Assembly (NCBI GenBank): GCA_009789175.1
Contig: CP046866.1
Span: 1,054,001-1,118,000, forward strand
Reading direction: 5' to 3'
Source of the DNA: Salinibaculum litoreum
Lineage (GTDB): Archaea > Halobacteriota > Halobacteria > Halobacteriales > Haloarculaceae
Length of the DNA stretch: 64,000 nt
Shown here: positions 1 through 64,000 of the stretch, in pieces
Layout: every line of letters starts with the position of its first letter
Numbering within the stretch: the stretch's first letter is position 1
The notes under the pieces: model-generated
What the model was told of the DNA's origin: nothing
Seen by the model: the letters and a program-made list of their open reading frames with translations, nothing else
The model's database searches: none
Made by a program: the position numbers and the translations under genes

Positions 1-305
1 CCACTGAGCGGAAACTCTTCCACTACGTACGACACGTTCGGAATGATATTGCTCATCATTCATGGCTGGCTAAAGAATACACGTACGACGCTGTGTTTAC
101 TGCAGCAAGGGTTCAACTCTGTCTTATTGGGGAACTGGTACAGCGAGAAGCTGCTGCGGCAGGTCTTGAACTCCCCCAATCGCCTGAAGAGATTGATCCT
201 GAAACTGAATATATCGAGACAATCGAAGAAGACTATGGGTGGGAATATCAAGAGAACCAGTACTACTGGGAAACCGATACGCCGGACGAAATGCCGCCGG
301 TGTAG
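1..305 (+). CDS. C-terminal part of a HEPN-like protein (5' end outside window)
   Basis: The frame is open from base 3 to the stop at 303-305, so only about 100 C-terminal residues are visible and the gene begins before the window. Near the start it reads VRNDIAHHSW, an R-x4-H motif of the kind found at the active site of HEPN ribonucleases, followed by a helical stretch. The tail is very acidic and rich in Tyr and Glu. HEPN proteins are often toxin or defence RNases, but the fold is inferred from this motif alone. It converges with the dGTPase-like gene that follows on the other strand. Confidence 0.5.
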   Translation, partial: TERKLFHYVRHVRNDIAHHSWLAKEYTYDAVFTAARVQLCLIGELVQREAAAAGLELPQSPEEIDPETEYIETIEEDYGWEYQENQYYWETDTPDEMPPV

Positions 306-327
306 TTAACAATTCATTCGCAGAACT

Positions 328-2046
328 TCACCGGACGATTTCGTTCTGGAGGGAGCCTGGATTATCGCCAGTGAGGCGTTTGTGTAAGGCAACGACCTGT
401 GGTTCAGTCATAGATGCAATGAAGTCTGCAACGGCGCGTGCCTTCCGTTCTTCTGGTGTCTCTAATCCCTCTAAATAGACGCTATCATCTTCTAACCAGT
501 CTCGGTATGGTTTTGGAATCGCGGACCAACTGAGCTCATCTTTTCCTGCTTCGTCATACAGCGCGTCAAATAACTCGCGGATTACTTGTTGTTGGCCGCG
601 CTGTTGGGCCATCAGGGACGGTTGTCGAATCACGTAGTATTTCGTGATCTGCTGGAGAATGCTTAGTTGTTCATCCAGCCTCTGTGAGATTCGGAGCTCA
701 CATCCATCGTTGGTCTCCCGGAGCGTGGCGTATCGTTCATCGGGAGTTTCCTCTTCCAATTTCGACTGCGAAATGTCCTGTTGGTAGACGCGATTGAGAT
801 ACTCTTCAACTAAGAATGATGTGAACGCTTCAATTTCATCTCGCTGGTCTGGTGTCCCTTCGAATGGTTCGAGGAGAGTTGCAGATTCCCCAGTGATGAC
901 AACGGTCGTGACCAACGAAGTCACCACGCTGGTTGGAGTGGCAACCGATTCATCATATTCCAATGCGTCGTGGAGTTTTTGAAGTTCACGCCGTGGTGCG
1001 CTTTCGTACTCTCCGTCGTCAAGACCCTCCATATCTTGCTCATCTAATTCTCCGAGTGCTTCTCGAAGTAGTCGGTCGAGTGGGAGCCGGCCGTCCATAT
1101 AGAAGTCGGTCAAGTCGTGAATCGCATACGTAAGGTCGTCTGCATAGTCCATCAGACTCGCTGCAGCGGTGCGTCCGCTTTTTGAAATCGCACCTGATCG
1201 TGCCGCTTCTTGGATTTCTTCGTGGAGTCTGTGATCGTCTTTATAAAACCCAAATTTGTCGTCGGAACGTCCAGGGAGAGTTGCGGGTTCATCGGGCCAG
1301 TCCTCTGGGTCGGTGATTGATTCAGAGTCAGCGTTAAACCATTCACCACGACCGTATGGGTATTTTCCAACACCTAACAGAACACCGAGTGTGAGTGCCA
1401 ACCCAGTATTTGCTTCTCGGTGATTCGCAAGCCGTGTGAGGATTCTGAATGACTGGGCATTCCCTTCGAAGCGAATACCGGGGAGTCGATCATAGACTTC
1501 CTGCAGATACGCATCACTGATGTCGGCATCGTCAGGACTCACGCTGTCAGGCAGTTCACTATCCTCAGGAGGGTCAAGATCATTCTCACTCCGATACGGG
1601 TTTGTTTTTTCCTGGAGCAGGTCATCGAGAGTGGATTCAGCGAGATGACCAAAGGGAGGGTGACCTAAGTCGTGGGCTAGGCATGCTGCTTCAATTAAAT
1701 CCGGATCGATTTCCCGAGAGAGTGTTTCTGAATCGGGCTCTTGTCTAAGGATATATTCCGCGAATCTGCGTCCAACTTGGGCAACTTTGAGTGAGTGACT
1801 GAGACGATCGTGATAGAGATAGGATTCGCCAGCACGTGCGACCTGTGTTACGTCCTTCAGTCGCCGGAATTCTCGGGTGTATTTGACCCGGTCCAGATCC
1901 CGTTGAAACGAAAAGCGTCCGCTTAGATCCTCGGAGTCTTCTTCCGGTGTTTGTTTGACTGGTTTTAGTACTTGGACGCCCTCATCATCTTCCGATTCAG
2001 ATATGCCTAGTAATCGAGCGGTATACCAGTTAACGTCAGAAGACAC
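328..2046 (-). CDS. dgt: dGTPase-family HD-domain triphosphohydrolase
   Basis: 572 residues. The family hydrolyses dNTPs to nucleosides and tripolyphosphate, and relatives in bacteria and eukaryotes (SAMHD1 type) starve viruses of dNTPs. Visible motifs: FRRLKDVTQV (about 60-69), the first metal histidine in RLSHSLKV (H84), the HD pair in AHDLGHPPFGH (H125, D126), GNAQSFRILTRL, and a later aspartate in LMDYADDLTYAIHD. Length fits the family. It lies 12 bases after a small winged-helix gene on the same strand, so the two are probably cotranscribed. Placement in a defence-rich island suggests an antiviral or nucleotide-pool role; that part is inference. Confidence 0.85.
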   Translation of the reverse strand: MSSDVNWYTARLLGISESEDDEGVQVLKPVKQTPEEDSEDLSGRFSFQRDLDRVKYTREFRRLKDVTQVARAGESYLYHDRLSHSLKVAQVGRRFAEYILRQEPDSETLSREIDPDLIEAACLAHDLGHPPFGHLAESTLDDLLQEKTNPYRSENDLDPPEDSELPDSVSPDDADISDAYLQEVYDRLPGIRFEGNAQSFRILTRLANHREANTGLALTLGVLLGVGKYPYGRGEWFNADSESITDPEDWPDEPATLPGRSDDKFGFYKDDHRLHEEIQEAARSGAISKSGRTAAASLMDYADDLTYAIHDLTDFYMDGRLPLDRLLREALGELDEQDMEGLDDGEYESAPRRELQKLHDALEYDESVATPTSVVTSLVTTVVITGESATLLEPFEGTPDQRDEIEAFTSFLVEEYLNRVYQQDISQSKLEEETPDERYATLRETNDGCELRISQRLDEQLSILQQITKYYVIRQPSLMAQQRGQQQVIRELFDALYDEAGKDELSWSAIPKPYRDWLEDDSVYLEGLETPEERKARAVADFIASMTEPQVVALHKRLTGDNPGSLQNEIVR

Positions 2047-2058
2047 AATTCACACCAA

Positions 2059-2298
2059 TTACACGTCGGCTAGAGTTTCTGTCGCTCGCAGGTCTCCGTC
2101 TGCAGTTGGGGTCAGTTTACCCTTCAGTGTGAGCTGGCGGAGGCTCTCACGAACAGTCTCCGAGCTCTCATCAGTAGCGTCAGCCACATCCGAAACGATA
2201 GTCCACGGTTTTGCGGGGTCTTCTTGTACACGCTGAATCAGTCGCTCTGCGAGTTCTTCATCGAGATCTGAACCCCGGCTCACGTAGGACGGTGCCAT
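2059..2298 (-). CDS. Small winged-helix protein upstream of dgt
   Basis: 79 residues. The sequence has the look of a winged helix: helical N-terminus (LAERLIQRVQEDP), a recognition-helix-like segment SSETVRESLRQLTLKGKL and a short C-terminal wing (TADGDLRATE). It is the first gene of the transcript containing the dGTPase and could regulate it. The ATG at 2296-2298 is about 28-33 bases after a TATA box, giving an almost leaderless message. The family was not otherwise recognised. Confidence 0.7.
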   Translation of the reverse strand: MAPSYVSRGSDLDEELAERLIQRVQEDPAKPWTIVSDVADATDESSETVRESLRQLTLKGKLTPTADGDLRATETLADV

Positions 2299-2325
2299 CG
2301 TGTTTGAGATTATATTCGCCCCGAG

Positions 2326-2331
2326 TATAAA
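2326..2331 (-). promoter_or_regulatory. TATA box for the wHTH-dGTPase operon
   Basis: TTTATA on the minus strand, 28-33 bases before the ATG of the 79-residue winged-helix gene. This is the spacing expected for a leaderless haloarchaeal transcript. Confidence 0.55.
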
Positions 2332-2373
2332 TCTGTGGCCGCTAAGCGAAAATCGGTTCTTGAGATCACCGAG

Positions 2374-2664
2374 TTAAATGTTACAGTGGATGCGTAGATC
2401 CTTGTCGTCCGGGTTGTATGCTGGGCGATTTCCTTGGAATGTTTCGTCAGTGAGACTTAGATCTCCGATCTTTGCGACGGTGAAGAGTCTCCAGAATGGA
2501 GTACTACGGGAGTTGCTTCCTCCGGCGACTTGATACCCTCGTACTGATTCTTTGCCGCGCTTGCTGGTGCCGTGACAGTATGGTTCGACTTTGCGGTAGT
2601 GTCCGTCGTAGTGGAATTCGATTATGCGGTTTTCCTGAATTGCTTGGCAGATCTTGGAGGTCAT
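2374..2664 (-). CDS. Stand-alone WYL-like domain protein
   Basis: 96 residues. It begins with a helix (MTSKICQAIQENR) followed by IIEFHYDGHYRKVEPYCHG, then RGYQVAGGSNS, WRLFTVAKI and LTDETF, the usual strand order of WYL-like ligand-sensing domains. The DNA-binding part normally attached is absent, so this is either a minimal sensor/nuclease-associated partner or a remnant. WYL proteins often regulate defence loci. About 250 bases of AT-rich DNA separate it from the divergent mre11 operon. Confidence 0.6.
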   Translation of the reverse strand: MTSKICQAIQENRIIEFHYDGHYRKVEPYCHGTSKRGKESVRGYQVAGGSNSRSTPFWRLFTVAKIGDLSLTDETFQGNRPAYNPDDKDLRIHCNI

Positions 2665-2914
2665 ACGTCTTGCTGTTACAGCAACAATCCGTATGAAGCT
2701 CCGCCATCCATAGTGAAAGTAGAGTGCTTAGTGGCTTTGAGGTTCTATATTTCTGTACATTTGTGATGGGCTACATTGTATGTCGTCTTTACTTCACTTT
2801 CACTCTGGTTGGATGATGTTTAATAGTCGTCCGGTTACATGTAGTCACATACTTTCAGGCCCGTGATTTGGTAGTACGCTTGGCTGAACAAGTACCCTCC
2901 ACAACACACTAATC

Positions 2915-4432
2915 ATGCTGACACTCACGCACATCGCTGATACGCATCTTGGCCATCGACAGTATGGATTGAAACAACGCGAGGACGACATGGTCTCGAC
3001 CACGCGTGCTGCGTTCCAAGAGATGATCGAGGAACGCGGAACCGATGCGATTCTGTTACCGGGTGACCTGTTCCATTCGCGGGATTTGCGGCCGAAGATC
3101 CTGCATCAGATCGAACAGGAACTTGAACGAATCCCTGATGAGGTGCCGGTGTTAGTCTCGCGTGGGAACCACGACGAGAACCTGACGCCGCGTGACGTGA
3201 CGTGGCTGAATTACCTACATCGACGTGGACACATCGTGTTCTTGCAAGCTGAACTGAATGCGGACGCAGAGACAGCGTGGTTCAACCCGTACGATCCGGA
3301 CGAACCAGGGCAGTCAGCCGGTTTCTACGATATCGATGTTGATGGACTGGAGGAGCCAGTGCGCGTGTTCGGCCTGCAGTGGCGCGGCGCGAAGACCGAC
3401 CAGGCGCTCCAGCAAGTGGCGAATGGGATTCAGGAGACGAATGAGATGCATGGTGAGCCGGCGTGGACCGTGTTACTGGCGCATTTCGGGATGGAAGACG
3501 AGGTGCCGACGCTTGGCGGGACAGTAACTCATGGCGAGCTGCGAGACGTGAAAGATGTCGTGGATTACCTGGCACTCGGGCACATTCACAAGCGGTACGA
3601 GTCGGGTGGGTGGATCTACAATCCCGGGTCGCCGGAAGCTCATAACACGCGGGAAGGGCGGTCTGAGTGGGAGCATGGCTACTACTCAGTCACACTCAAC
3701 GCCGGAGAATCCGAGGCTGGTGGTGACGTGGTTGGGTGCGACGTCGCGCATCACTCGACGAAGCGACGGCCGTACTACCGGGTTGAATTCGACGTGACGT
3801 CCTACGAGTCACCCGGTTACCTCGAAACCGCGTTTCAGGAGCACGTTCAGGATGAGCAGGCTGCGATGACAGAGTACTGCAGTCAGGACGCGTTCACGGC
3901 ACAGGGTGAGCCGCGAGAACCGATTATCGACCTTCGGTTCACGGGGACGTTGCAGTTCAACCGTGGAGATTTTCGGACAGATGAGCTTGCGGAGTGGGTG
4001 GAAGGCGCGTGCGACGCGTTGTACGTCCAGGTGAATACAGGGATTCGGACGGCGAACGTGCAGCAACTCCTCTCGGAGATTGACGAGGACGAAGTGTTCA
4101 AGGATGGGCAGTTGAACACGGCTGCGTTAGAAAACCGCGTTTTCGAGACGATTGCGAAGGAATCGATCTACGATGACCACGCAGCCGATGTCGCTGATGT
4201 GTTAGGGAACGCTCATCAGATGGCTCAAGCTGGCGAAGCCGTTGAGGACATTCGTGACTCCGTGAGTTCGGCGCGCCAGGAGTTGTTCCCAGAGCTGACA
4301 GACGACGTCGTGCTGGACATTGAAGAAGATCCGTTCGCCGATGCCGACACAGGCGAGGAAGCGTCTGATAACACGACAGAGGGCGACAAAGCAGACGTAG
4401 AGACGGATGCAGGGGAGGTGGTGGAGCAATGA
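2915..4432 (+). CDS. mre11: Mre11/SbcD-family DNA repair nuclease
   Basis: 505 residues. Mre11 is a Mn-dependent phosphoesterase that nicks and resects DNA ends with Rad50. The phosphodiesterase signatures are in order: ADTHLGH (D9, H11), LLPGDLFHS (D51), SRGNHDE (N85, H86), LLAHFGM and LALGHIHKR. The C-terminus is an acidic tail of about 40 residues. The stop overlaps the rad50 start (ATGA at 4429-4432), so translation is coupled. It heads a five-gene operon that also holds nurA and herA. In a defence-like island it may be a second copy of the housekeeping enzyme; the rest of the genome is not visible. Confidence 0.9.
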   Translation: MLTLTHIADTHLGHRQYGLKQREDDMVSTTRAAFQEMIEERGTDAILLPGDLFHSRDLRPKILHQIEQELERIPDEVPVLVSRGNHDENLTPRDVTWLNYLHRRGHIVFLQAELNADAETAWFNPYDPDEPGQSAGFYDIDVDGLEEPVRVFGLQWRGAKTDQALQQVANGIQETNEMHGEPAWTVLLAHFGMEDEVPTLGGTVTHGELRDVKDVVDYLALGHIHKRYESGGWIYNPGSPEAHNTREGRSEWEHGYYSVTLNAGESEAGGDVVGCDVAHHSTKRRPYYRVEFDVTSYESPGYLETAFQEHVQDEQAAMTEYCSQDAFTAQGEPREPIIDLRFTGTLQFNRGDFRTDELAEWVEGACDALYVQVNTGIRTANVQQLLSEIDEDEVFKDGQLNTAALENRVFETIAKESIYDDHAADVADVLGNAHQMAQAGEAVEDIRDSVSSARQELFPELTDDVVLDIEEDPFADADTGEEASDNTTEGDKADVETDAGEVVEQ

Positions 4433-7140
4433 GAATCACCGAAGTTGCGTTGGAAGATATCAAGTCGTATGAGGATCGGACTGTCGTGCCGATCGAAGGC
4501 GGCGTGACGGCGATTCTCGGTGAGAACGGTGCAGGGAAATCGACGGTTCAGGAGGCCATCGGGTTCGCGTTGTTCGATTCGCTCCCGTTCAACAACAAGG
4601 AGTTCGTGCGGGAAGGCGCGAGTTCAGGAACGGTCGAAGTCACGTTCGAGCAGGACACGCAGAACGGGACGGACCGGTACAGAGTTGTTCGGTCGGTCGG
4701 CCGGTCGAAGTACGGTGTACACCGGTATAATCCTGATACTGACGAGTGGATCGATCAGGACATCGATTCTAAGACACAGTTGGTGGACTGGTTGTGTGCG
4801 CGCTTCGATGTTGAAGATGGAGACGAACTTAGCAGTCTCTGGAGTTCCAGTATCGGGGTCCCCCAAACGCGATTCCTCTCGGACTTCTCGCAAACGCCTC
4901 GAAATCGCAAGGCAACGTTCGATGCGCTCCTGAATCTGGACGCGTACGAGGAGTCGTGGGAGACGCTCAAGGACGTGCCGGACGCAATCGAGAGTCGGAA
5001 GCAGGATCTCCGTAGGGACATTGATACGCTCACCGGCGAGGTACAAGGGTTGCCGGACGAGCGAGCGGAAGCGGAGTCGTTGGCCGATGACGTTGAGGAA
5101 ATTGAAGCCGGGATCGAACGGAAAACTGGCGAGTTGTCGGAGAAAGAAGAAGAGTACGAAGAGTTGGAAGCTGTTGAAGAGGAAATAGACCGCCTTGAGC
5201 AGGAGGTTGATTCGCTGGAAGGGGACATCGACTCGACTAAAGACAATTTGGGGACGGCGAAGGAGGAACTTACGGCTGCTGAAGAGGCACAGGAGAAGTG
5301 CGAGGCGAACCGCGAGGGGTACCGTCTGTACAAGGAAGCACGCGAGCGGCAGGATGAGTTAGAGGACCAAGAGACCGAACGGGACGCACTCGTTGAGGAT
5401 CGAGACGAACAAGAAGACACGATCCAGGCGATCGAATTCGAGGTCGAACAACTGGAAGAGGACTTGGAAGAACTGGAGGCTGCTCGGGAGACGTTGGAAT
5501 CGCGTGAAGCGGAGAAGAAGCGGTATGAGGAACTCGATGACCGTATTGAGTCGCTGAAAGACCGCGAGGACGACGTCGATGCGTTAGAGGAAGAAATCGA
5601 ACAGTTGGCCGAGAAAATCGAATCGAAAGAGCGCGAGGTCGAGGCCAAAGAGGAGACGATCGCAGAAATAGAGGACGAGTGGGAAGCGACGACGGATCCG
5701 GAAGCGCTCTCCGAAGAGATCAATAACCGGGAGGCGAGCCGGAAGCAACTTGAGAGCGAGCGTGAGCGGCTTGAAGAACAGTTAGACAGGTTGCGTGACA
5801 CGGATGTTGATGCGCCGTGCCCGACGTGTGACCGCCCGTTAGACGAGGATCACCGGTCGAAGACGATTGAGCAGCGTGAAGCCCGCATCGAGGAAATCGA
5901 AGCGGAACGTGAGGAACTCGCCGAGGAACTTGATGTGTTGCGTGAGCGGCGTGCCACGGCGCGAGAGGTCAAGCAGCGCGTCGATAAGCTCCCTGTGCAT
6001 CGAGACAAAATCGAGTCGTTGGAAGGTGAGATCGAAGACCTTCGCGCCGACAAGGAAGAGACAGAGGCGGAGTTAGCGGACTTGGAAGACGAATTGGCGG
6101 ATCTCCCAGATCTCGAAGCCGAGAGAGATGACTTGGAGGAGGGGTACGACGAGTATCAGACTGCTGAATTCCGAGTGAAGGAGCATGCTGATGTCCCTGA
6201 TGAGTTGGAGGAAAAACGGGCGGAACTAGAGGAGGAGCAGTCGGCGCTGGCGGAGATTGAAGACGAGTTAGAGCAGTTCGAGGGCTTGGATGAGGAGTTG
6301 GAGGAAACCAAGGAAACGCTGGAAGAGACGGAGTCGGCACATCAGACGTATATCAAGCACGAGCAGCAAGCCTCGCAAGTGGAGGAGCGGCAGGAGAGAG
6401 TCGAAGACCTGGAGAGCGAGCTTTCAGACCTCGAAACGAATCTCGAAGAGACGGAGGTAGAGCTAGAGGAGACGAAAGCGTCGTTCGATGAAGAGCGATT
6501 CGAGACGTTGGACTCAGATATTGAGGAGCTCAGGGAGGAACTGGCAGGTGATCGGCGGTCGTTAGAGCATAAAGAGGAGAACCTGGAGGAGGTTCGTGAA
6601 ACGATCGAAGAGCTGGAGACGAAGCTTGAGAAGCGTCAGGAGAAACTCCAGCAGGTGAAGGAACTGAAAGCGGACCAGCAGTTCGCCGATTGGGTGCGGG
6701 AGAACGTCCGCGAGGCCGGGCCAAAAATGCGGGAGATTATCACCGACCGGATTGGATCCCGGGCGAATGAGTTGTTCCGGTCGATCCGCGGCGCGTCGGC
6801 TGAGACGCTGGAGTGGACGAGCGACTACGAAATCGTCGTGCACGATGCGGATGTCCGAAAGTCATTTTCGACGCTGAGTGGCGGGGAGAAGATGGCAGCT
6901 GCACTTGCGGTGCGGCTGGCGATTCTCGAACAGTTAGCGTCCGTGGGGATCGCGTTCTTGGACGAACCGACGGCGAACCTTGACCGTCAAAAGAAACGGA
7001 ATCTGGTCACCCAGCTCAAACAGCTGGATAGCTTCGAGCAACTCACGGTGATCAGTCACGACCAGACGTTCGATTCGATGACTGACTACACGATCACCAT
7101 CGAGAAAGACCGGCAGACATCGGAGGTGTCGGTCAATTAA
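4429..7140 (+). CDS. rad50: Rad50/SbcC-family ATPase
   Basis: 903 residues, normal for Rad50. N-terminal Walker A (LGENGAGKST, about 30-39), two long Glu/Lys/Arg-rich coiled coils, a central zinc hook CPTCDRPL near residue 463, and a C-terminal ATPase half with the signature LSGGEKMAAAL and Walker B IAFLDEPTANLD. It partners Mre11 in ATP-gated end processing. A Shine-Dalgarno-like GGAGGTG at 4414-4420 inside the end of mre11 precedes the ATG by 8 bases. The final A of its stop is the first base of the nurA ATG (TAATG). Confidence 0.93.
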   Translation: MRITEVALEDIKSYEDRTVVPIEGGVTAILGENGAGKSTVQEAIGFALFDSLPFNNKEFVREGASSGTVEVTFEQDTQNGTDRYRVVRSVGRSKYGVHRYNPDTDEWIDQDIDSKTQLVDWLCARFDVEDGDELSSLWSSSIGVPQTRFLSDFSQTPRNRKATFDALLNLDAYEESWETLKDVPDAIESRKQDLRRDIDTLTGEVQGLPDERAEAESLADDVEEIEAGIERKTGELSEKEEEYEELEAVEEEIDRLEQEVDSLEGDIDSTKDNLGTAKEELTAAEEAQEKCEANREGYRLYKEARERQDELEDQETERDALVEDRDEQEDTIQAIEFEVEQLEEDLEELEAARETLESREAEKKRYEELDDRIESLKDREDDVDALEEEIEQLAEKIESKEREVEAKEETIAEIEDEWEATTDPEALSEEINNREASRKQLESERERLEEQLDRLRDTDVDAPCPTCDRPLDEDHRSKTIEQREARIEEIEAEREELAEELDVLRERRATAREVKQRVDKLPVHRDKIESLEGEIEDLRADKEETEAELADLEDELADLPDLEAERDDLEEGYDEYQTAEFRVKEHADVPDELEEKRAELEEEQSALAEIEDELEQFEGLDEELEETKETLEETESAHQTYIKHEQQASQVEERQERVEDLESELSDLETNLEETEVELEETKASFDEERFETLDSDIEELREELAGDRRSLEHKEENLEEVRETIEELETKLEKRQEKLQQVKELKADQQFADWVRENVREAGPKMREIITDRIGSRANELFRSIRGASAETLEWTSDYEIVVHDADVRKSFSTLSGGEKMAAALAVRLAILEQLASVGIAFLDEPTANLDRQKKRNLVTQLKQLDSFEQLTVISHDQTFDSMTDYTITIEKDRQTSEVSVN

Positions 7141-8405
7141 TGCCGATCGATAAACGCGGTGTCGCGTCTGAATTGGAGGCGAACGTTGGCACGATTAAGA
7201 CGTATCTCGAAGACGATACGGGGATCGTTGAACGGTATCAAGACGCGTTTCAGCGGTTGCCCGACGAGTGGACGAGCGCTGAGATTCGAGCGTCGCTTCA
7301 GGACGCGTCATATCCGGGGGCGTATCCAACGGACGATTTTGATGACGTGGATAGTCTCATCGTCCCGTACCCGGAGAGTGACGGGTGGGAGAATCACGAG
7401 GAAGTGAACCAGTGGGCGCGCGATATTATTCGTGACGTGCCGGTGATGGCTGTCGATGGGTCACAACTCCCGCCGACAACGCAATTCAACGTTCCGCTCG
7501 CGTACGTCCAAGCGGCATGGGCAGTCAACCATCATCACACAGAAGGGAGGCTTGATCGCGGTGTTGAGGGGCGACTCCTGACGCCTGACGAGGTCACACA
7601 GGAATCAGAGGACGGGGACTACCGGTTTGTGGATTCCCAACTCGTGGGCCATCACCGGTTCGAACACGAAGGACAGCTACTTATCGACCAACTCTCGGAG
7701 TTAGCTGACGCGCGTGATGCAGGTGACATCGACAACACGCCGGTCGTGTTCTACGACGGGCCGTTGATCGCATCGTTTGCGAACCCGTTGAAGCCGGAAA
7801 CCCGAGAGCGATACATCTCCACGCTGAGTCGAGTTATTGCAGCGAGTCAGCACCACGAAATCCCCCTGGTCGGGTACGTTGCAGGGTCGAGCGCGACTGA
7901 ACTCGTGAAGATGACGCGACTCCTGTTACGCGACGAGTTCGGGACAGATCGCGTTATCCCAGATGCGCACGTCCTGACGGAGTTAATGAGCCCGTGGGGC
8001 GACACCACAATCCCGTTCATCTCAAAACGAGATGGGAGCATCGACGCGTTGCAGACCACGTACAACGGTCAAACGTACGAATTCCGCGATGACATCTTGT
8101 TCTCGTACCTGAACGTGCCGCCAGGCGCTGGACTCGACCGACTCGAATTCCCCGGGTGGCTGTGCCGCAGTAACGGCCCCGACGGGTACGAATCAATGTA
8201 CGAGTACACCATTGACATTGTCCGGGCAGAAGCAGGCATCGGACGTGGCTATCCCGAAATCCTCCAACAGGCCGATAGCGACGCTGTGTTAGACCATCAG
8301 GACCGGCAACAATTCCAGCGCGTCGTCCAACGCTGGGCAGAATCGAACGACGTGCCGCTGGAATGGGACGCCAAAGCACTAAGCAAGGAACTTCGCCGAC
8401 GATGA
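7140..8405 (+). CDS. nurA: NurA 5'-3' nuclease
   Basis: 421 residues. NurA is an RNase-H-fold nuclease that works with the HerA translocase to make 3' overhangs. Key motifs: VMAVDGSQ (D106), the FYDGPL motif (about D206), GYVAGSSATELVKMTR, and a C-terminal block ending in QRVVQRWAESNDVPLEWD. The start overlaps the rad50 stop by one base. Being between rad50 and herA is the arrangement known from thermophilic archaea, where the four proteins cooperate in end resection. Confidence 0.88.
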   Translation: MPIDKRGVASELEANVGTIKTYLEDDTGIVERYQDAFQRLPDEWTSAEIRASLQDASYPGAYPTDDFDDVDSLIVPYPESDGWENHEEVNQWARDIIRDVPVMAVDGSQLPPTTQFNVPLAYVQAAWAVNHHHTEGRLDRGVEGRLLTPDEVTQESEDGDYRFVDSQLVGHHRFEHEGQLLIDQLSELADARDAGDIDNTPVVFYDGPLIASFANPLKPETRERYISTLSRVIAASQHHEIPLVGYVAGSSATELVKMTRLLLRDEFGTDRVIPDAHVLTELMSPWGDTTIPFISKRDGSIDALQTTYNGQTYEFRDDILFSYLNVPPGAGLDRLEFPGWLCRSNGPDGYESMYEYTIDIVRAEAGIGRGYPEILQQADSDAVLDHQDRQQFQRVVQRWAESNDVPLEWDAKALSKELRRR

Positions 8406-8478
8406 TTCATCACCACACCCCACACGCACCAGCAGGATGCACCGCGCGACAACCAGACGACAATATGGAGACGGAACT

Positions 8479-9144
8479 ATGACAGACACTCCACCGGACG
8501 GAGAGAGTCCGGATATCGATTCGTGCGTTCGGATTGGCAGCATCGTGTCCTCGAACAGCCACTTGGATTACGTCGTCGAGGTCTACAAGGAACGAGACTG
8601 TGATCGCCCACCGGAGCTTCACGAGCGCGAGTTCGGGCAACCAGTCTTCATCAAGAAAACCGTCAACGGAACTGAGCACGCAGTCATTGGCGTAATTTAT
8701 GACACGCAGTTAGTCGATCCTGATCAGGGGCGGACTGGGCCGCGGTTAGCGCAGGACGACCAGGCTCAATTCACGCCGGGGTACATCGAAGAGCGCACCA
8801 CGCTCGCTGGCGTGGCGCTTCTCGGTACTGCAGAAATCGCCGAAGACGGGGCAGTACAGGAGCCAACGCATCAAATGCCGCGGTGGACGTTAGAAGTTGA
8901 GGATACCGTCTTCCACTGTCCGGATCAGGTCACGGTTTCCTTCCATACCATCGATGAGCAGATTCAGCTGGCGTACATGGATCGGCTCTTGGATATTGCT
9001 GGTGACCTCGGGTCGGAGGTCATCGTCGCACTAATCGACCGATTGCGAGGGGTGCTACCGGAAGACGATCCGAACCACCGAGTACTAGATGTGGTTGAAC
9101 AGAACGTGCAGTGGCAAGCGCGTGAGCAGCGAGGGCTGGTCTAA
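8479..9144 (+). CDS. HAS-barrel-like protein encoded between nurA and herA
   Basis: 221 residues from the ATG at 8479, preceded by GGAG; an upstream in-frame ATG at 8437 is less likely. The N-terminal half (CVRIGSIVSSNSHLDYVVEV, then a strand-rich segment ending VIGVIYDTQLVDPDQG) resembles the HAS barrel at the start of HerA-type ATPases, but no Walker motifs follow. The C-terminal half is helical. Its stop shares a base with the herA ATG (TAATG). It may be an adaptor of the HerA hexamer. The family assignment is inference from the HerA resemblance and the context. Confidence 0.6.
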   Translation: MTDTPPDGESPDIDSCVRIGSIVSSNSHLDYVVEVYKERDCDRPPELHEREFGQPVFIKKTVNGTEHAVIGVIYDTQLVDPDQGRTGPRLAQDDQAQFTPGYIEERTTLAGVALLGTAEIAEDGAVQEPTHQMPRWTLEVEDTVFHCPDQVTVSFHTIDEQIQLAYMDRLLDIAGDLGSEVIVALIDRLRGVLPEDDPNHRVLDVVEQNVQWQAREQRGLV

Positions 9145-10787
9145 TGGCTGACCGATCAAACGTGGTCGGAACCGTCGCTGGACCGGGTGACGATCCGAAC
9201 GAATTCGTGTTCGTGACTCCATCAGACAAGTCGATCAAGACCGGCGAGTTCATCACGTACACTGTCTCGGTTGAAGGTGAGCCACGCTCGGTGTTCGCTC
9301 GCGTGACGAACCGGGAACTGATTCGGGGGCTTCCTGAAGGGTTCCTTGCGGATCCGGAAGTCGGGCCGGAGACGGTCGCAGCGACACTCGGCGTGCCGAC
9401 TGATGACACTGAGTTGTACCAGTTGACAGCAACGGTCATCGGGTACTACGACACGAACATGACGACGTTCGCTAATCCTCGCCAGCTGCCTGACCCGGGG
9501 ACGCCACTGTCGATTGCACCACACCAGCAACTCGAAACCGTGTTGCCGAACCTCGGCTGTGAAACTGACAGCACGGATATCACGACACTTGACGGAGTCG
9601 CGCACATTGGCTGGCTGTTGAATCGACCGGCAGAGGCGACAAACCTACACATTCCGATCGAAGAATTCGCTTCGACACACCTAGCGATCCTCGCATCAAC
9701 CGGGAGCGGGAAATCCTACACAGCGTCGGTCCTGATTGAGGAGATGATGCGTCCGAGCTCGCGCGCCTCACTGCTCGTGTTTGACCCGCACGGTGAGTAC
9801 GATACCTTGGCAGAAATGCAGGGTGAAGAGGCATTTCAGGGCGAGGATGGGTATGAACCAGAAATTGAGTACTACGATCCGGAACGGCTCCGCGTTCGCA
9901 TCTCTGAACTGGAGATCGGCGATGTCATGGCAATCTTGGATAATCCGAGCAACCGGATGCAAGAGCGGCTTTCGACGGCATGGCAGGCTATGCAACGCCA
10001 AGAAAGTCGAACATGGGGGATTGATGAGCTGATCGGTGAAATGGAGCGGATTTACGGCGATGATGACGCGAGCGTCGGCGCATTAGAGTGGCGGCTCCGT
10101 CGGTCGATCGAGCGAAATGATCTCTTCCACCCTGAAGAGAACGTGCCGCTGGATGAAATCGTGGACCCAGGCCAGTGTACCGTCCTTCAGATGGATACGT
10201 TGGACCGGCGGGATCAGCAACTTATCACGACCGTTCTTCTCCGGCGGATGTATCGAGAGCGACTTGATGACGTGCGAGATCGAGACTCGGATATCGAGCA
10301 TCCGATTTTCGCCTTGTTCGAAGAAGGGCACCGGTTCGCTCCAGCCTCCGGTGAAGCCCCCTCGCTAGGGATCATGCGAACGATCACGTCCGAGGGCCGT
10401 AAGTTCGGATTCGGACTCGGGATTATCAGTCAACGCCCGTCGAAAATCGACCAAGACGTTCTGTCGCAGTGCGGGACGCAGATTTCGATGCAGATCAAGA
10501 ATCCGAATGACCAGGACGCGATCAAAAACTCCGTGGAGGCCGCCGGCGAAGACGTGCTTCGAGAGTTGCCCGGGTTAACCCCAGGGCAAGCGGTCGTGTC
10601 TGGTGACGCGATGAACACGCCGGCACTGATACAAGTACGGCAGCGACGCACACCGCACGGTGCTGGAAGCCGGCCAGTCATCGAAGAATGGCGTGAAGCC
10701 TACGACGAACGACAACGCGAACCGACACAGTCAGAATCTGCTGATTTCGGGGAGGGTGACTCAACCGGCGTTCAGAGTCTGGACTAA
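9144..10787 (+). CDS. herA: HerA hexameric DNA translocase
   Basis: 547 residues. HerA pumps duplex DNA and activates NurA. N-terminal HAS barrel (about 6-110), Walker A ASTGSGKSY (about 184-192), Walker B-like LLVFDPHGEY, acidic motif ALFEEGHRFAP, and the conserved IISQRPSKIDQDVLSQCGTQ followed by an arginine-rich block. The Ser/Asp-rich tail is typical of haloarchaea. It is the last gene of the operon; two hairpin repeats begin about 40 bases after its stop. Confidence 0.92.
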   Translation: MADRSNVVGTVAGPGDDPNEFVFVTPSDKSIKTGEFITYTVSVEGEPRSVFARVTNRELIRGLPEGFLADPEVGPETVAATLGVPTDDTELYQLTATVIGYYDTNMTTFANPRQLPDPGTPLSIAPHQQLETVLPNLGCETDSTDITTLDGVAHIGWLLNRPAEATNLHIPIEEFASTHLAILASTGSGKSYTASVLIEEMMRPSSRASLLVFDPHGEYDTLAEMQGEEAFQGEDGYEPEIEYYDPERLRVRISELEIGDVMAILDNPSNRMQERLSTAWQAMQRQESRTWGIDELIGEMERIYGDDDASVGALEWRLRRSIERNDLFHPEENVPLDEIVDPGQCTVLQMDTLDRRDQQLITTVLLRRMYRERLDDVRDRDSDIEHPIFALFEEGHRFAPASGEAPSLGIMRTITSEGRKFGFGLGIISQRPSKIDQDVLSQCGTQISMQIKNPNDQDAIKNSVEAAGEDVLRELPGLTPGQAVVSGDAMNTPALIQVRQRRTPHGAGSRPVIEEWREAYDERQREPTQSESADFGEGDSTGVQSLD

Positions 10788-10827
10788 TCCAATCTCGATC
10801 CTTCTGAAGATATATTAAAATTTCAAC

Positions 10828-10925
10828 GTATCCCCGAGACGGGGGATGTCCGGAATTATTCCTGCGTTACAGACGATATCAAGACGTATCTCGCGGTAAC
10901 CCCACGGGGGGTGTCCGGAATTATT
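10828..10925. repeat. Two hairpin-plus-GTCCGGAATTATT repeats after herA
   Basis: A 20-base unit GGGGG(A/G)TGTCCGGAATTATT occurs at 10841-10860 and 10906-10925, a 65-base period. Each is preceded by a C-run (CCCCGAGAC and CCCCAC), so each unit forms a short C4/G4 hairpin followed by an AT-rich stretch. This could be a double transcription terminator for the operon or a pair of protein binding sites. The rest of the 290-base gap to the next gene holds no convincing gene; a 32-codon ORF at 11000-11098 is not supported. Confidence 0.6.
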
Positions 10926-11077
10926 ATCAGCAGGAGGTTAGGATGGGGTAGCCTGGACTTGGGAATAGATCCGAGTGTGCAGGTCTGTTTTGATGCTTGA
11001 TGGTCACGACATCCCGAGACTCTGAACCCGAAGTAGAGGAACAAGAACGTTATGCGGCATTCTCAACTGAGAATCAG

Positions 11078-13359
11078 TCACCTACCGAGCAATCGTGAGA
11101 AAAGCCCACTCGATCCAGTGCTGTCACCGTCTTCCTGGCCTCCTCCAGATCCATTCGACTGAGACTTCTCTGAACCTGTCTCAGCGGCACCGTTCAGTAG
11201 CTCATCGACGGAGTATCCGATCCACTCAGCGAATTCCTCAGGTGCGCCGATGTAGACGCTCGTGGAGGACTTCTCGGACATGAATCGTTTGGGGAGGCGT
11301 TTCTCGTAGTCGTACACCTCGTATTCTTCGCGGTCGAAGTCAGCTGTGATGGCATTCGGTTCTGACTCGAACGTGACACGGCCGCCCTGAATGTCGCGTT
11401 GCCACTTCAACCGTCCCGTATCGTACGTTTTCTCGGCGGGTTCATCAGCGGGGAAGTAGTCAGGCTGCTCTCGACCGGCTTCGTCGTAGAATTCGCGGAC
11501 AATGCGGCGGACGTCTTCGATCGTGCCGTTCCCGTCAGTCCAGGGTTGTTCGGTGAGCATGCGGCGGGCGACGTAACTGAAGATTGGGTTTTGCCGTTCC
11601 AGCACGCCCGACAGGTCTTCTTGTGCTTCGCGGAACCCCGGATCTTCCGGGTTGGAGGGGAAGGAGACGTCCATGCTCAGGATTTTCATTCGGTTCCGGA
11701 ACTCGGATTTTGGGAGTGCGTCGTTGGTGGTGAAGATGAGGCACGGCTGATCGACGTTGGTGGGGGTCCAGTCACCCCAGTAGTTTCGGATCGGGCTCCA
11801 TCGCTGGATCTTCTCTTTCTCCGCGTCGATGATGGCGTACGGGAAACACGTGTCCCACTCGCGGACGCCGCGGACTTCTTTGACGCCGACGTCGTCTGCG
11901 TCTACCCCGGAGATGACCGTGTTGTCGGAGACGAGTCGCAGGATGTACTCGGTGAGTTTGTCCTTCCCCGCGTCGCTCTTTCCTTCGATGTAGAGGTGCT
12001 GCAGGACGTTGTCCAGCGTCCGTGACGGTGACGACATGGCCTCGGCGTACTGGTTGGCGAACGGGGCCCAGAACCCGTAGAGGAACGCCTCGTACATCTG
12101 CGCCATCACTGCGGTCTCGGATTGCGTGTGACCGTGGTTCTGGACGGTCTCGATGTAGTCTTCGATGGTTTTGAGGCAATGATCCAGAACTTCGGGGGTC
12201 GGCTCGTCGGTAGCGACGAGAATCATCTCGTCGTCCTCACCGATCACGATTTGCTCTGCCTCTGGGAGGACGGACATCGTCGGGATGGACGTCGATTCCT
12301 TGACCTGGTTGTTGTACGCGCTCAGCGGCGCGGTGATGCTGTGGTCCTCAACGGTCGCGCCACGGTCGCGGAGCCCGGCCCCGAACTCGTCGGCAGTGTC
12401 TTTGTCCACCTTGCTGGTTCCCATCCGTATCTTCTCGTCGGGCGCACGAACCCGCGGCCGGTCGAGTCCATCCGTCAACCCCGTCTCGTGATCTGATTCA
12501 ACGAGTCCAACATCCGGAGACTCGTCCTCGTCCGGAGCATTGGGTAAGTCGTCCTCGTCCGAGGAGTCCTCTGGTTCGATGACGTTGCGGTCGGCGTTCT
12601 CGGGATCTTCGACAAACGCGACTGTCTCCTCGGCCTCCTCAGGGTCGTCAACGACGGCGGTAACCTGATCAGCGACGTCTTTCAGGTCCTCGACGGCGTC
12701 CTGATTCAGGGCAGCAGTGTCGCTCACGTCGAGGTCACCCGCACCAACCCAGTACTCGATACGGTTCTCCCGCTCTTCCGGTGAATCGGCCTCCTCCAGT
12801 GCTTCGACAACCCTTCGAGGAGTGTCTGGTCGCTGTACCCTTCGCGGTACTCGTCGATGAACCGCTCGAACTCCTCGTCCAGTTCGGTCCCGACATCGGT
12901 CGTAATGACGGAGATCTGGTTCGTGTGGTACTCCCAGGAGTTCCGCGAGAGGTTCGCCGACCCTTGGACGAGCTTCACCGTGTCGTCCGGCATAACGATC
13001 CGGTAAATCTTCGAATGGACCGTCTTCCGGTTCTTCAGCCGAATCGTGAGTCGGTCATCCTGTCGAAGTCGAACGAGTGACCTCGCCGTCGACACTTCGT
13101 TCACTTGGTCGGCGTAGTCTTCAGCGTTTCCGATAAGTACGTCCAGCGATTCGATGTCGTACTCCGTCAGCATCTGTACCATCAGCTCAGGTGTCTCCGC
13201 GTACGTCACAGCATCCACGTGACGAGCGCCTGCGAACAGATCGAGAAAGTCAGCACGCTCTTTCACCATCGCCAGGCGGTATTCCGCAGCCCCCGATCCG
13301 TAGAACTCCGGCATATCTGCGAATCTGTCGAACGAGATATTCGCTGTCAGTTCGTCCAT
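11078..13359 (-). pseudogene. PLD-nuclease/ATPase fusion gene broken by a one-base frameshift
   Basis: Two adjacent frames read as one gene. The 5' part (ATG at 13359, MDELTANISFDRFAD) carries a PLD-like nuclease domain with HSKIYRIVM and VQGSANLSRNSWEYH. At 12811-12813 (CCC on the plus strand) adding one C would join it to the frame VVEALEEADSPEERENRIEYW, which continues into the long second ORF. That part has an acidic linker, a Walker A-like GKSDAGKDKL, and a sensor-like FTTNDALP..RNRMKIL, resembling SF3/AAA ATPases. The repaired product would be about 760 residues. The second ORF alone has a GTG at 12727 and could make a 549-residue ATPase. Assembly error cannot be excluded because the shift is in a short base run. 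Confidence 0.75.
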
Positions 13360-13457
13360 ACACACGGCAGCGGTCTGAAACGAATAAAACCGTGCCGTGG
13401 GGCGGTAGTAGAACATACGCTGTCGACACTTGGTGACACTTCGACAGCGACGAACGA

Positions 13458-13500
13458 GACTGACATCCTCCCGCGCCGGAGACGCGGGAATTCCACGGGA
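13458..13500. mobile_element. Possible orphan end of an IS200/IS605-type (TnpB) element
   Basis: The sequence ACTGACATCCTCCCGCG, a 7-base loop, then CGCGGGAATTCC forms a perfect 6-bp stem (13470-13475 with 13483-13488). It resembles right ends of haloarchaeal TnpB-type elements as I remember them. No tnpA or tnpB is next to it, so it would be a remnant or a non-autonomous end. The resemblance is from memory and needs a search. Confidence 0.4.
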
Positions 13501-13610
13501 CCACACCGCTGGATTAGGTTGTTAATTCACCGCCTATATGAATCAAGTTATAATAAATAATTAAAACAGACCGTCTTCGGATCATTCTATACCCTGCGTA
13601 AGCGAGAATA

Positions 13611-14048
13611 CTACTCGCTTGGGCCCCGAATCACGACTGGGCTCCAGTCACCCCTCTCACGGCCGTGTAAGCGTCCAGCAAATCGTCGATGTGCTTGTGT
13701 TACTGCCATGAGGAGGCGGACTTCGCTCATTTCCCAGTGGTAATCTCCCGCACGGTCAGGGAGGTGTACGTCACGGAGGAGGTATTTGGGGTGATAGTCC
13801 GGGCCCCACGCGATCAGAAATCCTTCCACTGTGAACGTTCGGAACCCGGTCGGTCCGAAATGTAGCGCGTAGAAGGTTTCCTCTAGGTCCTCTCTGTGCC
13901 CGTCCCAAACTGAACTTCCTTCTTCAAGAAGTGTGTGTAACAACTTTGCGTCGATTTCGTGTTCGTCAGCCACGGAGAGGACGATATCCTTCGGGATTGG
14001 ATGCGTCCATTCCGCGTCAGCCGAGTTGGTAGTGCGTGTCTCTGTCAT
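13611..14048 (-). CDS. Hypothetical protein
   Basis: 145 residues, no family recognised. Composition is haloarchaeal and the reading frame is convincing, with an ATG at 14046-14048. It is rich in His and Trp (SVWDGHREDLEETFYALHFG, YHWEMSEVRLLMAVTQAHRR) and has no Cys clusters or membrane segments. It stands alone between the broken PLD-ATPase gene and the left methyltransferase repeat. Confidence 0.6.
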   Translation of the reverse strand: MTETRTTNSADAEWTHPIPKDIVLSVADEHEIDAKLLHTLLEEGSSVWDGHREDLEETFYALHFGPTGFRTFTVEGFLIAWGPDYHPKYLLRDVHLPDRAGDYHWEMSEVRLLMAVTQAHRRFAGRLHGRERGDWSPVVIRGPSE

Positions 14049-14166
14049 AGTGCTTCTGAACGGTTGCGTATATTTGCTTGCCGTTCAGGTACACCGGCAA
14101 AATAACCACCGTGGTATAAACCCTGGCCCGCTGAGAGCCCCGCCCCCCGGATTCGGGAAATACGAC

Positions 14167-14470
14167 GAGAGTCGCAATAAGTACTACTCTCTACCGGCTC
14201 GGATTTTCCGAATCCTGCTGTGATGGCGTCGGTAATTCAATGGAACTTATAGAACCGCACTCATGCGAGCGGCACAGTCTGGATACGGACGTTCAACATT
14301 CTTCAGGTTCTGAAAGGCGCGCTGCTCATCATACCACCGTTAGTGCTTGTGGCCGTATCAGATCAGATGTGCCTCTGATTGGGTGCCTGTAGGTATGATC
14401 CTAAGAACGTATCAACCAAGATGTGTCCCTCATAGCGGCTGAGTGCCGTTGTTCTGGAGAAAGCATTACA
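14167..14470 (+). repeat. Left copy of a diverged ~305-bp direct repeat
   Basis: Aligns by eye with 17055-17363 over the whole length. Shared blocks include GAGAGTCGC, GATGGCGTCGGT, GATACGGACGTTCA (AATACGGACGTTCA in the other copy), GTGCTTGTGGCCG, AAGATGTGTCC and TCATAGCGGCTGAGT, with substitutions and small indels between. The pair brackets the methyltransferase gene in the same orientation. Confidence 0.75.
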
Positions 14471-14670
14471 TCGAAGAGCGGTTTCACGCGCGCTTGGTAT
14501 CGCTGATCGTTCTCGTTGTTCGACGTCTAAACGAGAACTATGGCTCTATGAAATTCGACGGGGCCCCCTCGGAATCGCCGTGGACGGGGCTAAGAAGCAT
14601 GTCTGTCGTGGTGTCCGGTGCGGCCGTAGCTGGCAGTGGGTAGAACGCTAACTCCTTGAGTGGCTTACCG

Positions 14671-14680
14671 TTTTAAAATA
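14671..14680 (+). promoter_or_regulatory. TATA box of the methyltransferase gene
   Basis: TTTTAAAATA ends 27 bases before the ATG at 14707, the spacing for a leaderless transcript. This supports the upstream start codon. Confidence 0.45.
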
Positions 14681-14706
14681 CCGGCTCTTGAAACTGCATT
14701 ACTCCG

Positions 14707-16998
14707 ATGTCTCGAACTACTTCAGAAACAAAGTCCGTCGGTCGATTACGACCGTCTACTGGTGAGTGCTACAACTCTCAAGATACCGAACGGGTCACCG
14801 CCACCCAGAGTGCTAGTGTCGTGTCGCATATCACTCCAACCGGGACTGAGAGACTGAGCGTCAGTGACTGGGAACCTGTTCCGGACCGACTCGACGAGAG
14901 CACGCATGATGCCCTCGTAGAGAGGCTCCGGACGGCAGCCGACGCTCTTACCGCGACCATCGATTCTGCTCTGCCCGAGTCCCTACAGGATCAGGTTACG
15001 GAGTGGTGCGCACTCCACGGGCTTGATACTCCGGCTACGACGCATACTCGGACGATCATCGCTCGGCAAGCTGTACTGAACGTACTTCTCAAGACGACAC
15101 TCTACGAGTGGTACCACCAGCACGCCGACCTGCCATCGCTACCCACCAATACGCAAGAGGCACTTCAACGAGCAGCGGATCAAACAGAGAATCCAGCGTT
15201 CAACGAGTACGTTCTTGATGAGATCGTCTGGTTCGCTGACGACGCCAATCTCGCACCGGTAGTCGATGCTCGGGACTGGTTGCTGGAGTCGGGAGAGCCG
15301 GCTGAAGCCATCGGCCGGCTCTATGCAGACCTGACGTCGAACGACGACCGTCAGATACTCGGTCAATTCCGGACGCCTCCATCCGTCGGGACGCTCATGC
15401 AGGCGTGGGCAGCCGGTGGCGATGACAGTGTGCTTGACCCCGGGATGGGAGCTGGTGTCCTATCAAGCCCATTCCACCCACAGTGGGATGTGAGTACAGA
15501 ACCAGCCCACGTTAACGGGATTGACAAGAGCCCCCTCTCGAACCTCATGGGGACGACCGCGCTCACGCTGTACGGGCAGTCACACGACCCGCGTACGACT
15601 GATTTTCTCGACCTCTCACCGGCAGACCTGCAGCGAGATGTCGACGCGATCATCTGCAACCCTCCCTACACGAGTGGCGATTCGCTCCCGGCAGCGTACA
15701 AAGACCGAATCAACACGCAAATAGAACAGTCGATCGGGAGCGAAATCAGCGCACGCTCACCGCTCCATGCGTATTTCATCTACCACGCACGACAGTTCCT
15801 CTCTGCAGGAGATCGTGCAGCCTTCATCACACCGCAAAGCCTCCTCACGACACGTTACGGAGAATCCCTCAAGCAGTTCCTCCTAGAGGTGTTCTCTATC
15901 AAAGCGTTCGTCCAATTCAACCCGGCTGGTGAACGAATCTTCCCGGACGCTCACACGACTGCCCTCATCACATTCTTAGAAGCAACACCTGAGAATGAAT
16001 CAGATGGCGAAACACGGTTCATTCGCGTCGATGACTCGGTCAGCGTGTCTGAACTTCGTGACGCAGTCAAGGAGGGTGGGCCGGGGCGCACCGACTGGGG
16101 GTTCATCAACTGCGTGCAACAAACACAGCTCGATCCAGTCAAGAACTGGGAAGCATTATTCACCCCGACGGACATCGATACGAGCAGTTTCAGACGCCTT
16201 GACGAGTTCGCCACAGTACATCGTGGCGTGACGACTGGCGCAGTCGATTTCTTCTGCCTCTCACAGGCCGACGTTGACGACCTCGAATTAGACAACAAGC
16301 ATCTTTCCCGGCTGATTCGGCGGCCAAGACTCGTCGACGGGTATGATTTCCGTGACGAAGACTGGGAGGAACTACGAGGGAGCGGGGAGGACGTGTGGTT
16401 GTTCGATCCTGACTTGATCCAAGAGATCCCGGAGTCGATCCGCGTATTTACCGAGCAGATGGCTGGAGATGCATCGGGACTACCAGACGGCGACTACGGC
16501 AGTGCAGCGAATGTGCTTGCATATCTGTGTGACGGCGTTAGCAATCACGGTCTATCAGAGACGACTACGTTCGAAGATCGTCCGTACTGGTACCGGCCGA
16601 GGAGACAAGACTCTCCCCAGGTTCTGATTCAAAACGCGAGCGGAGACGGATTCACGTTCCTGCTGAATGAGACACCGGCCCGAAACATCCACAATTTCGA
16701 TGGACTCTACGACGTAACGCTGAACGAGACGGAACTGAAGGCGTTGCTCGCGTATTTGAATAGTGGCGTTGCCGAGCGCGTCGTTTCCAATTACACGCAG
16801 ACCCGGCAAGGTGGTTTGGAAAAATTGGGGCCGGGAGCTCTCAAAAAACTGCCTGTGATTGATGTGACCGACATCGATGATGAGTTGACGACTGACCTTG
16901 CTGACTTATTCGATACGCTGCGAGAGACCACCCGCCGCGACGATGATTGCGAGTCCGTCATTAATCGCATCGATGCTGTACTCCAGCAGACCCTGTGA
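14707..16998 (+). CDS. Class I N6-adenine DNA methyltransferase (solitary)
   Basis: 763 residues. It should transfer a methyl group from SAM to N6 of adenine in DNA. Motifs: GQFRTPPSVG (about 219), SAM-binding SVLDPGMGAGVL (about 241-252), catalytic ICNPPYTS (318-321), and ITPQSLLTTRYGE. The C-terminal 300 residues look like a target-recognition region (FATVHRGVTTGAVDFF, NETPARNIHNFDGLY). The layout is that of Eco57I/type IIG-like methylases. No nuclease domain and no adjacent restriction gene is visible, so it is an orphan methylase or a piece of a system lost from between the repeats. Confidence 0.85.
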   Translation: MSRTTSETKSVGRLRPSTGECYNSQDTERVTATQSASVVSHITPTGTERLSVSDWEPVPDRLDESTHDALVERLRTAADALTATIDSALPESLQDQVTEWCALHGLDTPATTHTRTIIARQAVLNVLLKTTLYEWYHQHADLPSLPTNTQEALQRAADQTENPAFNEYVLDEIVWFADDANLAPVVDARDWLLESGEPAEAIGRLYADLTSNDDRQILGQFRTPPSVGTLMQAWAAGGDDSVLDPGMGAGVLSSPFHPQWDVSTEPAHVNGIDKSPLSNLMGTTALTLYGQSHDPRTTDFLDLSPADLQRDVDAIICNPPYTSGDSLPAAYKDRINTQIEQSIGSEISARSPLHAYFIYHARQFLSAGDRAAFITPQSLLTTRYGESLKQFLLEVFSIKAFVQFNPAGERIFPDAHTTALITFLEATPENESDGETRFIRVDDSVSVSELRDAVKEGGPGRTDWGFINCVQQTQLDPVKNWEALFTPTDIDTSSFRRLDEFATVHRGVTTGAVDFFCLSQADVDDLELDNKHLSRLIRRPRLVDGYDFRDEDWEELRGSGEDVWLFDPDLIQEIPESIRVFTEQMAGDASGLPDGDYGSAANVLAYLCDGVSNHGLSETTTFEDRPYWYRPRRQDSPQVLIQNASGDGFTFLLNETPARNIHNFDGLYDVTLNETELKALLAYLNSGVAERVVSNYTQTRQGGLEKLGPGALKKLPVIDVTDIDDELTTDLADLFDTLRETTRRDDDCESVINRIDAVLQQTL

Positions 16999-17054
16999 TT
17001 CAGCGTTCGGTTCTGACTCAGGTACTTGGCTTGGTGATCCCGACGCTCCTTCAC

Positions 17055-17363
17055 GAGAGTCGCGGTAAATACCACTCTCAGCCGGATCGGATTTCCCGAA
17101 TCCTACGATGATGGCGTCGGTGACCAATAGATCTTCCAGAACCGTCGGGCTCTCGTGCAAGCGGCACACTCTGAATACGGACGTTCAGCGGTTTCCAAGA
17201 TTGGGGGGGTCAGTTGCTGATCACATACTGGTGCCAGTGCTTGTGGCCGCGTAGGATTGGACGTGGCTCTGGTTGGGCGTCTGTGGGTATAATCCTGAGA
17301 ACGTCTTAATCAAGATGTGTCCGTCATAGCGGCTGAGTACGGATGTTCTGGAACAAGCAATAC
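17055..17363 (+). repeat. Right copy of the ~305-bp direct repeat
   Basis: Diverged partner of 14167-14470 in the same orientation, starting 57 bases after the methyltransferase stop. The best conserved stretch is the last 70 bases (ATAATCCTGAGAACGT to GTTCTGGAACAAGCA). Confidence 0.75.
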
Positions 17364-17399
17364 CACGAGATCCACTGAGGATTCTGGCGTTCGGTAGAA

Positions 17400-17488
17400 T
17401 GTACGTACTCACGTACTTGTGGACGTACACATGGATGTACACAAGTACGTACCCAGAGACGTACACAAGTACGTACCCAGAGACGTAC
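17400..17488. repeat. GTAC-rich tandem and inverted repeats
   Basis: A 24-base unit, GTACACAAGTACGTACCCAG followed by AGAC, is repeated exactly at 17437-17460 and 17461-17484. An inverted half (ACGTACTTGTG, 17411-17421) faces CACAAGTACGT in both units, making a large palindrome. GTAC itself is palindromic and recurs every few bases. It lies just past the 3' end of the nucleotidyltransferase gene. Confidence 0.7.
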
Positions 17489-17547
17489 TGCCGAATGCTT
17501 GCCATCCTCATCCCAGTGCCGTCACTAAGAGATTCGAAAGCACCGAG

Positions 17548-18423
17548 TTAGTTGGACGAGGGGTGAACAGTCTCCCCTTCTCGGTCAAGAATTTCCTTTT
17601 CGACGAGACGATCGATCCCAGCAGACACCGCCTCCTCGTCGCCAACGGAGAGCTCTCGGACGTTCGAAAGAACACGTTCGCTGATCGCGCGTGGACTCCG
17701 AAGACCCTCATCGACCGCTTCCAAGATACCGTACTCAACTTCGAATTCGGTTGCGAACTCCGACACGCGATCCGTAAACGAGGATGGCAGCCCGGAAAGC
17801 GACTGTACAGCCACCTCGATAGTAAATAACGGATGAGATTGATTACGGATATGCGTCGCTTCAATTGACCCCGTATTGAACGGGCGCTGTTCCTCAATCT
17901 CGTTGAGGATCTCCTCGTAGGCGAGTCCACGCTGCGCGTACGTCCGCATATCCTCAATGTCGCGTCGTCTGCCAGCCCCTAAGTCGCCACCGGACACTGC
18001 CTTCAACAAGAACAAATCCTCATCAGCGAGCACGTACGCCGTTGCATACTCCCCTGTCCAGAACTCGTCCGCCCGGTCGTGCATGCTCTCTGTGATCCAG
18101 ACTTTCCCGACAACCTGTTGCTCGAACAAGTCAACCCGAAACCCGCGGCCAGGATGGTAGAGTTCAACCGTTTTTCCAACCCCTTCGAATGACGCGGTCG
18201 GCTCACCCGTCACCTGAAATCCTTGTTCTCGAAGGGCGTGGTAGACGTGTTCGAATTCGGTTGGGACGCCGAGGGCCAAGTCGATATCTTCGGTTTGGTC
18301 TTTCAGCCCGTGAACCGTCATTGCAGACCCGCCAAGGAGGTACACGTTCACCGGTTCTGCGAGCCACTCGTCAAACTCAGCAAGAAACGTCTTGATGGCC
18401 TCTTCGCCGCTGAAGACAGTCAT
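17548..18423 (-). CDS. Nucleotidyltransferase, toxin-like partner of a wHTH gene
   Basis: 291 residues. The N-terminal half is a Pol beta-type nucleotidyltransferase of the DUF6036/AbiEii-like kind: VYLLGGSAMTVHGLKDQTEDIDLAL carries the GGSxM and DxD residues, followed by FRVDLF, a third acidic position. The C-terminal part is helical with a winged-helix look (AISERVLSNVREL). The gene starts directly after the stop of the upstream wHTH gene (TAA then ATG), so the two form an operon. Such pairs behave as toxin-antitoxin or abortive-infection modules; function here is inferred from layout and motif. Confidence 0.75.
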   Translation of the reverse strand: MTVFSGEEAIKTFLAEFDEWLAEPVNVYLLGGSAMTVHGLKDQTEDIDLALGVPTEFEHVYHALREQGFQVTGEPTASFEGVGKTVELYHPGRGFRVDLFEQQVVGKVWITESMHDRADEFWTGEYATAYVLADEDLFLLKAVSGGDLGAGRRRDIEDMRTYAQRGLAYEEILNEIEEQRPFNTGSIEATHIRNQSHPLFTIEVAVQSLSGLPSSFTDRVSEFATEFEVEYGILEAVDEGLRSPRAISERVLSNVRELSVGDEEAVSAGIDRLVEKEILDREGETVHPSSN

Positions 18424-19380
18424 TTATGCGACACCATACTGGTCTTTCAGCACCGCGTATTCTTGTGCGCTCGGCAACGGACTCTCCGCCGCCATCTCAT
18501 CGTCAGCGTCGATATCCTCGTCTATGAGGCGATACATCCGGGGTATCGTTGAGCTCAGACCGTACCAAGTCGCGGTCTCGGTGAGTGTTTCCTGTTCGAT
18601 TCGTTCCTGCTCGATGAGCAGCATCGCGTAGCTCACGCGCCGGGAGTCCGTGTTGAGGGTGAGGGTATGGCAAATGATGTCTGCAGGGGTGAGATCGTCG
18701 TCTGGCGCGTACCAGAAAGCAGGTTCCCCTGCGAGGAAGAACTGCAGACCATACGCTTGGAATGCCGCTAATCCAGTCACGTCCCAGTCGTCGGCATCTT
18801 GGAGTTTCTCCGTGTCTTTGGAGGTTTGTACTTGAACGAGTGCGCGTTTCGGGTCACACCACGCGATCGTGGCACTGGGTGCGAGTTGTCGAACGCGGTC
18901 TCGGTGGCCATGCCTGATGACGGTGTTGGCGAATTCGAGTAAGGGGTGAAGGTCGTCGGCGAGTGCGTACTCTGGGCCGGCGGGGGCGAGCATCGCTCGG
19001 TCCTTCAGCGGGGATAACGCCTTGTGGACGGCCTGTCGCGTGATTCCTAATCGGTCAGCGATCGTGGTGATGCGGCGTGGTTCATCGAGATACCAGCAGA
19101 CCTGTATCGTAGCCGGTGAGAGGAGGTCTGCCCAGTCCACGTGCCCGAGGTCCGATGTCAGGCCTCGGTACGCTTCGACAATCGGATCGTCAGAGGCGCG
19201 CAGGACACGCTGGTTGTGTTTTGCTCGGGACTTGTCCAGTACCCCTTTGTCGAGTAAGTCGTCAACGACGCGGTAGACCTGCTTGCGACTATACCCAGTT
19301 TCTGCGGCCAACTCTTGTGCGGTCGCGTCCCCCCCGGAACTCAGCAGGTCCAGAATAGCGAGCCCGGCCTTCGTAAGCAT
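18424..19380 (-). CDS. Winged-helix regulator, antitoxin-like partner
   Basis: 318 residues with two HTH segments: an N-terminal one (TAQELAAETGYSRKQVYRVVDDLLDKGVL) and a second near 105-130 (RITTIADRLGITRQAVHKALSPL). The remainder resembles the ligand or partner-binding part found in haloarchaeal regulators paired with nucleotidyltransferases. First gene of a two-gene operon; leaderless start at 19380. It probably represses its own promoter, where an imperfect AT-rich palindrome surrounds the TATA box. Confidence 0.7.
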   Translation of the reverse strand: MLTKAGLAILDLLSSGGDATAQELAAETGYSRKQVYRVVDDLLDKGVLDKSRAKHNQRVLRASDDPIVEAYRGLTSDLGHVDWADLLSPATIQVCWYLDEPRRITTIADRLGITRQAVHKALSPLKDRAMLAPAGPEYALADDLHPLLEFANTVIRHGHRDRVRQLAPSATIAWCDPKRALVQVQTSKDTEKLQDADDWDVTGLAAFQAYGLQFFLAGEPAFWYAPDDDLTPADIICHTLTLNTDSRRVSYAMLLIEQERIEQETLTETATWYGLSSTIPRMYRLIDEDIDADDEMAAESPLPSAQEYAVLKDQYGVA

Positions 19381-19384
19381 CTTT

Positions 19385-19420
19385 GTAAACTATATTGTCT
19401 TATCGTATATAAGTGTTTGC
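19385..19420 (-). promoter_or_regulatory. Promoter and possible operator of the wHTH-nucleotidyltransferase operon
   Basis: TATA box at 19406-19412 (TTATATA on the minus strand), 26-32 bases before the ATG. Half-sites GTAAAC-TATAT and GCAAAC-TTATAT form an imperfect inverted repeat overlapping it, a plausible autorepression site. Confidence 0.4.
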
Positions 19421-19518
19421 GCATTTTGGTTTACAGATTCGAGAATCGGTGAGAGAGATGACAAACAGAACCACCTCACTCTTGTGTAGGTATTGCTCCT
19501 TTCCAACTGATCATGCAG

Positions 19519-20676
19519 TTATGGAGAGAGACGCCGTCCAATCCCAACGACACCGATAACTCTATTGTCGTCCTCAACTGGAATGCCTGTGAACTCATAC
19601 GGTATCGTTTCACCGTGCTTGGTCAAGAGATCAGCTTCGACGACGACTCGTTCGCCATCGGATAGAATTTGGTCAATCAAGGCTTCAATCTCAGCCTTGG
19701 TCTCACCTTCGAATAGATCCATTGGCGTCAGTTCTTGGATTTCCGCTTTAGAGTATCCGATAACCTCCTCAAATTGGTCGTTCCAACGAATATAGTTGAG
19801 ATCTTCGTCAAAGACGTAAAAGAGGTCGTTAAGGGAGTTGAGTGCCGTCTCCAAAAACCGTTGTTCACGTCGGAGTTCCTCCTCACGCTGTTTTTCGTCA
19901 GTAATGTCGCGGACCACGCAAACGTGTCCACCATCATCTAACTGTGTGAGGCTCAGATTTTCGGTGACACGTTCACCATCAATGGTGAGGCCGACTGACT
20001 GGCCAGTCCACGTCCCGGCGGATTCAAGCGCGGGTAGAATCTCCTGACGGAACCGATCAGCTTCCCTTTCTGGATACAGAGATTCCCAGTGGTCCTCAAG
20101 TATCTCTTCACGGTCTGTAGAGTACACCTCAGCGTAGGCTTGGTTTAGATAGACGTACTCACCTTGCTCGTTTAGGATCCCGATTCCTTCTTGAGCAGAT
20201 TCTAAGGCCTGAAAACCGCGGAACACTTCTTGTTCTGCTCTGTATTTTTCGACTAAGTTTTCTACACGATTTGCCAGTACAGTGTACTGGTCTGTTCCAG
20301 TTCCTTTCTGCAAGTAATCTGTGACGCCAGCGGTGATCGCTTCACTTGCAATCTCTTCGTCACCCTTGCCGGTAAAGAGAATGAAGGGGAGATCAGGGTA
20401 GTCGTCTCTGACTAACTCTAGAAAATCAAGCCCGTCCTGATCTGGCATCTCATAATCACTAATCACACAGTCAATGGTCCCCTCTCGAAGAGTCTCTATT
20501 CCGTCCTCAACTGCTGTTTCAGTAGTCACACGAATCTCTTCTCGCTTACGTTCAAGAAACGTCTTGACCATCCCAACGAACGCTCTATCGTCGTCAACGT
20601 GTAACGCGTGTATAGAATCGGTTGTAGAAGAAAAACTAAAATCCTCAAAGTCCCGTAGATTCTCTTGATTAGACAT
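19519..20676 (-). CDS. Response regulator with PAS domains
   Basis: About 385 residues from the ATG at 20676, chosen over 20691 because a TATA-like ATATAG lies about 25 bases upstream of it. The N-terminal receiver domain has acidic residues in HVDDDRAF, the phosphoacceptor in DCVISDYEMPDQDGLDF and FTGKGDEE. Two PAS domains follow (FRGFQALESAQEGIGIL and FLETALNSLNDLFYVF). There is no kinase or DNA-binding output domain, common for haloarchaeal signalling proteins. It is near a PAS histidine kinase on the same strand, a likely partner. Confidence 0.85.
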   Translation of the reverse strand: MSNQENLRDFEDFSFSSTTDSIHALHVDDDRAFVGMVKTFLERKREEIRVTTETAVEDGIETLREGTIDCVISDYEMPDQDGLDFLELVRDDYPDLPFILFTGKGDEEIASEAITAGVTDYLQKGTGTDQYTVLANRVENLVEKYRAEQEVFRGFQALESAQEGIGILNEQGEYVYLNQAYAEVYSTDREEILEDHWESLYPEREADRFRQEILPALESAGTWTGQSVGLTIDGERVTENLSLTQLDDGGHVCVVRDITDEKQREEELRREQRFLETALNSLNDLFYVFDEDLNYIRWNDQFEEVIGYSKAEIQELTPMDLFEGETKAEIEALIDQILSDGERVVVEADLLTKHGETIPYEFTGIPVEDDNRVIGVVGIGRRLSP

Positions 20677-20844
20677 ACTCAACAGTGCCAACTCAAGCTA
20701 TATGAATTCTGGTGCTGAACCATGCTGAATCAACGCCCCACCATACTAGACTGTTAAAATCAACACTTCGACAGGATTTTGATCAAAACGCCCGGACGAA
20801 AAAGTGAGACCACCGAGGGTTCCTCTCCCCATTCTTGTGAACAA

Positions 20845-21894
20845 CTACTGCTTCTCAACTGAGAGGGAGTCTATTCCTGCGATCTCAAAACGTGCTCCAC
20901 CAGTGTCGCTTTCAGTCACGGTGATCTTCCACCCGTGTCCGTTCACGATTTGTCTAACGATGGCCAGTCCGTAGCCGGTCCCGGTGTCACTCGTCGAATA
21001 GCCGTACTCGAAAATATCGTCTCGGATTGACTCTGGGATACCGGGGCCAGTATCCTCAATATACAATCCATCTTTATCGGAAAGTCGTCCAACACAAATG
21101 GACACATCCTTACCGACATGGTCGATCGCGTTACTGAATAGGTTCTCAAACAGGCCGTGCATGCGGCTTTCGTCGGCTTCGATCACACCGGTATTCGTAG
21201 CGATACACAACTCGGCATCGTTGGTCATCACGTTTCGCCACGCTTCGGTAGCACAGGCTTTGACATCAACTTGCTCTGTCCTCCCGATTGCTTGCCCCTC
21301 CCTCGTGAGCGCAGCCACATCCTCAACGAGCGTCTCGATTCGTTCAAGCGATTCATTGATCTGCTCCAGTTCCGGAATGTCGTACTCTTCTTGTGCGATT
21401 TCCGTATGCCCGCGGGCAACTGACAATGGATTTCGAATATCATGGGTAAGGATGTCTGAGAACTGATCGAGACGCTCTTTCTGATCGCGTAGCTGTTCCT
21501 CACGTTGCTTCCGCTCGGAAATATCCCTGATAATGCCAGTAAAATACTGTTCACCGTCGTGTTCGTGTTCTCGGAGGCTGATGAGCGTCGGTACCTCGTG
21601 GCCATCCTTATGCAGTGCAGGAAGTTCAATTCCGTTCCAGTCAATATTTCGTTCACCAGTTTCGACGTAGGAGTCCAACGCAGCGGCGTGTACAGACTGA
21701 AGACGCTCTGGAATAATCTTCATTTTCGAACTTCCCATGAGTTCGTCGGGAGAATACCCAAGTATACGTTCGATAGCAGGGTTCGCGTAAACAATATCGC
21801 TGTTCACATCGATCGTCAACATGCCTTCTGCAGCGTTCCCCACGAGAGTCCGATAGAACTCTTCAGAACGGACGATAGAACTATTCCTTGTCAT
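20845..21894 (-). CDS. PAS-domain histidine kinase
   Basis: 349 residues, cytosolic with no membrane segment. PAS domain with PAC end (FYRTLVGNAAEGMLTI to RDISERKQREEQL), HisKA with the phosphorylated His in FSDILTHDIRNPLSVARG, and HATPase with the N box (FENLFSNAIDHVG), DTGPGIPE and GTGYGLAIVRQIV. Lies about 170 bases upstream of the response regulator gene, same strand. Confidence 0.88.
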   Translation of the reverse strand: MTRNSSIVRSEEFYRTLVGNAAEGMLTIDVNSDIVYANPAIERILGYSPDELMGSSKMKIIPERLQSVHAAALDSYVETGERNIDWNGIELPALHKDGHEVPTLISLREHEHDGEQYFTGIIRDISERKQREEQLRDQKERLDQFSDILTHDIRNPLSVARGHTEIAQEEYDIPELEQINESLERIETLVEDVAALTREGQAIGRTEQVDVKACATEAWRNVMTNDAELCIATNTGVIEADESRMHGLFENLFSNAIDHVGKDVSICVGRLSDKDGLYIEDTGPGIPESIRDDIFEYGYSTSDTGTGYGLAIVRQIVNGHGWKITVTESDTGGARFEIAGIDSLSVEKQ

Positions 21895-22402
21895 TTACCT
21901 ACTAGATAGGAAGTACGGAAGTAGAGCATAAACGGTTGCCGGTCGATTTTTTAGAGGATGTGTTATTCATATAACCTACACTTGATATAAGGAGATGAAT
22001 CTGTGGTATCTGATGAGACAATTTTCTTTACTTAACAACACACCCACCACCGACTAGTGAGAAACCCGAACGTTCTTTATAATCTGACCAAAATTCCGAT
22101 GTGCGCGTGCGAACGCGTAGAGAGGGAGTCCAGCCTGCAAGCAAGCCTCCCTCTCAATGCGGCTCCCGTATGGGAGCACCCGTGGGTAGTCTACGCGACG
22201 ATTTAGTTGTGACGACGTGACTCTGATGAGCTTGCTCCCAGCACGACCGGTATAATAGCGAAGTCCCAATCATGTACACTACAGTAGAAGACGACATCTG
22301 CGGAGCATCAACCCTGTATAATGAGATGAATACTGGGCCGAACGAGAATCGTGGCGGTCCAGACTGTGGGGAAGTCTACACCGCTACTATCTAAAAAGCC
22401 AC
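21895..22402. other. Intergenic region with a candidate structured RNA
   Basis: About 500 bases between the kinase and HalOD1 genes. The notable content is a nested set of inverted repeats at 22114-22197. A 71-codon minus-strand ORF (22054-22269) runs through the stems and matches nothing I know. Confidence 0.6.
22114..22197. ncRNA. Candidate three-way-junction RNA or nested palindrome
   Basis: Three perfect stems nest in 84 bases. Outer 8-bp stem CGCGTAGA (22114-22121) with TCTACGCG (22190-22197). Inside it are GAGGGAG (22122-22128) with CTCCCTC (22147-22153), and GCTCCC (22162-22167) with GGGAGC (22172-22177) around the loop GTAT. Both strands could fold. It may be a small RNA or a remnant transposon end. 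No tRNA features are present. Confidence 0.4.
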
Positions 22403-22630
22403 ATGAGCGAACGTAACACGGTCATCAACGAAGTCATCGACCGCGTCGCTGAACTTGAAAACAAACACTCCGAAAGTCTGCCTCCACTAGCCAAAACAAT
22501 CGACCCAGACGCACTAGAAGTCTTGGCGAGTGACGTTGATCGAATCGAATTTACGTATCTCGGATATTGTGTTGTGGTGACTGGTGAAGAAATACAAGTT
22601 AATGAAATAAACGGTGATAACAAAACATAG
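22403..22630 (+). CDS. HalOD1 output-domain protein
   Basis: 75 residues matching the haloarchaeal HalOD1 output domain: helical N-terminus (VINEVIDRVAELE), the SLPPLAKTIDPDALEVLA core, and the strand pair VDRIEFTYLGYCVVVTGEE. These small proteins sit near two-component genes, as here, and are assumed to be signalling outputs. The 3' part of the gene is AT-rich. Confidence 0.8.
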   Translation: MSERNTVINEVIDRVAELENKHSESLPPLAKTIDPDALEVLASDVDRIEFTYLGYCVVVTGEEIQVNEINGDNKT

Positions 22631-22738
22631 GTTAGTGAATATCCGGGTTGAATAGATCAGCCGGTGAATAGATATGTATTTTGCCATCCCAAGTTTGAAT
22701 ATGTGTGCGAATTACTGTATTCGGTACCTCATCAAACA

Positions 22739-22882
22739 ATGACTGACAAGGAACGGCCACACAGTGTCTGTGACGTTACCACAGCCGAATTCCATCAGAT
22801 TTTGAAGAAACTCGATGAATTTGAGGCTTCGAAGGAGATGGAAGAGGCAATCGAGCGTCATAGGGAGTCGATCAGGGATTAG
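22739..22882 (+). CDS. Small hypothetical protein
   Basis: 47 residues, starting at the second ATG (MTDKERPHSVCDVTTAEFHQ). It is highly charged and helical, typical of small haloarchaeal proteins of unknown role. An upstream in-frame start at 22664 gives an unconvincing Cys/Tyr-rich extension and was not used. Confidence 0.45.
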   Translation: MTDKERPHSVCDVTTAEFHQILKKLDEFEASKEMEEAIERHRESIRD

Positions 22883-22993
22883 GGGAAAGTCTAGCCCTGA
22901 TGACTCCTTATTGGCTCGATGCTTTTCTTGGTGAAACCTGAGTACCGCGAATCAGCATCGGAACTATAACGGCCTATCTGACGGCAGCGGCAC

Positions 22994-23395
22994 TCATTCT
23001 CGTGTCGTAATCTCGAACCGGACACCACCGAGTGTCTCACTCTCGCTAATATCGATACGCCAGTCGTGGGCTAAGACAATCTGGCGAACGCTTGCCATAC
23101 CCATCCCAGTGCCGCCGTTATGCTCTTTCGTGGTGAACCCTTGCTCAAATACTTGCTCTCGATTTCCCTCCGGAATTCCCGGCCCATTATCCTCTAAGTA
23201 AATCCCGTCATCGAATGAGCCGACAGTAACGGTCACTGGCGACTCGCCGTGTTCTAACGAGTTCCCGAGGAGATTATCGAACATCCGCCGAACCGCTTCT
23301 TCATTCCCGTAGACTGTCGGTGTACCGTCAATTTCGAGCGATTCAATGTCACTGTGCCGGTCTAGTGACTCCCACGTCGTCTGAGCCACTAGCAA
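22994..23395 (-). pseudogene. Histidine kinase remnant (ATPase domain only)
   Basis: About 133 codons of a HATPase domain: MFDNLLGNSLEHG (N box), LEDNGPGIPEG and GGTGMGMASVRQIV, ending FEITTRE. The PAS and HisKA parts that must precede it are absent and the upstream 400 bases are AT-rich non-coding. Similar in arrangement to the intact kinase at 20.8-21.9 kb. It is most likely a 5'-deleted gene. Confidence 0.7.
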
Positions 23396-23855
23396 GCCTC
23401 AAACCGCCTTCTATTTGAAGTACATCATACTACTTATATTTCTTTGGTAGAGCGTATAGAAACTGGGTATGACGGTTGATTTCTCGCAAAATAAAATTAT
23501 CAGTGCGACAATTAATATCCACCAATCTATTATCCTGTGTCGTGAATCCAGGTGAATCAACAGATCTCGGGTCGGTCTAGGGGGTTGTATTTGTAGAGCC
23601 CAAAGCTGGGGATATTTGTGAATCGTCATCGGATCGACTTTCCTGTATATTTCGTAAGAGAGGGGCCGTGAGGCTCGGGATATTTTTGCTGTCTCATGCC
23701 TCGGTTCTTAACTTAGGAACGACAGCAGCGCGCTGGTATTAAGAACTCCCAACAGACTCAATCGACCACCCGTTGCAACAGTTGAGCGCTGTCTCCAGGA
23801 GGTCACCACAGCCCAATCCTTTACCTGATACTACAGATAAGTAGGTATTGAGACA
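23396..23855. other. AT-rich gene-free region
   Basis: About 460 bases with no coding frame. The only structure seen is an 8-bp inverted repeat GTTCTTAA (23703-23710) with TTAAGAAC (23738-23745). No matching copy was found beyond the following transposase-like gene. Confidence 0.55.
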
Positions 23856-25943
23856 ATGCATGAGGGCGACCCGGTCGGGCATTCGGATGTCGGGGCTCCT
23901 GATTCGGCACCAAACGATGGTGAGTACGAGACACCGACATGGTACGCCCCGTTCCCGGAGAAAGACGGGTATGAGTCAGATCAACGACGGTACGGAGCAA
24001 TTGAGCAGCGAGCGTTCGATATCCAAGTCACCTCGCCGGTCGAGGACGTCGAGGCGTTATTTCATCGGAAACATCTGACTGCACAGTTCCACGCTGCGAA
24101 CTGTGAGTACTGGGAGAAGAAGACACCGTACGAAAATGATGGCCGACTGCTGTACGATCAAGCGATTCTGGATCTGTTTGAAGAGAAACTCGAATGTGAA
24201 GGGATTGATCCATCGGAGTCCAATATTCCCGAACGAAGACTGAAGACACTCTTCCTGCGCTTCGCACGCGAACAATCCGGGACAGAGCAGATTGAGTATT
24301 TGAAGGGGTCAAATCCGGTCGTGGTTGCCACGCACTCCGCGCTCGGGTACAACGGTCCAGGCGATGTCCCCAACTATGATGCACTCCAACGCGAATTCCG
24401 CAAGTTCAGCGACGAGGACGACGGTAGCGATGAAATTTCGTTAAAGGCCTTTCAGGATGCGGTCACACGCGCGGTGTTTGCTGTGTACCGGGCAGGCATC
24501 ATCGCACCGGACGCAGTAACCGAGGAGTATGGATTCACGGATGTCGAACCACCTCTTGACGAGCACGATGTCCCGCGTGAGACGAAAAAAGAAGAACTCC
24601 GGCGGTTCATTGAGGAACTCTTAGATCGAACGACCACCCCGCTCACCTTCGGTAGGCAGAGTGATGAAACGAAACACGACATGGAGGCATTTATCGGCGC
24701 GTTCGCTGCATCGGCCCTATTCGACCATGGGCTAGAGGAGTTGAAAGATGTCTGTGACTGGAACTACCCCCGAGAAAATATCCCCGGCGGCGGCTGGCCG
24801 CATAACTACATCTCCAAGCTGCAACACGGTGAATACCTGACTGGCTTCGAGTCAGGCAGTGAAAACGAACCCGTCCCAGCGATTGATGCCCAGTTCAACG
24901 CAGTCCACGATCGAACGCTTCACCTTGCGAGTATGCTCGGGTTCTGGTCAGACGACGATCCGATCAACCTCGGCGTCGATATGTTCCGTCTTGACTGGAG
25001 TGGAGACTCTCTCGATGCGACGATTGCCCGTCCGGAAAAACCCGGCCATGACGGTGTCATCGAACAGTGGACCTTCGTGCTCGCTGGCGGGATTGATACT
25101 GAGAGTCGATTTATCCTCGGCGGACGGTGGATCGACACCCTGAGTAACTACCCCGGGGCGCTCAGTGAGATCCTCACGAATACATTAGAAACGGTGCCCA
25201 TCGATTCGATCTTTGTTGATGCAGAGATTGTTAGCGGTGAGCTCATTGAGACGGTTCAACGCTTCGCCGACGATAGCTGGGTGATTAGTGCCCCCGATAA
25301 GGCGGTTGTCAAAGGCCTAAAGCGACTAACCCCAGATGATTACGTTGGATTTGCCCGCGATGTAAAATGGAATGTGGCTCCCAAACCAAATCTGGTGACA
25401 TATCCGACCGACGGGAAGCCGTCAGGAACCGTCGAAATAAATCCAGACGACATATTAACGAAGGAAATACGGCACGAAGACGATGGCAAACGAGTTTCCA
25501 TTCCATTCGACACTACAACCGCCAATATCTCCACGACTCAAAGTTCACTGAATGAAGAAGAATCACTGCCATGGCTGACTCAAGAAATCGCTGACTTGGA
25601 ATCAGAACCTGGAATCGGGAGCGAGGAATCACTCGCTGCGTATCTGACTAACCGCTCCCTCCCAGAGAACTCCGCCTCCGGAATCCGATTCCAGTATATC
25701 CAACGATGGGCGATCGAGGACACCGTCAACCGGATTCGGAATAATTTCATGCCGAAAATCAACGGCAAAGATTCCAAGCTTCGCCTATACGGCACCCACA
25801 CCGCCATTCTATTCTATAATTGGTATGTCTTAATTAACCGATGTCTCTCACCCCGGGGACTTCGACTAGACGTCAGCTACCAAGAACTCCTCCAAGCAAT
25901 CATGGACGTCTGTTTCTCCCCACGAAGAGAACAGAGGCAATGA
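23856..25943 (+). CDS. Large DDE transposase-like protein
   Basis: 695 residues. The C-terminal quarter follows the haloarchaeal IS4-superfamily pattern: FQYIQRWAIEDTVNRIRNNFMPKI, then RLYGTHTAILFYNWYVLINR, with the catalytic Glu expected in AIEDT. Candidate Asp residues are in FRLDWSGDSL and SIFVDAEIV. It is longer than most such transposases, and the first 250 residues are not recognised. No terminal inverted repeats or target duplication were found, so it is a decayed element or a domesticated gene. Confidence 0.6.
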   Translation: MHEGDPVGHSDVGAPDSAPNDGEYETPTWYAPFPEKDGYESDQRRYGAIEQRAFDIQVTSPVEDVEALFHRKHLTAQFHAANCEYWEKKTPYENDGRLLYDQAILDLFEEKLECEGIDPSESNIPERRLKTLFLRFAREQSGTEQIEYLKGSNPVVVATHSALGYNGPGDVPNYDALQREFRKFSDEDDGSDEISLKAFQDAVTRAVFAVYRAGIIAPDAVTEEYGFTDVEPPLDEHDVPRETKKEELRRFIEELLDRTTTPLTFGRQSDETKHDMEAFIGAFAASALFDHGLEELKDVCDWNYPRENIPGGGWPHNYISKLQHGEYLTGFESGSENEPVPAIDAQFNAVHDRTLHLASMLGFWSDDDPINLGVDMFRLDWSGDSLDATIARPEKPGHDGVIEQWTFVLAGGIDTESRFILGGRWIDTLSNYPGALSEILTNTLETVPIDSIFVDAEIVSGELIETVQRFADDSWVISAPDKAVVKGLKRLTPDDYVGFARDVKWNVAPKPNLVTYPTDGKPSGTVEINPDDILTKEIRHEDDGKRVSIPFDTTTANISTTQSSLNEEESLPWLTQEIADLESEPGIGSEESLAAYLTNRSLPENSASGIRFQYIQRWAIEDTVNRIRNNFMPKINGKDSKLRLYGTHTAILFYNWYVLINRCLSPRGLRLDVSYQELLQAIMDVCFSPRREQRQ

Positions 25944-26236
25944 AGCAATCAGATGCGTAATCTTGGAGCGAACGACCGCGACATCAACACTGGGGAAAGC
26001 CATATCCGTCCTTCTGAGCGGCCCCTGCAAGTTCCAGCGTAAAATCTACTCCCTCAACCATTCAGGGCCACGCCGTCGGACAACAATGACGAGTGGTGGC
26101 ACCGACAGTTGGCATCCTCAATCCGTGTTGATCTAGGAAATACCATTCCGTTGTTCTCTCTCACTGCTAACTACGATTCACCAGGAGAAGCTTATTCCAC
26201 TATCACTGATAATGTCTTCATCAGGAATTATCGCAT
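25944..26236. other. Gene-free stretch before the zinc-ribbon cluster
   Basis: About 290 bases. Nothing coding or repetitive was seen. The last 50 bases are AT-rich and include GCTTATT, a possible promoter for the gene at 26237. Confidence 0.5.
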
Positions 26237-26527
26237 ATGACCGGACAAGAGGAGGTTGAGACATTCGACGTAGATGAGTGGACGAACCCACAAGATGTGT
26301 ACGAAGCAGTATGCACGGAGTGTGGTACTGCAGCCCGATTCGAATCTGCCGGAGACCGCTCCTTGGCGGAGACGTTTGAGCAGATCTGTTATAATTGTAG
26401 CTCGGGCCGATTTCTAGTGGGGCAGGACACACACGAATTCCGAGTGATTGACACGGACCCTGATTTTGATGCGAGCCCGATCGAACCAGCCCAAGTATCG
26501 GTCTACCAGTCGAATGACGCGGTTTGA
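26237..26527 (+). CDS. Zinc-ribbon hypothetical protein
   Basis: 96 residues with two CxxC pairs, AVCTECGTAARF and QICYNCSSGRF, about 30 residues apart, which should bind one zinc. The remainder is acidic. No family recognised. Its end overlaps the start of the next gene by 14 bases, indicating one transcript with coupled translation. Confidence 0.65.
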   Translation: MTGQEEVETFDVDEWTNPQDVYEAVCTECGTAARFESAGDRSLAETFEQICYNCSSGRFLVGQDTHEFRVIDTDPDFDASPIEPAQVSVYQSNDAV

Positions 26528-27065
26528 AAACATCTCTCATCCCTCGGTTGAACTCAAACTCCCGTTCAATAGAACCAGCCAAACCCGTGTGATCCCTACG
26601 GAAACGACGTTGTTCTTCTGGGGTGCTATCGCCCCCGGAACATCCGACAGGCTCGCACCAGTTGACACAGACCAAGGAGCCAGCCAAATCAGTGCCGGGA
26701 AACGTATCTATGACCAGATTTCGTGGTCGCTTTCTATTGATGGAGAGACTATCCCACTTCTCTCAAAGGGTACGTATCGGAACTCAGGCTATCACGGATT
26801 AGCATGGTGGATCGCCCACGACGCTGTTACGTTACCTGCCGACGTCGAGGTACACTTCCAAGCAACTGGTGAACAACCAACAATTGACGGCAAGCCACTT
26901 GTCCTCTGGACTGAATCCGGAACACGAATCCCCTGGAATGAACGAATCGAGAGTACAATTCACTTACAACCGACAGACACTCCGAACCGTGATTTCGCTA
27001 CGCACCGTGAACAACTCTGGAACGAGCATCTAGTGTATGCACCGCATCAAGGAACAACCTGCTAG
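26514..27065 (+). CDS. Hypothetical protein, second gene of zinc-ribbon/nuclease cluster
   Basis: 183 residues from the ATG at 26514 (MTRFENISHPSVELKLPFN); a longer frame back to 26448 has atypical basic sequence. Predominantly beta-strand, with conserved-looking aromatic segments (ETTLFFWGAIAPG, RNSGYHGLAWWIAHDAV). There are no nuclease or NTPase motifs. Function unknown; it is between a zinc-ribbon protein and a PD-(D/E)XK protein. Confidence 0.6.
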   Translation: MTRFENISHPSVELKLPFNRTSQTRVIPTETTLFFWGAIAPGTSDRLAPVDTDQGASQISAGKRIYDQISWSLSIDGETIPLLSKGTYRNSGYHGLAWWIAHDAVTLPADVEVHFQATGEQPTIDGKPLVLWTESGTRIPWNERIESTIHLQPTDTPNRDFATHREQLWNEHLVYAPHQGTTC

Positions 27066-27118
27066 TACACCACCCGAAACCACCACCAACTTTAGTATAT
27101 TCAATACAGAGAGCAGGT

Positions 27119-27604
27119 ATGAGTGAGGCTTCACTTGTTGAGTATTATATCCGGAGTGAGGAATCTCCTGCTGGGAAATGGTGGGTTGAAGTTCCAGTCG
27201 GGTTGTCTGTTCAAGAGCAGCAATCTCAGACTGCCTCGTTGAAGAGTATCGATGCAGTTTGTCTGACGTCTCAACCACCGCGCCTCCCTGAACGCTATCC
27301 TGATTATGCTGGCTCGATGGAATACACCAATCCAGACATCCCGGAAAGTGGTGTGAGCAGAGCGAAATTATTCCGAAGGCTTCGTGAATCAGATCATTTC
27401 GAAGCGGAATCGGCTACTATTGTCGAAGCGAAAACAGGTGCCTCCTCGTTCAAGGCTATAGGCCAGCTCCAAGCATACAAACAGCTGCTCGAAGAGGACT
27501 ATGGGTGGTCCGTTGAAGAACAGATTCTACTGAGCAATCAACGAGATCCGGTTATTGATCACGCCGCATCTTCTCTTGATATCCGGGTTGTCGCGGTACA
27601 ATAA
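27119..27604 (+). CDS. Putative PD-(D/E)XK nuclease
   Basis: 161 residues. The active-site pattern is visible: Asp in LKSIDAVCLT (D45), ExK in ATIVEAKTG (E103, K105), and the following helix IGQLQAYKQLL with Gln116 and Tyr120, as in restriction-type and Cas4-like nucleases. A beta strand LDIRVVAVQ closes the domain. TATA-like sequence (TAGTATATT) lies about 20 bases upstream. It is the third gene in a row of unknown proteins and the likely catalytic member if they work together. Confidence 0.65.
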   Translation: MSEASLVEYYIRSEESPAGKWWVEVPVGLSVQEQQSQTASLKSIDAVCLTSQPPRLPERYPDYAGSMEYTNPDIPESGVSRAKLFRRLRESDHFEAESATIVEAKTGASSFKAIGQLQAYKQLLEEDYGWSVEEQILLSNQRDPVIDHAASSLDIRVVAVQ

Positions 27605-27713
27605 CCACGCCGTCTATCGGTAGTAAACTGCTGAATCTATTCGCTGTACTAATCGACTCATACGCAAATAAAATGGGTGTGCGAACTGTCTATTATCGCC
27701 CTGACCGTCTCCA

Positions 27714-28178
27714 TCATTCTTGGTCCTGAGAGTCAGCCCCTCCTGAAAGCGGCGTTCCGAGCGACCGCTGCTTGTCTTCCTGAACGTCGTCTTCTTGCAC
27801 CAGTTCATTCATGCTCTTATCACCGTATTTCGAAGCGACTTCTTCGACTCGGGAACGCGTGCTCTGGAAGGACTCATCCAGATAGGCCTTCGTTCGCTCA
27901 AAGCCGCTCACATACCGCTCACCTTTCTCCGTCTCTGCAATATCTCGTGATTGTCCCTCCTCATCGGTTTCGACAATCCCCATGTCGATGTACCGCTTGA
28001 CGGTTCGTGAAAGGCCTTCGTTGAATGGTCCTCGTTGCTTCAGAACAGAATCCACATCACTCTCACCCGGCTCACGCCGATACCGATCCAAGAGCTTGTG
28101 ATACTTCCCTCGCCCTTCGATCTCCCCACCAGTCTTGTGTAAGAGCAGCAGTTCCGGATGGTGGTCGTCGTCACTCAT
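27714..28178 (-). CDS. Winged-helix protein coupled to the SMC-like ATPase
   Basis: 154 residues. A winged-helix domain fills the first 100 residues (LLLHKTGGEIEGRGKYHK, RGPFNEGLSRTVKRYIDMGIV, AETEKGERYVSGF); the rest is a charged helix and a disordered tail. The start overlaps the stop of the ATPase gene (28175-28178), so the two are translationally coupled. It may be the DNA- or partner-binding subunit. No named family recognised. Confidence 0.7.
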   Translation of the reverse strand: MSDDDHHPELLLLHKTGGEIEGRGKYHKLLDRYRREPGESDVDSVLKQRGPFNEGLSRTVKRYIDMGIVETDEEGQSRDIAETEKGERYVSGFERTKAYLDESFQSTRSRVEEVASKYGDKSMNELVQEDDVQEDKQRSLGTPLSGGADSQDQE

Positions 28179-29749
28179 AGGTACTCATCAAGGGTTGTCG
28201 TTTCAGTACTGATGCGGTCCAACTGGACAATCTGTGACTGACCATCTTGGAAGTGAGATTGAATCCTGTCGAGCGGAGAAGTCATGATGCACTGGATATC
28301 TACCTCTCGCAGATAGCGGGCAGCAGCGTCCTGAATGTCAGATTCGAGGTTCGTGAGCGGTTCGTCAAGCACGAGCACCTCCCAATTGTGTGCATCATCA
28401 TCTTCCTGAGCGAACTGTGCGACCGTGAGAGCAAATGCAAGATTGACGAGTCGTTTCTCGCCACTGCTGAGCCGGTCATATGGCCGAATACCTTCAGATC
28501 CTGTTCCCGGAAATTCCAATTCCCCATCGGGAGTGAGGCCGACTTCAGTGCCGAGATCTGGGGCGATTTCTTGATAGACCTCAGAAAGTCTGTCAGTGAA
28601 GATCTCTCGAATTTCTGTAAACGCCTCGTCTTCCAGTTCTTCTATCCGAGTCTCTGCGACAGATATCGACTCATCAATGGCATCAACAAGCTCCTGACGC
28701 CGTTCTAGCCGAGCCTCCAACTCATCTTGTTGAGCCGTGAACTCGTCCAAGTCTTCTCGTTTCTGCGCAAGTTCCTCCTCAGTAGTTTCCCGAAGCTGAT
28801 CGATGTCGTACTCTGCCTGCTTGAGTGCAGTTCTGATAAACTGGTTAAGCTCGTTCAGTTTTGGCTCGGATTCTTTGAGCTCGGTGATTTCAGCCTTTAC
28901 CGCCGAGAGTTCTTCCTCCAACTCTCCGATATCCTCTTTCAGCTCGACAATCCGATCATCTGCGCTGTCAACCTTCTCACGAAGCCGTTCGCGCAGTTCA
29001 GAGAGGTCTCGATCACGCCCACACTGCGGACACCTGTTCGGAAGTCGATTCCGTGCAGTATCTTCCTCAACTAGACGTCCACAGACGGGGCAGGTAAACT
29101 CCTGGATGGCATCAATGATGAGATCGTTTACCTTCTGCGTATACCGGGAAGCATCGCCCAGCTCACGTCGCTTCTGTTTGAGGCGGTCTTCAAGAGTCCG
29201 CCGCTGGTCATAGAGGTCGTCAAGACGTTCTGCAACGTCATCTTTCGCCTGAAGGCGGTCTCTGATGCTTTCAATCTCTCCCGACTCGATCAGCCCCTTA
29301 AGTTCTTCAATCTCCTCGATTCGGTTCTGAGTGCGAGAGACCGGGAGGGAATTCAGGTCCTCTTCGAGTTGTTTAATACCTGGCTCTTGTTCACCCCGTC
29401 TCCGTATCTCTCTGAGATGGCCTAAATCGTGCTTTGCACGGCGGTGTCGCTCGATTTCGTCTTGGTTTTCCGCACTAAGTAGGCCTCGAATCCTGTTGAG
29501 CAACTCTTCGCTGGAAAGGGCGCTAATCGGCTGATTTGCCAGGTTTGCGGGAATGAACTGGAGACGAACATCCTCCTTCGACCCAATATTCGACCTCACC
29601 CCGTCATCAGCGTCATACGACTGATTCGTACTCTCGTACGTGTGATTTCGATCCCGGAGAACAGCGTTGGCATTATCGAAGTGAACATTCACGGTGCTAC
29701 GCTGGCCCGGCGTAACACCGAACGTCCCAGACCGGCCATACAATGCATA

Positions 29750-30812
29750 GAGCGTGTCATAGAAAGCGTCACGTACGAAGCAGCAGGGTGCGAAAAGTGT
29801 GTCCAACACCAGCGCAACCCTGCAAGACGTAGCTTCGGTAGACGACTTCTTGAATGCGGCGGCTACCGAGACAGTACCGCTGTTTGAATACCTTGAATTC
29901 CAGTTTCTGAGAGAGTACGACGTGTTCGCCCCCTCGAAGCGGGGGCGAACACGAGTTCACCAGCCACCAGCCCTCTTTTGCGGCTTTCTACACTGCTACT
30001 ACAAGGATATCTACGGCACACGTCCGGTTGCACGAGAACTCCAGCACGGCCTCGTCTGGTACTACTGTGGACTCGACAAACCGCCGTCTAGGGACACGGT
30101 TGACCGCTTTCTCACCGATCTCGAACACGTTATCGACGATATCTTCAACAGGCTCATCGAGCAGGCCGCCGCCCGCGGCCTGCTCGACTCCACGTACTCT
30201 ATCGATTCGACACACATCGAGGCGATCCAATACAACGACGCCGCCTCGTGGAACTATGATCCAACTGCCGAGGAGTACTACTACGGCTTCGGCTGTACGA
30301 TCGTCTCAACCGGGTCAAAGATTCCGATTGCGGCGGAATTCACACAGGCCAAACAAGCAGACAAAGAGACGGCGATGCGCGTCACACGTGACGCGCTCGC
30401 CGTCGAAACTCCGATCTGGATGCTTGGAGATAGCGCCTACGACATCCTTGATTGGCACGATCACCTGCTGGCCGCAGGGGTCGTGCCAATCGCTCCATAC
30501 AATCCGCGAAACACTGATGACCCGAAAAATATCGAGTACAGGGTCGAAGACCGAATCGAGGAACACAGCGAGGACGTTCAGCTGAAACAATCCATCTTAG
30601 ACGAGACGTACAACAACCGGACAGGAGTGGAACGAACCAACGACGCAGTCAAGGACTGCGGCCTCGGGCACGTCCGCGCCCGAGGCCGCGTCCATGCACG
30701 AACAGAAGTGTTCCTTGCACTGTGTCTCCGACTCGTCATTGCAATCACCAACTACGAGCGAGGAAACGAACCGGGCTGTGAGATGCTATGAGTTGGATTC
30801 TATGACACGCTC
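29750..30812 (+). mobile_element. IS copy 1 (1063 bp) inside the SMC-like gene
   Basis: Ends are 15-bp perfect inverted repeats, GAGCGTGTCATAGAA at 29750-29764 and its complement at 30798-30812. A 6-bp target duplication TGCATA flanks it at 29744-29749 and 30813-30818. It carries one DDE transposase gene. Same length as the copy at 39078-40140, and nearly identical in the transposase. Confidence 0.92.
29799..30791 (+). CDS. IS5/IS4-superfamily DDE transposase, copy 1
   Basis: 330 residues from a GTG at 29799. Catalytic residues are in YSIDSTHIEAIQ (D), MLGDSAYDIL (D) and NRTGVERTNDAVKDCGLG (E). The N-terminal DUF772-like helical domain precedes them. Frame intact, so the element may be active. 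A 13-bp perfect hairpin (29921-29933 with 29941-29953) lies within the coding sequence. Confidence 0.88.
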   Translation: MSNTSATLQDVASVDDFLNAAATETVPLFEYLEFQFLREYDVFAPSKRGRTRVHQPPALFCGFLHCYYKDIYGTRPVARELQHGLVWYYCGLDKPPSRDTVDRFLTDLEHVIDDIFNRLIEQAAARGLLDSTYSIDSTHIEAIQYNDAASWNYDPTAEEYYYGFGCTIVSTGSKIPIAAEFTQAKQADKETAMRVTRDALAVETPIWMLGDSAYDILDWHDHLLAAGVVPIAPYNPRNTDDPKNIEYRVEDRIEEHSEDVQLKQSILDETYNNRTGVERTNDAVKDCGLGHVRARGRVHARTEVFLALCLRLVIAITNYERGNEPGCEML

Positions 30813-30945
30813 TGCATAGAGAATTGCGTTGAATGTCAGCGTCTTCCCGGACCGATTCCCGCCGTATAGAAGTAGATCGTCACCACGAATGGAGTCCTCG
30901 TTGATTGTCGGGCTCTCTTCGATTGCGAAGTTTTCGACTTCGAGT

Positions 30946-31473
30946 CTACTGATTTTCATAGTTTTCCTCGTAGGGAACGGACATCTGGTTCGCAAGTCGA
31001 TTCAACTCTCGATAGGAACGAACGGAGAGCGTGCGAAGCAACACAGCGGCGGTGGCAACGCCGAAAACCACTCCAATCACTCCAGTAATCACGTATCCAG
31101 TGACCAGTACCGCGCCCGCAAGGAGAATCCCTGAAAGAATCGCTACGTGATGGCCGTAAGCCAGTTCATCAAACTCATCCACCGCGTCCTTGACTTCCTG
31201 TGGGGCGGAATCATAGAAATCACTCTCACCGGTGATCCTCGCTATTGTCTCCGTAGACTGCTTCAGATTACCACCAGCCCAAAAATCGTTGAGCCAGTCG
31301 TTTGCGACAACCACGGTGAACATCACTGCCAAAGCAGGAATCGTTGCTACCGCAAGCGCAAGCCGATCTGTCGATACAAGCGGAACGTCCCAGTAGAGGA
31401 AAGCGAACAACGAATAGAGATATACACCCAACGCACCCCATCCGCCGTTCTTTACCTGGGACTTCACCCCCAT
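30946..31473 (-). CDS. Membrane protein coupled to the SMC-like ATPase
   Basis: 175 residues from the ATG at 31473. The earlier TTG at 31491 would be upstream of the likely transcription start given TTTTATTA at 31505-31512. Four predicted membrane segments in two pairs (about 13-30, 42-62, 112-130, 133-152), separated by an acidic loop of about 45 residues (TETIARITGESDFYDSAPQE). The C-terminus is soluble. It overlaps the SMC-like gene by 14 bases. A membrane protein coupled to an SMC-type ATPase suggests an effector/sensor pair; no family recognised. Confidence 0.7.
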   Translation of the reverse strand: MGVKSQVKNGGWGALGVYLYSLFAFLYWDVPLVSTDRLALAVATIPALAVMFTVVVANDWLNDFWAGGNLKQSTETIARITGESDFYDSAPQEVKDAVDEFDELAYGHHVAILSGILLAGAVLVTGYVITGVIGVVFGVATAAVLLRTLSVRSYRELNRLANQMSVPYEENYENQ

Positions 31474-31504
31474 ATGATACCATTCAGTCAACCACAGCCC
31501 TGAG

Positions 31505-31512
31505 TAATAAAA
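31505..31512 (-). promoter_or_regulatory. TATA box of the membrane/SMC/winged-helix operon
   Basis: TTTTATTA on the minus strand, 32-39 bases before the ATG at 31473, allowing a leader of a few bases. Confidence 0.4.
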
Positions 31513-31848
31513 TGTATGGTAGTTGCCGTATCGACTGTGGAATTATACTCCCGCAGTAGATTAGCTTCCCAAGAGTCAATCTTTCAATCACGCTGCTACC
31601 CGCATCCACATAACCGACGAGAGCTGACTCATTCTGCAGAAATGCTGTCCCGACCCCTGTATCTTCGACCCCAACGTAACCACATGATAGCTGAGTGGAG
31701 GTACTGCTACGAGTCCGGGGTAAGTCGCGGTCGCCACCCCACTTCACAGCTAGTTCAACGACAATAGCGACTGACCGACAGGTACTAGTTATAATGTCGC
31801 CCTTCGTTCACATGCAACACAAGCGGAATACGATGTTCTTCGGTGAGA
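31513..31848. other. Gene-free stretch between the membrane and Mrr genes
   Basis: About 335 bases. Short ORFs on both strands show no coding character and no repeats were seen. Confidence 0.5.
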
Positions 31849-32646
31849 TTAGTTCAGCGAGAGGTTGTATTTTCGAATGACTCCGACCACAGCCAAAGTA
31901 TAGATCAGCATCAATAGAGAGACGCCGGCGGTCAGTAAGGAGGATTGATTAATTGTGGCACGGAGTTCAGCCATTGCGAGGAGAGCTATGGGGGGAGCAA
32001 TTGCAAGAAGATAGAGTATTATCGATATCCGGTTATTTTTGGAAGGCGGATTTTGGTCTTCGTCTGGTGGGCTCCCCCATGCTGAGCGGGAGTTGCTGTC
32101 TGATATCTGGTCTAGATTATCGATGTCATCCGCATCGTACACTCGGCCATAGGAACTAGATTCATCGAAAGAACCGGAATCTGGTTCTGGTTGAGTGGCA
32201 AATTCGGTGTCCGTCGGAGCATCAGACTGGGAGTTCGTGGTAGAGTTTGAACCTACCTGGATGCCTGCTTCATCTATCAACGCGAGAAGATCTTCCCGGT
32301 CCACAGTTCTCACGTCAAGGTCCTTTGCGAGGGTTTCTGCATCGGAAGTGAACTCCCCCGTAGTGACTACGACAACGCGATCTACCCCAGACTCTTGCTG
32401 GTAGAGAGTGGCATAATTCCGAATCTCCTTGCTTCCCACCTTATTCTGCTCACTGTACGCCTTCGCCTGAATAAGCACCTTCTCGGTAACTGGAATCTCT
32501 TTCGTGGCGATGACGTCAATTCCCCTGTCTCTAGAACCGGGCGTCACCTCTGTCTCGTATCCTAATTCTGCCCAGATTTCGGCAACGAGTTCTTCAAACT
32601 CAGTGGGCCTAATCGAATTGAGATAGTCTTCCAGCCCACACTCCAT
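31849..32646 (-). CDS. Mrr-type restriction endonuclease with C-terminal membrane segments
   Basis: 265 residues. The first 130 form an Mrr-like PD-(D/E)XK domain: FEELVAEIWAELGYETEV, GSRDRGIDVIATK (Asp), KVLIQAKAYSE (QxK version of the motif) and VVVVTTGEFTSDAE. A long acidic, Ser-rich linker follows (about 135-205). Two membrane helices close the protein (ISIILYLLAIAPPIALLAM and SLLTAGVSLLMLIYTLAVV). Mrr enzymes cut modified or foreign DNA; here the nuclease would be anchored to the membrane with the catalytic domain inside. Confidence 0.82.
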   Translation of the reverse strand: MECGLEDYLNSIRPTEFEELVAEIWAELGYETEVTPGSRDRGIDVIATKEIPVTEKVLIQAKAYSEQNKVGSKEIRNYATLYQQESGVDRVVVVTTGEFTSDAETLAKDLDVRTVDREDLLALIDEAGIQVGSNSTTNSQSDAPTDTEFATQPEPDSGSFDESSSYGRVYDADDIDNLDQISDSNSRSAWGSPPDEDQNPPSKNNRISIILYLLAIAPPIALLAMAELRATINQSSLLTAGVSLLMLIYTLAVVGVIRKYNLSLN

Positions 32647-32841
32647 GGCGGATAATTCTGGCTCAGATTGTAAAAACTATCCACTTGACGTATCAGTTAA
32701 CGATTCTGCCGAGACCCTCAACAGTGGGCGCTACGATGGTGCTAATTGAAGAATCCATACTTACCGGTTAGTCGCACTGGATCTGTTCGCTGATGAGGTT
32801 TTCAACAGAGCTCTAACCCGATATGGGCATGGCTGCTACAT

Positions 32842-33888
32842 TCAGGCATCTCCTGCAACAAGCGAGACAAGTTCTCGAACGTCTTCGCGGTCGTCTGAGA
32901 GCCCGGCGATATCCAAGGCATCACGGACGCTTGTGTTCTGGTACTGGTCGTAGAGTTCCTCCGCGATAAACTCCGAGAGGTCGCCGTCTACGTCTTCCTC
33001 ACGGGGGAGAACGCCGCGGCATACTTCCACAAACTCGTCGCGGTCGTACTGCTCGAACTCCCAGACCATGAAGCGGTCCACGAGCGAGTCTGGTGTGATT
33101 TTGTCCGACTGGTTGCCGGCGGCGAAGACAGTAGTGCCCAACTCGACCTTCTCCGAGCCACGGTCACCTTTCGTCACCTCGACGTATCCTTGGCCGCAGA
33201 GCGTCATCAGCGCCTCACGGTCGGATTTATCGCCCTTCTCGATTTCTTCAACGACGAGGAACCGCGGCTTCTCCTTCACGAGGAGGTCGCGGATGCCGGC
33301 CGCAGACGAGGAGTTCCCAGAGAACACGACGCGGTGTGCGCCGGGTAGTTCGAGGATGTCGTCCAGCATCATCGACTTCCCGCTGCCGGGCTGGCCGACG
33401 AGCAGGTGGTGGACCTGCTTGCCGCGGTTGATGGTGCGCCGAAACCACTTCTTCTCATCCTCGTACCCGACCACGTCGGTAAAGAGACTCTTTACGTCCA
33501 CAGCGTCCATCGACGGATAGTCTGGGTCGCCAGACGTCGCCTGGTCAGTCTCGTCTTCGACAGCGAGCGTGACGACCTCCTTGGCCTCCTCATGGAGGAG
33601 TTCCCAGTCGTGGTCATCGCCGTCACCATGGTCGATACCGACCCGCCAGTACGACTTGTTTGAAGAGCTGTAGGACTTCGTAATGAAGCCTGTTCCCGCA
33701 AGTTGCGACAACTCCCATCCGTGGATACCGAGATCGTTGACCTCGAACCCGACGTGCGGGTACTCCTGCCAGCGGTCCATATCTGCCTCTTCGCTTTGAT
33801 AGTCGATGGCGGCGACCATCGCATCTAACAACCGCTCGTCGTCACGGACTTTCTCAATCAGTTTGTCGCGGGCAAGTTCTTGCGTCAT
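32842..33888 (-). CDS. AAA+ ATPase
   Basis: 348 residues. The N-terminal 110 residues are helical and unassigned. The AAA+ module has Walker A HLLVGQPGSGKSMML (about 168-180), Walker B FLVVEEIEKGDKSD and sensor 1 VFAAGNQSDKI, followed by an arginine-containing SLVDRFMVWEF. This is the RuvB/MoxR/MCM-like layout common in haloarchaeal islands. No partner gene on the same strand is adjacent. GC is higher than in its neighbours. Confidence 0.8.
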   Translation of the reverse strand: MTQELARDKLIEKVRDDERLLDAMVAAIDYQSEEADMDRWQEYPHVGFEVNDLGIHGWELSQLAGTGFITKSYSSSNKSYWRVGIDHGDGDDHDWELLHEEAKEVVTLAVEDETDQATSGDPDYPSMDAVDVKSLFTDVVGYEDEKKWFRRTINRGKQVHHLLVGQPGSGKSMMLDDILELPGAHRVVFSGNSSSAAGIRDLLVKEKPRFLVVEEIEKGDKSDREALMTLCGQGYVEVTKGDRGSEKVELGTTVFAAGNQSDKITPDSLVDRFMVWEFEQYDRDEFVEVCRGVLPREEDVDGDLSEFIAEELYDQYQNTSVRDALDIAGLSDDREDVRELVSLVAGDA

Positions 33889-34129
33889 ACTCTGCAGGTC
33901 CGTAATCCGCTAACATCAAACCGACCATACTTGAACCGACAGAAATCTTCATATCTTTTTCCTTTTCCACATCTGCACCCTCTGTTACGTCCTTGTAGAT
34001 TGTTCAGTACCTAAACCCGGGTTCACCCATTGAGTGGCGAGGTGGCGAATTGTATTTACTGTTTACCAGGGTGGTCATAGACGGTGTGTAAACTGCTTGA
34101 TGACGCTCACTGCTGAGGAGTGCGATCAG

Positions 34130-34285
34130 TTACTCGGAAATCCTGTGGTAGGCAATTTCGTCTGAACCACAGTTCGGACACTGATTTGCGTCGGGGGAGA
34201 GGTTCGTTCCGCAGTGACGGCACTCAACGACGACCTCTGGATCGTAATCTGAGAGGAGCCGATTAAGTACCGCACGCACACTCAT
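34130..34285 (-). CDS. Small zinc-ribbon protein
   Basis: 51 residues, MSVRAVLNRLLSDYDPEVVV at the N-terminus followed by two CxxC knuckles (CRHCG and CPNCG), then a short strand. It should bind one zinc ion. Typical of the many small zinc-finger proteins of haloarchaea; role unknown. The 240 bases upstream of it towards the AAA+ gene hold nothing recognisable. Confidence 0.65.
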   Translation of the reverse strand: MSVRAVLNRLLSDYDPEVVVECRHCGTNLSPDANQCPNCGSDEIAYHRISE

Positions 34286-34446
34286 GAGCACCCGATATTC
34301 CGCCGGCATTGAATTAACGGTACTGGTCTCGGGGCTTTCTCCGGAAATCCGGGGTGGACGCCCAGCGAGCTCAGCAAAATCTTACTGTCCGGACGGCGTA
34401 CTATTCACGTGGAAGGACCTGTCACACGCTCCTTCCACCCATAGGC

Positions 34447-34599
34447 ATGCCTACCGGTGACTCGTCGCTCGGTCAGTGCCCAGAGTGCGGCGAACGGATC
34501 TCTGTCGCGTGGCTGCTTGTTGAATACAGTAGAGACGACGGGACTGACGGCATTTGGGCGGAATGCCCATCGTGTGAGGACGTCGTCGCGCCAGAGTAG
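34447..34599 (+). CDS. Small zinc-ribbon protein
   Basis: 50 residues from the ATG at 34447. CPECGERISVAWLL and CPSCEDVVAPE give two CxxC pairs about 30 residues apart. Divergent from the zinc-ribbon gene just to its left and followed after 54 bases by a TRAM gene on the same strand. Role unknown. Confidence 0.6.
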   Translation: MPTGDSSLGQCPECGERISVAWLLVEYSRDDGTDGIWAECPSCEDVVAPE

Positions 34600-34653
34600 C
34601 AAGACAGCAACATCAAGTGGCCGTCACGTCGTATTTCAACCAGAACACGAGTA

Positions 34654-35064
34654 ATGGAGATTCCTACGCAACTGCGGTGTCTCTTCGGTGGCGCTGTCGA
34701 ACAGCAAGACGGGACGTATCTCATTGAGGTCCCGGAGCGCGAGATAGATCTTGGCGAGCTTCAGAAGGGTGAAACATACCGCGTGGCTGTGCTCGGGGCA
34801 TCAGCCACTGACGACGCTGACCAGACTCCCTCCGACGCAACGCGCAAGCGGACGCCGAGCACACCCCCTGTTGCCGAAGGTGAGCAGCGAACCGTCGAAA
34901 TCGAAGACATCGGTGATCAGGGCGACGGAATCACGCGTGTCGAACGTGGCTTCGTCGTCATCGTCCCGGATACCGAGCGCGGCGAGCGTGTCACCGTCGA
35001 AATCACAGAGGTAGCTAAGAACGTTGCCTTCGCCGAGGTCGCCGACCGCAAAAATCACGACTAA
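34654..35064 (+). CDS. TRAM-domain protein
   Basis: 136 residues. The C-terminal 65 residues are a TRAM domain (EQRTVEIEDIGDQGDGITRV, ERGFVVIVPDTERGERV, VAKNVAFAEVADRK), an RNA-binding beta barrel. A Pro/Thr-rich linker joins it to an N-terminal 45-residue strand-rich segment. Free TRAM proteins in archaea are thought to act as RNA chaperones. Confidence 0.85.
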   Translation: MEIPTQLRCLFGGAVEQQDGTYLIEVPEREIDLGELQKGETYRVAVLGASATDDADQTPSDATRKRTPSTPPVAEGEQRTVEIEDIGDQGDGITRVERGFVVIVPDTERGERVTVEITEVAKNVAFAEVADRKNHD

Positions 35065-35379
35065 CAGTTTCTAAACCCGATATCTGCCGTGACGGGTGTA
35101 GAATCAAAAACTCGCACTATAGACAATCGGTGTGAGCAACCAAACACTCAATGAGACTCTCATTGAGACGATGTTCGAGATCTTAGAACAATTGGTAATT
35201 GGTGAGTGGGACCGATGTTCACCGCTGGCCAAATCGGCGACCGCATTGTCGCATTCGTCATAGCGCGTGATGAATCAGCAGCCATTCCCGCAGCGGGAAA
35301 AGCAGCGAACCCGGTGCAGTCTTGTGATTCAAGTAGAAAAATACAGTGGGTGTGAAGGGGGGCCAACCGGTGTGTTTGA
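35065..35379. other. Gene-free region after the TRAM gene
   Basis: About 315 bases. A 46-codon plus-strand ORF near 35215 has no recognisable family and might be a gene remnant. ACACTCAATGAGACTCTCATTGAGACG contains a direct repeat of the block AATGAGACTC/CATTGAGACG as an imperfect palindrome around 35148-35170. Confidence 0.4.
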
Positions 35380-38343
35380 TTAGCTTTCTGCGGTTTGACT
35401 TTCCTGGTAGACCTGTTGGCGGAGGTGTTTCGTGATTGCTTCCTGGACATCGTCGTTGTCCATGAACTCGGCGAACAGTTCCTCGTTTTGCTCCATTCGA
35501 TCGATGAACATGCTCGTCAGCGCGTCGTCGAACTCAAGCGCGAAGTTCTCCCGCGTGTTCGCCTGCGCAGACCGACGGAGATGATCGTCCTCTAATGCGT
35601 CCTCTTTCAACTGCTCTAAGAACAACTGGTCAGCCTCAGTGAAATCCGTCCCGAGCTTCTCGTTGATCTTCTCAACGATCGTCGAGAGCTCAACCTCCTC
35701 ATCCTCACCCGACCCACCAGTCCCAGTCTCCGTCGGCCCCTCAACCTCACCATCACTCGCCGTCAACCCGATCGAGCCCTCCTCCGATTTCTCCAGCCGG
35801 TAGTACTGCAACGCGAGTTCATCATCAAACTCAACAGCCGGGTCCCGGGAACTCTTCGGGAGCTCCTTGTACAGGAACCGACCGAACGTGTACAACTTCT
35901 CCAACCGCGTATCAGCGTAGCTCACGATCTGCGACTGGAACTTATACAAACGAAGGAACGACCGAAGCGTCGAGCGGAAATCCTCCTTCGTCTCTTCCTG
36001 TTTCGCTACGAAGCGATCCCGCGGTGGCTGGACGAGACTACTGAGTTTCTCGTGCGCACCCTCAGTCCCCCTATTGGACGGGTCGAAAAACACCTCCGCA
36101 AACCGGTCTACTTCGTCCTGATCGTAGATACGGAACCGATCCAGTTCAGTCGCTAACTCGTGGAGGTGCTGCGGGTCAGCCTGCTCAGAAACGGTCGTCT
36201 TCCCGTAGAACGGATCGAACGCCTCCTGAATCTCCTCGTGATCGTTCTCGAAATCAAGCACAAACGTATCCTCCTTCCCAGGATACGTCCGGTTCAACCG
36301 GGACAGCGTCTGCACAGCCTGAATCCCGGACAGCTTCTTATCGACGTACATCGTGTGCAGCAACGGCTGATCGAACCCCGTCTGGTACTTATCAGCAACA
36401 ACGAGAACCTGGTACTCCGGCGTATCGAAGACGTTCGGAAGCTCCGATTCCTTGATCCCGTCGTTCATCCCCTCCTCAGTGTAACTCCCACCATCATCCT
36501 CAACGGTCCCCGAGAACGCAACGAGTGCGTTCAGGTCGTATCCGTTCTGCTCGATGTGCTCGTCAATCGCCTTCTTGTACCGCACCGCATGCGCCCGTGA
36601 GGACGTGACGATCATCGCCTTGGCCTTCCCACCGATCTTCTGCTGCGTGTGATTCCGGAAGTGCTCAACGATGATCTCGACCTTCTGCGAAACGTTGTGC
36701 GGATGGAGTTTGAGATACTGCCCGATCGCCTTCTTCGCTTTCTGCTCCGGGACCTCCGGGTCCTCCTCGACCGTCTTCACGACGTTGTAGAACGTATCGT
36801 ACGTCGTGTAGTGCTGCAACACGTCGAGAATGAACCCCTCATCGATCGCCTGCTGCATCGAATACAGGTGGAACGGCTCATGCCCACCCTCGCCATCCGG
36901 CTCACCGAACGCCTGCAGCGTCTTCGCCTTCGGCGTCGCCGTGAACGCGAAGAAACTCAGATTCTCCTGCTTACTCCGCGCCTCCGCATTCGCAGCAATC
37001 GCATCCTCAGCATCCTCAATCTCGTCTTCATCGACACCCGAGAGAATCCCCTTCATCTCGGCAGACATCTCCCCAGTCTGGCTACTGTGCGCCTCATCAA
37101 CGACAACAGCGTAATCCCGCTCAGGCAGCGACCTTGCGTGCTCAATCACGTGCGGGAACGTCTGCAACGTCGTGATGATAACCGGCTTCCCCGCTTCCAA
37201 TGCCTCAGCAAGCTCCGCAGACTTCGACCGCCCCTCACCCTTAATCGGGTGCACAACACCCGTCTTGTGGTCAAGCTCGTAAATCGTATTCCGCAACTGC
37301 TCATCCAACACCGTCCGATCAGTAACAACAACAACACCATCGAACACCGCCTCATCAGTATCGTCGTGCAACGAGACAAGCCGATGCACCAGCCACGCAA
37401 TCGACTTGCTCTTCCCACTCCCAGTCGAATGCTGAACCAGGTAGTCCTCACCCGGGCCCTCCTGCTTCGAGGCATCGACGAGCTGCCGGACACACTCAAG
37501 CTGGTGATACCGCGGGAAAATCATCGTCTCCTCTTCCTCGACAGTGATACCGTCTTTCTTGATCTCCTCGACGTCAATGTGGATGAACCGCTGCAGGATA
37601 TCCATCCAACTATCCTTCGCCCACACCTCCTTCCACAGATACGCAGTCCGATGCTCACCCTCCCGCGGCGGATTCCCACCACCCTTCTCATACCCCTTAT
37701 TAAACGGAAGGAAATGCGTATCCTCACCGTCCAACTCCGTCGTATAATGCACCTCATTCTGGTCGACAGCGAAGTGCACTAACGCCCCACGCTTGAACCG
37801 CAGGACCGGAACATTCGGATCCCGATCCTGCCTGTACTGTTCCCGCGCATCCCGAGCAGCCTGATCAGTGAACGTATTCTTCAACTCCGCCGTCGCCACC
37901 GGAATCCCGTTCACACTCAACGCAAGATCAACACTCAACCCAGGATTCGTCGGCGAATGATGCAGCTGCTGCGTCACCCCAAGAATATTCGCCTCGTACT
38001 TCTCCTGCAACGCAGGATTGATCCCCGTATTCGGCTGGAACGTCGCCAACTCAATCTTCGTCCCCGTCGTCCGAAACCCATGCCGAATCAACTCAAGCGT
38101 CCCCTGCCGCTCAAGCGCACTCGTCAACTCCTGCAAAAACCGCTCCCGAGCATTCCCCTTGTACGCAGTCACCACCTTCTGCCACGCCTCAGGCTGCGTC
38201 TCCTGCACAAACGACACAACCTCATCAGGAAAAATCCCACGCTCAGCATCAAATCCATCACTCGGAACACGAGTGTAGCCACGTGAAAGGAGGGCAGCGA
38301 CGATCTCATCTTCAAACGCCGCCTCATCATAGGGTTTACTCAT
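35380..38343 (-). CDS. hsdR: Type I restriction enzyme, HsdR subunit
   Basis: 987 residues. HsdR is the translocase/nuclease of type I restriction. The N-terminal nuclease has VATAELKNTFT (ExK, near 152). Helicase motifs: STGSGKSKSIAWL (Walker A, near 307), VVVDEAHSSQTG (DEAH, near 412), FAFTATPKAKT, and the later VVADKYQTGFDQP and QTLSRLNR. Full length and intact. Its stop-to-start neighbour upstream is a truncated hsdS, and no hsdM is in the window, so it is an orphan subunit unless methylase and specificity are supplied from elsewhere. Confidence 0.92.
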   Translation of the reverse strand: MSKPYDEAAFEDEIVAALLSRGYTRVPSDGFDAERGIFPDEVVSFVQETQPEAWQKVVTAYKGNARERFLQELTSALERQGTLELIRHGFRTTGTKIELATFQPNTGINPALQEKYEANILGVTQQLHHSPTNPGLSVDLALSVNGIPVATAELKNTFTDQAARDAREQYRQDRDPNVPVLRFKRGALVHFAVDQNEVHYTTELDGEDTHFLPFNKGYEKGGGNPPREGEHRTAYLWKEVWAKDSWMDILQRFIHIDVEEIKKDGITVEEEETMIFPRYHQLECVRQLVDASKQEGPGEDYLVQHSTGSGKSKSIAWLVHRLVSLHDDTDEAVFDGVVVVTDRTVLDEQLRNTIYELDHKTGVVHPIKGEGRSKSAELAEALEAGKPVIITTLQTFPHVIEHARSLPERDYAVVVDEAHSSQTGEMSAEMKGILSGVDEDEIEDAEDAIAANAEARSKQENLSFFAFTATPKAKTLQAFGEPDGEGGHEPFHLYSMQQAIDEGFILDVLQHYTTYDTFYNVVKTVEEDPEVPEQKAKKAIGQYLKLHPHNVSQKVEIIVEHFRNHTQQKIGGKAKAMIVTSSRAHAVRYKKAIDEHIEQNGYDLNALVAFSGTVEDDGGSYTEEGMNDGIKESELPNVFDTPEYQVLVVADKYQTGFDQPLLHTMYVDKKLSGIQAVQTLSRLNRTYPGKEDTFVLDFENDHEEIQEAFDPFYGKTTVSEQADPQHLHELATELDRFRIYDQDEVDRFAEVFFDPSNRGTEGAHEKLSSLVQPPRDRFVAKQEETKEDFRSTLRSFLRLYKFQSQIVSYADTRLEKLYTFGRFLYKELPKSSRDPAVEFDDELALQYYRLEKSEEGSIGLTASDGEVEGPTETGTGGSGEDEEVELSTIVEKINEKLGTDFTEADQLFLEQLKEDALEDDHLRRSAQANTRENFALEFDDALTSMFIDRMEQNEELFAEFMDNDDVQEAITKHLRQQVYQESQTAES

Positions 38344-38364
38344 ATCGGGCTCTTGCCTACCACG

Positions 38365-39077
38365 TTACACGTCAGGCACATCAATCTGCCCCGTAACAGC
38401 AGCAGTAATAATCGCCTGCCGCTTCTCCTCCAAGAGATCAATACTCTCCTCCACATGGTCGGAAAGTTCCCAGAGACGCTCAGTCTCAGCCTCAATGTGC
38501 TCAACAATCTCTCGCTGCTCCTCAAGCGGCGGAAGCGGCGTTTTGAATCCCTCAATATCGTGCATCCCGATAGTCGAGATAGTGGAACCCCGTGTTAAGC
38601 GGTCATACTCTTGATCCATTGATTTCAGAACGTTTAGAAGATATTCGGGAAGGATTCTTGGACCACAGACCCATCCGACGATGTGTTGTGAGACGGCCAT
38701 CGGCCGTTCCAAGATAGCACATAGTCCAACAGTTGCATCCCGAGTGAACACAACGGTGCCTTCCGGAAGAACATGCGCCGACGAATTAGCTAACCCCTTT
38801 TCGTTTGTGTATTTCTCTGTCTCACTAATGTAGTCGTTATGCCGGATACGGTCCGAGTCTGCAAGCGATACCCAGGGGATATTGGTGTCTTCCCAGTACT
38901 CATTGTTTGACTTGCTGGGGGTGTGACCTGAGTGAAGTTCAGCAACGAATCGAGTCCGGACTACGTCCCAGTGTTCGGGTATTTCACCAACCCAGCCGAC
39001 ATCAGAATCTACGAGACAGTCTTGGTCTGATACCCCTTCCGTGACCGATTGGCTTATGATTGCTTCAACTACCGTAT
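38365..39077 (-). pseudogene. hsdS: 3' half of type I specificity subunit, cut by an IS
   Basis: The open frame runs from the IS edge: VGWVGEIPEHWDVVR begins the second target-recognition domain, then HSGHTPSK, YWEDTNIPWVSLADSDRI, PEGTVVFTRDATVG, and the C-terminal conserved helix with PPLEEQREIVEHIE and EEKRQAIITAAVTGQIDVP. The first target-recognition domain is missing and there is no usable start near the break; the frame meets a stop inside the IS. About 235 of the usual 400-plus codons remain. Upstream of hsdR by 21 bases. Confidence 0.85.
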
Positions 39078-40140
39078 GAGCGTGTCATAGAAAGCCTCCC
39101 AAGGGAGGCCGCAGGGTTTGGAAACTGTGTCCAGCAGCACCAACGCCCTGCAAGACGTAGCATCGATAGACGACTTCTTGAATGCGGCGGCTACCGAGAC
39201 AGTGCCGCTGTTCGAACACCTTGAGTTCGAGTTTCTCTTGGAGTACGACGTGTTCGCCCCCTCGAAGCGGGGGCGAACACGAGTTCACCAGCCACCAGAT
39301 CTCTTCCGAGGATTCCTCCACTGCTACTACAAGAACATCTACGGCACACGCCCGGTGACACGAGAACTCCAGTACAGCCTCGTCTGGTACTACTGTGGAC
39401 TCGACAAACCGCCATCCAGAGACACCGTTGACCGCTTTCTCACCGACCTCGAACACGTCGTCGACGATGTCTTCGACAGGCTCGTCGAGCAGGCCGCGGA
39501 CGGCGGCCTGCTCGACTCCACGTACTCTATCGATTCGACCCACATCGAAGCGATCCAATACAACGACGCTGCCTCGTGGAACTACGATCCAACAGCTGAG
39601 GAGTACTACTACGGCTTCGGCTGTACGATCGTCTCAACCGGCGCAAAGATCCCGATAGCAGCGGAGTTCACACAGAGTAAACAAGCCGATCGAGAGACGG
39701 CGATGCGCGTCACGCGTGACGCGCTCGCCGTCGACACACCGATCTGGATGCTTGGAGACAGCGCGTACGATATCCTCGATTGGCACGACCACCTGCTGGC
39801 CGCAGGGGTCGTGCCAATCGCTCCGTACAACCCGCGAAACACCGACGATCCACTCGATATCGAGTACAGGGTCGAAGACCGTATCGAGGAACACAGCGAG
39901 GACGTTCAGCTGAAACAATCCATCTTGGACAAGACGTACAACGACCGAACAGGCGTCGAACGAACCAACGACGCGGTCAAGGACTGCGGCCTCGGGCACG
40001 TCCGCGCCCGAGGCCGCGTCCACGCACGAACAGAAGTGTTCGTTGCGCTCTGCCTGCGACTCGTCGTTGCAATCACCAACTACGAACGCGGAAACGATCC
40101 GGGCTGCGAGAAGCTATGAGATGGATTCTATGACACGCTC
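39078..40140 (+). mobile_element. IS copy 2 (1063 bp) at the hsdS break
   Basis: Same 15-bp inverted ends as copy 1 (GAGCGTGTCATAGAA) and the same total length. Flanks are ...CCGTAT on the left and GTACCC... on the right: no target duplication. A hairpin GCCTCCC-AA-GGGAGGC near the left end is absent from copy 1. Lack of duplication together with loss of hsdM and half of hsdS points to a deletion beside or between IS copies. Confidence 0.9.
39127..40119 (+). CDS. IS5/IS4-superfamily DDE transposase, copy 2
   Basis: 330 residues from the GTG at 39127, which aligns with the start of copy 1. A TTG nine bases earlier is also in frame. Differs from copy 1 by scattered substitutions (for example LFRGF for LFCGF), with the DDE residues in SIDSTHIEA, GDSAYD and GVERTNDAV unchanged. 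The 13-bp internal hairpin is also present (39249-39261 with 39269-39281). Confidence 0.88.
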   Translation: MSSSTNALQDVASIDDFLNAAATETVPLFEHLEFEFLLEYDVFAPSKRGRTRVHQPPDLFRGFLHCYYKNIYGTRPVTRELQYSLVWYYCGLDKPPSRDTVDRFLTDLEHVVDDVFDRLVEQAADGGLLDSTYSIDSTHIEAIQYNDAASWNYDPTAEEYYYGFGCTIVSTGAKIPIAAEFTQSKQADRETAMRVTRDALAVDTPIWMLGDSAYDILDWHDHLLAAGVVPIAPYNPRNTDDPLDIEYRVEDRIEEHSEDVQLKQSILDKTYNDRTGVERTNDAVKDCGLGHVRARGRVHARTEVFVALCLRLVVAITNYERGNDPGCEKL

Positions 40141-40435
40141 GTACCCATTAACTGACTTATTCGGGACAAAAGGCCGTCAACGGCTAGTCGCGTTCTTTTT
40201 GTCTGATGCAGACCCAGAAAAGTCATACTCCAAAAACCAATTATCAAACTACTCCGGTTCAAATAATCAAACAGTATCCGAACATATTGACGAGATGGTT
40301 GATTCCGGTCTAGTCTGTGAAGTTGATGGGGAGCGAGCAATAAACTATCAGGTAGCAGCTGAGAGCGCGGTATATGACCTTCTGAACCAATTAGATAGTG
40401 AACTCAAAAAGGCGGCCCCCCTCCGTTCTAGGTAG
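40130..40435 (+). CDS. Winged-helix regulator, probably 5'-truncated by the IS
   Basis: 101 residues. The winged-helix core is clear: YPLTDLFGTKGRQRLVAFFL, SYSKNQLSNYSGSNNQTVSEHIDEMVDSGLV and a short wing. The first codons (ATG ACA CGC TC) belong to the right inverted repeat of the IS, so the original start has been replaced. Whether the fused start is used is unknown. It is not related to the restriction genes on the other side of the IS. Confidence 0.65.
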   Translation: MTRSYPLTDLFGTKGRQRLVAFFLSDADPEKSYSKNQLSNYSGSNNQTVSEHIDEMVDSGLVCEVDGERAINYQVAAESAVYDLLNQLDSELKKAAPLRSR

Positions 40436-40599
40436 GTTTACTGCACTTAGCAATTGAGAGCCCACGGTTTATTGGCTCAAAATAATTTCAACAGATCTGA
40501 TGGTCATTATGATGGCGGGCTGATTTGCTAGCGGAGTAGAAGCCCGATTATGAGGTCAGATTATCTTCGCTGCCTCTCATTAGTCTCCTGAGTGGAATG

Positions 40600-41967
40600 C
40601 TATGCTTGGTTTGGTGAAGCGCGGTGTTGGGACAGTGAGCGAATCCAGTTGGGGAGTTGCTGGTGGTCTGTGTTTGGTGTTTGGAGGTCGGTGCCGTTGC
40701 GGTGAACGACGTTGTTACTGGTGCCTGTGGTGGTTGTGCCGTTCGTGATGAGGAGGCTGGTGACGGTGATGTCTGGGTTGTCGAGGAGGTATTCGTCGTT
40801 GTGGGTGGCGAATCGGCGGTATTTGAGGAGTTCTTCGAGGCCTTGTTTGAATGTCTGGGTTGTGTCGGAGTGTTTGATTTCTCCGAGGAGAACGGCGGTG
40901 AGGTGGTCGTCTGAGGTGGTGTCGTAGATTTCGATAATGAGGTCGGGACGGCCGTTGTAGAGGATAGGGGCGGCTGAGGTTTCGGTGAGGTCTTCGAGAG
41001 TATTGGTGTAGTCGGTGATGGTGTCTGCGTATCGTTCGAGTTGGGGGTGCGTGGGTTGGTGATCTGTGTTGAGTGGTTCGCGGAAGTCGAGGTCTCCGGT
41101 GCTGTCGTGGTGGATTTCGATGCGTGTGTCGTCTGATTCGAGGTGGGCAAGGGCGGTGCTTTCACCGTCGATTGGGTGAAGTGAGAACCCGGGTGTGTGG
41201 CGGTTAAGGAGTCGGATGATGCGGAAGCAGCAGAAGAGTTCGAAGAGCGTGGGTATTGTATTCGGGATGATGAGGGTATCGGCGAGAAGGTCAGTGACAT
41301 CGGGGTCAAGCGTGTCGTTGTGGAGGCGTTGGTACATGTCGTATAGGTCGTACGCGTCCGTGTAGAGTGAGAGACGGGAGCGACGCGCAGTGGCCATATC
41401 TTGCCCAGAGACAGAGATATTTTCCCCGTCACTGATTCGGTTCAGGTGGACGTTCTGGCTGTACAAGCGGTTGAATCGTGTGAGCTGCGTGTCGGTCCAG
41501 TGATCGCGTCGCCAATCATACTCGACAGTCTCGAACTCATTCGTAACTGTCCGGTGAATCTCCCAGAGAAGACGTTTCAGAACACGGTTCTCGGGAATGT
41601 CGTATTCGGTGTATGGTGTGTTGCAGACGAAGCGGCTGCGGTCCGTATATCCGGTTTCAGAGCGGGTTCGAAGCGTTGCGCTCCAGTTGATCGCCCCGCG
41701 GACTTCGCCGCGGGTATGGCTGTGTTCGCGTTGGTGTTCGGTTTTGATGCGGCGGACGCGCTCCGGGAGTTTGGTGACGAAGTCGTTGACGGCGTCGGAG
41801 AGGCAGAAGTGGATGCGTTTGACGCGGTTCCAGTCGTCGATGTCGAGGCCTTCGTAGTCGAGTGACTGGGTGAGTGCGTGCGTGTTGAGTGCGCCGCTTT
41901 GCAGGTACGTACTCAGTTCTTCGGTGGTGGCGTTGACGAGTTCCGACGCGGTGAGTTTACGCGTCAT
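40600..41967 (-). CDS. mcrC: McrC-like nuclease subunit (type IV restriction)
   Basis: 455 residues. McrC supplies the nuclease of the McrBC modified-DNA restriction system. The C-terminal PD-(D/E)XK domain is visible: Asp in NGRPDLIIEIYD (about 338) and ExK in LLGEIKHSD (about 358-360), followed by the helix GLEELLKYRRF. The N-terminal DUF2357-like region includes YTEYDIPENRVLKRLLWEI. It overlaps the end of mcrB by 11 bases. Confidence 0.82.
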   Translation of the reverse strand: MTRKLTASELVNATTEELSTYLQSGALNTHALTQSLDYEGLDIDDWNRVKRIHFCLSDAVNDFVTKLPERVRRIKTEHQREHSHTRGEVRGAINWSATLRTRSETGYTDRSRFVCNTPYTEYDIPENRVLKRLLWEIHRTVTNEFETVEYDWRRDHWTDTQLTRFNRLYSQNVHLNRISDGENISVSGQDMATARRSRLSLYTDAYDLYDMYQRLHNDTLDPDVTDLLADTLIIPNTIPTLFELFCCFRIIRLLNRHTPGFSLHPIDGESTALAHLESDDTRIEIHHDSTGDLDFREPLNTDHQPTHPQLERYADTITDYTNTLEDLTETSAAPILYNGRPDLIIEIYDTTSDDHLTAVLLGEIKHSDTTQTFKQGLEELLKYRRFATHNDEYLLDNPDITVTSLLITNGTTTTGTSNNVVHRNGTDLQTPNTDHQQLPNWIRSLSQHRASPNQA

Positions 41968-44629
41968 CGTCGAACGTGATTCCGAAGAAGTCGGCTCCTT
42001 TCTGCTGGAGGACGTCTTCGTTGAGATTCAGATCGACAGTCCCGTTTTCGGTCTCGACATTGTCTGCGGTGAGTGATTGGATGAGTTGTTTCTGCTGGTC
42101 TGGCCGCATCCCTTCGAGTTGCGGGTAGACGAGTGAGACGATTGCGGATGTGAGTGCGTCGGTGCGCGCGTCACCATTGTCGTCGTAGGAGTCGAGGTAT
42201 CTGATGATGTCGTAGACGATGGATGGGCCGATGACGCGGTGTTCGTTGATACGTTGCCACAGCACCGCCACGACGGAGTGGACGTCTTCGAGGACTGGTC
42301 GGAGTGAGTTGTCATCAGCGAGCCATGCGGTCGCGTAGTTGTTCGTTTCGTTCGGGTTGAGGAGTGAGGTGCGGACGCCGGCGTCGGTTGTGAGTTTTGG
42401 GACACCGACGTGAACGAAGTTGAACCGCCGCATGAACGCGTACGACATTTCGTAGAGCGAGGTTTTGTCGTACGTGTTCATCGTAGCGAGTAGTCGCCAC
42501 GATGGTGTGACAGGGAAGGCGTCAGGGTTCTTGATGGTGTCTGCCAGTTCGTCTTCGGTTGTGGATTCGGTGAGTGAGCGGAGTTCGACGGTGCGGTCGC
42601 GTTCGTATGGGAGTTCGGTTGAGTCGCCGGACAGGACGGAGAAGAGTTGGCCGAAGGCTTTGTCGATGTCTGACCGGTTGATTTCGTCAATGATGAGCCA
42701 CTCGTTGACGACGCGGTCTTGCCGGAAGCACTTGAGGAAGAGCCGCGGTTCGAACATGAGTTCCTGCCCGCCGTCGCTCGTCGACGGAACGTATCCGCCG
42801 ATGGTGTCGAATGCAGTCCACTCGGATGTCGCGGTCGTGAATCGGTAGTCATCGACCTGGTCGTACGTCGTTGCGGACTCACAGATTTCTTTGGCGAGTT
42901 TCGTTTTCCCGGTGCCTGGCGGACCGGTGAAGATGATGTGTTTCCCGGAGCGGAGCGACGCTTCGATTTCGCGTCGCAACCGGTCAGCGTCGTCGAAGTA
43001 GAGACTGTCAGGAATGGCGATCTCGATTTCAGGAGTCGTTAGTTTCGTTGCGAGTCGGTCGATCGCGTCTTGTGAGACACCGTCTCTGACGTCCTCTAAC
43101 GCGAGGATGGTTTCAAATTCGGTTTCGGTGAGCGGGAAGAGACTACCTTGGGCGCGGTTTTCGATCGGCGCAGCGTCTTCGAGATCTGGAATCGCGTTGA
43201 GATCGTCCCAGTTAATCCCATCTACACGACGGTCGAACTCGATGCGAATCCCAGCGCTCGCATTCGTGTCGTCCTCTGGCGAAGTGTTCGTCGTGGTTGT
43301 CGTGTTTCTGGGTGGTTGTTGGCTAGTCTGTAGAGATTGTGTTACGGTGCCTTCGGCGACGATCTCTTTCACTGGTGTGGATTCGTAGAAGAGGACTCGG
43401 TCACCAGGCGTTGCGGAGGAGAAGGCTTCGAAGAGGCGTTTCTTGTTGCCTTTGTCGTTGTACGCGGTGTAGAGAACGCTACTGCCGTCGGCAATCTCGT
43501 CGACGGACCAGATCGAGGGGTTCGCGGTCGCCCAGTAATAGTTCGTGCTTTGATCGGGGCTATCTGTTGGGTCGTTGGAGTCGATATTCTCCAGTCGGCG
43601 AAAGTCGGCTTCGACGGCGTGGAGTTTCGCAAGCACATCGGCCATCTCGATTGTTTCGGGTTGTTCGACTCGGTCAATGTTTAGGTCATCTTTCCAGTTG
43701 CCTTCTCTGAGCTCATCACCGACGTGCAGACCGTACTTGACGGAGTCGCCCTTAATGCCGAGATACAACTGGTAGCTGTGTTTCTGAGAGTCGTTGGATT
43801 GTGGATAAGCTGCGGTCCACGCAAAGTCGGAGACGAAATTCCGTGATCCCTGAAAATCCACGAGATGCGTTGTGAGTGGAAGGCCCGTGAATTCGGTTTG
43901 GATTCGGTCGGCAAGTGTCCGGAGGTAGATTTTGAGTCGGGGTTTGACGTAGTCGTAGTAAACCTGAGCGAGGATCGTATAGTTATTCCACGAATTTAGA
44001 GCAGCATCCCCTTCGTCGATAATCTCTGTTTTTGCAGTCTCCAAGACATCGACGCCAATTTCTCCGTCAGCGTGGAATTGTTCAAGCACTCGTGTTCGAA
44101 TCTGGTTTACTGGGCCACTAGGGGACCGTTGCGTTTTCGCTTGCTGGAATTCTGTTGGGAGGTTCCGTGTTACATTGAGTAGGTCCTGGACATCGTGGAT
44201 TGCTGGATTCTTGTCTGGGTTCAGCTCACGCAGGTGTGATGAATACTGCCAGACGTATCGGAGGAGGAAGTCATATTGACCAAGATCAGACTCGTCTTCA
44301 CCGAGCAATCGCGCAATCCGTGTGATATCCTCCGGGTGTGCCTCTATCGAATACCCGTCTTGAAGAGCCTCAGCGAGCGATTCACAGCACGAGTGAAATT
44401 GTGCTTCGCGCTCGGTTTCGGAAAGCTGACTCAGAATTTCTGAGGATGGCGTCGTGATGCTATTTTTGCGTGCGGGTGACCAGTCGCAGAAGTAATCGAA
44501 GAGGGCGGAGGCTGCAGCGTCAGTGTACTCGGCCTCAAACGGGATGGCCTGCACGTCAATCGTTTGGAACGCATCTCTGAGAGCGACGGTATCGAAAATG
44601 TAGTCGTCAATTCGAATGGGGTTCTGCAT
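41957..44629 (-). CDS. mcrB: McrB-like AAA+ GTPase with DUF3578 and EVE-like domains
   Basis: 890 residues from the ATG at 44629; an earlier in-frame start at 44740 would lie upstream of the TATA box at 44659. Order: unassigned helical N-terminus, a DUF3578-like segment (SYQLYLGIKGDSVKYGLHVG, near 285-305), an EVE/PUA-like reader (about 362-455: YYWATANPSIWSVDEI, ATPGDRVLFYESTP), then the AAA+ domain with Walker A FTGPPGTGKTKLAKE (near 565), LIIDEINRSD and TMNTYDKTSLYEM. The EVE-like domain should read modified bases and McrC should cut. Confidence 0.85.
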   Translation of the reverse strand: MQNPIRIDDYIFDTVALRDAFQTIDVQAIPFEAEYTDAAASALFDYFCDWSPARKNSITTPSSEILSQLSETEREAQFHSCCESLAEALQDGYSIEAHPEDITRIARLLGEDESDLGQYDFLLRYVWQYSSHLRELNPDKNPAIHDVQDLLNVTRNLPTEFQQAKTQRSPSGPVNQIRTRVLEQFHADGEIGVDVLETAKTEIIDEGDAALNSWNNYTILAQVYYDYVKPRLKIYLRTLADRIQTEFTGLPLTTHLVDFQGSRNFVSDFAWTAAYPQSNDSQKHSYQLYLGIKGDSVKYGLHVGDELREGNWKDDLNIDRVEQPETIEMADVLAKLHAVEADFRRLENIDSNDPTDSPDQSTNYYWATANPSIWSVDEIADGSSVLYTAYNDKGNKKRLFEAFSSATPGDRVLFYESTPVKEIVAEGTVTQSLQTSQQPPRNTTTTTNTSPEDDTNASAGIRIEFDRRVDGINWDDLNAIPDLEDAAPIENRAQGSLFPLTETEFETILALEDVRDGVSQDAIDRLATKLTTPEIEIAIPDSLYFDDADRLRREIEASLRSGKHIIFTGPPGTGKTKLAKEICESATTYDQVDDYRFTTATSEWTAFDTIGGYVPSTSDGGQELMFEPRLFLKCFRQDRVVNEWLIIDEINRSDIDKAFGQLFSVLSGDSTELPYERDRTVELRSLTESTTEDELADTIKNPDAFPVTPSWRLLATMNTYDKTSLYEMSYAFMRRFNFVHVGVPKLTTDAGVRTSLLNPNETNNYATAWLADDNSLRPVLEDVHSVVAVLWQRINEHRVIGPSIVYDIIRYLDSYDDNGDARTDALTSAIVSLVYPQLEGMRPDQQKQLIQSLTADNVETENGTVDLNLNEDVLQQKGADFFGITFDDDA

Positions 44630-44658
44630 TCTCTGATTACGGTGTGCTTGTCCGGTGG

Positions 44659-44664
44659 TATAAG
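44659..44664 (-). promoter_or_regulatory. TATA box of the mcrBC operon
   Basis: CTTATA on the minus strand, about 30 bases before the ATG at 44629; leaderless spacing. Confidence 0.5.
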
Positions 44665-44776
44665 TTTCAGTACTATTCTGCGGATAGTTGAGGCGGATGC
44701 TCTGTGGATTGACTCCGCCGCAGCCATCTGCGCGAATCACAAAGGTTCACGTGGCCTAATCGGGAAGATTTGACAA

Positions 44777-47311
44777 ATGACGAATCGACCCGGAATGGAG
44801 GACACGGTGGAATGGCTACGGGGTCGAGGATATTACGAGGGGCAAATCGCTCATCAGCGAGTTGTGGAGGGGCAATCCGCTGAAACTGCTGATGTCGCCG
44901 TTTCTGATCCGGTATCGGATGCACTACGACAGGAAGGAATCACGAATTTGTATACGCATCAGGTGAATGCAATTGAGGCAGTTCAGTCGGGGTCAAACGT
45001 TGTGGTGGCCACGCCCACGGCATCTGGGAAAACCCTCACGTACGTCGTTCCCAGTATCGAGCAAGCAATCGCAGACGGAGGAAAAACACTCTATATCGCT
45101 CCGTATCGTGCGCTCATCAACGATCAAGCCGATACATTCGAAGGATTCGGTGAAGAGTTAGGACTCGACGCTTCGATCAATATTGGTGTCCAAACAGGGG
45201 AAACCTCCAGAACCGAAAAAAGGGAGATTAGGCAGACCCAGCCAGATGTACTGCTTACTACGATCGACCAACTCCATCTGAGCCTCCTGCCCTACGCTCA
45301 TGGGAAGCAGCACTGGCGATGGTTGTTCCAGCAAATGGAGACCGTAGTTATCGACGAGGTCCACATGTACCGCGGAGTGTTCGGAAGTCATGCGTCGCTG
45401 ATTTTCCGCCGGCTCAATCGCCTATGTGATTACTATGATTCGTCACCGCAGTACATCTGTTGTTCAGCGACAATCGGGAACCCTGTCGAGCATGCGGCAA
45501 CCGTGACAGGACAGCAGGAATCAACGTTCGAACTCGTAGATGATGACGGGAGCGCGTCAGGGGATCGGCACTGGCTGTTCTGGAATCCTCCTCGCAAGCA
45601 GGACGACGACCAACCGATTCCGGACCCAGCGGTTCGTTCGGACGGAACAGTTCGTGCTGGCCATGACGAACGGCCACCCGAGCAGATTGCAGCCACTATG
45701 GATGCCGATTCGAACTCCCCGACTGACTCGCAGTCTGAACCAAGCGAGTCCTCGGCCTCCCCAGATGAGATTGCGCTTCCGTCACATCAGGAAGTTGTAG
45801 GTGGGGAACGTCAATCGCATCACGTTGAGTCCGTGCGGTTGTTCTGTGATCTTGTGACGCGCGGATACCAGACCCTCGTGTTCACTGCCGCCAGGCAAGG
45901 AACGGAGCAGTATGTGGAGTGGGCGGACAATATGCTGCGTAAGCGCGGGCAGCATGACCTCGCTGACAGCGTTCACGCGTATCATGCTGCGCTGAACACG
46001 GATCGCCGCCTGGAACTTGAATCGGAGCTTCGCAGCGGCGATGCTCGTGGTGTCTGGAGTACGAACGCGCTTGAACTCGGAATCGATGTCGGAACGCTGG
46101 ATGTGGTCTTACTCGATGGGTATCCTGGTACGTCAATGAGTACGTTCCAACGGGCAGGCCGAGCTGGACGCGGTGAGGACGCCTGTCTCGTTGTTCTCGT
46201 TGGGGCTGATGATCCGCTTGACCAGTACACGATCCGGGAACCTGATGAACTGTTTTCGGGGGGCGCTGAACAGGCTGCTGTCAATCCCTCCAATGATGCG
46301 ATTCGTCCGGAACACGTCGTCTGTGCAGCAAGTGATCACTTCTTATCCCCAACTGACGAGGAGTACTTAGGATCCGGCTTGCCCGGTATCGTCACAGAAG
46401 CGGAAGCTAACGATCGGCTGCGGCGTGTGGAGAGTGGTGACCGGATTCAATGGCGCGCCACAGATTCAGACGTGCAGTGGAATACGAACATCCGGGCGAT
46501 CGATGATCGTGAGATTGATTTGATCGATCGGAACCGGGATGAGCGGCTCGCATCGCTTGAGTTTGGTGCTGCGGTACGGGATGCGCACCCGGATGCGGTC
46601 TACCGCCATCAGAAACAGACCTACCGAGTTGTCGAATTAGATCTTGAATCTGATCGAGCGCTGCTCGAATCTACATCGACAGTGGAGTATACACGAGCAC
46701 TCCGAGAGAAGTCCATTAGCATTGAAGACACGTACGAGAGGGCATCCGCGGAAGCGTACGAGATGTCCGCGAATGCGACGCTGGGGAAACTCACGGTCGA
46801 GGATACAGTCACGGGATATTTACGGTACAGCGACCCCAGCGACGACACTCCACAAGAGTGTGAGTTCGACGAGCCGTTAGAATCACGAGCTATTGAGACA
46901 ACGGGGCTATTCATCACCGTCCCTAGCGATGTCGAGGCCCTAATCGTCGAACAGGCAGAGTCACAAGATGAGTATTTGAGTGCACTTCACGCGATTGAAC
47001 ATGCGTTGATATCGCTGTTCCCCATGGAGGTGCTGTGCGACAGGGGTGATATCGGCGGTCTTTCAACGCCCAGCCATGAGCAGACGACTGGCGGAACAAT
47101 TTTCGTTCACGATGCACACCCTGGAGGAGCCGGACTGACCCGTCAGGCCTTCAAGCAACTCGATAGACTTCTTGAGAAGACACTCAGACTGCTTCAAGAC
47201 TGTAGTTGTCAAGACGGATGTCCGTCCTGTATACACTCACCTCACTGCGAGAATGCAAATCGAGATCTCAACAAAGAGCTGGCAATAGAAATATTAGTGG
47301 AACTACAGTAA
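44777..47311 (+). CDS. DEAD/DEAH helicase with DUF1998 (MrfA/YprA type)
   Basis: 844 residues. N-terminal helicase core: LYTHQVNAIEAVQSG (Q motif region), VATPTASGKTLTYVV (Walker A, near 79-88), VIDEVHMYRG (near 193), CSATIGNP, and C-terminal motifs NALELGIDVGTLD and FQRAGRAGRGED. The DUF1998 domain ends in a four-Cys cluster CSCQDGCPSC-x5-C (CENAN), which binds metal. An insert of low complexity (about 265-335) is Ser/Asp rich. Relatives repair DNA damage in bacteria, and the same fusion occurs in DISARM-type defence. Divergent from mcrBC. Confidence 0.88.
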   Translation: MTNRPGMEDTVEWLRGRGYYEGQIAHQRVVEGQSAETADVAVSDPVSDALRQEGITNLYTHQVNAIEAVQSGSNVVVATPTASGKTLTYVVPSIEQAIADGGKTLYIAPYRALINDQADTFEGFGEELGLDASINIGVQTGETSRTEKREIRQTQPDVLLTTIDQLHLSLLPYAHGKQHWRWLFQQMETVVIDEVHMYRGVFGSHASLIFRRLNRLCDYYDSSPQYICCSATIGNPVEHAATVTGQQESTFELVDDDGSASGDRHWLFWNPPRKQDDDQPIPDPAVRSDGTVRAGHDERPPEQIAATMDADSNSPTDSQSEPSESSASPDEIALPSHQEVVGGERQSHHVESVRLFCDLVTRGYQTLVFTAARQGTEQYVEWADNMLRKRGQHDLADSVHAYHAALNTDRRLELESELRSGDARGVWSTNALELGIDVGTLDVVLLDGYPGTSMSTFQRAGRAGRGEDACLVVLVGADDPLDQYTIREPDELFSGGAEQAAVNPSNDAIRPEHVVCAASDHFLSPTDEEYLGSGLPGIVTEAEANDRLRRVESGDRIQWRATDSDVQWNTNIRAIDDREIDLIDRNRDERLASLEFGAAVRDAHPDAVYRHQKQTYRVVELDLESDRALLESTSTVEYTRALREKSISIEDTYERASAEAYEMSANATLGKLTVEDTVTGYLRYSDPSDDTPQECEFDEPLESRAIETTGLFITVPSDVEALIVEQAESQDEYLSALHAIEHALISLFPMEVLCDRGDIGGLSTPSHEQTTGGTIFVHDAHPGGAGLTRQAFKQLDRLLEKTLRLLQDCSCQDGCPSCIHSPHCENANRDLNKELAIEILVELQ

Positions 47312-47486
47312 CAAAGCCATATCTAATCCGTGTCTATTTAAAATTATATATAAATGCAACTTGTACACCCGCCAAAATGATATTTGTCCTCTGCACCTAT
47401 TGGTAGGAAATGGACAATTGTAGCGACTGATGACCACCTAAAATACGCAACGAAAGAACTAACTCCTATCTTATTTCACATTCCGT

Positions 47487-48647
47487 ATGATTCGTGGGAA
47501 CAAAACTGCCGTTACGAAGCTTAAATCCGGTGAGATCACCGGTGTTCCCGAAGACCGCGGGAAAAGAATTCTTCAGTTCGCAACTGGCATGCCAGATGAC
47601 ATTGTTGTTGACCTCCACGACGCTATTACCCGATTCCGCGAAAACACGCGAAAACAGCGATATAGTCCTCAAAACGCATTCTTTGACTGCCTCGCTGCTG
47701 CAACGGATGTCACCGAGGATGTCCGATCAGGCAGTCCGAACTCTGTCACTCTCTCTTCAGTGTATATTGGGCGACAATTGTACCAACTCTGGGGAACGAG
47801 CACGTCGGAAGGGCCAACTAATCGGACCGAGGCACTCGCCCGACTCGGCAAGGAAATTGCAATTAAGAATAAAATTCCGCATAGATATGCACCACACCAT
47901 GTGAAGATCAAACATCTACCCGAGTTACCAACTCAAAGTACCCATCTTTCGAACAGTCCCTATTATGATTCTCTGCCAGTCCAAACTTCTGTTCCTCTGG
48001 ATCAGTCGATCCCGGAATCTCAATTGACGAATGCGATAATTGAGGCAGCGTCTGAATGGTCACCAACCCACCTGCTCCCGGAAATGTCGTATAACCACTA
48101 TGGCGATCGTGGCTCCGTGGACTTATATGTAAACGGTGCGCCGCTTGACCAAAATTTGACGCCGCGGTGCACGGCATTCGTCATGGAGATGAAGTCAGAA
48201 CACGCGATACGGGAGTCAACTGGACCGAATTCGATTATTCAACAGTTTAACCGAATGCGCGAGAACTTCTTCCCTGGAAATGAATCTGAGGATGTCGGAA
48301 CTGTTGGCGAATTCGTGAACTTTGAGTTAGCGTTCACTCCATCTGAACATTGTATCCGTCACCTATTTGAGTATCAATCAATGTACCAGGGTTGTCTGTC
48401 TCAGCAATTAGCAGATAGTGATAGCGTGTGGCCTGAGAAGCAGAATCCCGAAGAAAATTCAATCAACTATGTCTGTGAGTCGGTCACTATTCGAATACCT
48501 GACCCAGAAAACCCGGTACCAATCCATGTGTTCGGGTCTGGAGCTGATCCCGACCCGTCCAGCCGCGCCGACTACAAGCGATATCTGCTCCGTGTAGCCC
48601 CACGTTTCCACGACAAATTCTGGAACGTGATCGTGGAATACCTGTGA
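47487..48647 (+). CDS. Hypothetical protein with a possible PD-(D/E)XK motif
   Basis: 386 residues, not recognised as a family. In the middle, GDRGSVDLYVNG followed 20 residues later by AFVMEMKSE gives the D...ExK pattern of restriction-type nucleases, and IIQQFNRMREN follows like the usual helix. The N-terminus is helical (DLHDAITRFRENTRKQRYS). The gene is AT-rich compared with the core genes to its right and is the last gene of the island. Confidence 0.5.
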   Translation: MIRGNKTAVTKLKSGEITGVPEDRGKRILQFATGMPDDIVVDLHDAITRFRENTRKQRYSPQNAFFDCLAAATDVTEDVRSGSPNSVTLSSVYIGRQLYQLWGTSTSEGPTNRTEALARLGKEIAIKNKIPHRYAPHHVKIKHLPELPTQSTHLSNSPYYDSLPVQTSVPLDQSIPESQLTNAIIEAASEWSPTHLLPEMSYNHYGDRGSVDLYVNGAPLDQNLTPRCTAFVMEMKSEHAIRESTGPNSIIQQFNRMRENFFPGNESEDVGTVGEFVNFELAFTPSEHCIRHLFEYQSMYQGCLSQQLADSDSVWPEKQNPEENSINYVCESVTIRIPDPENPVPIHVFGSGADPDPSSRADYKRYLLRVAPRFHDKFWNVIVEYL

Positions 48648-48965
48648 TCATCACGACCGTTAACGCGATTATTTAGATGGGTTAGCTCTGTGAGATCCGA
48701 TTAGCCAGGCACCCTCTATACTGAGACATCTGATCAGTAGATAGATACATCAATAGCTATCTACAGTACCAAACAGCCATTGCAACGTTAAGAGTTGCTT
48801 CAATCCGGCCAACTCGAATTTCAATAAATATTCAAAATTCTAAACCTACATCCCGTTCAGTTTCAGTAAACCGTATTTGAGTCGCTCACGCGAATAGTCC
48901 TGAAACACCTACGCATACCGTGCATAACGACAATATCGAGTGACCTATGGATGCTCAAAAGTCCA
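48648..48965. other. AT-rich boundary region, island to core
   Basis: About 320 bases without a gene. It includes TA-rich stretches (ATCAATAGCTATCTA, AATAAATATTCAAAATTC). Left of it codon and base composition are mosaic and AT-rich; right of it genes are uniformly GC-rich. No tRNA or integrase was seen. Confidence 0.6.
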
Positions 48966-49895
48966 CTATTTCTGGAGGCGGGCGATAGGCACATCGCCAG
49001 CTTCGTCAACTTCGGCCAGTCCATCCTCCGCCAAATCAGATAGTAACTCTCGAATCCACTCCCGTCCGTACTCACCGTCAGGCGTGTAGTCTACTCGAAT
49101 CCGATGACCGAGCGTGTCTAGGTCCATTTCGTCGTGTTCGCCGAGGAGCCGAACGATTCGGCCTCGGAACTGCCGACGACTTCCCTCGAAGCTCGGCTGT
49201 GTGGGAACGTCGGGTGCTGTGAAGTCGCCGGTCTGGTACGCGTGACACCACTCGCGCCATGGGCAACCTTCCTCGTCACATCGAGGTTGCTTCTGACATG
49301 CAACGCCACCCAGTTCCATAATCGCGTTGTTCCAGATTCGGGACTCTCCAGCCGGCATGAGGGCGTTCGCAACAGTTTCGTAGTCTGGATCGTCCGCATT
49401 ATGTATTTCTGCAAAAGCGCGGTGCAACACCCGCTTGACGTTCGTGTCGACCACGGCGTCCCCGTTGTTGAAGGCGAAACTCGCGACGGCGTTGGCAGTG
49501 TAGGGACCGACCCCCATCAGTTCCTGTAGCTCGTCGGGGTCTCGGGGAAAGTCGCCGTCGAACTCGGAGACGATCTGCCCGGCGGCCTCGTGGAGATATT
49601 TCGCCCGGTTGTTGTACCCCAGGCTGTGGTCGGTCCAGAAGCCGACGACCGCACCGCGGTCGGCCGCCGCGAGGTCCGCAGCCGTCGGCCATCTCTCCAG
49701 AAACGCCTCCCACGCGTCGACTACCCGGCCGAGCTGGGTCTGCTGGCTCATCACTTCCGAGACCAGTATCTCGTAGGGGTCGGTCGTCTCTCGCCACGGG
49801 AACGAGCGGTGGTCGTCCTCGTACCAGGAAATCAGGGCCGTGCGCACGTCGGGCACCGACACATCGGCGAGCGTCCCGGCCGCCTCCTCACTCAT
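48966..49895 (-). CDS. mutY: MutY-like A/G-specific adenine DNA glycosylase
   Basis: 309 residues. MutY removes adenine mispaired with 8-oxoguanine. It has FPWRETTDPYEILVSEVMSQQTQ with the catalytic Glu, the HhH motif ELMGVGPYTANAVASFAF followed by the catalytic Asp in AVVDTNVKRVL, and an iron-sulphur Cys cluster (ACQKQPRCDEEGCPWREWC). The C-terminal 70 residues are a winged-helix-like extension rather than a Nudix domain. First core gene at the island edge. Confidence 0.85.
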   Translation of the reverse strand: MSEEAAGTLADVSVPDVRTALISWYEDDHRSFPWRETTDPYEILVSEVMSQQTQLGRVVDAWEAFLERWPTAADLAAADRGAVVGFWTDHSLGYNNRAKYLHEAAGQIVSEFDGDFPRDPDELQELMGVGPYTANAVASFAFNNGDAVVDTNVKRVLHRAFAEIHNADDPDYETVANALMPAGESRIWNNAIMELGGVACQKQPRCDEEGCPWREWCHAYQTGDFTAPDVPTQPSFEGSRRQFRGRIVRLLGEHDEMDLDTLGHRIRVDYTPDGEYGREWIRELLSDLAEDGLAEVDEAGDVPIARLQK

Positions 49896-49973
49896 CGCCG
49901 CCGCGTACGCGGGGAACAGGCTTGTGGCTGACGGTCCACGCGACCGGATGGCAAGTCCAATCTACCGGGCCGC

Positions 49974-52163
49974 TCACTCCTCTGTATCTGCTCTCGGCAA
50001 GCGGACGCTGACCGTGGTCCCGTCGTCGACGCCAAACGAGAGCGTCCCGCCGGATGTCTCGACGACGTGCTGGACGAGCCACAGGCCGAGGCCGCTGGCG
50101 TGTTCGAGGGGTGTCTCCTGGCCTTCCTCGATGACTTCGATTTCGGACTGCGGGATGCCCGGGCCGTCGTCGGCAACGGTCAGCGTGACCGTTTCAGCAC
50201 TGGCGCGTGCCGTTATATCGACGGTCATGGGGTCGTCGTCCCGTCCGTGTTCGAGTGCGTTCTCGACGAGGTTCCGGACGGCAACGTCGATATCGTAAAT
50301 CGCCGAGACGGAGATGTCGTCGGGCACGTCGATGCTGACCGTGGCATCGTCGCTGGTCGCCCGGACCTGCTCGACGCATTGTTTGACCAGCGGAAAGAGT
50401 TCGTGCTCGATACACTCTGTGTCTTTCTCGGCGAGCCAGTCGAACTCGTTGACTTTCCGGCTCGTCCGAGCGAGGCTCTCGCTGGCATCCAGAATCGCGT
50501 CTACCATGTCCGCTTGCTTGCCGTCCAACTCGTCGGCAAGCAACGAGCCATAGCTGTGAATGATCGACGTTTCATTGCGGATGTTGTGCCGTAACGACCG
50601 GGCGAACACCTGTTTGCGCAAGTCGAGTTCCGAAGCGCGATTGTGCCGCTTTGTCACATCCCGGAACGTGGCCACGGACCCCTGGAAGGAACCGTCTTCG
50701 GTAACCGCGTTGACGGTCACCTCGAAGAGGCGTTCCTCGCCATCGGCGTCTGTCAGCCATGCCTCGAAGCTCTCTGTACGGGTGTCATCCTCCGAGAGGG
50801 TGCGCTGCAATGCGTCCCGGCCCGCTTCGAGGCTTTCGACCGGGAGCAACTCCGCGACATCCTGCCCGACAAGCGTCTCTCGGCCGGTGCCGACGAACTC
50901 GGCCATCGCGCGGTTACAGATCTGAATCACGCCGTCCTCGTCGAGGGCGTACATCGGGTCAGCGGCGCTCTCCACGAGCGTTCTGTATTGCTCTAGCTGG
51001 TGTTCTCGCTGCTTGCGCTCGGTAATATCCCGGACGACGCCCATGATGCCAGCGTACTCGTCTTCGACCTGCTGGACCGAGAAGTGAATCGATGTCTCCA
51101 GAATATCGTCTGCTGCCGTGGTGAGTTGCAGGTCAAACACCGCGCTCCGGTCCCGACCCTCCAGCACCTCAGACAGCAGTTCGTGGCTTTTCTCCATTGC
51201 GCTGCTGGACATCACTTTCGAGGCGTGCTCGCCGACCAACTCACCCTGTGTGTAGCCGAGCATCTCCGCGTAGGAGCGATTGCAGTACTCGATGTGGCCG
51301 TCTGCATCGAGGACGAACAGCCCGTCCTCGGCGTTCTCGACGAGGTTCTCGAACAGGGCCAGTCGTTCGTAGCGGTCCGCCAATCCCGTTACGTCGACGA
51401 ACGTTTCCACCCTGTGACCGCCGAAGTGCCCGTCCGATGGCCGGGAGAAATGCAGGTACTGTCGCCTCTCGTCGCCCACCGGAACGGACAGGTGGCTACC
51501 GCTCCGGTGTTTTGCACTCCCCCGGAGGTTGAGGACGCTGTCTGTGGGCTGACTCTCCGGTAACAGTGTTGCCAGGCGTGCATAGAAATCGCCCGCACCT
51601 GACCGGGCAGCAGGGTCTTCGACCGGGAACACCTCTTCGAAGGGGGCACTCGCCCACTCGATGTGGCCCGCCTCGTCGACGACGAAGACGCCGATGTCAC
51701 TGAGATCAGTCTGGAGCATCTGACTGACAGCTATCGCGGTGTCGTCGGCTGCCGTCCTGCTGTGGACGATGCCGAGTACTTTCTCCACGAGCAGCGTTGC
51801 GCTCCCCTCGCGGCTCTTCCGAACGAGAGAGTCACACTCCTCGATTGCACGGTCGGGTACTGCCGTGGGGTCGTCGTCGGTATACAGAACGGTCGGTACC
51901 GAATCGAGGTCTAAAAGCGCCTCGTGTGCCAGAAGCATCTCGGGTGTGGCGACAAGGCAATCGACCGACGCTCTGCGTGTGACCGACCGGATACTGGTTC
52001 CATTGTCGGCTTTCACGAGTTCGAGGGTGTCGTGGTCCCTGACTGTAGTCGCGACAGCGTCCCTCGAATCTTCCTCACCGTCCACGTACAGTAGTTGCAC
52101 TGTCTCGGTCCGTTCCAACTGCTCGTGGTCGGCTCTGCCCGTCTCCCGTTCCGAATCCACCAT
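49974..52163 (-). CDS. Histidine kinase with receiver-like domain and three PAS domains
   Basis: 729 residues from the ATG at 52163 (MVDSERETGRADHEQ), preferred over 52205 because the extension is basic and atypical. A degenerate receiver domain (LLYVDGEEDSRDAVATTV) comes first, then three PAS domains (FVVDEAGHIEWASAPF, FVLDADGHIEYCNRSY, YALDEDGVIQICNRAM), the phosphorylated His in RSLRHNIRNETSII, and HATPase motifs VADDGPGIPQ and GLGLWLVQHVV. No membrane segment, so it senses cytosolic signals. Confidence 0.87.
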   Translation of the reverse strand: MVDSERETGRADHEQLERTETVQLLYVDGEEDSRDAVATTVRDHDTLELVKADNGTSIRSVTRRASVDCLVATPEMLLAHEALLDLDSVPTVLYTDDDPTAVPDRAIEECDSLVRKSREGSATLLVEKVLGIVHSRTAADDTAIAVSQMLQTDLSDIGVFVVDEAGHIEWASAPFEEVFPVEDPAARSGAGDFYARLATLLPESQPTDSVLNLRGSAKHRSGSHLSVPVGDERRQYLHFSRPSDGHFGGHRVETFVDVTGLADRYERLALFENLVENAEDGLFVLDADGHIEYCNRSYAEMLGYTQGELVGEHASKVMSSSAMEKSHELLSEVLEGRDRSAVFDLQLTTAADDILETSIHFSVQQVEDEYAGIMGVVRDITERKQREHQLEQYRTLVESAADPMYALDEDGVIQICNRAMAEFVGTGRETLVGQDVAELLPVESLEAGRDALQRTLSEDDTRTESFEAWLTDADGEERLFEVTVNAVTEDGSFQGSVATFRDVTKRHNRASELDLRKQVFARSLRHNIRNETSIIHSYGSLLADELDGKQADMVDAILDASESLARTSRKVNEFDWLAEKDTECIEHELFPLVKQCVEQVRATSDDATVSIDVPDDISVSAIYDIDVAVRNLVENALEHGRDDDPMTVDITARASAETVTLTVADDGPGIPQSEIEVIEEGQETPLEHASGLGLWLVQHVVETSGGTLSFGVDDGTTVSVRLPRADTEE

Positions 52164-52235
52164 GATTTGTTCTTGCCGGCCCTCGCAACGCTGTTGCGGA
52201 GTCACTACGAAAAGAATTGTGGCCGAAACAGGGAT

Positions 52236-52940
52236 TCACGTCGGGAGAACAGTGAGAATGGTCGATGAGATAGCGCCGACGATACTCTCCCAGACCGACA
52301 CGCCAGTCGTCACGGCAAGCAAGGTATCCGCCGCGAAGAAGGCAAACACCGCCGCAGCGATGAAGTGAGCTTTCCGGAGGTTGAAGCGGTGCGCAAAGCG
52401 ATGAAAGAAGTATGCGTTCACGAGGCTCACCGGGACGATTGCGAGCATCTCCCCGGCCCAGATGGCGGGGCTCGCGCCGTACTGGATGGCCAGCCCGATT
52501 GTGACAATCTGAGTTTTGTCGCCGAACTCGCCGACAGCCATCAGCGAGAAGATACCCAGAAACGCCGCCACCGGCTCCGGAAGCTCTTTATCGACGACGG
52601 GTAGCTCCCAGGTCTTCTCGAAGTCCGCGTACCCACCGTCGGTCGTCGCCAGGGACTCCCCCTCGGCCGGTGCGGACCGGTACAGCATGTAGCCAAAGAA
52701 CATGAAGAGGGCGGCCATCATCAAATCCAGATACAGTTCGGGCAAGGCGTTCTGCAGCGCACTCCCCAACGCGATTTCGATGGCCGTCCAGCCGGCGAAG
52801 GCACTGCCAGCCGCTGCGACCACGAGCAACGGGTTGTACCGCGTCGCCAGCCCGGCGATAATGAACTGGCCTTTCTCTCCGGGCAAGACTGCAAGCTGTG
52901 CCAGCGCAGCGACGACGAGTATCTCGACGAATCCTGCCAT
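52236..52940 (-). CDS. GDT1/UPF0016-family cation transporter
   Basis: 234 residues, about six membrane segments in two repeats. The second repeat keeps the family motif GEFGDKTQ; the first has LPGEKGQFIIAGLA in its place. The family (TMEM165, MneA) moves Mn2+ or Ca2+ out of the cytosol in exchange for protons. A hydrophilic loop (about 95-120) separates the halves. Confidence 0.82.
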   Translation of the reverse strand: MAGFVEILVVAALAQLAVLPGEKGQFIIAGLATRYNPLLVVAAAGSAFAGWTAIEIALGSALQNALPELYLDLMMAALFMFFGYMLYRSAPAEGESLATTDGGYADFEKTWELPVVDKELPEPVAAFLGIFSLMAVGEFGDKTQIVTIGLAIQYGASPAIWAGEMLAIVPVSLVNAYFFHRFAHRFNLRKAHFIAAAVFAFFAADTLLAVTTGVSVWESIVGAISSTILTVLPT

Positions 52941-53072
52941 CAGCGAACCCCCCTAGAGGGCACTCTCATCGATGAAAGTTAGACACGTCTAATGTATAAG
53001 CCCAACGATGGCAAACATGGCCCACGACGGCGATACACTGCCTCACGGGCACTGTCAAGTGGTGTGGTGGTG

Positions 53073-53699
53073 CTACGATTGCCGGGCGACCACGCCGAGG
53101 TGGTCGTCGTGATACGGCTCCAGCCGTCGGGCCTCGATAATCTCGTATTCATCTTTGAGATCGGCCGTTACGTCCTCGAAGATGGCTTCCGGGTCGCTGG
53201 TCACGTCTTCACTGCGCGATTTCACACTTAGCAGTAGCCTCCCATCCGGGCACAGAAAGCGGGCGTTGCGGAGTGCGACGGCCGCCTGTCCCCGGGTCGC
53301 TACGTCCTGTACAATCACGTCGACAGGCTCGACGACGTGGGCGTAGGTCTCGGGCTTGCGTGCGTCCTTCAGCAGCGGGAAGAGATGCCCCCGGTCCGTG
53401 GCAACGTCGACGAGGTCGAGCATCGGCCGGGGCGCGAACTCGACGGCGTAGGTCGGGCCGGCGAAGTCCGCCACGTGACTGACGGTCGTCCCTGCCGCAG
53501 CGCCGAGATACAGGACGGTCTCTTCGCCCGCAAGTCCAGTCTCGAACTCCAGTTCAAGCATCGCACCCAGCTTCGAGCGGTGGGGGTCCCAGCGTCGCCA
53601 CTCCCCATCCGTCGGTTCACTGCCGACCTGCTCACCCCTGGTCGCCAGTCCGTCTGTCCCATCTATCCGCCGGCGTTCGACGCCGGCCGGGAGCGTCAT
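53073..53699 (-). CDS. flpA: Fibrillarin-like rRNA 2'-O-methyltransferase
   Basis: 208 residues. The catalytic subunit of C/D-box RNPs that methylates rRNA and tRNA riboses. SAM-binding motif VLYLGAAAGTTVSHVAD, YAVEFAPRPMLDLV, VDVIVQDVATRGQA and the C-terminal LEPYHDDHLGVVARQ are typical. Its start overlaps the nop5 stop by four bases, and the two products form one complex. Confidence 0.93.
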   Translation of the reverse strand: MTLPAGVERRRIDGTDGLATRGEQVGSEPTDGEWRRWDPHRSKLGAMLELEFETGLAGEETVLYLGAAAGTTVSHVADFAGPTYAVEFAPRPMLDLVDVATDRGHLFPLLKDARKPETYAHVVEPVDVIVQDVATRGQAAVALRNARFLCPDGRLLLSVKSRSEDVTSDPEAIFEDVTADLKDEYEIIEARRLEPYHDDHLGVVARQS

Positions 53700-54544
53700 T
53701 CAGAATCACGAGCGCGGATAGTCTCGATGCGTTCCTCCAGGTCGGCCGCCAGTTCCGGCCGCCGGTCACCGCTGTAGTGGTCGATGCGCGCTGCGATGGT
53801 TAACTTCCCCGCCAGTGCCCGCGCTGCGGACCCGCGGTCGGATTCGGGCGTGTTCCGGACGTACTCGTGAGTGTAGATGATGCCGTGTTTCGGCGATGGT
53901 GCGCCACCCTGCAGGTGGGCAAACAGGGCGTCTTCGGCACCCAGAACCTGTACGGTCCCGCTTGGCTGCTTGGCCAGCGATTCCAGGCCGCCGGCCAGCG
54001 AGACGAGGCGGGCCGCGAGAACGGGGCCGGCAAGCGCCGTGAGGTTCGGCGCGACTGCCGGCATCGTCTCCTCGACGTACTGCCGCAACTGGGCGGCCTC
54101 CTCGTCCAGTGCGACGACGCGTTCGGCCAGTGAGACGAGGCGTTCTTCGGCCGGTGACGACGGCTCCATCGCTGCCACCTGGTGTGCGCCCTCGATACCG
54201 GACGGTGCCTCGTCGGCGGTACTCCGTGCCCACTCCGCGACCCGCTCGGCCAGTTCGTTGGCCGTCGCCTCGCAGTCGTCGATGGCCCTGACGGCGTGCA
54301 TCACCTGCTGGTCGTCGGCCTGCTGGCGCGCCCGGGCCTGTGCACGCGCCGTCGCAACTGTCGCCTCGTGGAGACGGTCGTAGTACTCGGCCTCTGAATC
54401 GGCAAATCCACCCTCGACGGCCAGCCCCGGCCAGTCACGCGGGGACTCCGCTCGTCCCTCGGTGATGGCCGCGCTGGCACCGTCGTCTCCCGGGGAGTGG
54501 TCGGCAAACCAGCCCCGCTCGTCGGGCGTCGCGCTGTTGGTCAT
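53696..54544 (-). CDS. nop5: Nop5 (Nop56/58-like) C/D-box RNP core protein
   Basis: 282 residues. It bridges fibrillarin to the guide RNA. The Nop domain occupies the C-terminal half: NLTALAGPVLAARLVSLAGG, LAKQPSGTVQVLGAEDALF, PKHGIIYTHEYVRNTP and ARALAGKLTIAARID. The N-terminal half is the coiled-coil region. Leaderless start 25-30 bases after a TATA box. First gene of the nop5-flpA operon. Confidence 0.93.
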   Translation of the reverse strand: MTNSATPDERGWFADHSPGDDGASAAITEGRAESPRDWPGLAVEGGFADSEAEYYDRLHEATVATARAQARARQQADDQQVMHAVRAIDDCEATANELAERVAEWARSTADEAPSGIEGAHQVAAMEPSSPAEERLVSLAERVVALDEEAAQLRQYVEETMPAVAPNLTALAGPVLAARLVSLAGGLESLAKQPSGTVQVLGAEDALFAHLQGGAPSPKHGIIYTHEYVRNTPESDRGSAARALAGKLTIAARIDHYSGDRRPELAADLEERIETIRARDSE

Positions 54545-54568
54545 ACCACGCCTTTAACGGGGGACCTG

Positions 54569-54574
54569 TATATG
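54569..54574 (-). promoter_or_regulatory. TATA box of the nop5-flpA operon
   Basis: CATATA on the minus strand, 25-30 bases before the nop5 ATG. Confidence 0.5.
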
Positions 54575-54644
54575 CGTTCCCGAACGGGGTGGGGACGGAA
54601 CTGTCCGTCTCTGCCCTTTTCCGGCAGACGGCCATACCGGGGCT

Positions 54645-55235
54645 ATGGTATGGCTGGCCACGCTTCACAGCAGCGACCGGCTCAACGCCGCAATCGGCTG
54701 GGTCGCCGTCGCTCTGATTGGCCTTGCCGCCATCGAGAGCATCCTCACGTTTGACCTCCTCCAGGGCACGTTCGCCCTCACTGTCGCCGGTGTCGCCATC
54801 CTCCCGGCAGCGCTGGCAGACAACCCCAGGGAGATGGTGCCCTGGCCCTTACTCGTCGTCGCGGCGACAGCCATCGTCGTCCAGTCAGTCGGCTTCACTT
54901 CCGACGCGGCAGGCTACGTCGCCATCACGACGCTCGCTGTCACCGTCGTGGCCGAACTGGAGACATACACCGCCGTCGAGATGAGTCGGCGATTCTCGAT
55001 TGCGTTTGCGGCCATGACGACCATGGCCCTCGAAGGTATCTGGACAGTGGCACGGTTCTACTCCGACCGCTGGCTCGGGACGACACTGCTCCGGTCACAG
55101 CGGGCGCTGCAGTGGGATTTCGTTCTCGTGACCTGCATCGCGGTTATCGTCGGGGCGCTGTTCCAGTGGTACTTCGAGCGACTCGACCACATCGGCTTTC
55201 GCTCGCGGCCGACCTTACACGAGGGGGGTGACTGA
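54645..55235 (+). CDS. Hypothetical membrane protein
   Basis: 196 residues with about five or six hydrophobic segments (WVAVALIGLAAIESILTF, GTFALTVAGVAILPAAL, WPLLVVAATAIVVQSVG, and FVLVTCIAVIVGALFQWYF near the end). No family recognised. The next gene starts six bases after its stop and is also a membrane protein, so they are probably cotranscribed. Confidence 0.7.
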   Translation: MVWLATLHSSDRLNAAIGWVAVALIGLAAIESILTFDLLQGTFALTVAGVAILPAALADNPREMVPWPLLVVAATAIVVQSVGFTSDAAGYVAITTLAVTVVAELETYTAVEMSRRFSIAFAAMTTMALEGIWTVARFYSDRWLGTTLLRSQRALQWDFVLVTCIAVIVGALFQWYFERLDHIGFRSRPTLHEGGD

Positions 55236-55240
55236 CTGCC

Positions 55241-55879
55241 GTGACACTCGCCGAGACACTGGACCCCCCGGACTCCCGTGCCCGCCTGCTCACCCGGACG
55301 CTGCAGTTACTCCTCGCAGCGCTGTTCGTGTACGGCGTCACCACCGTGAGTTCGAGCGTCGCTATCAACAGCGGTGTCGCGCTCGTGGTGACGCTGTTGC
55401 CCGCTCTCCTGCGTCGGGAATACGACTACTCGATGGCTCCGGGTCTCGTCCTCTGGATAACGATTGCCGTCTGCTTGCACAGCATCGGCTCGCTCGGTCC
55501 ATACGACTGGTTCGGCTGGTACGATAGCGTCACACACACGATCTCTGCGACCATCGTGGCCGGGTCCGGCTACGCGGCGTTCCGGGCAGTCGAACGCCAC
55601 TCCGACGACGTGGACGTACCCGGTGAGTTCCGGGCGCTGTTCATCGTCGTGTTCGTCCTCGCAACAGGGGTCTTCTGGGAGATTCTCGAGTTCGCGACCG
55701 AGGGGCTGGGTGTAGCGGTCGGCGGCCAGGCACCCCTCGTCGTCTACGGTATCAGCGACATCGTCTCCGACCTCGTGTTCAACACGCTCGGGGCTGTCCT
55801 CGTGGCGGTGTGGGGTACCGACTACGTCGACGGTGTCATCGCGTTTCTCCGAACCCGACTCCGGTCCCGGAGCGACTGA
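55241..55879 (+). CDS. DUF2238/YjdF-like membrane protein
   Basis: 212 residues with about six membrane segments. Conserved polar residues sit in membranes: YDSVTHTISATIVAGSGYA, TGVFWEILEFA and SDIVSDLVFNTLGAV, which is the pattern of the YjdF/DUF2238 family of unknown function. Downstream member of a two-gene membrane operon. Confidence 0.72.
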   Translation: MTLAETLDPPDSRARLLTRTLQLLLAALFVYGVTTVSSSVAINSGVALVVTLLPALLRREYDYSMAPGLVLWITIAVCLHSIGSLGPYDWFGWYDSVTHTISATIVAGSGYAAFRAVERHSDDVDVPGEFRALFIVVFVLATGVFWEILEFATEGLGVAVGGQAPLVVYGISDIVSDLVFNTLGAVLVAVWGTDYVDGVIAFLRTRLRSRSD

Positions 55880-55976
55880 GTCGAATTCCTTCGTGTGAGT
55901 CAACAGCGGGGCGATAAATCATAAACTCGTTGTTGTTGGGAATGCACTTTTGTACGATGCTAGCGTACAGCGGTGC

Positions 55977-58010
55977 ATGGCACATTCGGACGGGGCCCCA
56001 GCGTGGTCACAGCGAGAACGCAGGCACGTCGACGAACTCGAAGAGCGCGGCACGATTCCGGAGCTATTCGAAACGAGTGCCGAGCAACACGTCGACCGGG
56101 TCGCCCAGCGCTACAAGGGCGGTATCTACGACCGGTCGCTGCACGGCGTCGTTCCCCGGGCGGAGCCGGGCACGTACGGCGAGGTCACCTACGGTGAACT
56201 GAGAGATGTCGTTCGCTCACTCGCAGCCGGGTTCCGTGACCTTGGTCTCACAGCCGGCGACAGAGCGGCGATGTTCGCCAATACACGGATGGAGTGGGGG
56301 CAGGCTGACCTCGGGCTTCTCGCTGCCGGCTGTGTTGTGACGACTGTCTACACTGAGTCGGGCAAAGAGCAGGTCCGCTATCTGCTCGACGACCCAGATG
56401 CCTCCGTCGTCGTCGTCGAGAACGAAAAGCTACTGGAGCGCGTCCTCGCAGTCGAGGACGACCTCGACCTCTCGCATATCGTTCTCATCGACGAGCCGAA
56501 ACGGTATGGCTCCCGCGAGGACATCCTCACGCTCGGCGATATCTACGAGCGCGGTCAGGAGGTCTATGACTACGACACTTACCAGTCCTGGCTCGACGAG
56601 CGCGGTCCGGACGACCTCGCCAGCCTCATCTACACCTCCGGCACGACGGGCGAACCCAAGGGCGTCGAACTGACTCACTGGAACTTCCGGTCGAACATCC
56701 ACCAAGCCCGCAAGCGGTTCAACTCATCAGAACAGCCCGGTATCTCCATCGGTCCCGAGACGACGACGATGTCCTTTCTCCCCCTGGCACACGTCTTCGA
56801 GCGCCTGGTCGGGCACTTTCTGATGTTTGGGTCCGGCGCCACGGTCGGCTACGCGGAACACCCTGACACACTCAGCGAGGACCTGCAGCAGGTCCAGCCG
56901 ACCGTTGCCGTCAGCGTTCCCCGCGTCTACGAGCGCATCTTCGACACCATGCGCGAGCAAGCGGGCGACTCCGGCCTCAAGCGGCGTATCTTCGACTGGT
57001 CGCTCGGCGTCGCCAGGGAGTATCAGCAAGCCCGGAGCCCGGGTCTTGGCCTGCGGCTCAAACACGGCCTCGCGGACCGACTGGTCTACAGTACCGTCCG
57101 CGAGCGCATCGGCGGCAGGGTAGAGTTCATGGTTTCGGGCGGTGGCAGCCTCAGTGAAGACCTCTGTCGGCTGTTCAACGGCATGGGCATCACCATCATC
57201 GAGGGATATGGACTGACGGAAACCTCACCGATCATCAGCGTGAACCCGCCGGACGACATCCGCCCGGGGACGATGGGCGCTCCGCTCCCGGGGGTCGATG
57301 TCTACGTCGACGAATCGAAGGCAAGCGCCAAACAGTTCCCCGAGGCAGCCGGCGATGTCGGCGAACTCCTCGTCCGCGGACCGAACGTCACTGCTCGCTA
57401 CCGAAACAAGCCCGAGGCAACCGACAAAGCGTTCACGACCGACGTTCCCGAGAGCGCCCTCGACGACACGGAGCCACCGGAGGACGGCTCTCCGGCCCGC
57501 TGGTTCCGAACGGGTGATATCGTCGAGCACACCCACGACGACTTTCTCGTGTTCAAGGAACGGCTCAAGCAGCTGTTGGTCCTCAGTACCGGCAAGAACG
57601 TCGCTCCGGCACCAATCGAGGAGCGCTTTGCCGTCAACGACAGGGTGGAACAGGTGATGATTCTCGGCGACGACCGGAAGTTCGTCGCCGCACTCCTCGT
57701 TCCCAATTTCGAGCGGCTCCACCGCTGGGCCGAGGCCAACGGTGTCGAGTTGCCCGAGGACCGCGAGCAACTCTGTGAAGACGAGCGGGTCCACGAATGG
57801 ATACAGGGCGCCGTCGACGAGGTCAACGACGGTCTGGACTCCTCGGCCAAAGTCAAACAGTTCGCCCTCGCTCCCCAGGAGTGGACCGCCGAAAACGACA
57901 TGCTCACCCCGTCGATGAAAAAGAAACGCCGCAACATCAGGGATGTCTACGCCGACCGTATCGAGGAGATGTACGAACGGCCGCCGCCGGAGGCAGAGAC
58001 GGACGACTGA
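55977..58010 (+). CDS. Long-chain acyl-CoA synthetase
   Basis: 677 residues from the ATG at 55977 (MAHSDGAPAWSQRE). It activates fatty acids with ATP and CoA. P-loop SLIYTSGTTGEPKGVELTH (near 220), FLPLAHVFER, the EGYGLTETSPIISVN adenylation motif and FRTGDIVEHTHDDFLVFKERLKQLLVLSTGKNV split over adjacent motifs A8-A10. Length and motif order fit the FAA1 type. A monocistronic gene. Confidence 0.92.
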   Translation: MAHSDGAPAWSQRERRHVDELEERGTIPELFETSAEQHVDRVAQRYKGGIYDRSLHGVVPRAEPGTYGEVTYGELRDVVRSLAAGFRDLGLTAGDRAAMFANTRMEWGQADLGLLAAGCVVTTVYTESGKEQVRYLLDDPDASVVVVENEKLLERVLAVEDDLDLSHIVLIDEPKRYGSREDILTLGDIYERGQEVYDYDTYQSWLDERGPDDLASLIYTSGTTGEPKGVELTHWNFRSNIHQARKRFNSSEQPGISIGPETTTMSFLPLAHVFERLVGHFLMFGSGATVGYAEHPDTLSEDLQQVQPTVAVSVPRVYERIFDTMREQAGDSGLKRRIFDWSLGVAREYQQARSPGLGLRLKHGLADRLVYSTVRERIGGRVEFMVSGGGSLSEDLCRLFNGMGITIIEGYGLTETSPIISVNPPDDIRPGTMGAPLPGVDVYVDESKASAKQFPEAAGDVGELLVRGPNVTARYRNKPEATDKAFTTDVPESALDDTEPPEDGSPARWFRTGDIVEHTHDDFLVFKERLKQLLVLSTGKNVAPAPIEERFAVNDRVEQVMILGDDRKFVAALLVPNFERLHRWAEANGVELPEDREQLCEDERVHEWIQGAVDEVNDGLDSSAKVKQFALAPQEWTAENDMLTPSMKKKRRNIRDVYADRIEEMYERPPPEAETDD

Positions 58011-58059
58011 CGCCGGCGACACTGGTCTGCCGACACAGCTCGGCTATTTCGTTGCCTGC

Positions 58060-58389
58060 TCAGTCGGCGTATCCCTTGGCCTCATCCTTTTCGAGCAGTC
58101 GTTCGGCCTCTGCCACGGTGTCTGCGGTCTCGCCGCTGTAGCCCACGTCACGGGAGCGTCGCTCGAAGGCGGTCAGGACGACCTGATTTGTCTCGTCGTC
58201 GACGACGCGTACGACACGGTCGACACCCATCTCCTTGAGCTGTCCCTGTGCGCGTTTGATGGGCTTGGCAGCCTCGGGCGATGGAGGTTTGAATCCACTG
58301 AGGTCCGTGATGATATCGAAGCCGTCGCTGAGCGACTGTGCTTCTTCGATGGTTGCGTCCGCCGCTTCGTCGATTTTCTCGGCTTCCAT
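58060..58389 (-). CDS. STAS-like small protein
   Basis: 109 residues. FDIITDLSGFKPPSPEA, a helix (AAKPIKRAQGQLKEM) and GVDRVVRVVDDETNQVVLTAFE follow the strand-helix-strand order of a STAS-like haloarchaeal protein. It shares this layout with the protein at 58896-59276, which also has an additional N-terminal strand. Function unknown. Confidence 0.6.
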   Translation of the reverse strand: MEAEKIDEAADATIEEAQSLSDGFDIITDLSGFKPPSPEAAKPIKRAQGQLKEMGVDRVVRVVDDETNQVVLTAFERRSRDVGYSGETADTVAEAERLLEKDEAKGYAD

Positions 58390-58505
58390 TCGTCCACTAA
58401 GGTCTATGTACAGCCGATTCTCTCCGCGGTCTGAACTAATATTGTAAATGACACATCGAGCTACTTGTGCCCGTAACCTATCAGTTGTACCTTACAGAAT
58501 AGGGG

Positions 58506-58886
58506 TTATATCAGGACACGGACTGTCCGCTGGCGTGGACCGTCACATTCCACGAAGAGAATCGACTGCCACGTCCCCAGTGCTACCGACCCGTCCTCGA
58601 CTGGGACAGTCTCGCTGGCTCCGACGAGTAGTGACCGGACGTGTGAGTCCGCATTGTCGTCTATCTGGTCGTGCTCCCAGCCGTCGTCGGGAATCAGATT
58701 CCCGAGTGCAGTTTCGAAATCAGAAAGCAGCCGTTGCTCCCCTTCGTTGATTGCGATGCCCGCGGTGGTGTGCTCGACAAAGACGGTTGCCGTCCCGCTC
58801 GCGTCGGCGGGGAGTACCTCCTCGACCCGGTCGGTCACGTCTACCACTGACAGGCGCTCGTCGGTCGTGACTGTAAACGTCGCCAT
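58506..58886 (-). CDS. YjbQ/UPF0047-family protein
   Basis: 126 residues, the usual length. The conserved VFVEHTTAGIAINEGE, the acidic AD/His pair in NADSHVRSLLVGAS, and GTWQSILFVECDGPRQR are present. The family has weak thiamine-phosphate synthase activity; its physiological role is uncertain. Confidence 0.88.
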   Translation of the reverse strand: MATFTVTTDERLSVVDVTDRVEEVLPADASGTATVFVEHTTAGIAINEGEQRLLSDFETALGNLIPDDGWEHDQIDDNADSHVRSLLVGASETVPVEDGSVALGTWQSILFVECDGPRQRTVRVLI

Positions 58887-58895
58887 ATCGGACGT

Positions 58896-59276
58896 TCACG
58901 GGCGGCTGACATCAATAGAGCGTTTTGAGCCGTCCACCCCAACGACTGTGGCATCGACAGCATTGACTTTCCAGTCCGGGCTGTGTCGGTCCAGCACCCG
59001 CCGTGCCCGTGTCGGTGTGTCTTCGTCGACAATGTGAACCTCCCTGTACAGTCCGAACGGATGGAGTCGTTCCACTGTCTGCTGTACCTGTTCAGCGGCG
59101 GTAGTTGAGACGTGCTCACAGTCGCTGATGTCGGTTACGAGGCAGAAATACTCGTCGAGGACCCGCGCCGCCACAACAGCGTCCCGTTCGAGTCGACACA
59201 CGTCACTGGCCGTTACCTCTCCAGCCAATGTCAAATACAGTATATTTTCTGCTGTGTCCGAACGCAGGCGTTGCAT
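58896..59276 (-). CDS. STAS-like protein, paralogue of the one at 58060-58389
   Basis: 126 residues from the ATG at 59276 (MQRLRSDTAENILYLTLAGE); the frame extends further back but that part is Thr/Ser/Pro rich and not coding in character. FCLVTDISDCEHVSTTA, TVERLHPFGLYREVHIVDEDT and RRVLDRHSPDWKV match the paralogue strand for strand. Ends ten bases before the YjbQ gene, so the two are probably one transcript. Confidence 0.65.
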   Translation of the reverse strand: MQRLRSDTAENILYLTLAGEVTASDVCRLERDAVVAARVLDEYFCLVTDISDCEHVSTTAAEQVQQTVERLHPFGLYREVHIVDEDTPTRARRVLDRHSPDWKVNAVDATVVGVDGSKRSIDVSRP

Positions 59277-59382
59277 ACCTACAGAAAGGTAGCCAGTATA
59301 CAGTGCTGTGTGGCTAACCTGTAAGGGGGCCGCGAGGGGATGGGTTCGCGACTGCCGTGCGGTAGCGGGACAGCCGACAGTC

Positions 59383-61377
59383 TCAGGCCAGCCACTCCTC
59401 GGGTTTGGTGTCGTAGTCGATTTCGCTGGCTGCGAGGTGTTCGACCTCGCTCCAGTCGAGGTCCGTCTCGCTGAACTCCATGCCGTCGTAGCTGATGAGG
59501 CGGCCCTGTTCGATGGCTTCGGGTTCCCTGTCACGGCGACGGGCAACCTCTACGTCGTGTTCGTCGTACTCCTTGGCGATAGTCCGCAGATGGACCGGGC
59601 GTCCCCAGAGTTCGAACACCCGTTCGAGGGTGTCCTTGGCCTGCTCGATGTCCAGCATGATGCCGTTGAACTTGTGGTCCAACAGGAGTTCGTTGCGGTT
59701 GTCGTAGTTGCCGTCGGCGACGACGATGGTCGGCTTTCCGAAGTTCGTGAACTGCAACATCAGCTTTTTCTTCACGTCCTCGTGGTCCGTCGAGGTGACC
59801 CGGTAGTCGTCCGAGGAACGCATGTACTCGTAGGTGAAATAATCGTTGTCGTCGACGAACTCCTGTGTCAGGAACTCGTCGAGGAAGGTCACGTCGTTGT
59901 GACTCTCCCGAATCTCGCGCATCCGGTCCCAGCCGACGGTGTACTCGGCGTCGGCCAGCGCCTCCGCGACGCTGTCGTAGCGGGCGTCGTCGAACATGTA
60001 CCGCGAGACCCGTTCGAGCTCGCTCTGGCTGATACGCGTCAGAAAGCCCCGGAACTGGGGCTTGGTCAGCGAGTAGTGTCGCTGTGCCATACCCTCGTAG
60101 GTGAGTACCTTCCAGGGGTAAGTCTCGACGTCTATCTCACCGTCGTGAGCGCGTTCGAGCGCCTCCGCGTCGACGCGGGAGTCTTCGGGGTCCAGCCTGT
60201 CGAGGGCATCAGGGCCAATGTTCGCAATCTCCTCGTCGGGTTCGAGCGTCGCCAGCACGTCTTCGAAGTCGATGGTCTCGTGGAAGTTCCGCCAGGTAAT
60301 TCCCTCGACGCGGAGCAGTTGCTCGGCGACGTGGCGGCGGTTCTCCGTGTTCTCGACGTACTCCCAGAGCTCGATGCCCAGACTGTAGGGGTTAAAGCCC
60401 GGTGACCCCAGCACCTGACTCATGTGGTCGGCGTAGGTGATGAACTCGTCGGCGTCCGCGAAGTTCTCGTCGGCCATCATCAGGGATTCCCAGTACGAAG
60501 CCCACCCCTCGTTCATGATTTTCGTTATCTTTTGCGGGGCGAAGTAGTAGGCCTCGCGGCGAATCATCTCCAGTACGTCCTTTTGCCAGTCAGCCATCTC
60601 GGTGGCCTTGCCGGACTCGTCGTCGTATTGCTTGCCGTACTCCCGCAGGAAGCCGAGCACGTCGGGTTCGGGGTCGGCGGGGAAGGTCGCGGCCTCGCCG
60701 TCCTCGGTCTGTGCTTCGAGCCACTCGTCGTCGAAGACCTGCTGGCGGACCTCCTCGGAGAGTTCCAGTTCGCCCAGTTCCTCGTCGAGTTCCCCAGTGT
60801 CGATGTCAGGGGCGTCGCTGTCGGGGTCGATAGCCTCGTAGGGGCTGTGCTGGTCGATGTTGTCCTCTAGACAGAGGACGTGGTCTATCCAGCGCTCGAC
60901 ATCCGAGCGGTCCACTTCGGGGTCCTGCATGAACTCCTCGATGGCTTCAGCGTGGCGGGCAAGCATCGCGGCCGCGTCCGGATTGTCCGCGAAGAGACCG
61001 AACCACTCGTTGTTGTTGAAGAAGTCGGCGTGGGCCTCGACGTGTGTGATGACCGCTTTCTGGTCCGCGAGGCTGTTGGAAATCTGCAGAAAGGCATGAG
61101 ACGGGTTGTCGTTGTTGACGATTTCGAAGGCCTTCCCGCCGAGGAACTGCCCTTGCTTTTGCTGGCGGTCGTATTTCATCCCCCATCGCCAGTGGGGATA
61201 CCGCTGCTGGAACCCGCCGTAGGCGATGAGTTCGTTCATCTCGTCGTAATCGACAATCCAGTAGTTGACCGGGTACGGGTCGAGTCCGAGCTTCTCTGCG
61301 AGGTTGCTCGCTTCCTCGACGACTTCCTCCAGTCGCTCGGCCTCGCGGTGCATCTCGAACTCGTCTGTGGTGGTCAT
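59383..61377 (-). CDS. spoVR: SpoVR-family protein
   Basis: 664 residues. Family hallmarks include [29 protein letters not shown] at the N-terminus, ILQISNS-type segments ([28 protein letters not shown]), [10 protein letters not shown] and [15 protein letters not shown]. The start overlaps the stop of the DUF444 gene by four bases. SpoVR, DUF444 (YeaH) and PrkA (YeaG) form a conserved stress module; molecular role unknown. Confidence 0.92.
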
Positions 61378-62687
61378 TCTTCGTCCTCCGTGCTGAGTAT
61401 CTCGTAGATTGCATCGGTCACATCATCGGGCGCAGAGACGTAGGCAACAGCGACGTTACCGGCCTCCCTGAAGTGGCGCTCGACCTCTTCGGCGTGGGTC
61501 GCGTTGATGGCGTTGCCCGAGGGCTGGGTCTCGACGTAGGCGTGCAGATTCGCTGGCATCTGCTCCATCAGCGGGATGACGTTCTCCTCGGTGTCGTTGC
61601 TGGAGTTCTCGCTGTCGCCCGCTGCGAAGACGTAGCGGTTCCACTCGCTCCAGGGGTACTCCTCTTCGAGGATGGCGGCGGCGAGTTCGTACGCCGAGGA
61701 GATGCGGGTGCCACCGCCCGAGCGGATGCCGAAGAAGTCGTCTCGTTCGACTTCCCAGGCGTCCGCGTCGTGGGCGATGTAGACGAACTCGGCGTTGTCG
61801 TATTTGCCCTGCAAGTACCAATCGAGCGGCGTGAAGGTCCGCTCGACTAACTCGCGTTTCTTCTGGCGCATGCTGCCCGAGACATCCCGAATGTTGACCA
61901 CGACGACGTTTTTCTCCCGCTCCTCCTCGATTTCGGGGTAGCGATAGCGCTCGTCCTCCCGGCGGAAGGGTATCTCCTCGACGCCCTCCCTGCGGATGCG
62001 CTGGGCCGTCGTCGACCGCTCGACGTTTGCCTCCATCTCCTCGAAGCTGGCCCACGTCGTCTTCTCGTCGCTCGGGATGTCGCTGTATGCATCCTCTATC
62101 CAGGCCCGCGAGACGGGGATGTTCTCCCCGCGAGCCCACTCGAAGACTTTCGCGGGACCCCAACCGTCGATTTTCAGCGCCTCCCGGACGTAGTCGTCGT
62201 CGAAGTCCATCGCCAGCTTGCGCTTGAGTCCCTCTTTGAACAGCCGCTCGAAATCAAGCGTCGAGGTGGGACCGGACCGCGTGATATCGGTGAAATCGCC
62301 CTCCGTCTCTTCGATGACTTTCTTGCCCTTGGGTTCGAGGTCGAGCCCGAGTTCCTCGTCGAGTTCTTCGGCGAACTCCTCGGGGTCCATCTCGTAGTAC
62401 TCGTGTTCCCCGCCTTCCTCACCGGGTTCGCCGTCCTCGTCGCCGTCGCCGGGTTCTGGTTGCGCGTCGACAGGCTCGCCCTCCTCGGCGTCGCCCTGGC
62501 CAACGCCGCCCATATCTCGCTGGTCGTACTCGAAGCTCGGGAGGTCGACGATTTTGATGGGAATCCGCACCTCGTCGGGGCGGCTCTGGCCCAGGTCGCC
62601 GTACTGGATGAATTCCGCGAGGTCCTCCCGGCGGTTCTCGCCGACCTCGCGGTACCGTTCAATATCGTCTTTCAGACCCATGGCCAC
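61374..62687 (-). CDS. DUF444/UPF0229 (YeaH-type) protein
   Basis: 437 residues. The C-terminal half is VWA-like with the MIDAS start [17 protein letters not shown], later [17 protein letters not shown]-type signature ([17 protein letters not shown]) and [10 protein letters not shown]. The N-terminus is acidic with a Gly/Asp-rich low-complexity stretch (about 80-115). It is an intermediate gene of the prkA-yeaH-spoVR operon. Confidence 0.9.
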
Positions 62688-62709
62688 ACCTCCGACGTGG
62701 GTCCGGCGG

Positions 62710-64000
62710 TCAGTTCCATTTGTAGCTCACCTGGCTCATGACGTGCCGGCTGGTCAGCTCGGCAGAGGCCTCGGTGTAGTCGTACATCTCCTGCATGTTC
62801 TCGATGGTGTCGGCTTTCAGCTCGGCCGTCTCCGTCCCGCTTGGGGGGTTGTCCCACTGGTCGGGGTCGAAGTCCTCGTAGGTCCGCCGGACATCATCCC
62901 AGTCGTGTCGACCCAGTACCGTCTGGATGACCGGAATCTCCTTGGGGTTGACGTCGGCGACACGGAACTCCTCGTCCCGCTGATGCCAGGCGTGGCGATT
63001 CAGCGCCGTGATGATGCGGTCCGTCCGGAACTTCCGCACCTCCTCGTGGGGCTTGTCACCCGTGTAGTCGTCTTCGGTGAACTGGCCGAGATGCTCGACT
63101 TCGAACACCTTCATTTTCAGGAGGTCCGGGTCTTCCAGTTCGCCGCGCTCGTTCTCGATGCGCTCGCCTTCCGCCCACGCGTAGACGTGTTCGATGTACT
63201 CCTCGACGGTCTCCTCGTCGACGCGCTTGTCCCGCATGATTGCGTTGAGTACGTCTTCCTCCTGTTGCTCGAAGACGTGATTTTTCACGGCGACGACCCG
63301 TTCCTCGAACTCACCGGCTTCAGTGTTCGAGAACACCGGCGCGCCGGTGAGGTCGCCGGCCATCGCATCCAGCACGTCCCGGGGCATGATGACCCGCTCG
63401 ACGGGTAACTCCTCGTGGAACCGCTCGGACTCGACGTGAAGCAGGTCCGCGATGACGTCCCGCGTGTAGGTGACCGGGATGCCGTGGTCGCCGTCGGCGG
63501 CCCCGTCTGCAAAGTCGAACTCGTCGACATCGATTCGCTCGTTGCCCTCCTGCAGGTAGCCGCGGTCGAACAGCAGGGCCTTGTCCACGAGGTCGAGGTC
63601 GCCCGGCAGGTCGCTCACGTCCAGTCGGGTCACGACGTTGTACAGCGCCGCCGCTTCGATGGTATGGGGTGCGAGTTCGCGCTCGGTCACCTCGCCTGCG
63701 CTGTCGCGGACGCTGACCGACAGCGGCTCACGAATCCAGCCCTCCATCTGGTCCCACGAGACGGCGTCCCAGACGGGCGTCTCGTTTGTCAGTTCCCGGC
63801 GCAACAGCTGTGCTTCGAGCGAGAGGTTCGTCAGATAGCCGAACTCGTGTTTGTCCAGCCGGCGCTTGAACGCCTTGAGCGGGTCCTGTCCCTCGCGGTC
63901 GGAGTGCTGATTGAGCTGTGCCTCCAGGTCTGGGTTCGAGATGATGATGAGCTGGGTATCTATCTCCATCCCGATGCCCTTGTCCAGTTTCACGCGACCC
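62710..64000 (-). CDS. prkA: PrkA-family serine kinase, C-terminal part (5' end outside window)
   Basis: The open frame runs to the right edge, so the start is not seen. It includes [40 protein letters not shown] and a long C-terminal helical domain ([21 protein letters not shown]). In PrkA this follows the AAA-like ATPase domain, whose Walker A would be off the window. PrkA (YeaG) is a serine kinase of the stress module. The 22 bases to the DUF444 gene indicate an operon. Confidence 0.87.

What the first reader, a model, noticed from the sequence alone, without database searches (positions are those of the whole stretch)
2915..10787. Five-gene mre11-rad50-nurA-HAS-herA operon inside a defence-like island
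All four resection proteins plus a HAS-barrel-like protein are encoded as one operon, with one-base or four-base overlaps at three of the four junctions. In thermophilic archaea this gene set does DNA repair; in a haloarchaeal mosaic island beside dGTPase, restriction and methylase genes it looks like a mobile module, perhaps degrading foreign DNA ends.
Basis: partly seen in the sequence, partly recalled or inferred. Interest (0 to 1): 0.75.

Follow-up and report, generated by a model that had tools for sequence, protein, structure and literature searches.

The report
Mobile resection operon in haloarchaeal defence islands
A complete five-gene DNA-end-cutting machine, normally part of the core repair kit of other archaea, has become in salt-loving archaea a spare set that jumps between unrelated genomes and usually sits among virus-defence genes, which suggests it is used to chew up foreign DNA.

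Summary
In detail: mre11-rad50-nurA-HAS-herA lie at 2915-10787 as one operon, with intact motifs and purifying selection. The genome has a second, housekeeping mre11-rad50 pair and a lone second nurA. The operon occurs in 41 of 391 haloarchaeal genomes (23 of 87 genera), in the same gene order wherever all five genes were recovered. Its Rad50 can be 95-97% identical between families whose housekeeping Rad50s are 52-54% identical. The five genes co-vary with each other, not with the housekeeping pair. DNA homology between loci stops at the herA stop codon. So it moves as a unit. The same order also occurs outside the haloarchaea, and Mre11/Rad50 trees group these operons together, apart from the haloarchaeal housekeeping pair: an old archaeal resection operon turned accessory. 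Its flanks are rich in defence genes; flanks of the housekeeping pair are not. A PLD-nuclease/ATPase gene accompanies it (30 of 41 operon genomes against 64 of 350 others), sometimes with Argonaute genes. In four Halococcus genomes and one other it is the only Mre11-Rad50, so a repair role there is likely. Best reading: a transferable DNA-end machine used mainly against foreign DNA. The defence function is inferred, not shown.

The parts
2775..2914 (+). conserved upstream (promoter) stretch that travels with the operon
   Evidence: DNA homology to several other loci starts at w2775-2795; alignment
2915..4432 (+). mre11 (505 aa), all metal-binding phosphoesterase motifs (DTH, GDLF, GNHD, AHFG, GHIH)
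   Evidence: profile aligns with P. furiosus Mre11 1ii7, E 7e-29
4429..7140 (+). rad50 (903 aa), Walker A GENGAGKS, zinc hook CPTC, signature LSGGE, Walker B LDEPT
   Evidence: archaeal Rad50 structures at E 4.6e-27
7140..8405 (+). nurA nuclease (421 aa) with invariant acidic residues (D106, D206, D275)
8437..9144 (+). stand-alone HAS-barrel protein; true start probably 8479
9144..10787 (+). herA hexameric DNA translocase (547 aa); homology between loci ends at its stop codon
12724..13506 (-). N-terminal PLD-nuclease half of the partner gene PLD-ATPase, cut short by a one-base deletion between 12810 and 12811 relative to L044
11078..12727 (-). C-terminal P-loop ATPase half of the same partner gene (one ~760 aa ORF in other loci)
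14707..16998 (+). Eco57I/N6-type DNA methyltransferase, in several loci near the PLD-ATPase
   Evidence: cluster 8
328..2046 (-). dGTP triphosphohydrolase, neighbour in the island

Best explanation
This is an intact copy of the ancestral archaeal DNA-end-resection operon (Mre11-Rad50 plus HerA-NurA plus a stand-alone HAS barrel). In haloarchaea it has become a horizontally transferred accessory module, usually kept beside the housekeeping Mre11-Rad50 and lodged in defence islands. Proposed mechanism: Rad50-Mre11 captures and opens DNA ends, including ends made by neighbouring nucleases (PLD-ATPase, restriction enzymes, Argonaute) or the ends of linear viral genomes. The HerA ring pumps the duplex into NurA, which cuts both strands. 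The extra HAS protein sits at the HerA/NurA interface or docks a partner. The result is degradation of foreign DNA, in the way RecBCD complements restriction in bacteria. Shown: gene content, intact motifs, predicted HAS fold, co-inheritance of the five genes, transfer between families, association with defence genes and with the PLD-ATPase. Inferred: the complex, the role of the HAS protein, and the defence function.
For: Second mre11-rad50 in the genome. Present in 41 of 391 genomes, 23 of 87 genera. 140 inter-family pairs where operon Rad50 is at least 10 points more alike than housekeeping Rad50, e.g. 95 against 52%. The five genes co-vary (Spearman 0.86-0.95) but not with housekeeping Rad50 (0.08-0.20). 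Homology block ends at the herA stop in loci from several families. Haloarchaeal operon Mre11 one clade (SH-aLRT 100), Rad50 one clade (90), grouped with other archaeal five-gene operons and apart from the haloarchaeal housekeeping pair. Motifs intact and dN/dS 0.02-0.18. Flanks: pAgo, MTase II, Mrr, GmrSD, OLD, AriA, CARF against mostly IetA/TRIP13/mad3-like ATPases, homing endonucleases and single PD-T4-6 and nicking-enzyme hits in control flanks. PLD-ATPase presence odds ratio 12, p 2e-12, and 19 of 30 within 15 kb, in four different relative arrangements. PIWI gene 24 bases upstream of mre11 on the same strand in L077 and L079.
Against: No virus or plasmid challenge data. In four Halococcus genomes and G002 it is the only Mre11-Rad50, so it may simply be repair machinery. 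Defence islands collect unrelated mobile genes, and genomes are not phylogenetically independent. The window's own PLD-ATPase is frameshifted and its genome has no Piwi match. The pAgo presence association alone is weak (p 0.05).
Confidence: 0.58

Rival explanations
1. A transferable DNA-repair module: a second, more powerful end-resection machine that helps hosts survive desiccation, irradiation or replication-fork breaks, and that can replace the housekeeping Mre11-Rad50. Its place in islands only reflects how it is transferred.
For: The same operon is the presumed repair operon of other archaea (HerA and NurA are essential in Sulfolobus islandicus, PMC4351679, title and abstract seen). It is the only Mre11-Rad50 in four Halococcus genomes and G002, and four Halococcus loci are syntenic.
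Against: Patchy, inter-family transfer and repeated coupling to PLD-ATPase, methylases and Argonautes are typical of defence rather than repair. The housekeeping Rad50 is retained in most carriers (36 of 41 with a match).
Confidence: 0.3
2. A passenger: a self-contained operon that is carried by mobile elements for their own benefit (replication, end processing or integration of the element) and has no defence role.
For: It occurs on some plasmids (4 records), and flanks include a transposase and other mobile genes.
Against: No phage record or viral contig carries it at these sensitivities. Many copies lie on chromosome-sized contigs. No consistent integrase or element core recurs near it; the only widely recurring neighbour is the PLD-ATPase.
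Confidence: 0.1

Closest known systems
Archaeal mre11-rad50-nurA-herA resection operon (Pyrococcus, Sulfolobus, other archaea)
   Same: Same enzymes, motifs and operon logic; the five-gene order including the HAS gene is found in non-haloarchaeal members of the phylum; trees group them.
   Different: There a core gene set; here an accessory, horizontally transferred set beside a different housekeeping Mre11-Rad50, in defence islands.
Haloarchaeal housekeeping Mre11-Rad50 (as in Haloferax volcanii)
   Same: Same two protein families, both present in this genome.
   Different: Separate clade with 100% support; the operon proteins score 46 and 130 bits against cut-offs 550 and 1000 of the haloarchaeal models; the housekeeping pair is not linked to the genome's nurA or to a herA of this kind.
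HerA-based defence systems (SIR2-HerA/Nezha, HerA-DUF4297)
   Same: HerA ring with HAS barrel coupled to a nuclease or effector, in defence islands.
   Different: Effector here is NurA plus Mre11-Rad50; HerA scores about 105 bits against anti-phage HerA cut-offs of 800-850.
Lamassu (LmuB, Rad50-like)
   Same: Rad50-like end sensor in defence islands.
   Different: Here a true Mre11 partner, zinc hook and a complete Walker B glutamate (LmuB generally carries E to Q, PMC10586767); no LmuA effector in the operon.

Membership tests
Archaeal Mre11-Rad50-NurA-HerA resection operon | mre11, rad50, nurA and herA in one operon | tested here: met
Archaeal Mre11-Rad50-NurA-HerA resection operon | catalytic and ATP-binding motifs intact | tested here: met
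   few motif losses in other loci (whose Walker B pattern was too strict to count)
Archaeal Mre11-Rad50-NurA-HerA resection operon | sequence kinship with those operons rather than with haloarchaeal Mre11-Rad50 | tested here: met
Archaeal Mre11-Rad50-NurA-HerA resection operon | 5'-3' end resection by the complex | not testable with these tools
   needs biochemistry
Haloarchaeal housekeeping Mre11-Rad50 | matches to NF041030 and NF041035 above cut-off | tested here: not met
   45.9 against 550 and 129.8 against 1000 bits
HerA-based defence (SIR2-HerA, HerA-DUF4297) | anti-phage HerA subtype plus SIR2 or DUF4297 partner | tested here: not met
   about 105 against 800-850 bits; no such partner among the adjacent genes scanned
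Lamassu | LmuA effector, LmuB with altered Walker B, no Mre11 | tested here: not met
   Mre11 present, Walker B LDEPT intact; the LmuB similarity is that of Rad50-like proteins in general
Anti-virus defence system | neighbourhood enriched in defence genes across independent loci | tested here: met
Anti-virus defence system | protects against virus or plasmid | not testable with these tools
   needs infection assays

The most novel reading that the evidence does not exclude
A not yet described archaeal defence system in which the whole Mre11-Rad50-NurA-HAS-HerA machine is the DNA-destroying effector of a modular set of triggers (PLD-ATPase with methylase, or Argonaute/PIWI), a haloarchaeal counterpart of RecBCD coupled to restriction.
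Probability: 0.45. Interest if true: 0.82.

Novelty: new variant of a known kind. Interest (0 to 1): 0.62.

Why it matters
It would show a core repair machine turned into a mobile immune effector, and would offer an answer to what degrades foreign DNA ends in haloarchaea. A 2026 survey of 7,747 archaeal genomes for defence systems (PMC12988326) does not mention HerA, NurA, Mre11 or Rad50 in its main text. The coupling to a PLD-ATPase and to Argonautes makes a testable prediction about how archaeal Argonautes get DNA destroyed. Halococcus, where this is the only Mre11-Rad50 in four genomes, makes the boundary between repair and defence directly testable.

Tried and rejected
Membership in Lamassu or HerA-SIR2/DUF4297: failed tests. 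Viral origin: no match in phage records or viral contigs at the sensitivity used. Known non-coding RNA in the window: none. tRNA attachment sites: no tRNA in the window. Empty-site comparison in one congeneric set (G371 against G379, G387): the island has no alignable counterpart, except a 400-base herA end in G379. Structure of the PLD-ATPase C-terminal half: confidence too low (pLDDT 56), so not searched. NurA profile against solved structures by sequence: no match. Two papers that would bear on priority (Iyer 2004, Constantinesco 2004) are not held, so whether the stand-alone HAS gene was noted before could not be checked.

Full report
Observation. Five ORFs lie head to tail on the + strand at 2915-10787: mre11, rad50, nurA, a 235-aa ORF and herA, with overlaps of 4, 1 and 1 bases and one gap. 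Pfam assigns four of them. The Mre11 motifs DTH, GDLF, GNHD, AHFG and GHIH, the Rad50 Walker A, zinc hook CPTC, LSGGE and LDEPT motifs, the invariant acidic residues of NurA and the HerA Walker A and SQRPSK motifs can be read directly. The Mre11 profile aligns with Pyrococcus furiosus Mre11 (1ii7). dN/dS against four to five other loci is 0.02-0.18 for all five genes, so all five are maintained.

The fourth gene. Sequence libraries give nothing, but an AlphaFold model from 18 homologues (pLDDT 82.5) matches HerA structures throughout the top of the list, including HerA-DUF4297, SIR2-HerA and Thermococcus HerA-NurA (TM-score is low because only the barrel is shared). It is a stand-alone HAS barrel. 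The conserved start is M15, i.e. base 8479.

Not the housekeeping copy. The same genome carries a haloarchaeal-type mre11-rad50 at C1:533719-537821, with 34% identity over a short stretch of Mre11, and a second nurA at C1:2286979. The operon proteins fail the haloarchaeal models (46 and 130 bits against cut-offs 550 and 1000).

Distribution and transfer. NurA of this kind occurs in 41 of 391 haloarchaeal genomes, 23 of 87 genera, and the order mre11-rad50-nurA-HAS-herA is the same in all loci where the genes were recovered (L080 and some draft contigs are cut). Among genomes with both sets (561 pairs), 140 inter-family pairs have operon Rad50 at least 10 points more alike than housekeeping Rad50 (95 against 52% for this genome and G214); mean operon identity is no higher within families than between them (50.8 and 52.7), whereas the housekeeping Rad50 follows family (58.5 and 47.3). 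Pairwise identities of the five proteins correlate at 0.86-0.95 with each other but at 0.08-0.20 with housekeeping Rad50. At DNA level the shared block ends within 10 bases of the herA stop codon and begins either about 140 bases before mre11 or somewhat further upstream. The operon with its promoter is thus the unit of exchange. Four plasmid records carry it; phage records and viral contigs gave no match. Named carriers include Halovenus, Halosimplex, Natronomonas, Halorubrum, Halobellus, Natrinema and Halococcus.

Age. A profile of the HAS gene found the same five-gene order in other, non-haloarchaeal members of the phylum (L134, L135, L136, L138, L142, L144, L146; L143 with an insert between nurA and HAS). 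From memory, the contig lengths of two of them fit Methanocella paludicola and Geoglobus ahangari; this was not tested. Trees put the haloarchaeal operon Mre11 in one clade (SH-aLRT 100) and Rad50 in one clade (90), together with those operons and apart from the haloarchaeal housekeeping pair (100) (quick trees, midpoint root, long branches). A published gene-content reconstruction infers that nurA was lost, and the old mre11 and herA families replaced, on the way to haloarchaea (PMC7599335). The simplest history is that the old operon left the core genome and survives in haloarchaea as an accessory set.

Neighbourhood. 187 flanking proteins (within 5 kb, 200-1300 aa) matched 57 and 99 PADLOC families in two batches, among them Argonaute, type II methylases, OLD, AriA, CARF, Druantia and DISARM methylases; Pfam adds Mrr, GmrSD and KAP. 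112 proteins flanking the housekeeping rad50 in 20 of the same genomes matched 12, mostly IetA/TRIP13/mad3-type ATPases plus homing endonucleases. The most constant partner is a gene with an N-terminal PLD nuclease domain and a C-terminal P-loop ATPase: in 30 of 41 operon genomes against 64 of 350 others (odds ratio 12, p 2e-12), within 15 kb in 19 of 30, in four arrangements: downstream convergent, downstream same strand, upstream same strand, upstream divergent. Repeated re-formation argues for a functional link, although genomes are not independent and both genes favour islands. In several loci an Argonaute/PIWI gene is close: divergent beside mre11 with DUF2797 and AAA-wHTH genes (L050, L054, L055, L056, L102), or on the same strand just upstream (L077, L079 with a 24-base gap; L066 interrupted; L082; a fragment in L081). 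The pAgo presence association alone is weak (p 0.05). The window's genome has no Piwi match.

Counter-evidence. Four Halococcus-group genomes (G073, G253, G157, G236) and G002 have no housekeeping pair that these searches could find, and four Halococcus loci (L074, L075, L076, L078) are syntenic around the operon. There it is presumably the working repair machine. The module can therefore serve repair, and its defence role elsewhere is an inference.

Verdict. Known proteins in a known operon, with a new life style: a transferable, defence-associated copy. I put 0.58 on defence as its main use in genomes such as this one, 0.30 on repair, 0.10 on a passenger. New variant of a known kind.

Noticed in passing
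window 12724-13506 and 11078-12727 (-): The PLD-ATPase is one ORF of about 760 aa in most other loci but split here by a one-base deletion between 12810 and 12811 relative to L044; recent inactivation or sequencing error.
   Followed up: partly
L077:1499-7138, L079:12962-18541: AAA/wHTH gene, small unknown gene and a PIWI protein stand directly upstream of mre11 on the same strand (24-base gap), so that an eight-gene operon is likely.
   Followed up: partly
L050, L054, L055, L056, L102: Argonaute-DUF2797-unknown-AAA/wHTH module starting roughly 60-75 bases from mre11 on the opposite strand.
   Followed up: partly
G073, G253, G157, G236 (Halococcus genus group g38) and G002: No haloarchaeal-type Mre11-Rad50 found; the operon copy is the only one.
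   Followed up: yes
G379:C1:1959576-1959980: A 400-base remnant of herA lies about 7 kb from a PLD-ATPase and 9 kb from an Argonaute gene; perhaps a decayed operon.
   Followed up: no
window 14165-14474 and 17053-17368: Direct repeats of about 310 bases (71-84% identical) flank the Eco57I-type methylase gene.
   Followed up: no
window 29749-30812 and 39078-40142: Two stretches both match one sequence in L120 (89 and 87%), probably two copies of an insertion sequence.
   Followed up: no
window 10839-10925: Two 22-base direct repeats (95%) 65 bases apart, just after herA.
   Followed up: no
Haloferax volcanii control genome: Pfam NurA scores over its cut-off in H. volcanii, although a review (PMC7776575) states that NurA is absent there.
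   Followed up: no
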